Positions 1-43,764 are shown, counted from the stretch's first letter. The stretch is DNA of 43,764 nucleotides from Candidatus Paceibacterota bacterium (GCA_028697015.1 JAQVFW010000004.1:1-43764); one strand, 5' to 3'. Made by a program: numbers and translations. Notes: generated by a model not told the origin, from the letters alone.

Positions 1-1
1 A

Positions 2-94
2 AAAAAAGTTGTTGCCTTTTTAAAAAAATACGGATTTAACAGTCTTATTCTTCGTTTTTTAGAAAAAGAAAAAAAGAATATGACTCTTTTTTAA
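2..94 (+). CDS. C-terminal fragment of a protein, possibly a 5'-3' exonuclease (Pol I type)
   Basis: An open frame enters from the left edge and stops with TAA at 92-94, giving the last 30 residues of a protein. The fragment includes FLKKYGFNSLILRFLEK, which resembles the end of the 5'-3' exonuclease domain of DNA polymerase I (a phenylalanine, two or three residues, then SLL.R). Only the tail is visible, so both the coding call and the product are tentative. A strong promoter for the next gene follows it directly. Confidence 0.4.
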   Translation, partial: KKVVAFLKKYGFNSLILRFLEKEKKNMTLF

Positions 95-130
95 AATGTT
101 TAATATTTTTAGATTGAGAAAAATTCTTAC

Positions 131-159
131 TTGACATTATTAACATTTTCCTTTAGTAT
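131..159 (+). promoter_or_regulatory. sigma70-type promoter of the RRM gene
   Basis: TTGACA at 131-136 and TAGTAT at 154-159 are separated by 17 bp. It lies about 70 bp before the RRM gene start, leaving a structured leader. Confidence 0.7.
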
Positions 160-170
160 CAAAAAAGCGT

Positions 171-209
171 AGGTTTCTTAAGTATTCAGTGCCTAAGAAG
201 GGTCGACCT
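171..209 (+). promoter_or_regulatory. structured 5' leader of the RRM gene
   Basis: TTCTTA (175-180) pairs with TAAGAA (194-199), and the outer AGGT (171-174) can pair with ACCT (206-209), forming a stem soon after the predicted transcription start. Small RRM and cold-shock proteins often have regulated leaders. A regulatory role here is inference only. Confidence 0.35.
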
Positions 210-231
210 ACTTGTAATAAGAAAATTCATT

Positions 232-525
232 ATGGCTAAAAGATTATATGTTGGTGGTTTGTCCTACAATACTACCGAAGACGGCTTGAAAGAAAGCTTT
301 TCTCAAGCAGGAGCGGTAGAGTCGGCCTCAATAGTTATGGACAAGCTTTCCGGACGTTCAAGAGGATTTGGTTTCGTTGAAATGGAAAATGACGAAGACG
401 CTCAAAAAGCGATCGAAATGTTTAACGGAAAAGAGCTCGACGGAAGAACTCTTACTGTAAACGAAGCAAGACCGATGCAGGAACGAAGACCGGGAGGAGG
501 AAGAGGATTCGACAGACGCGACTAA
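232..525 (+). CDS. small single-RRM RNA-binding protein
   Basis: This 97-residue protein is a single RNA recognition motif. The RNP2 motif LYVGGL lies at residues 5-10 and RNP1 RGFGFVEM at about residues 43-50. A short Arg/Gly-rich tail (RRPGGGRGFDRRD) follows. Such glycine-rich RRM proteins bind single-stranded RNA and are thought to act as RNA chaperones, often in the cold. The gene is monocistronic: it has its own TTGACA promoter, a structured leader and a strong terminator directly after the stop. There is no clear Shine-Dalgarno sequence before the ATG. Domain assignment is secure; the cellular role is inferred from the family. Confidence 0.93.
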   Translation: MAKRLYVGGLSYNTTEDGLKESFSQAGAVESASIVMDKLSGRSRGFGFVEMENDEDAQKAIEMFNGKELDGRTLTVNEARPMQERRPGGGRGFDRRD

Positions 526-533
526 ACAATAAA

Positions 534-588
534 ACCCCCCATCATTTTGTGCGTGATATCTTTACGTATAAAGCGATGGGGGGTTTTT
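534..588 (+). terminator. intrinsic terminator after the RRM gene
   Basis: ACCCCCCATC (534-543) pairs with GATGGGGGGT (575-584) around a 31-nt loop and is followed by a T run. It sits just behind the RRM stop codon and separates that gene from the DUF389 gene. Confidence 0.85.
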
Positions 589-642
589 GTATTGAAAAAA
601 AATCGGTAATTGATTAGAATAAGCTATTATTAACCAAAAAAT

Positions 643-1332
643 ATGAAAAACAACAAATCTCCAATAATAACTTCTTCTCTCTTTGAGAAGAAAAGGGCTT
701 GCGACAAACTTATAAAAGAAAGCACTCCAAGTAAGGAATTTTATTTCCTTCTTGTTGCCGCCAGTTTTCTCGCCGCTTCGGGTATTGCAGTTGATAGTCC
801 TGCAATAATAATAGGAGCGATGCTTATTGCGCCGCTTCTTTCTTCTTTTCTGGTCATAGGGCTTGGTATAGTTATTTCGAATAGCAACCTTTCTTTGAAA
901 AGGGCAATTACAACGCTAAAAGCTCTTGCTGTTTCAATTTTTACCGCTTTTGTTGCCAGTTTTTTCCTAAGATTCAAAGAGATTGACCCTCAACTACTAA
1001 TAAAAGAAAGTTTTGTTGAGTTCCTTTTTATTTCTTTTGCGGCCGGTCTTGTCGGAACATATATCTGGGTAAGAAGCGATCTTCAAAATATCGCTTCGGG
1101 AGTTTTAGTAGCAGTGACAATTCTTCCTCCTCTTGCTTCTTTTGGCCTTGGAATGGGTCTTTTAAATAAAGAAGTGATAAGTAATTCTTTTCTTTTTTTT
1201 ACAATAAATAGCTTTGGCCTTTTACTTGGAAGCATTGTGATGTTTTCTCTTTTTGGCTTTGCTTCTGATTTGGGCTCCATAGAAGAAACAGTTGAAGAAA
1301 AACTTGAAGAATACGAAAAGAAAGAAGATTAA
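643..1332 (+). CDS. DUF389 family membrane protein
   Basis: The 229-residue protein is strongly hydrophobic, with about five to six membrane segments between residues 32 and 205 and a charged Glu/Lys-rich C-terminal tail. The segment around SPAIIIGAMLIAPLLS (about residues 51-66) is the hallmark of the DUF389 family, whose function is not established. It lies 27 bp before the P-type ATPase gene and probably shares its transcript. A possible -10 hexamer, TATTAT, about a dozen bases before the ATG suggests a very short leader. Confidence 0.85.
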   Translation: MKNNKSPIITSSLFEKKRACDKLIKESTPSKEFYFLLVAASFLAASGIAVDSPAIIIGAMLIAPLLSSFLVIGLGIVISNSNLSLKRAITTLKALAVSIFTAFVASFFLRFKEIDPQLLIKESFVEFLFISFAAGLVGTYIWVRSDLQNIASGVLVAVTILPPLASFGLGMGLLNKEVISNSFLFFTINSFGLLLGSIVMFSLFGFASDLGSIEETVEEKLEEYEKKED

Positions 1333-1359
1333 GAAAAATTTAAAGAAAATAAACAGATA

Positions 1360-4050
1360 ATGAATTTTTATTCAAAAAAAAGCGAAGAAGTAATAGAAAG
1401 TTTATCCTCAAATATATCGGGTCTTACTGACAGCCAAGTTAGAGAAAGAATTGAAAAATACGGGTTTAATGAAATCCCTTCCGGAGAAGAAAAGGGACCT
1501 GTCTTTATATTTTTCAAACAATTTCACAGCATCCTTATTTACATTCTTTTTGTAGCTGCCTTTATAGCTTTTATTTTCAATCATTTAATTGATGTTTATG
1601 TCATTTTTGCCGTTATTCTTATAAATGCCGTGATGGGTTTTATCCAAGAATACAAAGCGGAAAAAGCGATAGCGGCCTTAAAGACAATGATTGTTCCTCA
1701 TGCAAAGGTTTTTAGAAATGGAGAGCTTCTTCAAATAGATGCAAGAGACCTTGTTCCCGGAGATATTATTTTTATAGAAGAGGGTGATAAAATTCCGGCT
1801 GATGGTAGGCTTTTAGAAGTTAAAAACTTTAGAACGCAAGAGGCCTCCCTTACAGGAGAGTCGTTTCCCGTGAGCAAAGATATTGAACCTTTGTCTTTTT
1901 CAACTGGGATTTCTGACAGAAAAAACATGATTTTTATGGGAACTTTTGCTGCGGGAGGATGGGCAAAAGCCATTGTTGTTTCAACCGGAATTCATACTGT
2001 TATAGGAGAAATAGCAAAAAGCATGAAAGAAATTAAAAGGGCAAAGGGGCATTTTGAAAAGAAGACGGATAAGCTGGCAAAGCAAATGGGCCTTATTGCC
2101 GCAAGTTTAGCACTCTTCACCTTTTTAATTGGGTTTTTTTTAAGAGATATTGAATTTGAAGAAATATTTCTTTTTACGATTGCTTCACTTGTTTCAGGGA
2201 TACCGGAAGGATTACCGGCGATATTAGTTATTGTTTTAGCGGTTGGAGTCAGTAGAATGGCGAGAAAAAATGCAATAATAAGGCGGCTTTCGGCGACAGA
2301 AACTCTTGGAGTGGTAAATGTTATTGCGACAGATAAGACAGGGACTCTTACTCAAAATACAATGAATATAGAGCAGATTATAATGGACAAAGAGGATAAT
2401 ATTTCTGTCTCGGGCGATGGATGGATTCCAAAAGGAGAATTCAGACAAGGCAATAATATCATATTTCCTCTTGAAAAGCCGAATCTTGCAAAACTTCTCC
2501 GAATAGCTTCTGTTTGCAATAATGCCCGTTTAATAAAAGAGGAAGAAGGTTATAAAATTTTAGGAGATCCAACAGAGGCCTCTCTTGTTGTTTTAGGGGA
2601 AAAGGCGGGATTAAAAAAAGAAGTTATTCAGGAAAGAGAAAAGAGAATAGACGATATTCCTTTTAATTCCCAATTAAAATTCAGAGCTTCTCTTTCCATT
2701 TTAAAAGATGAAAAAGAAAGAAAGGAAATTTATGTTATTGGAGCGCCCGAGGCAATACTGTCTCGCTCTTCTTATTGTCTTGAACAAAGTAAAATTAAAA
2801 AATTCAGTGATAAAAAAAAGAATGAAATAATTAAAAGAACAGAAGACCTGACAAAAAAATCGATGAGAGTTATTGCTCTTGCTTATAAAATAGCAGGAAC
2901 AGAAATAAACTCATTATCTGAGGAAATGGCAGATGATCTTATTTTCGTAGGGGTTGTTGGAATGATTGATCCTCCTCGCAAAGGAGTAAAAGAAGCGATA
3001 GAAAAAGCAAAAAAAGCGGGAATAAGAGTTTTAATGATTACAGGAGACCACAGGGAAACTGCTCTTGCTATAGCAAGAGAAATAGGACTTGTTGAAAGAA
3101 ACGAAGAAAAAGCTTATGTAGAACAGGACCTTCTCAAAATGACAGATAGTCAATTTGAAAGAGCGGTAAAAGAAGTGTCTGTTTTTGCCAGGCTTACTCC
3201 TTCAATAAAATTAAAAATAGCGGAAACATTGCAAAAACAAGGCAATGTTATAGCAATGACGGGTGACGGAGTAAATGATGCTTTGGCTATTAAAAAAGCC
3301 GATATTGGTATTGCGATGGGAATAATCGGAACTGACGTTGCAAGAGAGTCGGCCGAAATTGTTCTTGCTGATGATAACTTTGCTTCAATCGTAAGTGCTG
3401 TAGAGGAAGGAAGAGTCGTTTTTACAAATACAAGGCAAAGCAGTGCCTTTTTAATCACTACCAATTTTGCAGAAGATGCAAGTATTATAGGAACTCTTCT
3501 TTTGGGGCTTCCTCTTCCTTTGCTTCCTACTCAGATTCTGTGGCTTAATCTTATAACAGACAGTATCCCGGCTGCTTCTTTGGCGGCAGAGCCGGGGCAT
3601 GGAGAAGTTTTAGAAGAACCTCCTAGAAAAGAAAAGGAGGATATCTTATCAAAAGAAATTATTCCTTTTTTAATAGTTATGGTCTTAACGATGTTTTTGT
3701 CCGTTCTTCTTATTTTTAAGTTTTTTCTTCCTGAAGGGCTGGATAAAGCAAGAACAGGAGTGTTTCTTGTAATGGCCTTTACCCAGCTTTTTAATGCTGT
3801 TAATATGCGCTCTTTAAGAAAATCTATTTTTGAGATAGGGCTTTTCAGTAATATTTATTTTGCCATTGGTATTATCTTCTCTTTTATTTTGCAAATAGCG
3901 GTAATGTATATTCCCTTTTTTCAAAATATATTTTCATTTTATTCTTTGAGTTTTTTGGAATTCATCGCGGTTTTGATTATATCTTCTTTTGTTCTCTGGT
4001 TCGGGGAATTATATAAAGAAATGAGAAAAAAATGGACAGAAAAGAAATAA
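1360..4050 (+). CDS. cation-transporting P-type ATPase (P2, Ca2+/Na+-like)
   Basis: The 896-residue length is normal for P2-type ATPases, which pump cations across the membrane by ATP hydrolysis. An N-terminal cation ATPase domain (about 5-70) is followed by the actuator motif TGES near residue 165, the PEGLPA motif of the M4 transport helix, the phosphorylation motif DKTGTLT with Asp325, and the hinge motif TGDGVND near residue 634. Six C-terminal membrane segments complete the fold. PEGLPA points to the Ca2+/Na+/K+ group rather than heavy metals; the exact ion cannot be read from the sequence. The last 19 bases overlap prmC, suggesting translational coupling. Confidence 0.93.
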   Translation: MNFYSKKSEEVIESLSSNISGLTDSQVRERIEKYGFNEIPSGEEKGPVFIFFKQFHSILIYILFVAAFIAFIFNHLIDVYVIFAVILINAVMGFIQEYKAEKAIAALKTMIVPHAKVFRNGELLQIDARDLVPGDIIFIEEGDKIPADGRLLEVKNFRTQEASLTGESFPVSKDIEPLSFSTGISDRKNMIFMGTFAAGGWAKAIVVSTGIHTVIGEIAKSMKEIKRAKGHFEKKTDKLAKQMGLIAASLALFTFLIGFFLRDIEFEEIFLFTIASLVSGIPEGLPAILVIVLAVGVSRMARKNAIIRRLSATETLGVVNVIATDKTGTLTQNTMNIEQIIMDKEDNISVSGDGWIPKGEFRQGNNIIFPLEKPNLAKLLRIASVCNNARLIKEEEGYKILGDPTEASLVVLGEKAGLKKEVIQEREKRIDDIPFNSQLKFRASLSILKDEKERKEIYVIGAPEAILSRSSYCLEQSKIKKFSDKKKNEIIKRTEDLTKKSMRVIALAYKIAGTEINSLSEEMADDLIFVGVVGMIDPPRKGVKEAIEKAKKAGIRVLMITGDHRETALAIAREIGLVERNEEKAYVEQDLLKMTDSQFERAVKEVSVFARLTPSIKLKIAETLQKQGNVIAMTGDGVNDALAIKKADIGIAMGIIGTDVARESAEIVLADDNFASIVSAVEEGRVVFTNTRQSSAFLITTNFAEDASIIGTLLLGLPLPLLPTQILWLNLITDSIPAASLAAEPGHGEVLEEPPRKEKEDILSKEIIPFLIVMVLTMFLSVLLIFKFFLPEGLDKARTGVFLVMAFTQLFNAVNMRSLRKSIFEIGLFSNIYFAIGIIFSFILQIAVMYIPFFQNIFSFYSLSFLEFIAVLIISSFVLWFGELYKEMRKKWTEKK

Positions 4051-4754
4051 ACTGGCTTATTGAAGAAAAGTATAAAAAGGGAATTACCAAAGATTTTGAA
4101 AAGGATATTTGCCGCCTTAAAAACGGAGAGCCGATTGATTATATAATTGGTTTTGTTTATTTTTTAAAGGCAAAAATAGACCTTTCCTATAAACCCCTTA
4201 TTCCTCGTCCGGAAACGGAATTCTGGGCAGAAAGGGCAGTAAAAGAAATTGGAAGAAAAAAAGTCCTTTGTCTTGATCTTTTTTCGGGCTCTGGATGTGT
4301 TGGAGTAGCCGTTCTTAAAAATAACAAGAATGCAAAAGTTGATTTTGGCGAAATTGACAAAAATCTTTTAAAGCAGATCAAACTTAATCTTAATATTAAT
4401 AAAATAAAAAGGGAAAGATATAATGTCTTTTATTCAGATATTTTTAGCAAGATTAAAAAGAAATACGATTATATATTTGCCAATCCTCCATACATACCGG
4501 AAAAAAGAAAAAACAAAGTCCAAAAATCAGTTATTTTGTTTGAGAAAAAGAAAGCTCTTTTTGGAAAAGAAGACGGTCTTTTCTATATAAGGATATTTTT
4601 AAAAGAAGTTAGAAAGCATCTTAAAAAAGGAGGAAGGGCTTATTTGGAGTTTGATTCTTCCCAAAAAAAAGAAATAGAAAAAATAGAGAAAGAAGCAGAT
4701 TTTTATAGAGACCAATATGGAAAGTGGAGGTTTTTGATAATATCTAAAAAATGA
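4032..4754 (+). CDS. prmC: PrmC/HemK-type protein glutamine methyltransferase
   Basis: The 240-residue protein matches PrmC, which methylates the glutamine of the GGQ motif in peptide chain release factors using S-adenosylmethionine. It has a short N-terminal helical region, the family segment PRPETE (about 57-62), the SAM-binding motif DLFSGSG (about 83-89) and the catalytic NPPY motif starting at Asn151. It is somewhat shorter than typical PrmC (about 280 residues), with a reduced N-terminal domain. It overlaps the end of the ATPase gene and precedes a bidirectional terminator. Confidence 0.88.
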   Translation: MDRKEINWLIEEKYKKGITKDFEKDICRLKNGEPIDYIIGFVYFLKAKIDLSYKPLIPRPETEFWAERAVKEIGRKKVLCLDLFSGSGCVGVAVLKNNKNAKVDFGEIDKNLLKQIKLNLNINKIKRERYNVFYSDIFSKIKKKYDYIFANPPYIPEKRKNKVQKSVILFEKKKALFGKEDGLFYIRIFLKEVRKHLKKGGRAYLEFDSSQKKEIEKIEKEADFYRDQYGKWRFLIISKK

Positions 4755-4797
4755 ATGTTTTAAAATAATATTCAAATTTTATTATTTTTACAGAAAC

Positions 4798-4827
4798 AAA
4801 AAAAACACAGTTATTGTGTTTTTTTTG
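4798..4827. terminator. bidirectional terminator between prmC and trpS
   Basis: ACACA (4805-4809) and TGTGT (4815-4819) form a stem flanked by an A run and a T run, so it can end both the rightward prmC and the leftward trpS transcripts. A second dyad, ATTGATA/TATCAAT, follows near 4839-4860 at the trpS end. Confidence 0.7.
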
Positions 4828-4850
4828 ATTGTTTTTCAATTGATAGAAAA

Positions 4851-5810
4851 CTATATCAATCCCATATTTCTTTTTGCTTTCATTATTGTTTTTTCGGCAA
4901 TTACTCTTGCTTTTTTTTCTCCTCTGGAAAGAATTTCTCTGATTTCTTTTATTTTAAGCTTTTTCTTTTTTTCTCTGAAAGGAGAAAGAGAAAGAGCAAG
5001 AAGTTTTGAAAGATTTGTTTTTAAGTCCTTATAGCTATTAAAATTCAATTTTTCAATTGGAATGTTGCTAAAGAGAGAGTATATTTCAAGAAGATTAGAA
5101 ATGCCCGGTTTTTCAACAGGATTATATTTTACTTCTCTTTCGCTGTCGGTTGTCGCCCTCATTATTTTTTCTTCTATTTCTTTTATTGAATCGAATATTC
5201 CTATTCTAGTTTCAGGGGGATCGCTTTTTGACATTTTTTTTGTCGGAATTGAAAGAGACATTATTTTTGCTCCTGCTTTCGGAAGATAAACTTCGGGAAT
5301 CTTAAAAGTTTCTCCAAATCTGCTATTAAACCTTTTTCCAATTGTTCTTGTCAGTTCAACATGCTGTCTCTGGTCTACCCCGACAGGGACTATTTCTGTC
5401 TGATAAAGAAGAATATCACTTGCCATAAGAATAGGATAGTTTAAAAGTCCCGCATTAATGTTTTTTTTAAATTTTTCCGACTTCTCTTTATATTGAGTCA
5501 TCCTTTGAAGATCTCCTATAGGAGTTACCGTGTTCAAAAGCCAAGCAAGCTCAGAGTGCTGGCTTACTCTTGACTGTATGAAGATTATTGATTTTTTAGG
5601 GTTAACTCCCGCAGCAAGGTAAATCATTGCTTTTTCCATGACAAGATCTTCCATCTTTTTAGGGTCAAAAGGAGAAGTTAAAGCATGAAGGTCCACAATA
5701 CAAAAAAGACATTCGTTTTTTTCTTGAAGCTTTATCCATTGCTTTATTGCTCCAAGATAATTGCCTATGTGAAGCTCTCCTGTTGGTTGTATGCCGCTAA
5801 ATATTCGCAT
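4851..5810 (-). CDS. trpS: tryptophanyl-tRNA synthetase
   Basis: The 319-residue class I synthetase charges tRNA-Trp. The HIGH signature appears as HIGN (residues 14-17) after GIQPTGEL, and the KMSKS loop is present intact at 192-196. GDLQRMTQ and the VGVDQRQHVELTR segment are characteristic of bacterial TrpS. Length is normal for the family. The ATG at 5810 gives the canonical N-terminus. The gene lies 21 bp downstream of the RNase J gene on the same strand and is probably cotranscribed with it. Confidence 0.95.
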   Translation of the reverse strand: MRIFSGIQPTGELHIGNYLGAIKQWIKLQEKNECLFCIVDLHALTSPFDPKKMEDLVMEKAMIYLAAGVNPKKSIIFIQSRVSQHSELAWLLNTVTPIGDLQRMTQYKEKSEKFKKNINAGLLNYPILMASDILLYQTEIVPVGVDQRQHVELTRTIGKRFNSRFGETFKIPEVYLPKAGAKIMSLSIPTKKMSKSDPPETRIGIFDSIKEIEEKIMRATTDSEREVKYNPVEKPGISNLLEIYSLFSNIPIEKLNFNSYKDLKTNLSKLLALSLSPFREKKKKLKIKEIREILSRGEKKARVIAEKTIMKAKRNMGLI

Positions 5811-5831
5811 AATACAAATATTGTAGCAAAA

Positions 5832-7505
5832 TTACACTTCGATAACAACAGGAAGAACCATTGGTCTTCTTTTTGTTTTAGAATAAAGGAAATTTCCGAC
5901 CTTGTTCCTTATTTCATCTTTAACGTAGCTAAGATTTACAACTTCTCCGCCGCCAGTTGATTTGTTTATTATCTCGATAACCTTTTGCCTTGTTTGAGAC
6001 AAAAGATCTTTTGATTCTCTTAAATATATGAATCCGCGGGATATAATATCCGGAGAACCCTTTACTTTTCCGGCCTGTCTGTCAATAACAGCTATAATGA
6101 CAAACATTCCGTCTTTTGAAAGAACCTGCCTATCGCGGAGAACAACTTCTCCTACATCTCCTACTCCGAGTCCGTCTACTATTACATAGTTTGAAGGAAC
6201 GGGTTTTTTGGCAATCGAAAACTTTTCATCGCTTAAAGAAATTACCTGTCCGTTTTCAGCAACTATTATATTGCTTTCGAGGATTCCTTCGCTTTTTGCA
6301 ATTTCGCTGTGGCTTACAAGCATTGAAAATTGTCCGTGGACGGGCATAAGGAATTTCGGTTTCATTAGGCGAATCATTTCTCTCAATTCTTCTTCTTTTC
6401 CGTGTCCTCCCGCATGTATATCCATCATCTTGTAATGGAAGACCTTAATTCCTTGCCTGTAAAATTCATCTTTTAATGCCTGAACGCTTCTTTCGTTTCC
6501 GGGAATTACAGAAGAAGAAAAGATAATGTTATCTCCTTTTTTAAGGCGGATAATTCTGTGTTCTTTGTTTGCTATCCGCATTAAAATCGCCTGACCTTCT
6601 CCTTGGGCCCCGGTGCAAACTATTGTTACCTGGCTATCCGGATATTTTTCCAATTCTTTTGCTGAAATAAGGGTTCCTTCTTTTATTTTCATATAGCCGG
6701 TACTTTTGGCTATTTCCACATAATTTTTCATTGAATATCCTTCAACACAAACCTTTCTTCCGTATTTTTCAGACAAAGTTATTATCTGCTGGATTCTATT
6801 TAAGAGAGAAGCAAAAGTTCCCGCTATTATTCTTCCTTTCCTTGATTTCTTGAAAATTTCTTCAAGGTTCTTTTCAATTTCTTTTTCAGAGATTGAATGT
6901 CCTGTGTCTTCGGCACCCGTTGAGTCGGACATCAAAAGAAGGACGCCGCTTTCTCCTATTTTTTTCAATTTCTTGAAATCAGTAGGAATGTCGTTTACCG
7001 GATTACTGTCAAATTTGAAGTCGGAAGTGTGGACTATTCTCCCTGCAGGGGTATCAATAATCATTCCTAAGTTTTCAGGAATGCTGTGATTTTGCCTAAA
7101 GGGCTCTATTTTAAAAGGAGGAAGAGAAAGATGGTCTCCGTCTTTTATTGATTTTAAATTCAAGTTTTTATCTGGAAATTCTTCCTGTCTTTTCATTATC
7201 AGCCCTCTTGAAAGCCGAGGGGCATAAATGGTTGGATTGTGCAGTTTTTTTGAAAGATAAGGAATTGCTCCTATATGGTCAAGGTGTCCGTGGGTTATAA
7301 CAGCTCCGACAATGTCTTTTTCCCTTCCTTTCAAATAGGCGGTGTTTGGGATTATAAAGTCGATTCCAGGCATTGTTTCTTCCGGAAAGCGAAGCCCAAA
7401 GTCAATTATGAGAATTTTTTGCTCATATTCAATAAGAGTCATATTTCTCCCCACTTCTCCCAAGCCACCAAGGGCTATTACTTTTACGTCTTTTGTTTTT
7501 TTCAT
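5832..7505 (-). CDS. rnj: ribonuclease J
   Basis: The 557-residue protein is a metallo-beta-lactamase/beta-CASP nuclease that processes and degrades RNA from 5' ends. The zinc-binding motif HGHLDH is at residues 72-77. The beta-CASP domain and the later PVHGQF segment of the RNase J family follow, then a C-terminal domain ending in RRPMVLPVVIEV. It lies upstream of trpS on the same strand. With RNase Y at 27059 it supplies a Gram-positive-like mRNA decay set, common where RNase E is absent. Confidence 0.93.
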   Translation of the reverse strand: MKKTKDVKVIALGGLGEVGRNMTLIEYEQKILIIDFGLRFPEETMPGIDFIIPNTAYLKGREKDIVGAVITHGHLDHIGAIPYLSKKLHNPTIYAPRLSRGLIMKRQEEFPDKNLNLKSIKDGDHLSLPPFKIEPFRQNHSIPENLGMIIDTPAGRIVHTSDFKFDSNPVNDIPTDFKKLKKIGESGVLLLMSDSTGAEDTGHSISEKEIEKNLEEIFKKSRKGRIIAGTFASLLNRIQQIITLSEKYGRKVCVEGYSMKNYVEIAKSTGYMKIKEGTLISAKELEKYPDSQVTIVCTGAQGEGQAILMRIANKEHRIIRLKKGDNIIFSSSVIPGNERSVQALKDEFYRQGIKVFHYKMMDIHAGGHGKEEELREMIRLMKPKFLMPVHGQFSMLVSHSEIAKSEGILESNIIVAENGQVISLSDEKFSIAKKPVPSNYVIVDGLGVGDVGEVVLRDRQVLSKDGMFVIIAVIDRQAGKVKGSPDIISRGFIYLRESKDLLSQTRQKVIEIINKSTGGGEVVNLSYVKDEIRNKVGNFLYSKTKRRPMVLPVVIEV

Positions 7506-7635
7506 AAGTTTATTTTTACTGAAATTTATAAATTGAAACTTTAAATGCCCTAGAGGGGCGATTCCTATATCAATTTAAAAAATTATTTTATTTTTTATAT
7601 TTTAAAGATTACGAGTTTCGTATTCTTTTAGTTTG

Positions 7636-7717
7636 TGCCGAGGGCGGGACTTGAACCCGCAAGCCATAAGGCATACGGCTCTGAACCGTACGTGTTTGCC
7701 AATTTCACCACCTCGGC
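7636..7717 (-). tRNA. tRNA-Leu (CAG)
   Basis: Read on the minus strand: a 7-bp acceptor (GCCGAGG/CCTCGGC), anticodon stem TACGG/CCGTA with loop TTCAGAG (anticodon CAG), a long class II variable arm, and a T arm GCGGG-TTCAAGT-CCCGC. The discriminator is A and CCA is not encoded. Confidence 0.93.
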
Positions 7718-7740
7718 AAATGGTAATACTTGAAGATTTT

Positions 7741-9708
7741 TTAATTCCAAATTCTTTTTGTCCTTAAAAACCAATTCTCGATATCGGCAAATCTTTTTGA
7801 AGGATCAGCTATTTTTTCCGTTTTTATTCCCTTTGCTTTTGCAATATAGATAAATTCAGGAGAATAGAGGAATATAGATGGAGCATCTTTGATTATAATT
7901 TCCTGAAGAAGGGCCATTTTTTCCTTTCTTTTTTCTTCATCTAATGTTTCTCTTATTTCTTCTAGTATCTTATCTGCATCTTTATTTTCATAAAGAGAAA
8001 AATTGTATCCCGGGTCTTCCTTTTGGCTTGAATGCCAGAAAGGAAAAAAGTCGGGAATACCTCCTAAAACTGTCCCTAAAAGAAGCATTTCATAATTTCG
8101 GGGCCTTATAAGCTCTTGTTCTCTTTCTTCTCTTGGAACAGCTTCTATGTTTAATTTTATTCCTATTTCTTCCCACTGTGTCTTTAAAATTTCTCCGATT
8201 TTTATAAGAACGGGGTGCTCTATCGTTTTTAAAGTGAAAGAAAGAGGAATTGTATCTTTGGAGTTTTTAAAGCAAATTTCGTTTAATTTTTTAGAAGTGG
8301 CATTGCCAACTGTTCCTGTCCCTTCCGAAAGGCCAGAAGGATCTAAGATATCTTCTCTGTATTTTTCCTGAAAAGCGTTTACGGCTTCTTTCGTATTTTC
8401 CCCGAAATAACCGCTTATTTCTCCGTCTTTATATATATCTTCAAACCTTGAAAGGCATCTTTGGAGCTCTTCCACTTCTTTTCCTCTGGAGCCGAGTTTT
8501 AGTTCCGTTTTGAATTGAAAAGAGTTTTCTTTTTCAATAATTTTTTCCCTAAAGCCCTCTTGGTTTAATTTAAATCCCGCTTTGTCAAAAATTTCGCCGG
8601 CTTTTTCTTTGTTAAAAAGGTAATTATTTACCGGCTCTTTTACTTTGTAGAGCGAAGGCAAAACAGGAGATGTCGCAATTTGTCTTTCTGCCAAAGTGTC
8701 TTCTTTCTCTTTGAGAATATTTTTAACAAGAGCATTTTTATCTGTTCCGTAATTAAGGGCTTTTCTAATATCAGCATCTTTTAGCAGTTCCGATTTTTCA
8801 AGGTTAAAGAAAATGGCAAAATATCTTGGAAAGTAGAGGCGGTAAACATTAAGATTTGTTTTTATCATACTTGAAAGATAAAGTCCGTTAATTTCTTTTT
8901 TATCTATTGCAGATAGGGCTTTTTCTTCGTTTTCAAAAAAAACAAATTTTAATTCCTCAATGAACGGCTCTTTGCCGTGATAATTGGGATTTTTTGAAAG
9001 AACAATGTATTCTGTTATATTCTGGATTACTTTTCTCTCTTTTATCTTATAAGGGCCTGAACCGATTGGTTCTGATTGGTGGATATCCGTGAAGAATTTT
9101 TGGGATGGAACATCCTGCCAAATATGCTTTGGCATTATTTTTATTGTAAGGTTTTCCAAAAAAGAAGCGTAAGGTCTTTTTAATTTAAACTTGATTTCCT
9201 TTTCGCTTATTTTTTCTATGTCTACTCCCAGCCAATTCGGGCGAAAATGGCTTTTAAAGTCGGGGTTTTGGATTGTTTTTATTGTAAAAAGAACGTCTTC
9301 GCTTGTTATTGGCTCTCCGTCTTGCCAAACTATTCCATCTCTTAAGAAAACTCTGTATGTTCTTCCGTCTTCCTCTACTTGGTAACTTTCAGCAAGATCG
9401 GGAATTATTCCAAGATTTTCGTCATATTTCATCAGTCCTGAAAAAATAACCTCGACAAGGTCTTTATCCGTATCTGATTCAAGATATATAGGATTTACAA
9501 ATCTTGGCTGTCCGACTATTCCTTCAATATGAACTCCCCCTTTTGCAGGAACGATTTTCGTATTGCTAAAATAGAAATTAAGGGAAATAAAAAGAAAAGA
9601 AAGAACAAAAATAAAAGAGAAAAATAAAAAGAGTGTTTTTTCTTTCAAGTCCAAAACTTCAAATAAAAGGCCCCATTGTTTTCTGCTTGGCCACTTTTTC
9701 AAAATCAT
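7741..9708 (-). CDS. oligopeptide-type ABC transporter substrate-binding protein with inserted peptidoglycan-binding domain
   Basis: This 655-residue protein belongs to the SBP_bac_5 (OppA/DppA) family. It has one N-terminal membrane segment (about residues 24-46) and no lipobox cysteine, so it is probably membrane anchored and faces outward. The family region GIVWQDGEPITSEDVLFT is at about 125-142. Residues about 401-477 (TELKLGSRGKEVEELQ onward) look like a PG_binding_1 domain inserted inside the solute-binding fold, which resumes at IPLSFTLKT. No permease or ATPase genes lie beside it. A role in capturing peptides at the cell wall is inference. It ends 24 bp before the tRNA-Leu gene. Confidence 0.85.
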   Translation of the reverse strand: MILKKWPSRKQWGLLFEVLDLKEKTLFLFFSFIFVLSFLFISLNFYFSNTKIVPAKGGVHIEGIVGQPRFVNPIYLESDTDKDLVEVIFSGLMKYDENLGIIPDLAESYQVEEDGRTYRVFLRDGIVWQDGEPITSEDVLFTIKTIQNPDFKSHFRPNWLGVDIEKISEKEIKFKLKRPYASFLENLTIKIMPKHIWQDVPSQKFFTDIHQSEPIGSGPYKIKERKVIQNITEYIVLSKNPNYHGKEPFIEELKFVFFENEEKALSAIDKKEINGLYLSSMIKTNLNVYRLYFPRYFAIFFNLEKSELLKDADIRKALNYGTDKNALVKNILKEKEDTLAERQIATSPVLPSLYKVKEPVNNYLFNKEKAGEIFDKAGFKLNQEGFREKIIEKENSFQFKTELKLGSRGKEVEELQRCLSRFEDIYKDGEISGYFGENTKEAVNAFQEKYREDILDPSGLSEGTGTVGNATSKKLNEICFKNSKDTIPLSFTLKTIEHPVLIKIGEILKTQWEEIGIKLNIEAVPREEREQELIRPRNYEMLLLGTVLGGIPDFFPFWHSSQKEDPGYNFSLYENKDADKILEEIRETLDEEKRKEKMALLQEIIIKDAPSIFLYSPEFIYIAKAKGIKTEKIADPSKRFADIENWFLRTKRIWN

Positions 9709-9796
9709 ATATATAAAAATAGAGTTTTTACTTTTGGTTTAATATAAAAATCTTACAGCTAAAGAACAAAAAGTGAATTTTAGATATCTATTATAA

Positions 9797-10012
9797 TTAA
9801 AGAATCAGGCCTAAAAGGGCAAGAAGGACAAAGAGAGAAGCAAAAATAACCGTTAATAAGGAAAGCTTTTTTTGAAAACCTCTTTTAGCAGAATAAAAAT
9901 CTCCGCTTCCTCCAAATCCTGCTCCAAGGGCCGTTCCTCTTTGCTGGAGGAGAATAAAAAGAATAAGAAAGATTGAAACGACAATTTGAGCAGTCGTTAT
10001 GATTTTTTCCAT
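9797..10012 (-). CDS. secG: preprotein translocase subunit SecG
   Basis: The 71-residue protein has two membrane helices separated by the SecG signature LLQQRGTALGAGFGGSGDF. It is an accessory subunit of the SecYEG channel at the cytoplasmic membrane. The ATG at 10012 lies inside the end of the upstream holin-like gene (16-bp overlap), which implies coupled expression. Confidence 0.92.
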   Translation of the reverse strand: MEKIITTAQIVVSIFLILFILLQQRGTALGAGFGGSGDFYSAKRGFQKKLSLLTVIFASLFVLLALLGLIL

Positions 10013-10359
10013 GATTTTTTAAAACAGAGTATGAAGCTTAAAAGCCAAATTAAAAAAGTTGTTAATATAAGGCCTGTTATTTTTTCAATCTCAAAGGTTT
10101 CTTTGAAAAGAATTCCCATTACAAAAAAGACAAGCCCTACGTTTATAATTAAAGTGAAAAGTCCGAAAGTTATTATTCTAAAAGGCAAGAAAACAATCTT
10201 TAAAATCGGCTTTATAAAGAAATTAACAAGTCCGAGAATGGCGCCTGATAGCAAAATTTCCTTATATGTCCCGGAAAATGATATCCCGGGAATGTATTTT
10301 GTCGCAATAAATATTCCAATAATTCCGGAAAGAAGATAGAAAAAGAGCCGATTGATCAT
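9997..10359 (-). CDS. phage holin family 4-like (PF04020-type) membrane protein
   Basis: I choose the ATG at 10359 (MINRLFFYLLSG), giving 120 residues; a TTG eight codons upstream is less likely. The protein has four hydrophobic helices. The central region LGLVNFFIKPILKIVFLPFR is typical of this small membrane family, found across bacteria with no established function despite its holin-like name. It overlaps secG by 16 bp. Confidence 0.8.
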   Translation of the reverse strand: MINRLFFYLLSGIIGIFIATKYIPGISFSGTYKEILLSGAILGLVNFFIKPILKIVFLPFRIITFGLFTLIINVGLVFFVMGILFKETFEIEKITGLILTTFLIWLLSFILCFKKSWKKS

Positions 10360-10445
10360 AAAAAGTATTTTGGATAATAGCAAAAAAGGGTTTTTTAGTC
10401 AAGTGCAAACTTCTATTTTCATCTTTTTTAACTTAAAGTCGGGTA

Positions 10446-10473
10446 TTGACAAATATCGAAATTCTCCTAGAAT
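10446..10473 (+). promoter_or_regulatory. sigma70-type promoter of groES-groEL
   Basis: TTGACA at 10446-10451 and TAGAAT at 10468-10473 have a 16-bp spacer. The start codon of groES is about 107 bp downstream, leaving room for an operator in the leader. Confidence 0.6.
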
Positions 10474-10536
10474 TATATCACTATTTAAAGGTCTAATATA
10501 AAAAATAAAGGTCATCTATTTAAAAAGGTAAAAACT

Positions 10537-10566
10537 AAGCGCTTGCGATAATTATTTGTAGCGCTT
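10537..10566 (+). promoter_or_regulatory. inverted repeat before groES, possible heat-shock operator
   Basis: AAGCGCT (10537-10543) and AGCGCTT (10560-10566) form a 7-bp dyad with a 16-nt spacer in the groES leader, ending 13 bp before the ATG. The position resembles that of CIRCE operators bound by HrcA, but the sequence and spacing do not match the CIRCE consensus (TTAGCACTC-N9-GAGTGCTAA). Confidence 0.45.
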
Positions 10567-10579
10567 GGTTAATAAAATT

Positions 10580-10873
10580 ATGAAAGTTAAACCATTATCA
10601 GATCATATATTGATAGAGCCGGCTAAAAAGGAGGCAAAAACAAAGAGCGGAATTTTTCTTCCTGAAACGGCGGAAAAAGAAAGACCTGAAGCGGGAAGAG
10701 TAATTGCCGTTGGTCCCGGCAAGAAAACATCTTCTGGAAAAGTAGTTCCTCTTGAAATAAAGATTGGCGACGAAGTTCTCTTTACAAAATACGGACCGAG
10801 CGAGATTAAGATTGAAGAAAAAGAATATTTAATTGCTAAAGAAGAAGATATATTGGCAATTGTGGAAAAATAA
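10580..10873 (+). CDS. groES: co-chaperonin GroES
   Basis: The 97-residue protein starting at the ATG 10580 (MKVKPLSDHILIEP) matches GroES, the lid of the GroEL folding chamber. The mobile loop (about 18-33, TKSGIFLPE) and the roof segment are present. An earlier in-frame TTG at 10565 lies within the dyad and would add an atypical N-terminus. It is the first gene of the groES-groEL operon. Confidence 0.95.
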   Translation: MKVKPLSDHILIEPAKKEAKTKSGIFLPETAEKERPEAGRVIAVGPGKKTSSGKVVPLEIKIGDEVLFTKYGPSEIKIEEKEYLIAKEEDILAIVEK

Positions 10874-10882
10874 AGAGCCATT

Positions 10883-10927
10883 AAGTTAGCATTTGAGGGA
10901 AGATTGAAAGCCCGTCTTTGCTAACTT
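10883..10927 (+). other. intercistronic hairpin between groES and groEL
   Basis: AAGTTAGCA (10883-10891) pairs perfectly with TGCTAACTT (10919-10927), a 9-bp stem with a 27-nt loop. No T run follows, so it is not a standard terminator. It may protect mRNA or set the GroES/GroEL ratio, but this is inference. Confidence 0.5.
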
Positions 10928-10929
10928 GA

Positions 10930-12555
<1,626 letters not shown>

Positions 12556-12579
12556 AATCAATATAAAAGAGAGAAAAGA

Positions 12580-12610
12580 GGAAAGCGCCCATAAAAGCGC
12601 TTTCCTTTTT
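12580..12610 (+). terminator. intrinsic terminator after groEL
   Basis: GGAAAGCGC (12580-12588) pairs with GCGCTTTCC (12597-12605), followed by five T residues. Confidence 0.88.
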
Positions 12611-12650
12611 GTCTAATTTCTGCTTTAATAGAATTATCCTTTTTAAAAAT

Positions 12651-13283
12651 ATGCGCATTAACAAAACAATTGCTACTTTAATTTTTGCCGATTTGCTTCT
12701 CCATTCTGGATGGGGATTATTTTCTCCTATCTTTGCTATTTTTGTAACAGACCAGATCAAAAATGGAAGTCTTGAAATGGTCGGTTTTATCGTTGCCACA
12801 TATTGGCTGGTCAAATCAATAATCCAGCCGTTTTTAGCCAATTTTTTAGATATTAAAAAAGGAGAAGAAGACGACTTTTTTTCTCTGATACTTGGAATGA
12901 CTCTTGCAAGCTTTGTTCCTTTGGGATATTTTTTTGCAACTAACTTATTCCATGTTTTTTTTCTTGAAGCGATAAGAGGAGTGGCTATGGCCTGTGTTGT
13001 TCCCAGTTGGTACGGGATTTTTACAAGGCATATAAACAAGGACTGGTATGCTTTTTCCTGGAGCGTTCATAGTACCGCTCTTGGAGTGATGCTTGGATTT
13101 TCAGCTGCTTTTGGAGGAATAATTGCAGTTCTTTTGGGATTTAGAGTCCTTTTTATCGTTGTTTCCCTCCTTGGTTTTTCCGGAGTTTTAACTCTTCTTT
13201 ATGTAAGGAAAAGGATATTATCGGATGAATTTCAAAATTCTTCATTTTTTTCTTCTAAGGACTTTGAAAACAAAGATTCTTAA
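12651..13283 (+). CDS. half-size MFS-type membrane transporter
   Basis: Starting at ATG 12651 (MRINKTIATLIFADLL), the protein has 210 residues and about six membrane helices. The N-terminal GLFSPIFAIFVTDQI and the cytoplasmic loop after helix 2 resemble a major facilitator superfamily half. Full MFS transporters have about 12 helices and 400 residues, so this is either a genuine six-helix form or a truncated gene. The reading frame is intact and ends in a Ser/Phe/Lys-rich tail. No second half follows; polX starts 12 bp later. Substrate unknown. Confidence 0.7.
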   Translation: MRINKTIATLIFADLLLHSGWGLFSPIFAIFVTDQIKNGSLEMVGFIVATYWLVKSIIQPFLANFLDIKKGEEDDFFSLILGMTLASFVPLGYFFATNLFHVFFLEAIRGVAMACVVPSWYGIFTRHINKDWYAFSWSVHSTALGVMLGFSAAFGGIIAVLLGFRVLFIVVSLLGFSGVLTLLYVRKRILSDEFQNSSFFSSKDFENKDS

Positions 13284-13295
13284 TTTTTTAAATTT

Positions 13296-15032
13296 ATGAA
13301 AATTAAGGGCGGTATAAATAAAGAACTTGCTGAAATTTTCAATAAAATTGCAGATTATTTAAGGTCTCAGAAAGTTGAATTCAAGCCCCATGCTTATCAA
13401 AGAGTGGCGATTAGTATTTCTTCTTTGGAAAAAGAAGTAAGCCGGATTTATAAAGAAGAAGGGCTAAAGGGCCTTATGGAGATTCCGGGAGTAGGAGAAA
13501 ATATTGCTCTAAAAATAGAGGAATATATTGAAACAGGAAAGGTGAGCGATTATGAAAAAATAGGGAAAAAAATTCCTCCTGGAGTTTTTGAAATCGCAAA
13601 GATAGAAGGGATAGGATTAAAAAGAGCACAGATTCTTTATAAAAAACTAAAGATAAAGGATATGGGCAGTTTGGAAAAGGCGGCAAAAAAAGGCCTTATA
13701 GCCCCTCTTTTTGGCTTTGGAGAAAAAACGGAAAAAAACATACTGGAAGGAATAGCTTTTTTCAAAACAAGAAAAGATAAAATTTCCATTGCCGAGGCCT
13801 TTCTTATTGCAGAAAGAATAAAGAAAGAGCTTCTTTCTTTGAAAGAGGTTGAAGAAATAAGCGAGGCGGGTTCATTAAGAAGAAGAAAAGAATCAATTGG
13901 AGACATTGATATTATAATCGCGTCAAAAAGCCCAAAAAAGGTTATGGATTTTTTTGTTTCTTTGCCAGGAATTACAAAAATTTGGGGAAAAGGAAAAACC
14001 AAATCTTCAATACAGCTTAAGGAAGGGATTGATGTTGATCTTCGCGTCGTTTCAAAAGAAAACTATGGTTCTGCTCTTTTGTATTTTACCGGCTCAAAAG
14101 AGCATAATATTAAAATAAGGAAAATAGCTATCTCAAAAGGCCTTAAACTTAACGAATATGGAATTTACAAAGGAAAAAAACGATTGGGAGGAAAAACGGA
14201 AAAAGAGATTTATTCAATCTTGGGCCTTTCCTACTTGCCGCCTGAACTTCGGGAGGACAAAGGAGAGATTGAAGAGAAAAAAATTCCCAATCTCTTAGAA
14301 TTAAAAGATATTAAAGGAGATCTTCATTGCCATTCTTTGTGGAACGGAGGACAGAACAAAATAGAAGAAATAGCAAAGACGGCCATTGAAAGAGGATATG
14401 AATATATTGGCATTTCTGACCATACAAAATTTTTGAAAATTGAACGCGGGCTTGATGAAAAACAGTTAATAGAGCAAAGGAAAGAAATTGATAAGATTAA
14501 TGTTCAATTAAAGGGAAGAATTACTCTCTTGCAGGGATGCGAATGCAATATTTTAAATGATGGCAGCGTAGACATTCAAGAGAAAGAATTAAGAAAACTT
14601 GATTATGTTATTGCCGGAGTCCATTCTAACTTAAAAATGAGCAGAGATGAAATGACAAAAAGAATTATTACGGCAATGAAAAATCCAAACATTGACATTA
14701 TTTCCCATCCGACTGGAAGATTAATAAATCTAAGAGAAGAATATCGGATTGATTTTGAAAAAATCTTAAAAGTTGCAAAGGAAACGGGAACAACCTTAGA
14801 AATAAACGGGTCTCCTTACAGATTGGATTTAAAAGATATTTATATAAGAAGAGCGAAATCAATCGGAGTAAAAATGATAATAGGAAGCGACGCCCATGAG
14901 AAATCCCAGACCAGGTTTATGGAATTTGGAGTTTTTCAGGCAAGAAGAGGATGGGCGGAAGAAAAAGACATAATCAATTCTTTTTCTCTTAATAAATTTT
15001 TAAAATTGCTCAAGCGAAACAATCAAAATTAA
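13296..15032 (+). CDS. polX: DNA polymerase/3'-5' exonuclease PolX
   Basis: The 578-residue protein has the architecture of bacterial family X polymerases, which fill short gaps in base excision repair. Helix-hairpin-helix regions lie at about 60-75 and 100-115. The nucleotidyltransferase core has GSLRR at 192-196 with the metal-binding Asp pair in GDIDI (203/205) and a third in DVDLR. A PHP domain with HCH at 344-346, ISDH at 373-376 and a late GSDAH supplies the exonuclease site. All metal ligands I can check are intact. The gene is 2 bp upstream of the Nudix gene. Confidence 0.93.
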   Translation: MKIKGGINKELAEIFNKIADYLRSQKVEFKPHAYQRVAISISSLEKEVSRIYKEEGLKGLMEIPGVGENIALKIEEYIETGKVSDYEKIGKKIPPGVFEIAKIEGIGLKRAQILYKKLKIKDMGSLEKAAKKGLIAPLFGFGEKTEKNILEGIAFFKTRKDKISIAEAFLIAERIKKELLSLKEVEEISEAGSLRRRKESIGDIDIIIASKSPKKVMDFFVSLPGITKIWGKGKTKSSIQLKEGIDVDLRVVSKENYGSALLYFTGSKEHNIKIRKIAISKGLKLNEYGIYKGKKRLGGKTEKEIYSILGLSYLPPELREDKGEIEEKKIPNLLELKDIKGDLHCHSLWNGGQNKIEEIAKTAIERGYEYIGISDHTKFLKIERGLDEKQLIEQRKEIDKINVQLKGRITLLQGCECNILNDGSVDIQEKELRKLDYVIAGVHSNLKMSRDEMTKRIITAMKNPNIDIISHPTGRLINLREEYRIDFEKILKVAKETGTTLEINGSPYRLDLKDIYIRRAKSIGVKMIIGSDAHEKSQTRFMEFGVFQARRGWAEEKDIINSFSLNKFLKLLKRNNQN

Positions 15033-15034
15033 AT

Positions 15035-15466
15035 ATGCTAAAGGAATTATCATTTGGAGCAGTCCTTTTCAGAGTAGAAAAAGGAAAAATATATTATCTT
15101 CTTTTGCAGCATTCAAAAAATTATTTCAATTTTCCTAAAGGAGGACTTGAAAAAGATGAAGGAGCAATAAGAGCTGCAAAAAGAGAGATTTTGGAAGAAA
15201 CTGGCATTAAAGACGTTAAAATAATAAAAGGATTTAAAGAAAAAAATAATTATATTTTCAGGCAAAAAGGGAAATTAATTTTTAAGACCGTTATTTTTTT
15301 TCTTGCGCAGACCAAAGAGGAAAAGGTAACGATTTCAAAAGAACATATCGGATATAAATGGCTTTCTTATGAAGATGCTACAAGCTTTTTAAGAATAAAA
15401 GATTTAAAAAAGATATTAAAAAAAGCAGATGATTTTTTAAAATCTCTGCAAAATAAAAGCAGATAG
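15035..15466 (+). CDS. Nudix hydrolase
   Basis: The 143-residue protein carries a complete Nudix box, from GGLEKDEGAIRAA to KREILEETGI (about residues 35-58), with the REILEE metal-binding core. The family hydrolyses nucleoside diphosphate-linked substrates such as damaged nucleotides or dinucleoside polyphosphates. The start FGAVLFRVEKGKIYYLLLQ resembles the diadenosine-polyphosphate/MutT-like subgroup. It follows polX almost directly. Its stop is 10 bp before the left end of the mobile element, which did not damage it. Confidence 0.9.
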   Translation: MLKELSFGAVLFRVEKGKIYYLLLQHSKNYFNFPKGGLEKDEGAIRAAKREILEETGIKDVKIIKGFKEKNNYIFRQKGKLIFKTVIFFLAQTKEEKVTISKEHIGYKWLSYEDATSFLRIKDLKKILKKADDFLKSLQNKSR

Positions 15467-15545
15467 GTATATTATTGTGTATCTATACAACCAAGCTCGA
15501 ACTTATTTTACCAAAAATCTCTGAAAAAATCCAACGAGAGAAAGT

Positions 15546-15687
15546 GGCCGCCCGCTTTGCGGGCGGCCATGACCCGTCCTGTGGCGGCACACGCCTGCGG
15601 CGAGCAAAGCAGAAATTTTTCCAATTTTATTTTTTGTGCCCCCAATTTTTAATTTTTCCATAACGTAGGAAAAATTTCTGCTTTGCT
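15546..15687. other. hairpin-rich non-coding segment of inverted repeat 1
   Basis: The stretch 15477-15740 has no convincing gene. It holds a perfect 10-bp stem, GGCCGCCCGC/GCGGGCGGCC (15546-15568, TTT loop), and a perfect 20-bp inverted repeat (15603-15622 with 15668-15687) with a 45-nt loop, followed by TCTCC-TAAC-GGAGA. The mirror copy is at 21016-21157. It may be a recombinase-binding arm of attP, a structured RNA, or both; this is inference. Confidence 0.6.
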
Positions 15688-15739
15688 TTTCTCCTAACGG
15701 AGAATTGCGCCGCCCTCGCTCAAGATTTTTAGCAAAAAG

Positions 15740-15769
15740 AAAAAGGGCGACACTCGTTGAGCATCGCCC
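15740..15769 (-). terminator. terminator of the left peptide operon
   Basis: Mirror of 20934-20963. On the minus strand an 11-bp stem starting GGGCGA and ending TCGCCC, with an AAC loop, is followed by five T residues, just behind the peptide stop codon. Confidence 0.85.
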
Positions 15770-15791
15770 CTGTCAGCCGTCCTCGTGAAGT

Positions 15792-15950
15792 TCACTCGGA
15801 CTGCTGGGTTGTGTGGGGAGCCTGCACTTCGGACTTGTCGGAGCTTTTCGGCTCCGGCTTGTCCTGCGGCTGGCTCTCCTCCTGTGCCTTGGTCTTGACC
15901 TGGATTTCGGTGATCTTGTCACCGTCCAGGATGGCCTTGCACTTGGACAT
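15792..15950 (-). CDS. 52-residue peptide, left copy (candidate radical SAM substrate)
   Basis: This gene is identical to the one at 20753-20911 because it lies in the inverted repeat. It starts at ATG 15950 after AGGAGG with a 6-nt spacer, 16 bp behind the stop of the B12-type radical SAM gene, and ends before a strong terminator. The peptide begins MSKCKAILDGDKITEI and continues as a hydrophilic Gln/Ser/Lys/Glu/Pro-rich tail ending HTTQQSE. It has one cysteine (residue 4) and no Phe, Tyr or Trp. I do not recognise the family. Its place at the end of each radical SAM operon makes it a candidate substrate or partner of those enzymes. Confidence 0.75.
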   Translation of the reverse strand: MSKCKAILDGDKITEIQVKTKAQEESQPQDKPEPKSSDKSEVQAPHTTQQSE

Positions 15951-15966
15951 AGCGCACCTCCTTTCT

Positions 15967-17292
15967 CTAGGATTCGTTCGCGAATTGGTACTCGCTGTAC
16001 GGCATGCCTGACGAAATCTTCTTCTGGTAGGCATTCAAGATCATGTCTCTTGCCTCTCTAGGATCGACTTCGAACTTACAGGTGTACACCGTTGCATCGA
16101 AGTCATCCCACTGCTCGTAATCCCAATCGCCGATCCAGTGTTGCGTTGCGGTGTACAACGCAGTGTTCGGGAACGGCGTAAGAAAAGAGAAGTTGAGAAG
16201 CGATGGTTCTATCCGTTCCACCAAAGAGACGGTGTCCAGGATGTCTTGCTTGGTTTCACCCGGCACGCCTATGATGAGGTATGCCCCCGGCTTAATCCCC
16301 ACCCGATGACAGAGATCAAAAGCGTGGACAATCTTTTCACGCGTGAACCCTTTGACAAGGAACTGGAGGATTCTCTCGCTTCCGGATTCCACGCCGAACA
16401 GAAGCTCGACGCAACCGGCCGCCTTCATCGCTTCCAGCATTTCCTCATCAACGGTATCAACCCGACCCTGGGTGCTCCACGGGGTCCGTAGAGATCTTTC
16501 CTGGAGCGTCTGGCACAAAGCGATGACACGCTTTTTGTTGACCGTAAAAAGATCATCGAAGTAAAAGATGTCATCCGGGGCGTAGCGCTTTTCTAGAAAA
16601 AGCATCTCTGCGGCAACATCCTCCGCGTCGCGGTACCTCACTCGTCTGCCGGTTACGGTCCGATCGCAAAACGAGCAACTGAACGGACAACCCCGCGATC
16701 CCATGATGTGAACCGAGGTTATCTTTGCCGAATTAAGCCATCGCGCGAGGTAGGCCTTTTCGTCAAAGATTGTGCGATCCGGCCAGGGAATCGTTCTAAC
16801 GTCAGGAAGCGTCGGATCCACTCTTGTACTAATGACGTTCCCATCTCTATTGATTATGAGGTTAGGAACATCACTGAGCGATTCGCAGTTCTCCAGACGA
16901 CGGAGGATGAGAGGTAGTAGATCCTCCGCTTCTCCTTTGACGACGATATCGATTTCAGTGCCCTTGCTGAAATCTTGTTGTTGTATAGCAAGAGCACTAG
17001 GGCCGGGACCGCCCAGGATTACTGTGGTTGTAGGATTGTACTTCTTCACAATCTTCGCAACCAATTCAGCAGCCTTGATTTGCCGGATCGTAGCCGAGAT
17101 CAGCACGACGTCGGTGGTCAAGTCATTGACCCTTTGCCAAAAATGATCTTCCTCGATCATTTGGCCGTCAATAAGGTCAATTTGCACGTCCTGCGCCCGC
17201 AAGACAGCCGCCAAATATCCTATCCCAAGAGGAGGGTAGGGCGTTTTGGCAAATTTGTACGGAATGGGCGGGAAGACAAATGTCGCCTTCAC
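15967..17292 (-). CDS. B12-binding-domain radical SAM protein
   Basis: The 441-residue protein has an N-terminal cobalamin-binding-like Rossmann domain (about 1-130, with LISATIRQIKAAELVAKI and ILGGPGPSA) and a radical SAM core whose cluster cysteines are C202, C206 and C209 (CPFSCSFC). A short C-terminal region follows. Relatives methylate or rearrange unactivated carbons, or modify lipids, pigments and peptides. The start is GTG at 17292, with AGGAGG about 7 nt upstream. Transcription should come from the promoter at 17345-17373. It is followed 16 bp later by the peptide gene. G+C content and strong ribosome binding sites contrast with the host genes. Substrate unknown. Confidence 0.88.
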   Translation of the reverse strand: MKATFVFPPIPYKFAKTPYPPLGIGYLAAVLRAQDVQIDLIDGQMIEEDHFWQRVNDLTTDVVLISATIRQIKAAELVAKIVKKYNPTTTVILGGPGPSALAIQQQDFSKGTEIDIVVKGEAEDLLPLILRRLENCESLSDVPNLIINRDGNVISTRVDPTLPDVRTIPWPDRTIFDEKAYLARWLNSAKITSVHIMGSRGCPFSCSFCDRTVTGRRVRYRDAEDVAAEMLFLEKRYAPDDIFYFDDLFTVNKKRVIALCQTLQERSLRTPWSTQGRVDTVDEEMLEAMKAAGCVELLFGVESGSERILQFLVKGFTREKIVHAFDLCHRVGIKPGAYLIIGVPGETKQDILDTVSLVERIEPSLLNFSFLTPFPNTALYTATQHWIGDWDYEQWDDFDATVYTCKFEVDPREARDMILNAYQKKISSGMPYSEYQFANES

Positions 17293-17344
17293 TTTTTACC
17301 TCCTTTCTGGCATTGAGTTTTGAAAGAACCGATGGACTGATTGA

Positions 17345-17373
17345 TTTATAGCATAAAATACTGCATAATACAA
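17345..17373 (-). promoter_or_regulatory. promoter of the leftward cargo operon
   Basis: On the minus strand TTGTAT (17373-17368) and TATAAA (17350-17345) have a 17-bp spacer. The B12-type radical SAM start is about 52 bp downstream. Confidence 0.65.
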
Positions 17374-17431
17374 TAGTGTGAACATAATAATACTCCTTGG
17401 TTTCGGCTCAAGTCGGCGTATTTACATAACC

Positions 17432-17460
17432 TTGCTTTTATTTTCTAACTATGATATAAG
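17432..17460 (+). promoter_or_regulatory. likely promoter of the rightward cargo operon
   Basis: TTGCTT (17432-17437) and TATAAG (17455-17460) have a 17-bp spacer, about 54 bp before the RNHCP gene. The divergent intergenic region 17293-17513 is clearly more AT-rich than the genes on either side. Confidence 0.5.
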
Positions 17461-17513
17461 GGTTTATTTATAGGTACGCTGATCTTTGACAACCAAAAAA
17501 GGAGGTAAAAACT

Positions 17514-17828
17514 ATGATGACGACTCGAAAATTCCAGCGTACCAAAGAAGACTTCACCTGCGAACGGTGCGGATTCTTTGTACGCGGAAGCGGCTACACG
17601 AACCACTGTCCGCAGTGTTTGTGGAGCAAGCACGTTGACGTGAATCCCGGCGACCGCCAGGCGACATGTCAAGGGCTCATGGAACCCGTGAGCGTGGAGC
17701 TCAAGGGCGGAGAATACATCATTCTCCATCGCTGTAACTCGTGCGGTTTCGAGAAGCGGAATAAGGCGGCGAAGGACGACAACTTTGACGCAATTCTCCA
17801 ACTCTCAAGCCGTCCAACCAAACGGTAG
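17514..17828 (+). CDS. RNHCP domain zinc-binding protein
   Basis: The 104-residue protein has an N-terminal CERCG pair followed by TNHCPQCLWSKHVD, which matches the RNHCP family (named for this motif), and a second pair in HRCNSCG (about residue 78). Four Cys pairs or ligands suggest one or two zinc ribbons. Function of the family is not established. A ribosome binding site (GGAGG, 8-nt spacer) precedes the ATG. It is the first gene of the rightward cargo operon, 24 bp before the first radical SAM/SPASM gene. It may be a small partner or regulator of the system, which is inference. Confidence 0.85.
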   Translation: MMTTRKFQRTKEDFTCERCGFFVRGSGYTNHCPQCLWSKHVDVNPGDRQATCQGLMEPVSVELKGGEYIILHRCNSCGFEKRNKAAKDDNFDAILQLSSRPTKR

Positions 17829-17852
17829 AAATACCAGAAAGGAGTGAATGTA

Positions 17853-19292
17853 ATGAACGCGAAGTCCAGTTCCGGCACGCCGTTGCCGCTGGTTCAGCCC
17901 GACTGGTCGCCGGTCGCAACGGTGCGATGCGATTACCAGTCGGCTGGACAGCGCGAAGACGGCAAGTACGTCGAGCACGATACGATTCCTCATCTCTGTC
18001 ACATCGAGATGACGTACGCGTGCAACGAGAAGTGCATCTTCTGCTACAACCCCGAGCGAGCGAAGCTCGGCGACCTCTCCGCAATTGACCGGCTTGTCCG
18101 TTCGGTCGCGGAGAGTCAGATTCCCCACGTGTACCTGATCGGCGGTGAGCCGAGCCTGCTACCCGTGGAGAAACTCAACGAGTACATCGAGTTGCTTTCC
18201 GAGCATTCGTCGGTGACCATCGTCACGAACGGTCTCCGGCGGCTCAAGGGCGTCTCGAGTAAACTCGCCTGCTTCGGAGTTCCGATCCACGGCGCGAATA
18301 CCGAGACTCACGAGTTTCTGAATCAGTCCAAGGGAAGCTTTAAGAAAACCTTGGAAACTATCAGACACTATGTGAGTGAAGGCCACGACGTGCGGTGTAT
18401 TCCGGTTCTCACCGGCTACAACTACAATCAGATGTACGATATCATCGGCATCGCAGCGAACCTCGGCATGGAATCCATCTATGTCGATCGTTACGAAGAC
18501 GGCGGTATCGGCGCGGTTAACTCCCGCGGCTATCGTCTCAAGCCGACGCGCGAGCAGTTCCACATCGCCGTGGGGCAGATCATCCAGGCCAAGCGCGACT
18601 TCACGGTCTTCGGAGGGCGGGTCGGATTCGGCACTGCCATTCCGTACTGCTTGGACGAACGGATGATCACTGAGGGCATCACCTCGAACTGCGGGGTTGG
18701 CACGTATTTCTGCGCGATCAATCCCAAGGGCGAATTCCGGATGTGCAATCAGTCGCAACTCGTTTTCGGCAACCTGTCGGACGAGCCGATTGAAGTGATC
18801 TGGAGCAAGCCCGCGCTCGACATCTTCCGCGATCTGTCGTGGGTCGGCGAGCCGTGCAAGTCGTGCGAACTTCTGCTCGACTGCACGGGCGGCTGCAAGG
18901 TTGATGCGAACTGTTCCAACAAATTCTGCATCGACTACGCGGCTCGCGGGCTTTCCAAGCCCGTCGCCGAACTTGTGGCGAAAGTAGAGCACTGCCGGCC
19001 GGCCGATATGTATCCGGAAAACTATCGGATCTTCCGACCGAACCGGTACATGAAGCTCACTACGCGGTACCCGGAGAAATTCCTGGTAACCCGCTACCAG
19101 ACAGTGAAGCTCGATGCGATGGCGCTTGAGATGGCGCAAGCCATCAAGAGCGGAGCCATCATCAGCGAGCGCGATCTCGTCGCCAGATTCATCGAGCGGG
19201 TCGAGAAGCCAGAAATCCGGCTTTTCGTGAGCAAGATGCTTCAGGTGGACGCGCTCGATCTCATCGGGGAGGTGCACCATGCCGCTCCGTGA
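17853..19292 (+). CDS. radical SAM/SPASM protein with possible PqqD-like C-terminal domain
   Basis: I choose ATG 17853 (MNAKSSSGTPLPL; 479 residues) because GGAG lies 8 nt upstream; a GTG at 17844 overlaps that site. The radical SAM cluster cysteines are C57, C61 and C64 (CNEKCIFC). A SPASM-type region (about 280-360) has many Cys, including CAINPKGEFRMC and CKSCELLLDCTGGC. Residues about 396-475 (NRYMKLTTRYPEKFLVTRY onward) resemble a PqqD-like peptide-recognition winged helix. Relatives install crosslinks in ribosomal peptides or activate partner enzymes. It overlaps the next radical SAM gene by 14 bp. Confidence 0.87.
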   Translation: MNAKSSSGTPLPLVQPDWSPVATVRCDYQSAGQREDGKYVEHDTIPHLCHIEMTYACNEKCIFCYNPERAKLGDLSAIDRLVRSVAESQIPHVYLIGGEPSLLPVEKLNEYIELLSEHSSVTIVTNGLRRLKGVSSKLACFGVPIHGANTETHEFLNQSKGSFKKTLETIRHYVSEGHDVRCIPVLTGYNYNQMYDIIGIAANLGMESIYVDRYEDGGIGAVNSRGYRLKPTREQFHIAVGQIIQAKRDFTVFGGRVGFGTAIPYCLDERMITEGITSNCGVGTYFCAINPKGEFRMCNQSQLVFGNLSDEPIEVIWSKPALDIFRDLSWVGEPCKSCELLLDCTGGCKVDANCSNKFCIDYAARGLSKPVAELVAKVEHCRPADMYPENYRIFRPNRYMKLTTRYPEKFLVTRYQTVKLDAMALEMAQAIKSGAIISERDLVARFIERVEKPEIRLFVSKMLQVDALDLIGEVHHAAP

Positions 19293-20784
19293 GATTCACT
19301 GGGAGGTCACCAACAGGTGTAAGCTCCGATGTAAGCACTGCCTGCCGATGTCCGGTCCTCCGCGACCGGGCGAACTCACGACCGAAGAAGCAATGGCGGC
19401 TTTAGATTCGTTCAAAGGCGCCGGAGCTTCCAAGGTTTTCTTCACGGGCGGCGAACCGTTCAGTCGCAGGGATTTCACGGATTTGCTTGAGCGGACGGTG
19501 GCGTTGGGGATGCGAGCATCCGTTATCACCAACGCTACCTATCTTAGAGGCGAAATCCTCGGACTGCTCAAGCGACTGGAAGTCAAGCTCGGGATCAGTC
19601 TCGATGGGGCGAATGAAGCAACCAATGACGCGATTCGCGGCAAAGGAAACTTCAAGCAAGCCATCGAGGCTCTCAAGCGATGTCAGGAGAACGACATTGC
19701 AGTCACACTCTATGTCACAGTCACGGTGGCGAACATAGGACAGCTGGACACTTTTGCCCGGCTCACCAAGGAGTATAGCTGTAACGGTATTCACTTCAAC
19801 GAAGTGGCCATCGCCGGTCGCGCCATCGGCTTCTCGGACGAGCTTGCTCTCTCCGATGATCAGAAGCGGCGTTTGCCGGAGTTGGTTGCGCAAGCGACTC
19901 AAGACGTTTTCGGAGAGAAACTTTCCGAAACGGACGATCTCTGTTGGGTGGATGCCGAAACGCTCTACATGACAGCCGAGGGAAAGCTTTACGTCTGTAG
20001 TGAAGTTTTCCAGCGTCGCCTGGACCTCGCCATCGGCAATATCCGTTCGTTTCCGCTCAAGGAGTGGTTGGAGCGTAACACTTCTGCTTACTCCGGCCAC
20101 GGAAACAAGTGTTGCTATGGTGTGCGTGCGAGCGAGCATGTGGTCTTTGTCGGAAATGTTGCGCCGGAGTGCCCGTTTGCCCCGCGCAAGCAGGGTATCG
20201 AAACTCTGTCGCAACTCTATGACGCTCTCGATGAACTCTACCAAGGAATCGAGCAAGACTGCCGCGACTGCCAAGACCCCGATTGCATGGGTTATATCTG
20301 GTTGCTCAAGAAGGAAGCGGAGCGGCTGTATGAGCGAGGAGTGCCGTTGGTGCAAGTCAACAACGGCCCCACATTCATTCATTCGTTTCCCGCAACGGTC
20401 AACGGCAAACCGAATCTTTCGGTTCGGTATCCGCCGTGCAGTCAGTTGTGTAGCGACAGTCGAAGGTGTAGCATCTACGAAGACCGGCCGCTCGTCTGCC
20501 GTCTCTACCCGTTGGGTCTTGAGACGAAAGAAGACGGTACGATCGTGTGGGCGCTTCATCGAGACTGTCTCCATATTCGGAGGATGGAAGAGCGCGGTAC
20601 GCTTCCAGCTTTCGAAAACCGTGTCCGAAACATCATCAGCAACCTCTCGCCAGAATTGCTGGAAGAAATCGTCGAAACCTACCGCGCGGTAGATGCGGTT
20701 TCTTCTTTCCCCGACGGCGAGAACAACTACAGTTCTTTACAGGAGGTGCGCTATGTCCAAGTGCAAGGCCATCCTGGACGGTGA
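19279..20784 (+). CDS. radical SAM/SPASM-like protein with YkgJ-like cysteine-rich C-terminus
   Basis: The 501-residue protein opens directly with the radical SAM motif, cysteines C14, C18 and C21 (CKLRCKHC), and FFTGGEPFSRRDF (about 54-66). A SPASM-like Cys region spans about 223-340 (YVCSEVF, CRDCQDPDCMGY). Residues about 384-420 read CSQLCSDSRRCSIYEDRPLV then CRLYPLG, which matches the second half of the YkgJ (UPF0153) metal-chelating domain; the usual first CxxC.xCC part is not evident. The start overlaps the previous gene by 14 bp. The last 14 codons run into inverted repeat 1 and overlap the start of the peptide gene in another frame. Confidence 0.87.
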   Translation: MPLREIHWEVTNRCKLRCKHCLPMSGPPRPGELTTEEAMAALDSFKGAGASKVFFTGGEPFSRRDFTDLLERTVALGMRASVITNATYLRGEILGLLKRLEVKLGISLDGANEATNDAIRGKGNFKQAIEALKRCQENDIAVTLYVTVTVANIGQLDTFARLTKEYSCNGIHFNEVAIAGRAIGFSDELALSDDQKRRLPELVAQATQDVFGEKLSETDDLCWVDAETLYMTAEGKLYVCSEVFQRRLDLAIGNIRSFPLKEWLERNTSAYSGHGNKCCYGVRASEHVVFVGNVAPECPFAPRKQGIETLSQLYDALDELYQGIEQDCRDCQDPDCMGYIWLLKKEAERLYERGVPLVQVNNGPTFIHSFPATVNGKPNLSVRYPPCSQLCSDSRRCSIYEDRPLVCRLYPLGLETKEDGTIVWALHRDCLHIRRMEERGTLPAFENRVRNIISNLSPELLEEIVETYRAVDAVSSFPDGENNYSSLQEVRYVQVQGHPGR

Positions 20785-20911
20785 CAAGATCACCGAAATC
20801 CAGGTCAAGACCAAGGCACAGGAGGAGAGCCAGCCGCAGGACAAGCCGGAGCCGAAAAGCTCCGACAAGTCCGAAGTGCAGGCTCCCCACACAACCCAGC
20901 AGTCCGAGTGA
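20753..20911 (+). CDS. 52-residue peptide, right copy (candidate radical SAM substrate)
   Basis: Same 52-residue product as the left copy. AGGAGG at 20741-20746 with a 6-nt spacer fixes the start at 20753; an in-frame upstream ATG at 20693 lacks this and would lie inside the radical SAM gene. The gene overlaps the last 32 bases of that gene in a different frame, so expression should be coupled. It ends at 20911, followed by a strong terminator. Mostly polar composition and no aromatic residue set it apart from tyrosine/tryptophan-crosslinked peptide precursors; Cys4, Lys, Gln or Asp side chains would be the possible targets if it is modified. Confidence 0.75.
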   Translation: MSKCKAILDGDKITEIQVKTKAQEESQPQDKPEPKSSDKSEVQAPHTTQQSE

Positions 20912-20933
20912 ACTTCACGAGGACGGCTGACAG

Positions 20934-20963
20934 GGGCGATGCTCAACGAGTGTCGCCCTTTTT
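20934..20963 (+). terminator. terminator of the right peptide operon
   Basis: GGGCGATGCTC and GAGTGTCGCCC pair over 11 bp (two G-T pairs) around an AAC loop and are followed by five T residues. Confidence 0.88.
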
Positions 20964-21209
20964 CTTTTTGCTAAAAATCTTGAGCGAGGGCGGCGCAATT
21001 CTCCGTTAGGAGAAAAGCAAAGCAGAAATTTTTCCTACGTTATGGAAAAATTAAAAATTGGGGGCACAAAAAATAAAATTGGAAAAATTTCTGCTTTGCT
21101 CGCCGCAGGCGTGTGCCGCCACAGGACGGGTCATGGCCGCCCGCAAAGCGGGCGGCCACTTTCTCTCGTTGGATTTTTTCAGAGATTTTTGGTAAAATAA
21201 GTTCGAGCT

Positions 21210-21240
21210 TGGTTGTATAGATACACCACTACAAAACAAG
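21210..21240 (-). other. intact attP-like site in the middle of the element
   Basis: Read on the minus strand, this segment has TTGTTTTGTAGTG, then GTGT (21226-21223), then ATCTATACAACC. This is exactly the sequence obtained by joining the right end of the element (…GTAGTG-GTGT, up to 23054) to its left end (GTGT-ATCTATAC…, from 15477). It is therefore a second copy of the site that was used for integration, in inverted orientation. Whether the recombinase can use it is inference. Confidence 0.75.
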
Positions 21241-21360
21241 ACGGCTTTTTGAGAGCCAAATCGTGGGCGGCACGCAGTGCCGCCCATTGGTTTTTGTGCG
21301 GAGAATCCTTGCCGCTCGGCGCGGCAAGCCGCGCCTCGCGGTTGGCCAAAACGAGGTTCG
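21223..21360 (+). repeat. inverted repeat 2, left copy (138 bp)
   Basis: Reverse complement of 22917-23054 (paired positions add to 44277) with one mismatch. It is antisense to the 3' end of the recombinase gene and starts with ACACCA, the same six bases as the 3' end of tRNA-Arg(CCU) including its CCA. It contains the hairpins GGGCGGCAC/GTGCCGCCC and GCGCGGC/GCCGCGC. Confidence 0.95.
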
Positions 21361-21437
21361 TTCTTGTGCGATTTTGGAATTCTGTCTCGCATTTGCTTTG
21401 CCTACAAAAAGAATTTTTACTTGACTTGGATTTATGC

Positions 21438-21532
21438 TATACTGAAGTCGTGCTCAACAAGTCGAAGGACTTTTTTGATCGCCGTCTTGGACAATTCGAA
21501 GTTCTTCGAGTTGAGCACACCAGGGCGGCGAT
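21438..21532 (+). promoter_or_regulatory. extended -10 promoter and interleaved leader stems of the recombinase gene
   Basis: TGCTATACT (21435-21443) is an extended -10 element. The predicted leader holds GTGCTCAAC (21450-21458) pairing with GTTGAGCAC (21510-21518), and ATCGCCG (21478-21484) pairing with CGGCGAT (21526-21532). The two stems cross, so they form either a pseudoknot or alternative structures just before the ATG at 21548. This could control recombinase expression; the pairings are seen, the role is inferred. Confidence 0.5.
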
Positions 21533-21547
21533 TTAAGTATTATATTT

Positions 21548-23089
21548 ATGCAAAACACTATCTCGCAAAAATTCTTTTTGTATGCCCGCAAGTCCACTGA
21601 TGTGGAAGATAAACAAGTGCGGTCTATCGATGACCAACTTGCAGAATTACGCGCTTTTGCCAAAACCGAAGGGCTAAATGTTGTTGATGAGTTTATAGAA
21701 AAGCAGTCCGCCAAAATTCCGGGCCGTCCAATATTCAACGATATGCTCAACCGCATTGAACACGGCGAAGCTAACGGAATTTTGGCGTGGCACGCGGACA
21801 GATTGGCGCGCAATTCTGTTGATGGCGGACGAATAATTTATCTCTTGGATTGCGGGCATATTGCGGCGTTGAAATTTCCGACGCTATGGTTTGAGAATAC
21901 GCCGCAAGGAAAATTTATGCTCAACATTGTTTTTGGGCAAAGCAAATATTATGTTGATTCGCTTGCCGAAAATACACGCCGAGGATTGCGCCAAAAAGTG
22001 AAGCGCGGCGAATATCCGGGCGTTGCGCCGGTCGGCTACATAAATGACGTTCGCACTAAATCAATCATTGTGGACAAAAGAAAATCGGTTATCATTCGCC
22101 ACGCGTTTGAGCTTTACGCGCAAAACGGCTCGCGCCTTGAAGACATCTCAAACTTTTTGGCGCAGAACGGAATGCTTTCAAGCGGCGGCAAGCAAATCAA
22201 CCGAGACAGAATTTCTTTTATCCTTTCCAATCCGTTTTATGTCGGCCTCTTTCGCTACGCCGGAGAGGTCTACGAGGGCAAACACCAGCCAGTCGTCTCA
22301 AAGAAAATTTTTGACAAGGTACAGGAAATTTTGAAGGAGCGCGGCCGGCCGCACCATAAACCGAAGAACGAGCCGCAACCGTTCTGCGGTCTCATGCGTT
22401 GCGCCGAGTGCGGCATGGGGATAACTGCCGAAAAGCAAAAGGGGCATATTTATTACCGCTGTACCAAAAAGCGCGGCAACTGCTCTCAACCTTATGTCCG
22501 CGAGGAAGAATTAAATCGGCAGTTATCCCGACTCCTTCAAAAATTTTCTTTGAGACCGGATTGGGCGGCAGAAATGAGGAAAATGCTTGAAAAAGACAAA
22601 ACAGAAGCCGCCCAATCCGCAACCGCTTTTGTTCAAGAAGCGCGGGAGAAAATCGAAACGATCTCGCTCAAGCTCCAGCGACTTTTAGACGGCTATCTTG
22701 AGCAAGTTATTGAGCAGGAAATATACCGAGTGGAAAAGGCAAAACTCTTAAGCGAGAAAAAGTCGCTGGAGGAGCAATCTTTCAATCTTGAACAAAAGCG
22801 GACTGGCTGGCTCGAACCTATGGCGGAATGGATAAAAGAGGCAGAGAATCTGCCTAAAATCGCGCGGGAGAGCAACCTTTTCGTCAAAAAGGTTGCTGCC
22901 AAAGAAATCTTTGGCTCGAACCTCGTCTTGGCCAACCGCGAGGCGCGGCTTGCCGCGCCGAGCGGCAAGGATTCTCCGCACAAAAACCAATGGGCGGCAC
23001 TGCGTGCCGCCCACGATTTGGCTCTCAAAAAGCCGTCTTGTTTTGTAGTGGTGTCCTCGGCAGGAATCGAACCTGCATTTAGAGTTTAG
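21548..23089 (+). CDS. large serine recombinase (site-specific integrase)
   Basis: The 513-residue protein has a resolvase-type catalytic domain (YARKS with Ser16; DRLARNSVDGGRI near 82-94), a recombinase domain, and a zinc ribbon (CAECGMG…YRCTKKRGNC, about 284-312) followed by a coiled-coil-like region rich in Glu and Lys. Such enzymes integrate and excise elements at short att sites. The reading frame has no stop of its own before the element end: it crosses the GTGT core and stops inside the antisense of tRNA-Arg(CCU), adding SSAGIEPAFRV. In the circular form the frame would instead continue YLYNQARTYFTKNL and stop. The last ~46 codons of element sequence lie in inverted repeat 2. Confidence 0.92.
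   Translation: MQNTISQKFFLYARKSTDVEDKQVRSIDDQLAELRAFAKTEGLNVVDEFIEKQSAKIPGRPIFNDMLNRIEHGEANGILAWHADRLARNSVDGGRIIYLLDCGHIAALKFPTLWFENTPQGKFMLNIVFGQSKYYVDSLAENTRRGLRQKVKRGEYPGVAPVGYINDVRTKSIIVDKRKSVIIRHAFELYAQNGSRLEDISNFLAQNGMLSSGGKQINRDRISFILSNPFYVGLFRYAGEVYEGKHQPVVSKKIFDKVQEILKERGRPHHKPKNEPQPFCGLMRCAECGMGITAEKQKGHIYYRCTKKRGNCSQPYVREEELNRQLSRLLQKFSLRPDWAAEMRKMLEKDKTEAAQSATAFVQEAREKIETISLKLQRLLDGYLEQVIEQEIYRVEKAKLLSEKKSLEEQSFNLEQKRTGWLEPMAEWIKEAENLPKIARESNLFVKKVAAKEIFGSNLVLANREARLAAPSGKDSPHKNQWAALRAAHDLALKKPSCFVVVSSAGIEPAFRV
22917..23054 (-). repeat. inverted repeat 2, right copy (138 bp)
   Basis: Pairs with 21223-21360 with one mismatch. It covers the 3' coding end of the recombinase and reaches six bases into the 3' end of tRNA-Arg(CCU) (23049-23054), so tRNA and element share this boundary. 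Confidence 0.95.
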
Positions 23090-23123
23090 GAAACTCTCGT
23101 TCTGTCCATTGAACTACGAGGAC
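23049..23123 (-). tRNA. tRNA-Arg (CCU), target site of the element
   Basis: Acceptor GTCCTCG/CGAGGAC, anticodon stem AGAGT/ACTCT with loop TTCCTAA (anticodon CCT), T arm GCAGG-TTCGATT-CCTGC. The discriminator is A (23052) and CCA is encoded (23051-23049), but those bases come from the element side of the core. Joining the flanks without the element gives a 3' end reading CAA, not CCA, like most tRNAs here. Confidence 0.94.
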
Positions 23124-23160
23124 AATTTGTTCTTCGAGATGATACTAACAGAATTTTTCC

Positions 23161-23188
23161 TTGCTGACAAATTTTTTTATGTTATAAT
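23161..23188 (+). promoter_or_regulatory. promoter of the HtrA-like gene, leaderless type
   Basis: TTGCTG (23161-23166) and a perfect TATAAT (23183-23188) have a 16-bp spacer. The ATG is at 23197, only 9 bp from the -10 element, so the transcript probably starts at or very near the start codon. Confidence 0.65.
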
Positions 23189-23196
23189 ACCTACTG

Positions 23197-24219
23197 ATGA
23201 AATCGCCAATTATAGAAGTTGCTAAAAAAGCTTGTCCTGCCGTTATAACTATTGTAATTTCAAAAGACCTTCCAAAGGTGGAAGGTTTTTATATGCTTCC
23301 TTTTGGAGAAAAAGAGTATATTATGCCTAAAATTAAGGATGGTAAGACAGAAATGCAAAAAATAGGAGGAGGATCGGCTTTTATTGTTTCTCCGGACGGA
23401 TATGTCCTTACTTCCTGCCATGTTGTTGAAGATAATGAAGCCGAATATACCGCATTACTTGAACCGAGTGAAAAATATATTGCAAGAGTTCTTGCGAGAG
23501 ACCCGATAAACGATGTTGCCATTTTAAAAATAGAAGAAAAAAATCTTCCTTATTTGGAACTCGGGGATTCTGATAAAGTTGAGCTTGGAGAAGACGTTGT
23601 TGCCATAGGAAACGCTCTTGGAGAGTTTCATGACACCTTAAGTTCCGGAATTGTTTCTGGTCTTTCAAGGTTTATAAGGCCTTTTAATAATTTTAGTGGC
23701 CAAACAGAGAATTTAAGGGGGCTTATTCAAACCGATGCGGCTATAAATCCAGGAAATTCAGGAGGTCCTCTTGTTAATATGGAATCAGAAGTAATAGGAA
23801 TAAATACAGCTGCTATTGTTGGCGCCCAGAACATGGGTTTTGCAATACCCATTAACTATGCCAAAAAGGACTTAAAAGAGGTTATGATGTACGGAAAGAT
23901 GAAAGTTCCTTTTCTTGGAATAAAATATATTATTATAAATAAGGAAATAGCCGAGAAAAACAACTTGCCGGTTGATTATGGCGCCCTTATAATAAGAGAA
24001 CGATTAGGAGATCCTGCGGTAATAAAAAATTCAGCGGCCCAAAAAGCCGGGCTTAAGGAATTTGATATTGTACTTAACATTGGAGAGGAAAAGATTGATG
24101 TCGATAATCCGCTTTCAAGGATAATCAGCAATTACAATATCGGAGACAAGGCCGAGCTTCTATTTTTAAGAGACGGCAAAAAGATAAAAACAAAAATAGA
24201 ACTTAAGGAGAAGATATAA
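23197..24219 (+). CDS. HtrA/DegP-like serine protease with PDZ domain
   Basis: The 340-residue protein has a trypsin-like protease domain with the catalytic triad His75 (SCHVV), Asp106 (DPINDVAIL) and Ser188 (NPGNSGGP), followed by a C-terminal PDZ domain (about 235-335, with AAQKAGLKEFDIVLNIG). HtrA proteases act in protein quality control, usually in the cell envelope. Unusually, no signal peptide or membrane anchor is visible: the sequence begins MKSPIIEVAKKACPAVITIV, directly at the protease fold. It may act inside the cell, or the N-terminus may be exported by an unrecognised route. It is monocistronic with its own promoter and terminator. Confidence 0.9.
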   Translation: MKSPIIEVAKKACPAVITIVISKDLPKVEGFYMLPFGEKEYIMPKIKDGKTEMQKIGGGSAFIVSPDGYVLTSCHVVEDNEAEYTALLEPSEKYIARVLARDPINDVAILKIEEKNLPYLELGDSDKVELGEDVVAIGNALGEFHDTLSSGIVSGLSRFIRPFNNFSGQTENLRGLIQTDAAINPGNSGGPLVNMESEVIGINTAAIVGAQNMGFAIPINYAKKDLKEVMMYGKMKVPFLGIKYIIINKEIAEKNNLPVDYGALIIRERLGDPAVIKNSAAQKAGLKEFDIVLNIGEEKIDVDNPLSRIISNYNIGDKAELLFLRDGKKIKTKIELKEKI

Positions 24220-24244
24220 AAAAAGGGGAAATGCCCCTTTTTTT
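24218..24244 (+). terminator. terminator after the HtrA-like gene
   Basis: AAAAGGGG (24221-24228) pairs with CCCCTTTT (24234-24241) over a 5-nt loop, with further T residues. Flanking A and T runs could also stop transcription from the other strand. Confidence 0.8.
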
Positions 24245-24251
24245 AGTATAC

Positions 24252-24404
24252 CTAATTCAAATAATCAAAATAATAAGGAGCGCCGTATCTTATTTCCAAT
24301 ATCTCCTTATACCTTAAAATAATAAAAAAAGAGAACAGCAATCCTACTAAGAAAATAACAATAGCTGCTACTATTATTGGGACTTTTCTGTTTAAGTTTA
24401 TCAT
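24252..24404 (-). CDS. 50-residue single-span membrane protein
   Basis: ATG at 24404 to TAG at 24252 encodes 50 residues: a basic start (MINLNRKVP), one clear membrane helix (IIVAAIVIFLVGLLFSFFII) and a tyrosine-rich tail ending YYFDYLN. The positive-inside charge pattern and helix length look like a real small membrane protein. There is no strong ribosome binding site and I recognise no family. It sits between the HtrA-like gene and tRNA-His on the opposite strand from the protease. Confidence 0.5.
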   Translation of the reverse strand: MINLNRKVPIIVAAIVIFLVGLLFSFFIILRYKEILEIRYGAPYYFDYLN

Positions 24405-24422
24405 TTATAAGATTATTTAGTG

Positions 24423-24496
24423 GGTGACCGACGCGACTCGAACGCGCAACCACTTCGGCCACAGCGAAGTGCTCTGCCAATTGAGCTACGGTCACC
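24423..24496 (-). tRNA. tRNA-His (GTG)
   Basis: Has the extra G-1 opposite C73 expected for tRNA-His, acceptor GTGACCG/CGGTCAC, anticodon stem CTTCG/CGAAG with loop CTGTGGC (anticodon GTG) and T arm TTCGAGT. A complete CCA is not encoded. Confidence 0.93.
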
Positions 24497-24569
24497 ATTG
24501 TAAAAGGCATTCTACCTTAATTTTGCTTCTAAATCAAGAATTTTATTTTCTATTTCAGTATTTTTTTAC

Positions 24570-24606
24570 AAAAAAATCCCAAGCAGGTTAATGCCTGCAA
24601 GGGATT
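24570..24606 (-). terminator. terminator of the amino acid kinase-like gene
   Basis: On the minus strand AATCCC-TT-GCAGG pairs with CCTGC-TT-GGGATT (24575-24606), followed by a T run. Confidence 0.8.
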
Positions 24607-24614
24607 ATTAAATC

Positions 24615-25079
24615 TTATTTGAACGATATTATTTGAATTTTGGGATACCGAGAAAAAAGAGATTTCTTTTTTTCTTCTCTTTCTTTTGTTGTAACAATAT
24701 ACAAAACATCAAATCCGTGATAAGCGGAAAGAATGAACTGGTCCCCATTAACGTGGCAAAGGACAGTGCCGATGTTTATTACTGGTATTACAACGCTGGC
24801 GTGGACGCCCAAATTAGCTAGACGGTCTTGAACCTCTGCCTGGTTTTTTTCCAGTATATTTCTTGCCAACTGCCTTTCTTCTAATTTTTTTGTTTCTCGG
24901 CCTAACGGACCAAATTCTCCGATCGGAAAGCCGGCTGTTGTGAAAGCTTCGTTAATTTGCGTTCCTCCTCCTACACAAACAACTACAAAATATTTTTGAC
25001 TCAGTTCTTTAATCCAATGCAACACATCAATATTAATCGTGTCACCTGACATTTTAATAAGACAATTTTTTCTTGACAT
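24615..25079 (-). CDS. short amino acid kinase-fold protein
   Basis: From ATG 25079 (MSRKNCLIKMSGD; another ATG at 25091 is possible) the protein has 154 residues. The start LIKMSGDTI followed by VVVCVGGGTQINEAF resembles the amino acid kinase superfamily (UMP kinase, acetylglutamate kinase, aspartokinase), in particular the N-terminal nucleotide/phosphate-binding part. Real members have about 230-300 residues, so the C-terminal ATP-binding half is reduced or missing. The C-terminus instead has a region reading SAYHGFDVLYIVTTKEREEK. Function unknown. It has its own terminator and stands alone between tRNA-His and tRNA-Arg. Confidence 0.6.
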   Translation of the reverse strand: MSRKNCLIKMSGDTINIDVLHWIKELSQKYFVVVCVGGGTQINEAFTTAGFPIGEFGPLGRETKKLEERQLARNILEKNQAEVQDRLANLGVHASVVIPVINIGTVLCHVNGDQFILSAYHGFDVLYIVTTKEREEKKKSLFSRYPKIQIISFK

Positions 25080-25209
25080 TCGGTTTCTCATTTTCAAAAT
25101 TTCAAAGATCTGGCTTTCAATCTAGCTTAAGATAATAAAAAAATCAAGATTGAAAAGAGAAATAGGAAAAGTATTTCGTGCTTTTTTTAGGAAATGCTTT
25201 TAATTCTAG

Positions 25210-25283
25210 TGCTCTCGGCAGGACTCGAACCTGCACTCTTTTCCTTAGAAGGGAATTGCTTTATCCAATTAAGCTACGAGAGC
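25210..25283 (-). tRNA. tRNA-Arg (TCT)
   Basis: Acceptor GCTCTCG/CGAGAGC, anticodon loop CTTCTAA (anticodon TCT), T arm GCAGG-TTCGAGT-CCTGC, discriminator A, no encoded CCA. The outermost anticodon-stem pair looks mismatched (A-A). Confidence 0.9.
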
Positions 25284-25338
25284 GGATTTTCTATTCTAAA
25301 ACAAAAAACCGTTTAGTCAACCTTAAAAAGCGATTTGT

Positions 25339-25770
25339 TTATAATTTAAAGAATAAAGAAAAACTTTCTGAATTAATCCAGCTTGAGGGAGGAATATATA
25401 TATCCTTTATTCTTTCCTCTTTTCTTAGATTATTTAAAAAAAGAAAAAGTGTTTCTGTGTCAGGAGAAAAACCGTATATAGAAAAAGAAAAATTCTCATC
25501 TTCAAAATTAGATTTGCTAATTGAAAAATCGTTGATAATTATTCCTTCTGGGGCTATTTCATATATTCTTTTAATAAAATTCTCGTTACTTGGAATATTT
25601 TCTGTTTTTTTTGTAAATTTTATTTCTTGATTATCCGGAATGTATTCTTTTTTTTCAAATTTTCCTCTAGCAAAAAGAAGAGCAAAACTAAGAAAGGCAA
25701 TAAGCAAAAAAAGAAGAAAAATAGAAAGAATTATTCTTTTTTTTTCTTTTTCTAAAGAGGAATTTTTCAT
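25339..25770 (-). CDS. single-span membrane protein, possibly PilN-like
   Basis: The 143-residue protein has a basic N-terminus, one membrane helix (about 12-34) and a ~100-residue outer domain. The pattern APEGIIINDFSISK, then FSFSIYGFSPDTETLFLFL and a final KDIYIPPSSW, resembles the periplasmic domain of PilN/GspL-type pilus assembly proteins. No other pilus gene is in the window, so this is a weak call. It lies 26 bp downstream of the histidine kinase gene on the same strand. Confidence 0.45.
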   Translation of the reverse strand: MKNSSLEKEKKRIILSIFLLFLLIAFLSFALLFARGKFEKKEYIPDNQEIKFTKKTENIPSNENFIKRIYEIAPEGIIINDFSISKSNFEDENFSFSIYGFSPDTETLFLFLNNLRKEERIKDIYIPPSSWINSESFSLFFKL

Positions 25771-25796
25771 ATTCTTTTAAAAGGGGAAAATTTTAT

Positions 25797-26711
25797 CTAC
25801 TTTTTTATCGGTAAATAAAAGTAAAAAGTTGTTCCTTTTTCTTCTTCTGACTTAAACCAAATCTTCCCTTTTTCATTTTCAATAATGGATTTGGCGATAA
25901 AAAGGCCAAGTCCGGTTCCTTTTTCTTTCCTTTTTTGGGAATTTTTCGATCTGAAAAACTTTTCAAATATGTTTTTTTGGTCTTCTTTGGGAATTCCAAA
26001 TCCAGAATCTTCTATTTTAAAATATACTTTGCCGTTTTTCTTGGTAATTGAAATATTCACTTGTCCATTTTTTTTATTATAGCAAATTGCGTTATCAAGA
26101 AGATTTTCAATAACAAGCTTTATTTGTGAAGGGTCTATAAAAACAAAAGGAATATTTTCATCTGCTTGAAGAATTATTTTCACATCAAGATTTTCGGCAA
26201 ATATTTTAAAGCGGGAAATTGCATCCTCTGTCGTTTTCTTTAGATCAACATCTTCCCTTTTTAAATTAATCTTTTCTTCCTGTATTCTAGAGGCGATAAA
26301 AAAATCTTCAACCAATTCCGTTATTCTTTCGATGTTTTCCCTTAGATTTTTAATGTATTTTTTTTGCTTTTCTATGTCGTCTTCTTCTTCTAGTATTTCA
26401 AGGGCCCACTTCAAATTAACAATAGGGGACCTTAATTGGTGAGAAACAATATTAATGAATTCTGACTTTATTTTTGAAATTTCAATAGTTTTTTCAAAGT
26501 TCTTTAAAATTACGAAGGAAACTATAAGGAGAAATATGTTTACTATTATCACAATAAGAGCGGCGAGAGTCGGCTCTTCTATATTTTTTATCGCTATAAG
26601 ATAAAGGATTATAGAGGTAAAACAGATAATTATTCCGAGTATTAGAAAAAGAAGCTGGGGGGATCTCCAAAAAGAACCGTTATCTTTTCTGTATCTTGAA
26701 TATTTTTTCAT
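25797..26711 (-). CDS. membrane sensor histidine kinase
   Basis: The 304-residue protein has two N-terminal membrane helices (about 18-40 and 47-69) with almost no external loop, then a HisKA dimerisation domain with the phosphorylated His91 (SHQLRSP) and a HATPase_c domain containing the N box (ENLLDNAICYN), G1 (DSGFGIP) and G2 (GTGLGLFIAKS). It is a complete kinase without a recognisable sensor domain. No response regulator is adjacent; the stand-alone receiver at 32706 could be a partner, which is speculation. Confidence 0.92.
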   Translation of the reverse strand: MKKYSRYRKDNGSFWRSPQLLFLILGIIICFTSIILYLIAIKNIEEPTLAALIVIIVNIFLLIVSFVILKNFEKTIEISKIKSEFINIVSHQLRSPIVNLKWALEILEEEDDIEKQKKYIKNLRENIERITELVEDFFIASRIQEEKINLKREDVDLKKTTEDAISRFKIFAENLDVKIILQADENIPFVFIDPSQIKLVIENLLDNAICYNKKNGQVNISITKKNGKVYFKIEDSGFGIPKEDQKNIFEKFFRSKNSQKRKEKGTGLGLFIAKSIIENEKGKIWFKSEEEKGTTFYFYLPIKK

Positions 26712-26785
26712 TTTTCATTTTACTTAAATCAAGTTGAATTATAGCAGATATTTTTTAAAAAGTATATGATTATTTGTGCTATTAT

Positions 26786-26814
26786 TTGATATTTTTCTCT
26801 AAAAATGATATAGA
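26786..26814 (+). promoter_or_regulatory. promoter of the tRNA-Pro/tRNA-Gly unit
   Basis: TTGATA (26786-26791) and TATAGA (26809-26814) have a 17-bp spacer; tRNA-Pro starts 37 bp after the -10 element. Confidence 0.6.
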
Positions 26815-26850
26815 TATATTGCCTTTACTAGAGTTTTTTACTTAATTTTT

Positions 26851-26921
26851 CGGGGTATAGTGCAACGGCAGCACGAGTCCTTTGGGAGGATTTAATCTCG
26901 GTTCGAATCCGAGTACCCCGA
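26851..26921 (+). tRNA. tRNA-Pro (TGG)
   Basis: Acceptor CGGGGTA/TACCCCG, D stem GTGC/GCAC, anticodon stem AGTCC/GGATT with loop TTTGGGA (anticodon TGG), T arm CTCGG-TTCGAAT-CCGAG, discriminator A, no full CCA. Confidence 0.92.
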
Positions 26922-26931
26922 CAAAGAGTCC

Positions 26932-27005
26932 GCGGGTATGGTGTAACAGCAGCACAAGACTCTTCCAAGGTCTTAGCACGGGTGCAAATCCCGTTACCCG
27001 CTCCA
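26932..27005 (+). tRNA. tRNA-Gly (TCC)
   Basis: Acceptor GCGGGTA/TACCCGC, anticodon stem AGACT/GGTCT with loop CTTCCAA (anticodon TCC), discriminator T and encoded CCA (27003-27005). The T loop reads TGCAAAT instead of the usual TTCGAAT-type sequence, a mild oddity. It is 10 bp from tRNA-Pro and probably cotranscribed. Confidence 0.9.
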
Positions 27006-27007
27006 AT

Positions 27008-27040
27008 AAAAAAGAATGGAATAAAATTCCATTCTTTTTT
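27008..27040. terminator. bidirectional terminator between tRNA-Gly and rny
   Basis: GAATGGAAT (27014-27022) pairs with ATTCCATTC (27026-27034), flanked by six A and six T residues, serving both the tRNA unit and the leftward rny gene. Confidence 0.85.
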
Positions 27041-27058
27041 AAAACTGAGCATTTTTTG

Positions 27059-28588
27059 TTATCTGGCGTATTCAACGGCTCTATTTTCCCTTATTACAGT
27101 CACTTTTATTTCTCCCGGATATTTCAGTTCTTCCTGAATTTTTTCGGCAATTTCTTTTGCCATTTTTTTTGCGGCAAAATCGGAAATTTCATTGGGTCTT
27201 ACGAAAATTCTTAATTCTCTTCCTGCTTGAATTGCGTAAGCTCTTTCTATCCCGGGAACGTCAGAGGCAATTTGTTCAAGATCTTCAAGCCGTTTAAGGT
27301 AATTTTCCAAAGTATCTTTTCTGGCGCCCGGTCTTGCTCCTGATATTTGGTCGGCTGTTTGAACTAAAATTCCTTCAAGAGATTCAGTCGGGTATTCTTC
27401 ATGGTGGGATTTCATTGCGTCTATCACTTCCTTTTCTACTCCGAACTTCTCAAGTATTTTGATTCCGATATCGACATGGGTTCCTTTTACCTGATGGTCT
27501 ATCGCTTTTCCTATGTCATGTAAAAGACCTGCTTTTTGAGCTACTTTAACGTTTCCGCCAACTTCAGATGCAAGTCCAGCGGCAAGGTGGGAAACTTCAA
27601 TCGAGTGAAGAAGAGCGTTTTGACCGTAACTTGTTCTAAACCGCAACCGTCCAACAAGATTTACGAGGCGAGGATTAAGTCCCATTATTCCGGTGTCATA
27701 TATGGCTTTTTCTCCCGCTTCTTTAACTTGCGAGGCTATTTCTTCTTCGGCTTTTTTTACCATCTCTTCTATTCTAGCCGGCTGTATTCTTCCGTCTTTT
27801 ACTAATTTTTCTAGAGCATTTTTAGCTATCTGTCTTCTTATCGGATCAAATCCCGAAATAGTGACTGCTTCAGGGGTATCGTCGACTATAATCTCGACTC
27901 CTGTAAGTTTTTCCAAAGTATTTATATTCCTTCCTTCTTTTCCTATTATTCTTCCTTTTATTTCATCAGATGGAATAGAAACAGTTGTTGTTGTTATTTC
28001 CTGAGCATGCGACATTGCGCACCTTTGGATTACCATGGTGAGAATTTCTTTCGCTCTTTTTTCCATCCTTTCTTCTCCTTCCTCTTCAAGTTTTCTTAGC
28101 CGCAACAAAAGGTCTTTTTCATATTCTTTTTCTGTTATTTCCAACAGTTCTTTTTTTGCTTCCTCTTTTGAAAGAGAAGATATTCTTTCAAGATTTGAAG
28201 ATGCTTCAAGATGGAGATTTTCCAAATTTGCCTTGATTTCTTTCAGTTTCTCAACTTTTTTGTTAAATTCTTTTTCTCGATTTTCAATATCTGTTATTTT
28301 TTCTCCCAGCAAGTTTTCTCTTTTAAGGAGAAGTCTTTCGGCTTTGAATATCTCTTTTTTTTGTTCTTCTGTTTCTCTGGCGGCTTCTTCAAGTATTGCT
28401 GATGATTTTTCTTGCGCTTTTAATAACAGCTCTTCAGTTTCTTTTTTTACTTCGGAAATTCTTTTTTTGAGAGTTGTTTCAATCTTGTCCGCTCTTTTTC
28501 TAGCGATTGATTGACGAGCGAAATATCCGAATATTGAACCTGCCGTCAAAGCCAGAAATACCGCTACAAGCAGGATTAACTGGTTCAT
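27059..28588 (-). CDS. rny: ribonuclease Y
   Basis: The 509-residue protein has the RNase Y layout: one N-terminal membrane helix (about 4-24), a long charged coiled coil to about residue 190, a KH domain with GRIIGKEGRNINTLE, and an HD domain with the metal-binding LLHDIGKAIDH. It is a membrane-bound endoribonuclease that starts mRNA decay. Length is normal. It is monocistronic between the terminator at 27008 and a 236-bp intergenic stretch holding hairpins (TTTTTGCCTTTT with AAAAGGCAAAAA near 28753-28806). Confidence 0.95.
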   Translation of the reverse strand: MNQLILLVAVFLALTAGSIFGYFARQSIARKRADKIETTLKKRISEVKKETEELLLKAQEKSSAILEEAARETEEQKKEIFKAERLLLKRENLLGEKITDIENREKEFNKKVEKLKEIKANLENLHLEASSNLERISSLSKEEAKKELLEITEKEYEKDLLLRLRKLEEEGEERMEKRAKEILTMVIQRCAMSHAQEITTTTVSIPSDEIKGRIIGKEGRNINTLEKLTGVEIIVDDTPEAVTISGFDPIRRQIAKNALEKLVKDGRIQPARIEEMVKKAEEEIASQVKEAGEKAIYDTGIMGLNPRLVNLVGRLRFRTSYGQNALLHSIEVSHLAAGLASEVGGNVKVAQKAGLLHDIGKAIDHQVKGTHVDIGIKILEKFGVEKEVIDAMKSHHEEYPTESLEGILVQTADQISGARPGARKDTLENYLKRLEDLEQIASDVPGIERAYAIQAGRELRIFVRPNEISDFAAKKMAKEIAEKIQEELKYPGEIKVTVIRENRAVEYAR

Positions 28589-28803
28589 GTTTTTAAGAGA
28601 AGAAATTGGCTATTTTCCCCGTATCGCTTTTTTCCTTTGTCGTTTCTTTTCGGTTTATTTTTGAGATTGATAATGATAGAAAGCTGTCAAAAAAACTCTA
28701 AAGAATGAAAGCGGGAACAAGGTGAGAATTAATCCAAAATCTAATAATTAATTTTTTGCCTTTTTTTTCGGGCAGAATATTTTCTATCTTTTTTAAAAGG
28801 CAA

Positions 28804-28835
28804 AAACAAAAAACAAGGATTAATCTAATCCTTTG
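28804..28835 (-). terminator. terminator overlapping the clpP stop codon
   Basis: AAGGATTA (28815-28822) and TAATCCTT (28826-28833) pair around ATC; on the minus strand the stem is followed by a T-rich run. The clpP stop codon lies in the stem and loop. Confidence 0.65.
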
Positions 28836-29409
28836 TTTTAATAACTTCATCTATTACTCCGTACTTCTTTGCTTCTTCCGCTGAAAGGTAGAAATCTCTA
28901 TCTGTGTCCTTTTCTATTTTTGAAAGAGGATTTCCGGTTTTTTTAACCAAGATTTTGCTTATCTTGTTTTTAATCTTGATAATTTGTTTCGCGGTAATTT
29001 CTATTTCTGTTGCTTGTCCGCTTACTCCTCCCATTACTTGATGAAGCAATATTTCCGAATTTGGAAGGGCAAACCTTTTTCCTTTTTCTCCGGAAGCCAG
29101 AAGAACAGCGCCCATTGAACCTGCAAGCCCGAAGCAGATTGTCACAATAGGGCATTTTACATACTGCATCGTGTCGTATATCGCAAGCCCCGCGGTTACA
29201 GATCCTCCGGGGGTGTTGATATAAAGCTGGATGTCTTTTTTGGGATCAACACTTGCCAAAAAAAGCATCTGAGCAATAACCACATTGGCCAGATTATCGT
29301 TTATCGGGCCAGCTAAAAAAACAATCCTTTCTTTTAAAAGACGCGAATATATATCGTAGGCTCTTTCTCCGTAATTTGTCTTTTCAAGTACCGTTGGAAT
29401 CAAATTCAT
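28825..29409 (-). CDS. clpP: ATP-dependent Clp protease proteolytic subunit
   Basis: The 194-residue protein is ClpP, the proteolytic chamber that works with Clp ATPases. The catalytic Ser98 is in [14 protein letters not shown], His123 in EILLHQ, and the Asp lies in the DTDRD segment (168-172). Length and start ([19 protein letters not shown]) are normal. tig lies upstream on the same strand, a frequent bacterial neighbour of clpP, suggesting a shared protein-quality unit ppa-tig-clpP. Confidence 0.95.
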
Positions 29410-29437
29410 ATTTTAATTTTTGTTTTTTTAGATAATT

Positions 29438-29495
29438 GCTCCGTTTGAAGCTGATGTTTAAAAGGAGCGACCTTGTACGAGCTTTACAAAAGCTC
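29438..29495 (-). promoter_or_regulatory. two hairpins between tig and clpP
   Basis: GAGCTTT/AAAGCTC (29479-29485 with 29489-29495) and GCTCC/GGAGC (29438-29442 with 29464-29468). Neither is followed by a T run on the minus strand, so they are more likely leader or processing structures of clpP than a terminator. Confidence 0.35.
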
Positions 29496-29503
29496 AAGAA
29501 TTA

Positions 29504-30739
29504 TTATACACAATTTTCCAAAATTTTGAAAGTTTTTTCTCTGATTAAGGATTCTTTCACATAATCTCTTATTTCTTCAGGAGTTAACTTTATCTCTTTA
29601 ACGTCTTTATAATGGCTCATTATCTTTTTTGTCTCTTCTTCCACTTCCTCTTTTGTCGCGTCAATTTTTTCTTGTTTTGCGATTTCTCTTAAGATAAGAA
29701 GACCTTTTATTTTCTTTTCGGCTTCATCGGAAAATGCTTTTTTCATTTCTGTTTCATCTTTTTTCGTCTTTTCTATATACTCTTCAAAAGAAAGATTGAA
29801 GTTTTCTTTAATCCCTTTTTTAAAGTTTTCAAAAAGAGCTTCTTCCTCTTTTTCTTTTAATGCCCCCGGGGTATCAAAGGGCGTTTCTTTAATTATTTTA
29901 TCTATTATTTCCGTTCGAACTCTTTGCAGTTCGGCTTTTTCTTTCTCTATTTTTAATCCTTCCCTTATACTTTCTTTAAAGTTTTCCAGTCCTTCAAATG
30001 CGCCAAGGGTTTTTACAAATTCGTCGGTTAAATCTGGCAGTTCCATTTTTTTAACAGAAATAAGGACAATATCAGCAAGAACTTCTTTTCCTTCTTTTGT
30101 CTTTGTTTTAATCCCTTTTTTTTCCTCTCCGTTTGACATTCCAATCAAGGCCTCTTCAAAACCGTCCATAAAGCTTCCTTGCCCCAAAACAAAGCCGTCT
30201 TTATACTTTTCTCCTCCCAAAATAGAATATTCAATTTCGACAAAATCTCCTTTTTCTGCCGGAGAATCTTTAAGTGAAAGAATTGTTCTTGATTTTTGAA
30301 CCCATTTTAAGGATTCTTCAATTTCATTTTCTTCAACGCTTATTTCTTTTTTTTCGCATTTTTTAGCTATTTCTTTATAGTCGGGCAGCTTTATCTTTGG
30401 AATAACACAGACCTTAACCTTAAACTGAAAGGGATTTCCCTTGGCAATTTTTACAATACTTGCTTCCGGTTTTGATATTATTTCAAGATTATTATCCAAA
30501 ACCGCCTCGGAAAAAGATTTTTGTATTGCCAAGTTTATCGCTTCGGACAATATTTTTTCTTCTCCTAGGTTTTCTAATATTGTTTTTTCCGGGACTTTTC
30601 CTTTTCGAAATCCATCTGCTTCAAAATCTTTTCCGATTTCAAGCAGCGCTTTTTTTTCAAACTTTTCAAATTCATCAGCAGAAAGCTCAAAGTCAATCTC
30701 AATATTTGAATCGGGTAAATTATTTATTTTCGTTTGCAT
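29504..30739 (-). CDS. tig: trigger factor
   Basis: The 411-residue protein matches trigger factor, the ribosome-bound folding chaperone. It has the N-terminal ribosome-binding domain with the signature-like region GFRKGKVPE (about 42-50), a central FKBP-type segment (about 160-240; KGDFVEIEYSILGGEKYKDG) and a helical C-terminal domain. The length is slightly below the usual 430. Its start overlaps the end of ppa by 20 bp, implying coupled translation. Confidence 0.92.
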   Translation of the reverse strand: MQTKINNLPDSNIEIDFELSADEFEKFEKKALLEIGKDFEADGFRKGKVPEKTILENLGEEKILSEAINLAIQKSFSEAVLDNNLEIISKPEASIVKIAKGNPFQFKVKVCVIPKIKLPDYKEIAKKCEKKEISVEENEIEESLKWVQKSRTILSLKDSPAEKGDFVEIEYSILGGEKYKDGFVLGQGSFMDGFEEALIGMSNGEEKKGIKTKTKEGKEVLADIVLISVKKMELPDLTDEFVKTLGAFEGLENFKESIREGLKIEKEKAELQRVRTEIIDKIIKETPFDTPGALKEKEEEALFENFKKGIKENFNLSFEEYIEKTKKDETEMKKAFSDEAEKKIKGLLILREIAKQEKIDATKEEVEEETKKIMSHYKDVKEIKLTPEEIRDYVKESLIREKTFKILENCV

Positions 30740-31265
30740 ATTTTATCACAGCTTCGTTTATTATTTCTTTTGCTTTCTGCTCGTTTTCCCATTTCTCTAT
30801 TTTAACGTGTTTGTATTTTTCTTTTTCCAGCTTTTTATAGTCGGAAAAAAAGAGTTCTATTTCATCTTTCAAGTGTTCTCCGATATCCTCTATGTTTTTA
30901 ACTTCTTTAAATCGAGGATCAACTTCTTTTGTGGGAACGGCTATTATTTTATTATCGATTCCTTTTTCGTCGCTCATAAGAAGAACTCCTATGGGGCGGG
31001 CTTTTATAAGGCATCCGGAGAAAGTTGGACGGCTCATAATCAAAACAACGTCTATTGAGTCGCCGTCTCCCGATTTTGTTCTGGGAATAAAACCGTATTC
31101 AAAAGGAAAATACATTGGCGAAAAAAGAGTTCTGTCCAGCTCAAAGTATCCGCCTTCTTCGTTATATTCATACTTATTATTTGACCCTTTTGGGATATCA
31201 ATAACGACATTTATTTCTTCAGGGGGGTTTTCTCCCGCTGGTATGTCTTTGAATAAATTTGTCAT
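30720..31265 (-). CDS. ppa: inorganic pyrophosphatase (family I)
   Basis: From ATG 31265 (MTNLFKDIPAG; a TTG at 31280 is less likely) the protein has 181 residues. It hydrolyses pyrophosphate to phosphate, driving biosynthetic reactions. The family I metal-binding motif DGDSIDVVLI (Asp-x-Asp-x-x-Asp) and the region YFPFEYGFIPRT are present. Size and motif spacing are normal. It overlaps tig by 20 bp. Confidence 0.94.
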   Translation of the reverse strand: MTNLFKDIPAGENPPEEINVVIDIPKGSNNKYEYNEEGGYFELDRTLFSPMYFPFEYGFIPRTKSGDGDSIDVVLIMSRPTFSGCLIKARPIGVLLMSDEKGIDNKIIAVPTKEVDPRFKEVKNIEDIGEHLKDEIELFFSDYKKLEKEKYKHVKIEKWENEQKAKEIINEAVIKYANENK

Positions 31266-31328
31266 ATTTTTTGAAAGCAATTCTTTAAGTTTTTAATTTT
31301 AAAAAACCGCCTTTTTTATTTTTTAAGT

Positions 31329-32504
31329 TTATTCTTCTTCGTTTTCTTCTTCGTCTGATATAATTTCATCTCCGTCTTCAGATTTTACGTCTATTTTCCA
31401 TCCGGTAAGCTTTGCGGCAAGGCGGACATTTTGTCCGTCTTTGCCGATAGCAAGAGAAAGCTGGTCCTCTGGAACAATGCAAAGAGCTTTGTTTTTAGGC
31501 ATTACTTTAATCTGGCTTATCTTCGCCGGAGAAATGGCGTTTTCAATGAATTTTTCCGGTTTGTCTGAATATTCAATTACGTCTATTTTTTCACCTCCAA
31601 GCTCGCTTATTACAGCCATAACTCTTGAACCTCTTTGTCCGACAGTGCTTCCTATTGGGTCAATTCCTTTGGCTTTTGATTCTACTGCTATCTTTGAACG
31701 AGAACCCGGTTCTCTGCTTATTGCCTTAATGACTACAGTTCCTTGGGCTATTTCCGGAACTTCAATTTCAAAAAGCTTTGAAACCATTTTGGGATGTGCC
31801 CTTGAAAGAACGACAACAGGCCCTTTTGGGGTCTCATCGGTTTTTAAAACATATACCTTAAGGCGCTGGTTTGGCTTGTAAAATTCTCCGTAAACTTGTT
31901 CTTCTTTCGGAAGAATTCCAAGTGTTTTTCCTATATCGACATAGATATTCTTTCCTTCTATTCTTTGTATAACGCCCGATATTATCTCACCCTCTTTGTC
32001 TTTATATTCGCTCAAAATCGTGCTTCTTTCAGCTTCTCTTATTTTTTGAAGAATAACTTGCTTTGCTGTTTGGGCGGCAATTCTGCCAAAAGATTCTTTC
32101 TCTTCAAGGGGAATTTTAAGCTCGTCTCCCGGTTTTAGTTTTTTGTCGATTTTTTTTGCTTCGTCAATCATTATATGGCGCTCAGGATTGAATCTTATTT
32201 TTTTTTCTTCTTCTTCCGGTTTTTTGCCCTTCTCCGCTTCTTCTTGAGAAAAATTGTCTTTTAGCGCTTCAAGCTCTTCCTCGGAATAAATCATATCCTC
32301 GGAGAGAACATTTTTTATTTGCCAAAAAGAAGCCCGGCCGGTTGCTTTATCCAGCTTTGCTTTTATAATCTGGGCTTTTCCGGCATATTCTTTTTTATAT
32401 GCCGCGGCTATGGCCGTCTCAATACTTTCTATTACGCTTTCCTCTGGTATTCCTTTTTCTTCCGATATTTGGGTGATTGCCGATGTGAAATTTTTTAAGT
32501 CCAT
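31329..32504 (-). CDS. nusA: transcription termination/antitermination factor NusA
   Basis: The 391-residue protein has the N-terminal RNA polymerase-binding domain, an S1 domain (about 170-235; EGEIISGVIQRIEGKNIYVD) and two KH domains with GSTVGQRGSRV and LAIGKDGQNVRLAAKL. A short acidic tail (DEEENEEE) replaces the extra C-terminal repeats of proteobacterial NusA. An insert in the N-terminal domain carries a Lys/Glu-rich stretch (about 85-110). It controls pausing and termination by RNA polymerase. Confidence 0.94.
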   Translation of the reverse strand: MDLKNFTSAITQISEEKGIPEESVIESIETAIAAAYKKEYAGKAQIIKAKLDKATGRASFWQIKNVLSEDMIYSEEELEALKDNFSQEEAEKGKKPEEEEKKIRFNPERHIMIDEAKKIDKKLKPGDELKIPLEEKESFGRIAAQTAKQVILQKIREAERSTILSEYKDKEGEIISGVIQRIEGKNIYVDIGKTLGILPKEEQVYGEFYKPNQRLKVYVLKTDETPKGPVVVLSRAHPKMVSKLFEIEVPEIAQGTVVIKAISREPGSRSKIAVESKAKGIDPIGSTVGQRGSRVMAVISELGGEKIDVIEYSDKPEKFIENAISPAKISQIKVMPKNKALCIVPEDQLSLAIGKDGQNVRLAAKLTGWKIDVKSEDGDEIISDEEENEEE

Positions 32505-32705
32505 ATTTTTTTAATTAAAATGCCCGTTTTTCTTGAACGGACAGCATCTTCATTTTATATTAAGGAAAAACTTTTGTCAAATTTTTAAACTCCCTCTTGC
32601 TTTAGAAAAACAATGTATTATAATAAACGGTGTGCTGATGTTTGACTTAAAAAGCCACTTGCCTTATTTTTTAAATAAGATAAAATAAAAAAAAGAAATA
32701 AATCT

Positions 32706-33074
32706 ATGGACAAGAAAATTTTAATAGTTGAGGATGATAAGTTCCTAAGGGAGCTTATATCCCAGAAACTTTCCAAAGAAGGATATGAGATCGTTGAAGC
32801 TGCTGACGGAGAAGAAGGGGTAAAGAAGGCGAAAGAAGAAAAGCCTTCTCTTGTTCTCCTTGATTTGATTCTTCCGGGAATTGACGGCTTTGATGTTTTA
32901 GAGCGATTGAAAGAAGATTCTGCTCTTGAAGGAATTCCTGTTATAATCATTTCAAATCTTGGCCAAAGGGAAGATATTGAAAGAGGACTGAAAATGGGAG
33001 CTGTTGATTTTTTGGTCAAAGCGCACCATACGCCGCTTGAGATAATCGAAAAAATAAAGGAATTTTTGAAATAA
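32706..33074 (+). CDS. stand-alone response regulator receiver (CheY-like)
   Basis: The 122-residue protein is a single receiver domain: acidic pair in VEDD (about 9-11), phospho-accepting Asp53 (LLDLILPGIDG), Ser83 in IISNLG and Lys105 in DFLVKAHH. It has no output domain, so it should act through protein contacts. No kinase is adjacent. A possible promoter (TTGACT at 32642-32647) and a downstream terminator make it monocistronic. Confidence 0.93.
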   Translation: MDKKILIVEDDKFLRELISQKLSKEGYEIVEAADGEEGVKKAKEEKPSLVLLDLILPGIDGFDVLERLKEDSALEGIPVIIISNLGQREDIERGLKMGAVDFLVKAHHTPLEIIEKIKEFLK

Positions 33075-33114
33075 AGCAACCTTTGTTTAAAGTTGAATTA
33101 ATAAACAAAAATTT

Positions 33115-33146
33115 GGAGGCGCTTTGCTGTCGCCTCTTATTTTTTA
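33115..33146 (+). terminator. terminator after the response regulator gene
   Basis: GAGGCG (33116-33121) pairs with CGCCTC (33131-33136) over a 9-nt loop, followed by TTATTTTTT. Confidence 0.8.
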
Positions 33147-33164
33147 ACCTTTTTTGCTAAAAAA

Positions 33165-34019
33165 ATGCCTGAATTGCCCGAAGTTGAAACAATAGTCCTT
33201 GATCTTAAGGAAAAAATAATCGGAAAAACGATTAAAGATGTTTGGACGGATACTCCTAATATAATAAAAAAGCCCAAAAACTTTTCTCTTTTTAAAAAAG
33301 AAATTATTGGGAGGCGGATTGAAAAAATATTCAGAAAAGGAAAAAATATCGTTTTTGTCCTGTCGGGAAATTATTTTCTCTTAACTCATTTAAAAATGAC
33401 CGGGCATTTTCTTTTTGGAAAATGGACATTTAATGAAAAAAGATGGGTTTCTCAGAAAGAGGGCCCTTTGAATGACCCGATGAATCTTTTTATAAGAGTA
33501 GTTTTCTTCTTTGAAGACGGATTTATGCTTTCTCTTTCTGATCTTAGAAAATTTGCCAAAATGGAATTATCCAAAGAAGAGCCGGATTTTCGCCTTTTAG
33601 GGCCTGATATTTTTGAAATTTCTTTTGATAATTTTTTTGAAAAGATTAAGAATCAAAAAGGAAAGATAAAGCAGGTTTTAATGAATCAAGAACTGGTTTC
33701 CGGAATAGGCAATATATATGCCGATGAAATCCTTTGGAAATCAAAAATACATCCTTTTAAAAAAGCAGATTCTTTAAGTAAAGAGGAAATAAAACTTATT
33801 TTCAAATTCTCGCAAGAAATTCTTAAATTATCATTGAAATTGAAAGGCGACAGCATGAGTGATTATCGGAGAGTTGACGGAAGCAAGGGAGAATTCCAAA
33901 AAGAGCATAAAGTATACAGAAGAACCGGAAAAAACTGTTTTGCTTGCAAAGAAAAAATAGAAAGGATAAAAATAGGAGGGAGGAGCGCTCATTTTTGCCC
34001 AAATTGCCAAATATTATGA
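33165..34019 (+). CDS. mutM: formamidopyrimidine-DNA glycosylase
   Basis: The 284-residue protein removes oxidised purines such as 8-oxoguanine. The mature N-terminus PELPEVE carries the catalytic Pro2 and Glu3, the helix-two-turn-helix region has QVLMNQELVSGIGNIYADE (about 167-185), and a C-terminal zinc finger CFACKEK…HFCPNC has its four cysteines. All key parts are present. The stop overlaps the holA start as ATGA. Confidence 0.95.
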   Translation: MPELPEVETIVLDLKEKIIGKTIKDVWTDTPNIIKKPKNFSLFKKEIIGRRIEKIFRKGKNIVFVLSGNYFLLTHLKMTGHFLFGKWTFNEKRWVSQKEGPLNDPMNLFIRVVFFFEDGFMLSLSDLRKFAKMELSKEEPDFRLLGPDIFEISFDNFFEKIKNQKGKIKQVLMNQELVSGIGNIYADEILWKSKIHPFKKADSLSKEEIKLIFKFSQEILKLSLKLKGDSMSDYRRVDGSKGEFQKEHKVYRRTGKNCFACKEKIERIKIGGRSAHFCPNCQIL

Positions 34020-34945
34020 TTATTTTTCTTTACGGAAAAGATACTTATAGAATAAGGGAAAAGACAAGAGAGATTATTTCCCGTTATGGCGAAAAACATA
34101 AAAGCGGCGTTAATTTAAGGCGCTTTGATTGTCTTAGGGATAATTTTTCAATGAAAGAAATTGCCGTTCAATCTTCTCAAAAGTCAATATTTGAAGAAAA
34201 AAAGCTTTATCTTCTTTCTGGCGTTTTCTCAAAAAAAGACGAATTTTTAGAAGAAATAGACAGTTTTGTTTCTTCTGAAAATATATTTTTACTTTCAGAA
34301 GAAGAAGTGGATGAAAAAGAGAAGACCTTTAAGATATTGAAAGAAAAATCTTCCTTGCAGAAATTTGATTTTTTAAGCGGGGCAAATCTTAAAAAATGGA
34401 TTAAAAAGGAATTTGAAAAATACGGAAAGACGATAGATGAAAAAGCTCTTTTTCTTTTTGCATCTTCCGTTAAAGGGGATCTGTGGAAAGCGAGCAATGA
34501 AATCATTAAAATTTCCTGTTTTTCGGAAAAGAAAGAGATAACGGAAGAAGACATAAAAAAGTTAACTTGCTTTGATATTAAAAGCGAGATTTTTAAGACA
34601 ATTGACGCTATAGCTGAAAAAAAGAAAAAAGAGGCGATAGGGCATATTCGATCTCATATTGAAAAAGGAGAAAATCCTCTTTATCTTTTAACTATGATTA
34701 TTTACCAATTCAGAAATATTTTAACTGTTAAAGACCTTCTTGAAAGAGGAGAAGATTACAGTAGTATTCTTAAAAAGACAAAAATGCATCCTTTCGTCTT
34801 TAGAAAAACCTATAATCAATCTTTAAAATTTACTTTGCCGGAACTAAAAGAGATTTATAAATATTTAACAAAAGCCGACCTGGATATTAAAACAGGTAAA
34901 AATCAAAAGGAATTGTCTTTAGAGCTTTTAATTGCCGCTCTCTAG
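34016..34945 (+). CDS. holA: DNA polymerase III subunit delta
   Basis: I start it at ATG 34016, whose ATGA overlaps the mutM stop; this gives 309 residues beginning MIIFLYGKDTYRIREKTREI. The N-terminal LYGKDTY segment, the helical middle and the C-terminal region with NPLYLLTMIIYQFRNIL match HolA, which opens the sliding clamp in the clamp loader. The 3' end overlaps rpsT tail to tail by 18 bp. Confidence 0.9.
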   Translation: MIIFLYGKDTYRIREKTREIISRYGEKHKSGVNLRRFDCLRDNFSMKEIAVQSSQKSIFEEKKLYLLSGVFSKKDEFLEEIDSFVSSENIFLLSEEEVDEKEKTFKILKEKSSLQKFDFLSGANLKKWIKKEFEKYGKTIDEKALFLFASSVKGDLWKASNEIIKISCFSEKKEITEEDIKKLTCFDIKSEIFKTIDAIAEKKKKEAIGHIRSHIEKGENPLYLLTMIIYQFRNILTVKDLLERGEDYSSILKKTKMHPFVFRKTYNQSLKFTLPELKEIYKYLTKADLDIKTGKNQKELSLELLIAAL

Positions 34946-35200
34946 CTTTTGGATTGCCTTGGTAAGCCGTGACTTTTTTCTTGAAGCGTTTTTTTTCTTT
35001 ATTACTCCCTTTTTTGCCGCCTTATCCAGGGCCTTGTAAATTTCGGGAATCATTTTTTTTGCTTCTTCTTTCTCTTTCTTTCCAATCAATAAATTGACTT
35101 TTTTAACAAGTCCTCGGCTTTTTTTGATTGAATTTCTGTTTTCAATCCTCCTTTTTTTATTTTGTAAAAGCGCCTTTTGCGCAGATTTTGTTGTTGGCAT
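34928..35200 (-). CDS. rpsT: 30S ribosomal protein S20
   Basis: From ATG 35200 (MPTTKSAQKALLQNKKRR) the protein has 90 residues, nearly all helical and strongly basic, as usual for S20, a primary 16S rRNA-binding protein. An upstream ATG at 35218 would add MLAYKI, which is unlike S20. A perfect 14-bp palindrome, ATATGCTAGCATAT (35207-35220), lies just upstream of the chosen start and could be an operator or leader structure. Confidence 0.93.
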   Translation of the reverse strand: MPTTKSAQKALLQNKKRRIENRNSIKKSRGLVKKVNLLIGKKEKEEAKKMIPEIYKALDKAAKKGVIKKKNASRKKSRLTKAIQKLESGN

Positions 35201-35316
35201 GATTTTATATGCTAGCATATAAAAGCCAAACTTGTCAAAGGAGTTTTCCTGTTATATCATCAAAACAAGCTCTTTTTACTTTGGTTAACAGCTCTTTTTA
35301 AACAGAAGGAGAAAAG

Positions 35317-36825
35317 ATGAAAACTCAAAAGCTTTTTAGAATCATTATTCCTTCTTTTCCGGAGGTAAATATTTATTCTCGGGCCGCTCGTTTTACAACG
35401 GCTCTTGGGCCTATTATGGTTGCAACTGCCGCCAATCTTACCACAAATTGGCAAGTTGAAGTTATTGATGAAAATAATTACCGCGGTCATCGTTTTTTAG
35501 GCCTTCCGGACCATTCTTTTCTTCAAAAAGAAAGGCCTGCAAGCGCGGTAGGATTTTATTGCGGACTTACAAGCACGATTGAGAGGGTTTGGGAGCTTGC
35601 CAAATTTTATCGCAATCAGGGGGCTTTTACCGTAGCCGGCGGCTGGCACGCTTTTAACTTTCCAAAAGAACAGCTTGAACATGATATTCATGTTGTGGTT
35701 CACGGAGAAGGAGAAGGAGCGATTGGAAAAATTTTAGATGTTTTTTCAGGAAGGGAAGTTTCCCTTTTTGAAATTCCCGGAATTTCTTTTCTGGATAAAA
35801 AACATCCTGTCATTGCAAAAGGACGCTTGGAATTTCCGAATTTAGACAATCTTCCTTTTCCCGACTTTGGCCTGCTAAAGTATGCCAAGGTAAAAATTTA
35901 TCCGATAGGGAGAATAAGGGGCTGTTCTAAACTCTGCGAATTCTGCAGCGTCAGGGGAAAATCCCGCTGGCAGAGTCCTGAATATTTGTTTAATTTGGTC
36001 AGCTTGCTGAATTCAGCAAGAGGAGCTAAAAAGTTCTTTCTTGTTGATGATAGAATGGAGGAGGATTTTGAAGGGACTTTTCGCTTTTTTGAAATGGTTA
36101 GGGAAAAATTTAACAATTCTCTAAGAATTAATGTTCAAACGCGGCTTGAAACCGCAAAAAAGCCGGAATTTCTAGAGCTAATGAAAGAAGCTGGGGTTTC
36201 CAGCGTTTTTGTTGGCTATGAGTCCCCTGAAACGGAGGACTTGAAAGCCATGAAAAAGGGATATTCTTCTTCAAAAATGGTTGAATGGACGAAGATTCTT
36301 CGAAAATATTTTTGGGTGCATGGCATGTTTATTTTCGGGTATCCTAAAAAAGGCGGCAACAAATCCCCAAAAAACGGAAAAGAGAGGGCTAAAATATTTT
36401 CCCGTTTTATTAGGAAGGCCGGACTTGATAGCGTTCAAGTCCTTCATCCTATTCCCCTTCCGGGAACGGAATTAAGAGCGCGGCTTGAAGAAGAAGGAAG
36501 GATTTTTCCTCTTAGTGTGGTTCCTTGGAAAAAATATGACGGGAATACAGCTTGTTTTATTCCTGATGATATGACCGTCAGGGAATTTCAAGAGCTTCCT
36601 ATAAGGATAATGAGGGGATTTTATGGATTTTCAAGCTTTTTCCGCCTCTGTCTGAGAACGGTTCTTTTTCCTTTTGACTATTTTCTGAGAGGATGGTCTG
36701 TTTGGCACAGTGCCTGGAAAAGGGACTTTGTTCGCTATTTCGGGCATCGGCTTGTCGTTGCCTGGCAAAAGAAGCAAAAAGAGGAAAGGTTTGTGGAAAA
36801 ATTGGAAGATTATTTGAAAAAATAA
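35317..36825 (+). CDS. B12-binding-domain radical SAM protein (host type)
   Basis: The 502-residue protein has an N-terminal B12-binding-like domain (about 10-145, with AVGFYCGLTSTIERVWELA and VAGGWHAFNFP) and a radical SAM core with cluster cysteines C203, C207 and C210 (CSKLCEFC). A C-terminal basic region (about 420-502) follows. It belongs to the same broad class as the cargo protein at 15967 but has host-like base composition, and the two are not close copies. Substrate unknown; relatives act on lipids, cofactors and hopanoids. It is monocistronic with a strong terminator. An AGAAGGAGA-like site precedes the ATG. Confidence 0.85.
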   Translation: MKTQKLFRIIIPSFPEVNIYSRAARFTTALGPIMVATAANLTTNWQVEVIDENNYRGHRFLGLPDHSFLQKERPASAVGFYCGLTSTIERVWELAKFYRNQGAFTVAGGWHAFNFPKEQLEHDIHVVVHGEGEGAIGKILDVFSGREVSLFEIPGISFLDKKHPVIAKGRLEFPNLDNLPFPDFGLLKYAKVKIYPIGRIRGCSKLCEFCSVRGKSRWQSPEYLFNLVSLLNSARGAKKFFLVDDRMEEDFEGTFRFFEMVREKFNNSLRINVQTRLETAKKPEFLELMKEAGVSSVFVGYESPETEDLKAMKKGYSSSKMVEWTKILRKYFWVHGMFIFGYPKKGGNKSPKNGKERAKIFSRFIRKAGLDSVQVLHPIPLPGTELRARLEEEGRIFPLSVVPWKKYDGNTACFIPDDMTVREFQELPIRIMRGFYGFSSFFRLCLRTVLFPFDYFLRGWSVWHSAWKRDFVRYFGHRLVVAWQKKQKEERFVEKLEDYLKK

Positions 36826-36840
36826 TGCTCTTTTGAAATA

Positions 36841-36873
36841 GGAGCGCAAAAGAAAACTTGCGCTCCCTTTATT
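36841..36873 (+). terminator. terminator after the radical SAM gene
   Basis: GGAGCGCAA (36841-36849) pairs with TTGCGCTCC (36858-36866), followed by CTTTATTT. Confidence 0.8.
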
Positions 36874-36890
36874 TAATGAAGAAAGAGGGT

Positions 36891-36896
36891 TATAAT
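36891..36896 (+). promoter_or_regulatory. -10 element of ruvA, leaderless type
   Basis: A perfect TATAAT ends 6 bp before the ruvA ATG at 36903, so transcription would begin at the start codon. No good -35 element is visible. Confidence 0.5.
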
Positions 36897-36902
36897 AAAA
36901 AT

Positions 36903-37466
36903 ATGATATCTTATCTTGAAGGAAAAATTATCTTAAAAAAGGAGAAGTACGTTGTTCTTTTTTCAAACGGAATCGGGTATAAGATTTTTTTATCCCAAAA
37001 AAATATTTTAAAAATAAAAGAAAACGAAAAAATATCTTTTTTTTCTTTTTTGGAGGTGAAAGAAAACGCCCTTAACTTGTATGGTTTTTTAAATTCAGAA
37101 GAGCTTGAGTTTTTTGAAACTGTAGAAAAAATAAGGGGGGTGGGGCCGAAGGCCGCCCTTGAAATATCTTCAATAGGAACTTTGAAATCTTTAAAAGAAA
37201 GAATATTAAAGCAAGACGAAGGACTTCTCTATGGAATTTCCGGAATCGGAAAGAAGAAAGCGATGGCTATTCTTTTTGAACTTGGAGAGAAAATAAAAAA
37301 AGGAGCTTCCCATAATAAAGGAGATGTTGTTCTTGAGTCACTGGTTAATCTTGGTTTTTCGCGCCAAAAGGCAAGGGAAACTATTTCGGAAATTGATTTT
37401 GAAGGGAAAACCGTTGAAGAGAAAATCAAAATCGCCCTGAAGGTCTTGGCAGAGAAAGGATTGTAA
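36903..37466 (+). CDS. ruvA: Holliday junction branch migration protein RuvA
   Basis: From ATG 36903 (MISYLEGKI) the protein has 187 residues. RuvA tetramers bind Holliday junctions and load RuvB. An N-terminal OB fold (1-63), the helix-hairpin-helix pair with IRGVGPKAALEIS (about 78-90) and GISGIGKKKAMAIL, and a C-terminal three-helix domain (about 140-187, LVNLGFSRQKARE) are all present. The next gene starts 5 bp later. Confidence 0.94.
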   Translation: MISYLEGKIILKKEKYVVLFSNGIGYKIFLSQKNILKIKENEKISFFSFLEVKENALNLYGFLNSEELEFFETVEKIRGVGPKAALEISSIGTLKSLKERILKQDEGLLYGISGIGKKKAMAILFELGEKIKKGASHNKGDVVLESLVNLGFSRQKARETISEIDFEGKTVEEKIKIALKVLAEKGL

Positions 37467-37471
37467 AAACT

Positions 37472-38698
37472 ATGTTAATTAATTTTTTAAAAGATATCTA
37501 TCATTTTTCATTGGCTTTTTTAGGAGCTTTGATATACCGCTTCCCTTCAAAAAAAATAAAAGTTATAGGGGTAACGGGGACAAAAGGAAAAACAACGACA
37601 ACCAATTTTATTTTCGCCATTTTAAAAGAGGCGGAATATAATGTTGCCCTTTCTTCTTCTTCTATATTCAAAATAAAAGAAAAAGAGTGGAAAAACCGCC
37701 TTAAAATGACAATGCCCGGCCGTTTTAAGCTTCAAAAACTTTTAAGACAGGCAGTAAGGGAAAACTGCGATTACTTTGTTCTTGAAGTAACGTCAGAAGG
37801 TATAAAGCAGTATCGCCATCTTTTTATTGATTTTGATGTTGCCGTTTTTACGAATCTTTCTTTGGAGCATATTGAATCGCACGGAAGCTTTGAAAATTAC
37901 CGCGATGCAAAATTGAAGCTTTTTAAAAAAACAAAAAAAACCCATGTAATAAACGGAGATGATGAAAATGCTTCTTTTTTCGTTAAAATTCCTTCTGAAA
38001 AGAAAATTATTCTCGGTAAAAATAAAATAGAGGCAGAAGAAATAAAAGAAACGGAAAAAGGAATTGATTTTAAGATAAAAGGAGTGGAATTTAATTTGCC
38101 GGTTCTTGGAAGATTCAATGCATATAATGCTCTTTTAGCTTCCATGACGGCTCTTTCAGAAGGCGTTTCGCTTGAAATATCAAGCAGGGCCTTAAAAAAG
38201 GTTTTTATTGAAGGAAGAATGGAAATTGTTTCTAGAAATCCTCTTGTGATTGTTGATTATGCTCATACTCCCGTATCTCTTGAAGCGGTCTATAAAACTC
38301 TTTTTAATATCAAAAAAGGAAAAATGATTTGCGTTTTGGGCTCTTGCGGAGGAGGAAGGGATAAATGGAAAAGGCCTGTTTTTGGGAAAATTGCCCTCTC
38401 TTATTGCGATGAGATTATAATCACAAACGAAGACCCTTATGATGAAGATCCTTTGAAGATAATAGAGGAAGTGGCAAAAAGTACAGAAGGAAAAGGGCAA
38501 AAGATATTGGATAGAAAAGAGGCCATTTCAAAAGCAATGTCTTCTGCAAATTCAAATGATATTGTTGTTATTACAGGCAAGGGTTCTGAAGTTTGGATGT
38601 GTATTTCAAACGGAAGGAAAATTCCTTGGGACGACAGGAAGATAGCAAAAGAGGAACTTTTGAAACTGAAAAAGAATTCCGATAAAAAATCTTTTTGA
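37472..38698 (+). CDS. MurE-like Mur ligase
   Basis: The 408-residue protein has the Mur ligase layout: the ATP-binding GTKGKTTT (about 36-43), the central domain with TNLSLEHIESHGS and a C-terminal domain with VDYAHTPVSLE, LGSCGGGRDKWKR and NEDPYDEDP. These C-terminal motifs are MurE-like (UDP-MurNAc-tripeptide synthesis). The N-terminal UDP-binding domain of true MurE is mostly missing (about 30 residues instead of about 90). The amino acid specificity motif is not the DNPR of diaminopimelate enzymes. The substrate may therefore differ from classical MurE. Confidence 0.82.
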   Translation: MLINFLKDIYHFSLAFLGALIYRFPSKKIKVIGVTGTKGKTTTTNFIFAILKEAEYNVALSSSSIFKIKEKEWKNRLKMTMPGRFKLQKLLRQAVRENCDYFVLEVTSEGIKQYRHLFIDFDVAVFTNLSLEHIESHGSFENYRDAKLKLFKKTKKTHVINGDDENASFFVKIPSEKKIILGKNKIEAEEIKETEKGIDFKIKGVEFNLPVLGRFNAYNALLASMTALSEGVSLEISSRALKKVFIEGRMEIVSRNPLVIVDYAHTPVSLEAVYKTLFNIKKGKMICVLGSCGGGRDKWKRPVFGKIALSYCDEIIITNEDPYDEDPLKIIEEVAKSTEGKGQKILDRKEAISKAMSSANSNDIVVITGKGSEVWMCISNGRKIPWDDRKIAKEELLKLKKNSDKKSF

Positions 38699-38778
38699 AG
38701 AAAATATTATTTCTTGCCTTTCTGCCTTGTTTTTGTTTTAATATTTAAATAGTAAAAATCGTTAATATTTTTAAATTT

Positions 38779-38955
38779 ATGGATAAAAAGAAAAGATTGT
38801 CAAAATCGTTAAGAAAGCACATAAGAGCAAAAAAGGCGAGAATAAGAAAGGAAGTTCTTGATTTTTCGATGCAGAAAAAGTTAATTGAAGAATTGTATAA
38901 AAATTTAAATTTGTCTGCCTTTTTTTCAAAAGAAAAGGCAAAAGCCAATAAATAA
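38779..38955 (+). CDS. 58-residue basic protein of unknown function
   Basis: ATG 38779 to TAA 38953-38955 encodes 58 residues, very rich in Lys and Arg at the start (MDKKKRLSKSLRKHIRAKKA) and predicted helical. Only one base separates its stop from the ATG of the NIF3-like gene, which suggests an operon with coupled translation and supports it as a real gene. I recognise no family; nucleic acid or ribosome binding would fit the charge but is inference. Confidence 0.6.
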   Translation: MDKKKRLSKSLRKHIRAKKARIRKEVLDFSMQKKLIEELYKNLNLSAFFSKEKAKANK

Positions 38956-38956
38956 A

Positions 38957-39901
38957 ATGAAAATAAAAGAAATATACAATCTTGCTCTTCAAATGGGAAT
39001 TGACGCTGATTTCAGGGAAAATTCCTCAATTGAAAAAAATCTTAAAAGAAAGAAGGAAAAATTTGAGAAACTGAGTGAAAAAGAAAAAGAGGGTTTTGAC
39101 CTTGATTCTTTAAGCAATCCTTATTCCGACTCTTTAATACTTCATGTTGCAAACGATAAAGATATAAAGAAAGTTCTTGTCGGAATAGACGTTGAACCGG
39201 CTGAAATCCTTCTTGCCAAGGAACTTAATAATGTTGATTTGATAATTTCTCATCATCCTTTGGGCAAGGGACTTGCCAATTTAGCCGATGTAATGGAATT
39301 GCAGTGTGATGTTCTTAATCAATACGGCCTTCCTATAAACATTGCCGAAAAGTTGATGAGAGAAAGAATAAGCGAAGTTGCAAGAGGAGTAAACAAGGTT
39401 AATCACCAAAGAACGGTTAATGCAGCGGAATTATTGGGCTTTAATATTATGTGTCTTCATACTCCTTGCGATAATCTGGCTGCAAAGTTTTTGAAAGAAA
39501 AAATAGAAAAAGACAGTCCGGAAAGAATAGAGGATTTGATGGATTCTTTAAATGAGATACAGGAATACAAAGAGGCGTCAAAAATAGGAGTCGGGCCTAA
39601 AGTTTTTGTCGGCTCTTTAGAGAATCGCTGCGGGAAAATAGCTCTTACTGAAATTACGGGAGGGACGGAAGGTTCTCCCAAACTCTATGAAAAAATGGCT
39701 CAAGTCGGGATAGGAACGGTAGTGGGAATGCATATTTCAGAAGAACATAAAAGAGAAGCTGAAAATGCAAACATCAATGTTGTCATTGCCGGGCATATTT
39801 CTTCTGACTCAATAGGCGTTAATCTTTTCTTGGACGAACTTGAGAAAAGGGGAATTGAGATTGTTCCCTGCTCGGGGGTTATAAGGGTATCAAGGGTTTA
39901 G
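38957..39901 (+). CDS. NIF3-like (DUF34) metal-binding protein
   Basis: The 314-residue protein has the NIF3/YbgI family features: a metal-binding LIISHHPLG (His99/His100), HTPCDN in the middle, and a C-terminal GMHISEEHKREAEN and GHISSDSIG. The family forms hexamers with a di-metal site; its role is debated (GTP cyclohydrolase type 1-like annotation is common but poorly supported). It follows the 58-residue gene with a 1-bp gap. Confidence 0.82.
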   Translation: MKIKEIYNLALQMGIDADFRENSSIEKNLKRKKEKFEKLSEKEKEGFDLDSLSNPYSDSLILHVANDKDIKKVLVGIDVEPAEILLAKELNNVDLIISHHPLGKGLANLADVMELQCDVLNQYGLPINIAEKLMRERISEVARGVNKVNHQRTVNAAELLGFNIMCLHTPCDNLAAKFLKEKIEKDSPERIEDLMDSLNEIQEYKEASKIGVGPKVFVGSLENRCGKIALTEITGGTEGSPKLYEKMAQVGIGTVVGMHISEEHKREAENANINVVIAGHISSDSIGVNLFLDELEKRGIEIVPCSGVIRVSRV

Positions 39902-40022
39902 CTGATGACTATTCTACTTTAAAAAGTACCGTTGAGTTAAATAATGGGCTTGGATTTTAAAAATATACTAAAGCTGATTTTCGTATTCTTTATTTTTATA
40001 TAAATAGAATAAGAGAGTATTA

Positions 40023-41543
40023 TCAAAGCGGCTTTACCATATAAGTATTTTCCAATTTGTAACCAAGCGATCTGTAATAATCTCTTACTCCCACTCCCGA
40101 GATAACGGATATTTTTTTTGCCTTGAATTCTTTCTTTGCTATTTTCTCGGCTTCTTTTATTAACTTTTTTCCAAGTCCTTTATGCTGGGGAGAAATATCT
40201 TTTCCTTTCAGTAAAGAATGAACTCGTCCGTAAGTATGAACTTCCCTTATTATCGCAAAATTGTCTTTTATTCTAAGACGAAGAAGAGAATAAAGTTTTT
40301 CTTGATTTTTATTTTCAAAGGAAAGAAATATTTCTTTTCCTTCTGAGGCATCGTAATTTTCCCTGAAAAGGAAGAGTTTTTCTTTCGGATTGTAGTTTTC
40401 TTTTACCTCTCTGCATCTTATGCATTTGCACTTCCAACCTTCTTTCTCCGCTTCTTTTTTTATTATCTGCCTGAGATTTGATATTTTGGCCGGCCCTTCG
40501 ATAATGCTTTGAGAAGGAATGTCTCTTATAAGGCGCTGGATTCGGCAATATTTTGGAACTTCTTTTTTTGTTTCTTTTAGAAGATAAATCAGATCTTTTT
40601 CACTATAGGGAAAATATTCTTTCTTTTCCCATTTTTTATAAAGAGGGGTTCCTTTTATAATCGCGCAGGGATATATTTTAATCATATCCGGCCGAAAGTT
40701 ATGATTATTGAAAATTTCTTTGGCCATCTCAATATCTTTTTTTAGTGTTGATTTGAAAAGATTTGGCATTATATGGTAGCAAATTTTAAATCCGGCATCT
40801 TTTAAGATTTTTGTCGCCTCTATTATTTCTTTCCTTTTATGCCCTCTTTTATTGTGCATTAAGACATTTTCATCTGTGCTTTGAACGCCAAGTTCTATTC
40901 TTGTCGCTCCTAGATTTCTCATGAATTCCACTTCTTCCTTTGTAATGAAGTCCGGCCTTGTTTCCAAAGTAAGGCCTATCATCCTTTGTTTTGATTTTTC
41001 GTTTTTTCTTTGGGCTTCCAAAAGAGTTTTGCTTTTTTTATTATTGCAGGCCTCAAAGCATCTTTTTATAAACCACTTTTGATATTTTTGGGGAAGATAA
41101 GACCATGTTCCTCCTATGACAATAAGTTCAACCTTGTCGGTATTATGCCCCGCCATTTTTAAAGCTTTTAATCTTGAAGAGGTTTGTTTGTAAGGGTCAA
41201 AACTGTTTAAAATGGCCCGCATTACCGCCGGCTCGTTACTTAAATAGCTTTTGGGCATTCCTTTTTCACTCGGGCAGTATATGCATTTTCCGGGACACGG
41301 GTAGGGCTTGGTTAAAACGGAAACAACAGATACTCCGGACAAAGAGCGAATTCTTTTTTTAACAAGAAGGTTTTTTAGATTTTTATTTCTTTTAGAGAGG
41401 GGTATTTTGTGGTATGCTTTAATTAAATCGACATTTGAGACAGTCGAAATTTTAAGTTTCTTAGCCAGGGATTTTCTGAAAGAATCAATGTCTTTCAATG
41501 TCTCTATTTTGCTTTTTATTAATTCTTCTGCTATTTTATCCAT
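40023..41543 (-). CDS. Elp3-like tRNA uridine(34) acetyltransferase (radical SAM + GNAT)
   Basis: The 506-residue protein has the two-domain structure of Elp3: a radical SAM core with C83, C87 and C90 (CPGKCIYC) preceded by KPYPCPG and followed by LSNEPAVMRA, and a C-terminal GNAT acetyltransferase domain (about 370-506, ending RDYYRSLGYKLENTYMVKPL). Elp3 uses acetyl-CoA and a radical to build the carboxymethyl group on wobble uridine (cm5U34). Stand-alone bacterial Elp3 proteins are known. Its start codon is one base away from that of a divergent Trm9-like methyltransferase. Confidence 0.92.
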   Translation of the reverse strand: MDKIAEELIKSKIETLKDIDSFRKSLAKKLKISTVSNVDLIKAYHKIPLSKRNKNLKNLLVKKRIRSLSGVSVVSVLTKPYPCPGKCIYCPSEKGMPKSYLSNEPAVMRAILNSFDPYKQTSSRLKALKMAGHNTDKVELIVIGGTWSYLPQKYQKWFIKRCFEACNNKKSKTLLEAQRKNEKSKQRMIGLTLETRPDFITKEEVEFMRNLGATRIELGVQSTDENVLMHNKRGHKRKEIIEATKILKDAGFKICYHIMPNLFKSTLKKDIEMAKEIFNNHNFRPDMIKIYPCAIIKGTPLYKKWEKKEYFPYSEKDLIYLLKETKKEVPKYCRIQRLIRDIPSQSIIEGPAKISNLRQIIKKEAEKEGWKCKCIRCREVKENYNPKEKLFLFRENYDASEGKEIFLSFENKNQEKLYSLLRLRIKDNFAIIREVHTYGRVHSLLKGKDISPQHKGLGKKLIKEAEKIAKKEFKAKKISVISGVGVRDYYRSLGYKLENTYMVKPL

Positions 41544-41544
41544 A

Positions 41545-42246
41545 ATGAAAGAAGATTACGCCAAATATATTATAAATAAGGTTCGAGAGGATTATAACTT
41601 TATTTCCGATGATTTTTCAAGGACAAGGGAGTATTTATGGGAAGAATTAAAACCCTTGCTTGATAAATATATTAAAAAAGGAGATAAGGTTTTGGACCTT
41701 GGTTGCGGAAACGGCCGCTATTATTCCTATTTCCAAAAAAAGAAAACGGAATATATTGGCATTGATAATTCCGAAAAACTTATTGAGATTGCAAAAAAGA
41801 AGCATCTCTTTGCTGATTTTAGAACAGGAGACGCTCTTAATATTCCTTTTCCGGACAAACATTTTGACAAAGTGGTTTCTGTTGCCGTCTTTCACCATAT
41901 TCCTTCAAAAGAGTTCCGCCTTCAGTTTTTAAAAGAAGTAAGAAGAGTTTTAAAAGATAATGGCCTTGTTATTCTAACTGTTTGGAAATTTCACAGAAAA
42001 GAAGAGAAAAAACTTATTCTTAAGTATTTTCTTTTAAAGCTTATTGGAATGTCAAAACTTGACTTTAAAGATATCTTAGAGCCATGGGGAAAAAAGGCAA
42101 ACAGGTATTACCACTCTTTTTCAGAAAAAGAATTAAGTGAACTTGCAAAAGAAGCGAACTTTGAGGTAAAAGAAACAGGACAGATAGAGAATGAAAGAGG
42201 GAATAGAAAAAACATATATCTTGTTGCCACATCTTTGTCCTCATAG
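41545..42246 (+). CDS. Trm9/ALKBH8-like SAM-dependent methyltransferase
   Basis: From ATG 41545 (MKEDYAKYIINKVREDYN) the protein has 233 residues. The segment DFSRTREYLW and the SAM-binding motif VLDLGCGNGRYYS, followed by EYIGIDNSEKLI and VAVFHHIPS, match Trm9-like methyltransferases. Trm9 methylates cm5U34 of tRNA to mcm5U34, the step after Elp3, which is encoded back to back. An upstream extension of the frame would lie inside elp3 and is rejected. The stop codon TAG (42244-42246) is inside tRNA-Arg(CCG), whose first ten bases are also the last codons of this gene. Confidence 0.82.
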   Translation: MKEDYAKYIINKVREDYNFISDDFSRTREYLWEELKPLLDKYIKKGDKVLDLGCGNGRYYSYFQKKKTEYIGIDNSEKLIEIAKKKHLFADFRTGDALNIPFPDKHFDKVVSVAVFHHIPSKEFRLQFLKEVRRVLKDNGLVILTVWKFHRKEEKKLILKYFLLKLIGMSKLDFKDILEPWGKKANRYYHSFSEKELSELAKEANFEVKETGQIENERGNRKNIYLVATSLSS

Positions 42247-42309
42247 CTTAATTGGATAGAGCGCAGGCCTCCGGAGCTTGAGATTCCCGTTCAAGTCGGG
42301 ATGAGGACA
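42237..42309 (+). tRNA. tRNA-Arg (CCG)
   Basis: Acceptor GTCCTCA/TGAGGAC, anticodon stem CAGGC/GCTTG (one G-T pair) with loop CTCCGGA (anticodon CCG), T arm TCCCG-TTCAAGT-CGGGA, discriminator A, no CCA. Its first ten bases overlap the end of the methyltransferase gene. Confidence 0.92.
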
Positions 42310-42313
42310 CATT

Positions 42314-42399
42314 GGAGGGGTCGGATAACGGCTATTCCGCCGGTTTCGAAAACCGGTGTCCGTAAGGACTTGTGGGTTCGAATCCCACCCCCTCCGCCA
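42314..42399 (+). tRNA. tRNA-Ser (CGA), flanking a second recombinase element
   Basis: Class II tRNA: acceptor GGAGGGG/CCCCTCC, anticodon stem CCGGT/ACCGG with loop TTCGAAA (anticodon CGA), variable arm GTCC-GTAA-GGAC, T arm GTGGG-TTCGAAT-CCCAC, discriminator G and encoded CCA (42397-42399). A recombinase gene converges on its 3' end. Confidence 0.94.
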
Positions 42400-43645
42400 A
42401 TTTTCACTTTTTGTGAAATCGTAAGATGTTGCCTCGGCGCAAAGCGCCTCGGCATGGTATTTTTCCGCTATTTTGAAGGCATTTTTGAAGTCGCACGCCA
42501 GCGTGCGGTCGGCAATGCGGAAGTTCGAACCAATCTTTTTGAGAAAATCCCGAATCCTTTCGGGATTTTCTTGTTGAGCGTATTTTTCGGCTTGGTTGGC
42601 GTCTTTTAGAAAGGCAATGGCAAGTTCGAACCGATTATTGCTCTTTCGCCTAAAAGCGTTGATTTTTTCTTCCAAATCTTTTTTAGCGAGAATGATCCTG
42701 TGCTTTTTGGCGGTATATTCCGCTTGCGATAAATTGCCGTCCAGTTGCAAATCAAGCAAGCGATCAAGCTTTACTTCTATTTCCACAAGCTCATTTCTCG
42801 CTTTTTGGGCGAAAGAGCTTTCCGCTTGGGCAATTTTCATTTTTTCTTTTTCAAAATAATTGATTGAAGCGTTTGCCCAAGCGGAAGACAAAGAAACTTT
42901 TTTGATTTCTTCCTTTATTTGAGAAGTGATGATTTCTTCTCTTGTATACTTCTGCGAACAGCGGACTTTTCTTTTAGTGCATCGTAAATAGTTATGTCCT
43001 TTTTGTGTTTCGGTGGTAATAAAACAACCGCACTCACCACAACGGAAAAGTCCGCGGTAAACATATGGCTTCAATTTTGGCGTTTTCGGTTTTGATTTCC
43101 TCATCATCACTTCTTGGCATAAATCAAAAAGTTTTTTTGTGATAATCGGTTCATGCTTTCCGTCATACAATTCACCGTTATACTCAATCATTCCATAATA
43201 GATTTTATTTTTCAGCATATACTGATAATTTGAGACGGAAAGCATTTTGCCTTTCTTGCCAACCAAGCCCAAGGAATTGATAATCTTTCGGATTTGAGCG
43301 AGGGGGTATTCGCCAGTGGCGTACATTTCAAAAGCCCGCTTGATATATTGCCTTTTCCTTATCCACGGCGATACAGCGTGCGTTTTTGTCGTTCACATAG
43401 CCAAGTGGTGCCCAAGCGGGCCAAATACCATTCCGTAATTTCTGGCGAATACCCCTCTTTATATTTTCAGAAAGATTATCCACATAATATTTTGATTGCC
43501 CAAAAGCAATGGACAACATAAATTTTCCCTGTGGCGTCGGATCAAACCAAAAAGTAGGAAATTTTAGCGTGGTAATTTTGCCAGTATCTACCAAGTAAAT
43601 TATTCGTCCGCCGTCTATAGAATTGCGAGCCAATCTATCTGACAT
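42400..43645 (-). pseudogene. broken large serine recombinase (frameshift, N-terminus missing)
   Basis: The upstream piece (43645-43328) begins at SDRLARNSIDGGRI and continues through WFDPTPQGKFML; the downstream piece (from 43326) carries the recombinase domain, a zinc ribbon (CGECG…YLRCTKRKVRC) and a coiled-coil region. Between them the frame shifts at about 43340-43350 in an AT repeat; a 2-base loss would restore KAIYIKRAFEMYATGEY. The first ~80-90 residues with the catalytic serine are absent; an in-frame stop lies just before 43645. Like its relative, the frame runs on without a stop antisense through tRNA-Ser and tRNA-Arg to 42241. Hairpins GGCGC/GCGCC, CGCACGC/GCGTGCG and a 12-bp stem (42543-42570) lie in the 3' part. 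Confidence 0.8.
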
Positions 43646-43764
43646 TCTATGTTAAACTGAAGATGTCACGCAGCTTTGCGCGCCGTGACTTATGGCATCC
43701 TGCTCCCTAATTCCCTTTAAGAAAAGAGGGATTAAGTGGCTTTGGTCTGACTGTCCGGCGCGCA
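42400..43764. mobile_element. second serine-recombinase element at tRNA-Ser(CGA), left part only
   Basis: Directly after the CCA of tRNA-Ser begins sequence encoding a recombinase related to that of the first element, in the same convergent arrangement. The far end is outside the window, so repeats and cargo cannot be assessed. The last 119 bases (43646-43764) hold no gene I can support; TATGTTAAACTGAAG there resembles the -10 region of the first recombinase, but points away from this one. Confidence 0.6.

Follow-up and report, generated by a model that had tools for sequence, protein, structure and literature searches.

Mirrored attP sites in large serine recombinase elements of a mostly CPR clade

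Why would an integrated large serine recombinase (LSR) element keep a second, intact attP in inverted orientation, in addition to the site that is divided between its two ends? The question is raised by an element that spans positions 15477 to 23054 of the window, by which we mean the whole 43.8-kb stretch of DNA that was analysed. The element is inserted in a tRNA-Arg(cct) gene and has a GC content of ~52%, versus ~35% in the flanks.

Layout of the element in the window

The features of the element and of its target are listed in order of position, with strand and basis.

15477-15962, plus: outer A arm (element-side half of attL and flanking repeat); 100% inverted match to 20741-21226
15477-15480, plus: attL core GTGT; end-joining comparison and arm overlap
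15792-15950, minus: 52-aa ORF in the outer A arm; ORF call, no Pfam match
15967-17292, minus: cargo, B12-binding radical SAM protein; PF02310, PF04055
17514-17828, plus: cargo, RNHCP-domain protein; PF12647, E 6e-32
17844-19292, plus: cargo, radical SAM protein with SPASM domain; Pfam scan
19279-20784, plus: cargo, radical SAM protein with C-terminal CxxCxxCC domain, its 3' end inside the inner A arm; Pfam scan
20741-21226, minus: inner A' arm; inverted-repeat match to the outer A arm
20753-20911, plus: 52-aa ORF in the inner A arm, identical second copy; mirrored position, within an ORF listed at 20693-20911
21179-21349, minus: ORF across the internal attP, a copy of the LSR C-terminus with native tail ...YLYNQARTYFTKNL encoded in A'; ORF call
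21223-21226, minus: internal attP core, intact and inverted; end-joining comparison and arm overlap
21223-21360, minus: inner B' arm; inverted-repeat match to the outer B arm
21548-23089, plus: LSR, running through attR into the tRNA gene and ending SSAGIEPAFRV; PF00239, PF07508, PF13408
22917-23054, plus: outer B arm (LSR 3' end and element-side half of attR); inverted-repeat match
23051-23054, plus: attR core GTGT; end-joining comparison
23049-23123, minus: target tRNA-Arg(cct), its 3' CCA supplied by the element; tRNA call and empty sites in relatives

Two pairs of inverted arms organise the element. The A pair (15477-15962 and 20741-21226) comprises 486 bp at 100% identity and flanks the cargo half (15963-20740). 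The B pair (21223-21360 and 22917-23054) comprises 138 bp at 99.3% identity, with one mismatch, and flanks the LSR gene in the recombinase half (21361-22916). The A and B arms share the 4-bp core and their junction forms the internal inverted attP, which gives the order A-cargo-A'-B'-LSR-B with the core in register. The circle predicted from joining the ends contains two identical attP in inverted orientation between two unique halves. One of them overlaps the 3' end of the LSR gene, and the other lies upstream of the LSR, between the LSR and cargo halves.

This arrangement had been proposed in a first-pass annotation made from the sequence alone, and its outline holds. The GTGT cores that it placed at both ends are correct to the base. 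The joined ends read ...TTTTGTAGTG-GTGT-ATCTATACAACC..., and the exact reverse complement reported in mid-element is present, with its core at 21223-21226. The limits given for the two unique halves, separated by two inverted attP-containing repeats, also proved right. The 486-bp perfect identity and the recurrence of the layout in dozens of relatives exclude a chance match. A search of the window for inverted pairs with a length of at least 30 returned just two others: the LSR gene of the element pairs at 73% with a broken LSR located at 43.4 kb, and a second pair of 32 nt matches at 84%.

The recombinase comprises Resolvase (PF00239, 3e-22), Recombinase (PF07508, 4e-16) and zinc-ribbon (PF13408, 2e-10) domains and is thus a large serine recombinase. 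Together with attL and attR around a common core, these domains bear out the initial assignment to the serine-integrase elements. Pfam scans of proteins from the window and from several relatives revealed neither replication or partition genes nor virion or conjugation genes; the cargo consists of enzymes, restriction-modification and CBASS-type genes. An Rfam search of the element revealed nothing of note except the target tRNA.

The host genome (676 kb in 20 contigs, with a completeness rating of 100%) harbors six complete copies, counting the window element, in six tRNA genes, each copy with its own repeats. In the five further copies the A arms measure 158-350 bp and enclose 3.0-8.9 kb of cargo, the B arms measure 114-152 bp and enclose the LSR, and the targets are tRNA-Leu(taa), Asn(gtt), Ile(gat), Ala(ggc) and Arg(tcg). 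In a seventh copy the A pair is present and the LSR is cut by a contig end.

We performed a search for related LSRs in genome contigs, which gave 80 loci, mostly from CPR bacteria, with some from Verrucomicrobia, Deltaproteobacteria and others. Most of these loci have inverted repeats around the LSR, and many contigs end there. The mirrored repeats account for the breaks of so many CPR contigs beside these LSR genes. Assemblers evidently struggle at the repeat, where the contigs of many relatives stop exactly, and one could suspect that the layout itself is an artefact, produced by a chimeric or wrongly resolved repeat. However, it is clear in the single-contig genomes G153 and G183 (three elements), is also present in two further single-contig genomes, G005 (where the A arm is short) and G106 (where the arms have diverged more), and occurs in two related repeat-bearing elements that lie side by side in AP024682.1, which is titled a complete genome. 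The six complete copies of the host genome, with repeats that are different in each, also argue against an artefact. From the single-contig genomes and from the count of clade loci given below we conclude that assembly error is not the cause, and we assign it a negligible probability.

Distribution and target sites of the mirrored elements

The layout was counted after removal of duplicates, using a cut-off of at least 41% LSR identity to the window LSR. Repeats were observed in 69 of the 78 evaluable loci above this cut-off versus 1 of 42 with more distant LSRs, the latter drawn largely from the same CPR genome sample. We also placed 126 LSRs on a tree. All 74 repeat-bearing rows fall into a single clade of 93 rows, which has full local support and also contains six rows without repeats; none of the 31 evaluable rows outside this clade has repeats. 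As the tree was built with FastTree and has long deep branches, we rely on the clade alone. Judged from these sequences, the mirrored repeats mark one well supported, mostly CPR clade of LSR elements. In a separate draw, an LSR match at E <= 1e-60 was present in 78 of 241 CPR genomes, and ~50 of the same 241 had a match of at least 41% identity (hand count from the match table).

The first-pass annotation had pointed to related genomes as the place to look for a paired attP, and the evaluable loci of the clade provide it. Relatives with a single attP and no repeat, which it had set against its own reading, are few, and those examined appear to be degraded, gapped or single-site derivatives. 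The layout was also described as unusual for a serine-integrase element; this is true of serine-integrase elements generally but not within the clade, where it is the rule. Among the clade LSRs without repeats, in L053, L054, L067 and L073 either the LSR is truncated or an internal or left att site could not be recognised. At least one locus, L184, has an intact-looking clade LSR without a mirror copy, which is thus not strictly required. L184 also has an attL-like stretch just upstream of the LSR and may be a single-site derivative. Outside the 126-LSR tree, L183, inserted at a tRNA-Asn gene, shows the complete layout although its LSR is just 26-30% identical, which suggests that the layout arose a second time.

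Each of 34 complete elements has a second intact inverted attP, and their cargo ranges from 153 bp to 8.9 kb with a median of 3.2 kb. The cargo of elements other than that of the window includes type I restriction-modification, a CBASS-type nucleotidyltransferase accompanied by a methyltransferase, a prolyl-tRNA synthetase together with a radical SAM protein, enzymes acting on sugars and nucleotides, and hydrogenase maturation proteins. Neither a close relative nor a circular form turned up in searches of plasmids, phages and viral contigs, the nearest LSR matches in phage and plasmid collections being just ~22-30% identical.

In nearly every placed element the B arm enters the 3' end of an antisense tRNA by 4-5 bp, and many isotypes are used. 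The attP reads B-TGG|TG-A in most elements, and its A half bears a [TCG]CGAA[CT] motif. The tRNA bears a T-loop version of this motif that lies 4-6 bp nearer to the core than the attP version in 27 of 27 scored elements (4 bp in the window element), whereas shuffled attP yielded 1.5 on average and 6 at most. These values were obtained with a fixed motif scan and its shuffle control, which replaced loose patterns that gave mixed numbers. In serine integrases, the recognition motif is ~5 bp closer to the centre in attB than in attP (PMC3783163). The shift observed here thus indicates that the sites are genuine attP/attB partners. The clade appears to recognise the nearly invariant tRNA T-loop, and such recognition can explain the use of so many different tRNAs. 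Ten genomes from the same family or order have a tRNA-Arg(cct) by the same HtrA-like gene with no adjoining LSR; these empty sites were compared by neighbourhood, the flanks of the ten genomes being too diverged for base-by-base alignment.

Arms, orientation of the halves and the LSR tail

The two arms of a pair evolve in concert. The median identity of B arms is 99.3% within an element versus 83% to the nearest other element. In 20 related element pairs we counted 300 concerted sites, at which the arms agree within elements and differ between them, versus 0 sites with the ancestral pattern that is expected if the arms had diverged independently since their common ancestor. Arm identity peaks beside the core and declines outward, a gradient that results partly from anchoring the arms at the core. 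Some elements have short A arms, of ~47-55 bp in L055, L135 and L181.

One main origin on the tree followed by gene conversion would suffice for such a pattern if the repeats were a functionless by-product, that is, an old inverted duplication from the clade ancestor that conversion has kept alike. We find this very doubtful, given that repeats are kept in the great majority of the evaluable loci with LSR identity down to ~41%, that the site-proximal part of the arms is best kept, and that an equal plan occurs with the distant LSR of L183. The internal attP might instead serve the LSR as an operator for repressing its own promoter, the inversion being kept only since a direct repeat would be deleted. 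In the window, the LSR starts ~320 bp downstream of the internal core, and identity that is greatest by the core and falls outward would fit this role. Yet the identity far exceeds an LSR footprint (486 bp at 100% in the window), and the B' arm of L178 lies ~2.3 kb upstream of its LSR, which makes an operator quite unlikely.

Relative to the tRNA, the LSR half points the same way in 78 of 79 placed loci. Only L023 is reversed, and its LSR is broken by frameshifts and stops; we counted this copy for the disarming model described below. Two loci were dropped from the tally: L041, a candidate reversed copy whose left tRNA adjoins the remnant of another element's LSR, and L215, whose automatic A call sat on a tRNA gene. 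In L040, an LSR half seemed to lie between two tRNA genes, which would have demonstrated use of the internal attP. This placement was rejected, as the scaffold contains a gap of N's and the left end resembles the end of another element. On the cargo side, an XRE-type HTH gene adjoins the inner A' arm in 17 complete elements and points away from A' in all 17.

These orientations (78:1 for the LSR half and 17:0 for the cargo regulator) do not support the suggestion of the first-pass annotation that either half may invert. Its comparison with yeast 2-micron-type circles stands for the layout and is not supported for the flipping. A flip circle, in which the two inverted attP would recombine so as to turn either half around and perhaps multiply the circle as it replicates, would share the arrangement of two unique halves and two inverted repeats, and would also have homogenised arms. 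But the orientation of both halves is fixed across the clade, the proteins scanned revealed no replication gene, and serine integrases alone do not recombine attP with attP or other site pairings (PMC3783163). With neither an unaided attP x attP reaction nor a replication gene, the parallel is limited to layout, and we consider a flip circle highly improbable.

The mirrored attP also bears on the protein. In the predicted circle, the LSR frame passes the core in 62 of 67 elements. The conserved tail past the core is L-[YLF]-x-x-[AIV]-R-T-x-F-x-x-N and is encoded by the A half of attP; R-[TNS]-x-F is present in 58 of the 67 LSR frames. The tail Leu, five residues before the Arg, is encoded by TTA, CTA, CTT, TTG and others, with the middle base alone fixed, the Arg by CGA or AGA, and the later Asn by AAT or AAC. 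This synonymous codon variety points to selection on the tail protein. The tail region doubles as a DNA-binding motif, and its conservation is thus partly at the DNA level. Integration through this attP swaps the native tail for codons of the antisense tRNA, such that approximately the last 15 codons of the LSR are exchanged, giving the C-terminus listed above for the window LSR. In the integrated state, the native tail sequence is intact in the internal inverted attP only.

We propose that integration disarms the LSR and that the mirrored attP preserves both site and tail in protected form, a reading that we place a little below an even chance. The tail swap would disarm or redirect the integrated LSR, which would explain why nearly all persisting copies are in the tail-swapped state. 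The internal inverted attP would be a protected spare of the attachment site and of the native tail. RecA-type gene conversion between the inverted arms would keep this spare identical, and the same process could restore an armed LSR together with a perfect attP. The repeats would be inverted rather than direct since direct ones would delete cargo or recombinase. If a copy integrated via the upstream attP instead, its LSR would stay armed, and such a copy would be expected to be short-lived. The 78:1 bias could instead reflect the choice of attP, for example through cis-preference of the LSR, and not the loss of armed copies.

Possible, though on the doubtful side, is that the C-terminus exchange is an arming and directionality switch that replaces a separate excision factor, with the inverted attP as a reset cassette for site and tail. 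If this were true, a self-contained switch would be spread across CPR bacteria. A search for excision-factor candidates revealed a single widely shared non-LSR gene, the XRE-type HTH gene, present in 14 of 28 complete elements. This gene is absent from the window, and in several elements a DNA methyltransferase gene comes next, which suggests that it is perhaps a controller gene.

Circularisation might also be self-templated. The internal attP would then act as a splint for a linear or single-stranded copy, such as transformation DNA: A would anneal to A' and B to B', the ends would meet exactly at the core, and a perfect circle would form without an excision factor. Such a splint would account for the exact A-cargo-A'-B'-LSR-B order with the core in register and for arms that are homogenised without inversion, and it fits the finding that no excision-factor candidate gene is common to all elements. 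RecA and ComEC genes are both present in the host genome, so that gene conversion and splint circularisation of incoming DNA are both possible. However, the A arms of L055, L135 and L181 are very short, and the LSR tail and the orientation bias are left unexplained. We therefore regard a splint as unlikely, and keep the disarming of the LSR, with a protected copy of site and tail, as the preferred reading.

Comparison with known systems

The genomes of CPR bacteria are small, and few mobile elements have been described from them. The mirrored elements seem to be an important means by which these bacteria gain cargo, bringing in restriction-modification, CBASS-type, radical SAM, hydrogenase-maturation and sugar genes. 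Both the inverted attP pair and the attP-encoded tail bear on how serine integrases control direction, and the clade constitutes a large natural set of LSRs that share one logic and use many tRNA targets. In the open-access literature, a scope that leaves most subscription papers and all preprints outside, we found no description of serine recombinases in CPR bacteria or Parcubacteria with such a layout, or of a second attP in a serine-integrase element. The clade of mirrored-attP LSR elements is apparently undescribed so far.

LSR elements and prophages of the phiC31, Bxb1 and A118/Listeria LI type have one attP each. The mirrored elements share with them the Resolvase, Recombinase and zinc-ribbon domains, the attP x attB reaction that yields attL and attR around a short core, and the recognition motif ~5 bp nearer to the core in attB. 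The element in the window displays the domains, the att sites around a common core with an empty target in relatives, and the motif shift of LSR elements; it departs from them in the number of attP, with its second intact inverted attP at 21223-21226. Unlike the phiC31, Bxb1 and A118 type, the mirrored elements have a predicted circle with two inverted attP and an LSR C-terminus that is encoded across attP.

The yeast 2-micron-type plasmids use FLP/FRT and have two unique halves between inverted repeats that hold the recombinase site. They resemble the predicted circle of the mirrored elements in having two inverted recombination sites in one circle. In contrast to these plasmids, the mirrored elements integrate into tRNA genes, use a serine and not a tyrosine recombinase, and have fixed orientations with no replication or partition genes found.

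Finally, the SSV1-type integrases of archaeal viruses have the attP inside the integrase gene. As in the mirrored elements, the overlap with attP means that integration alters the integrase gene, and the targets are tRNA genes. The mirrored elements differ from the SSV1 type in that the recombinase is of another class, that approximately the last 15 codons are exchanged, and that an intact inverted copy of site and tail is kept in the element.

Target tRNA and a second, broken recombinase gene in the window

The encoded 3' CCA of the target tRNA is brought by the element (window 23046-23056), and is absent from the predicted empty site and from most empty sites of relatives. A broken relative of the large serine recombinase (LSR), split over two frames, adjoins two further tRNA genes in the window:

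42237-42399: tRNA-Arg(ccg) and tRNA-Ser(cga)
42502-43648, minus strand: broken LSR

The broken LSR shares 76% identity with an LSR located at tRNA-Ser(cga) of another Candidate Phyla Radiation (CPR) genome. One CPR genome has an open frame of 24,428 codons that runs without interruption (G045:C7, about 416294).

Small open reading frames of the A arms

Each A arm, on either side of the cargo, harbors one of two identical 52-aa ORFs (MSKCKAILDGDKITEIQ...):

15792-15950, minus strand: 52-aa ORF
20753-20911, plus strand: 52-aa ORF

Three radical SAM genes adjoin these ORFs. The 52-aa ORF could be the precursor peptide of a modified-peptide pathway.

Variants of the layout at other LSR loci

The complete mirrored layout, with its internal, inverted second attP, was also observed at tRNA-Asn in locus L183 (G043:C10, 4344-10488), where the LSR belongs to a different lineage, which suggests two separate origins of this arrangement. 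At L080 (AP024682.1, a record titled complete genome; about 4471-15096), a tandem pair of related elements lies upstream of a single tRNA-Ser. In locus L025, a complete attP-like copy, the third of this locus, precedes the cargo on its upstream side (7444-7766); it is in direct orientation relative to the LSR 3' end and may be what is left of a tandem copy. In L178 (G016:C8), the upstream B' arm is separated from the LSR by about 2.3 kb containing a regulator-like gene; the recombinase half can thus also hold genes. Finally, AAC/AAT-codon-rich repeated stretches are found near the LSR of L054 (about 3700-9400) and look like the variable regions of diversity-generating retroelements.
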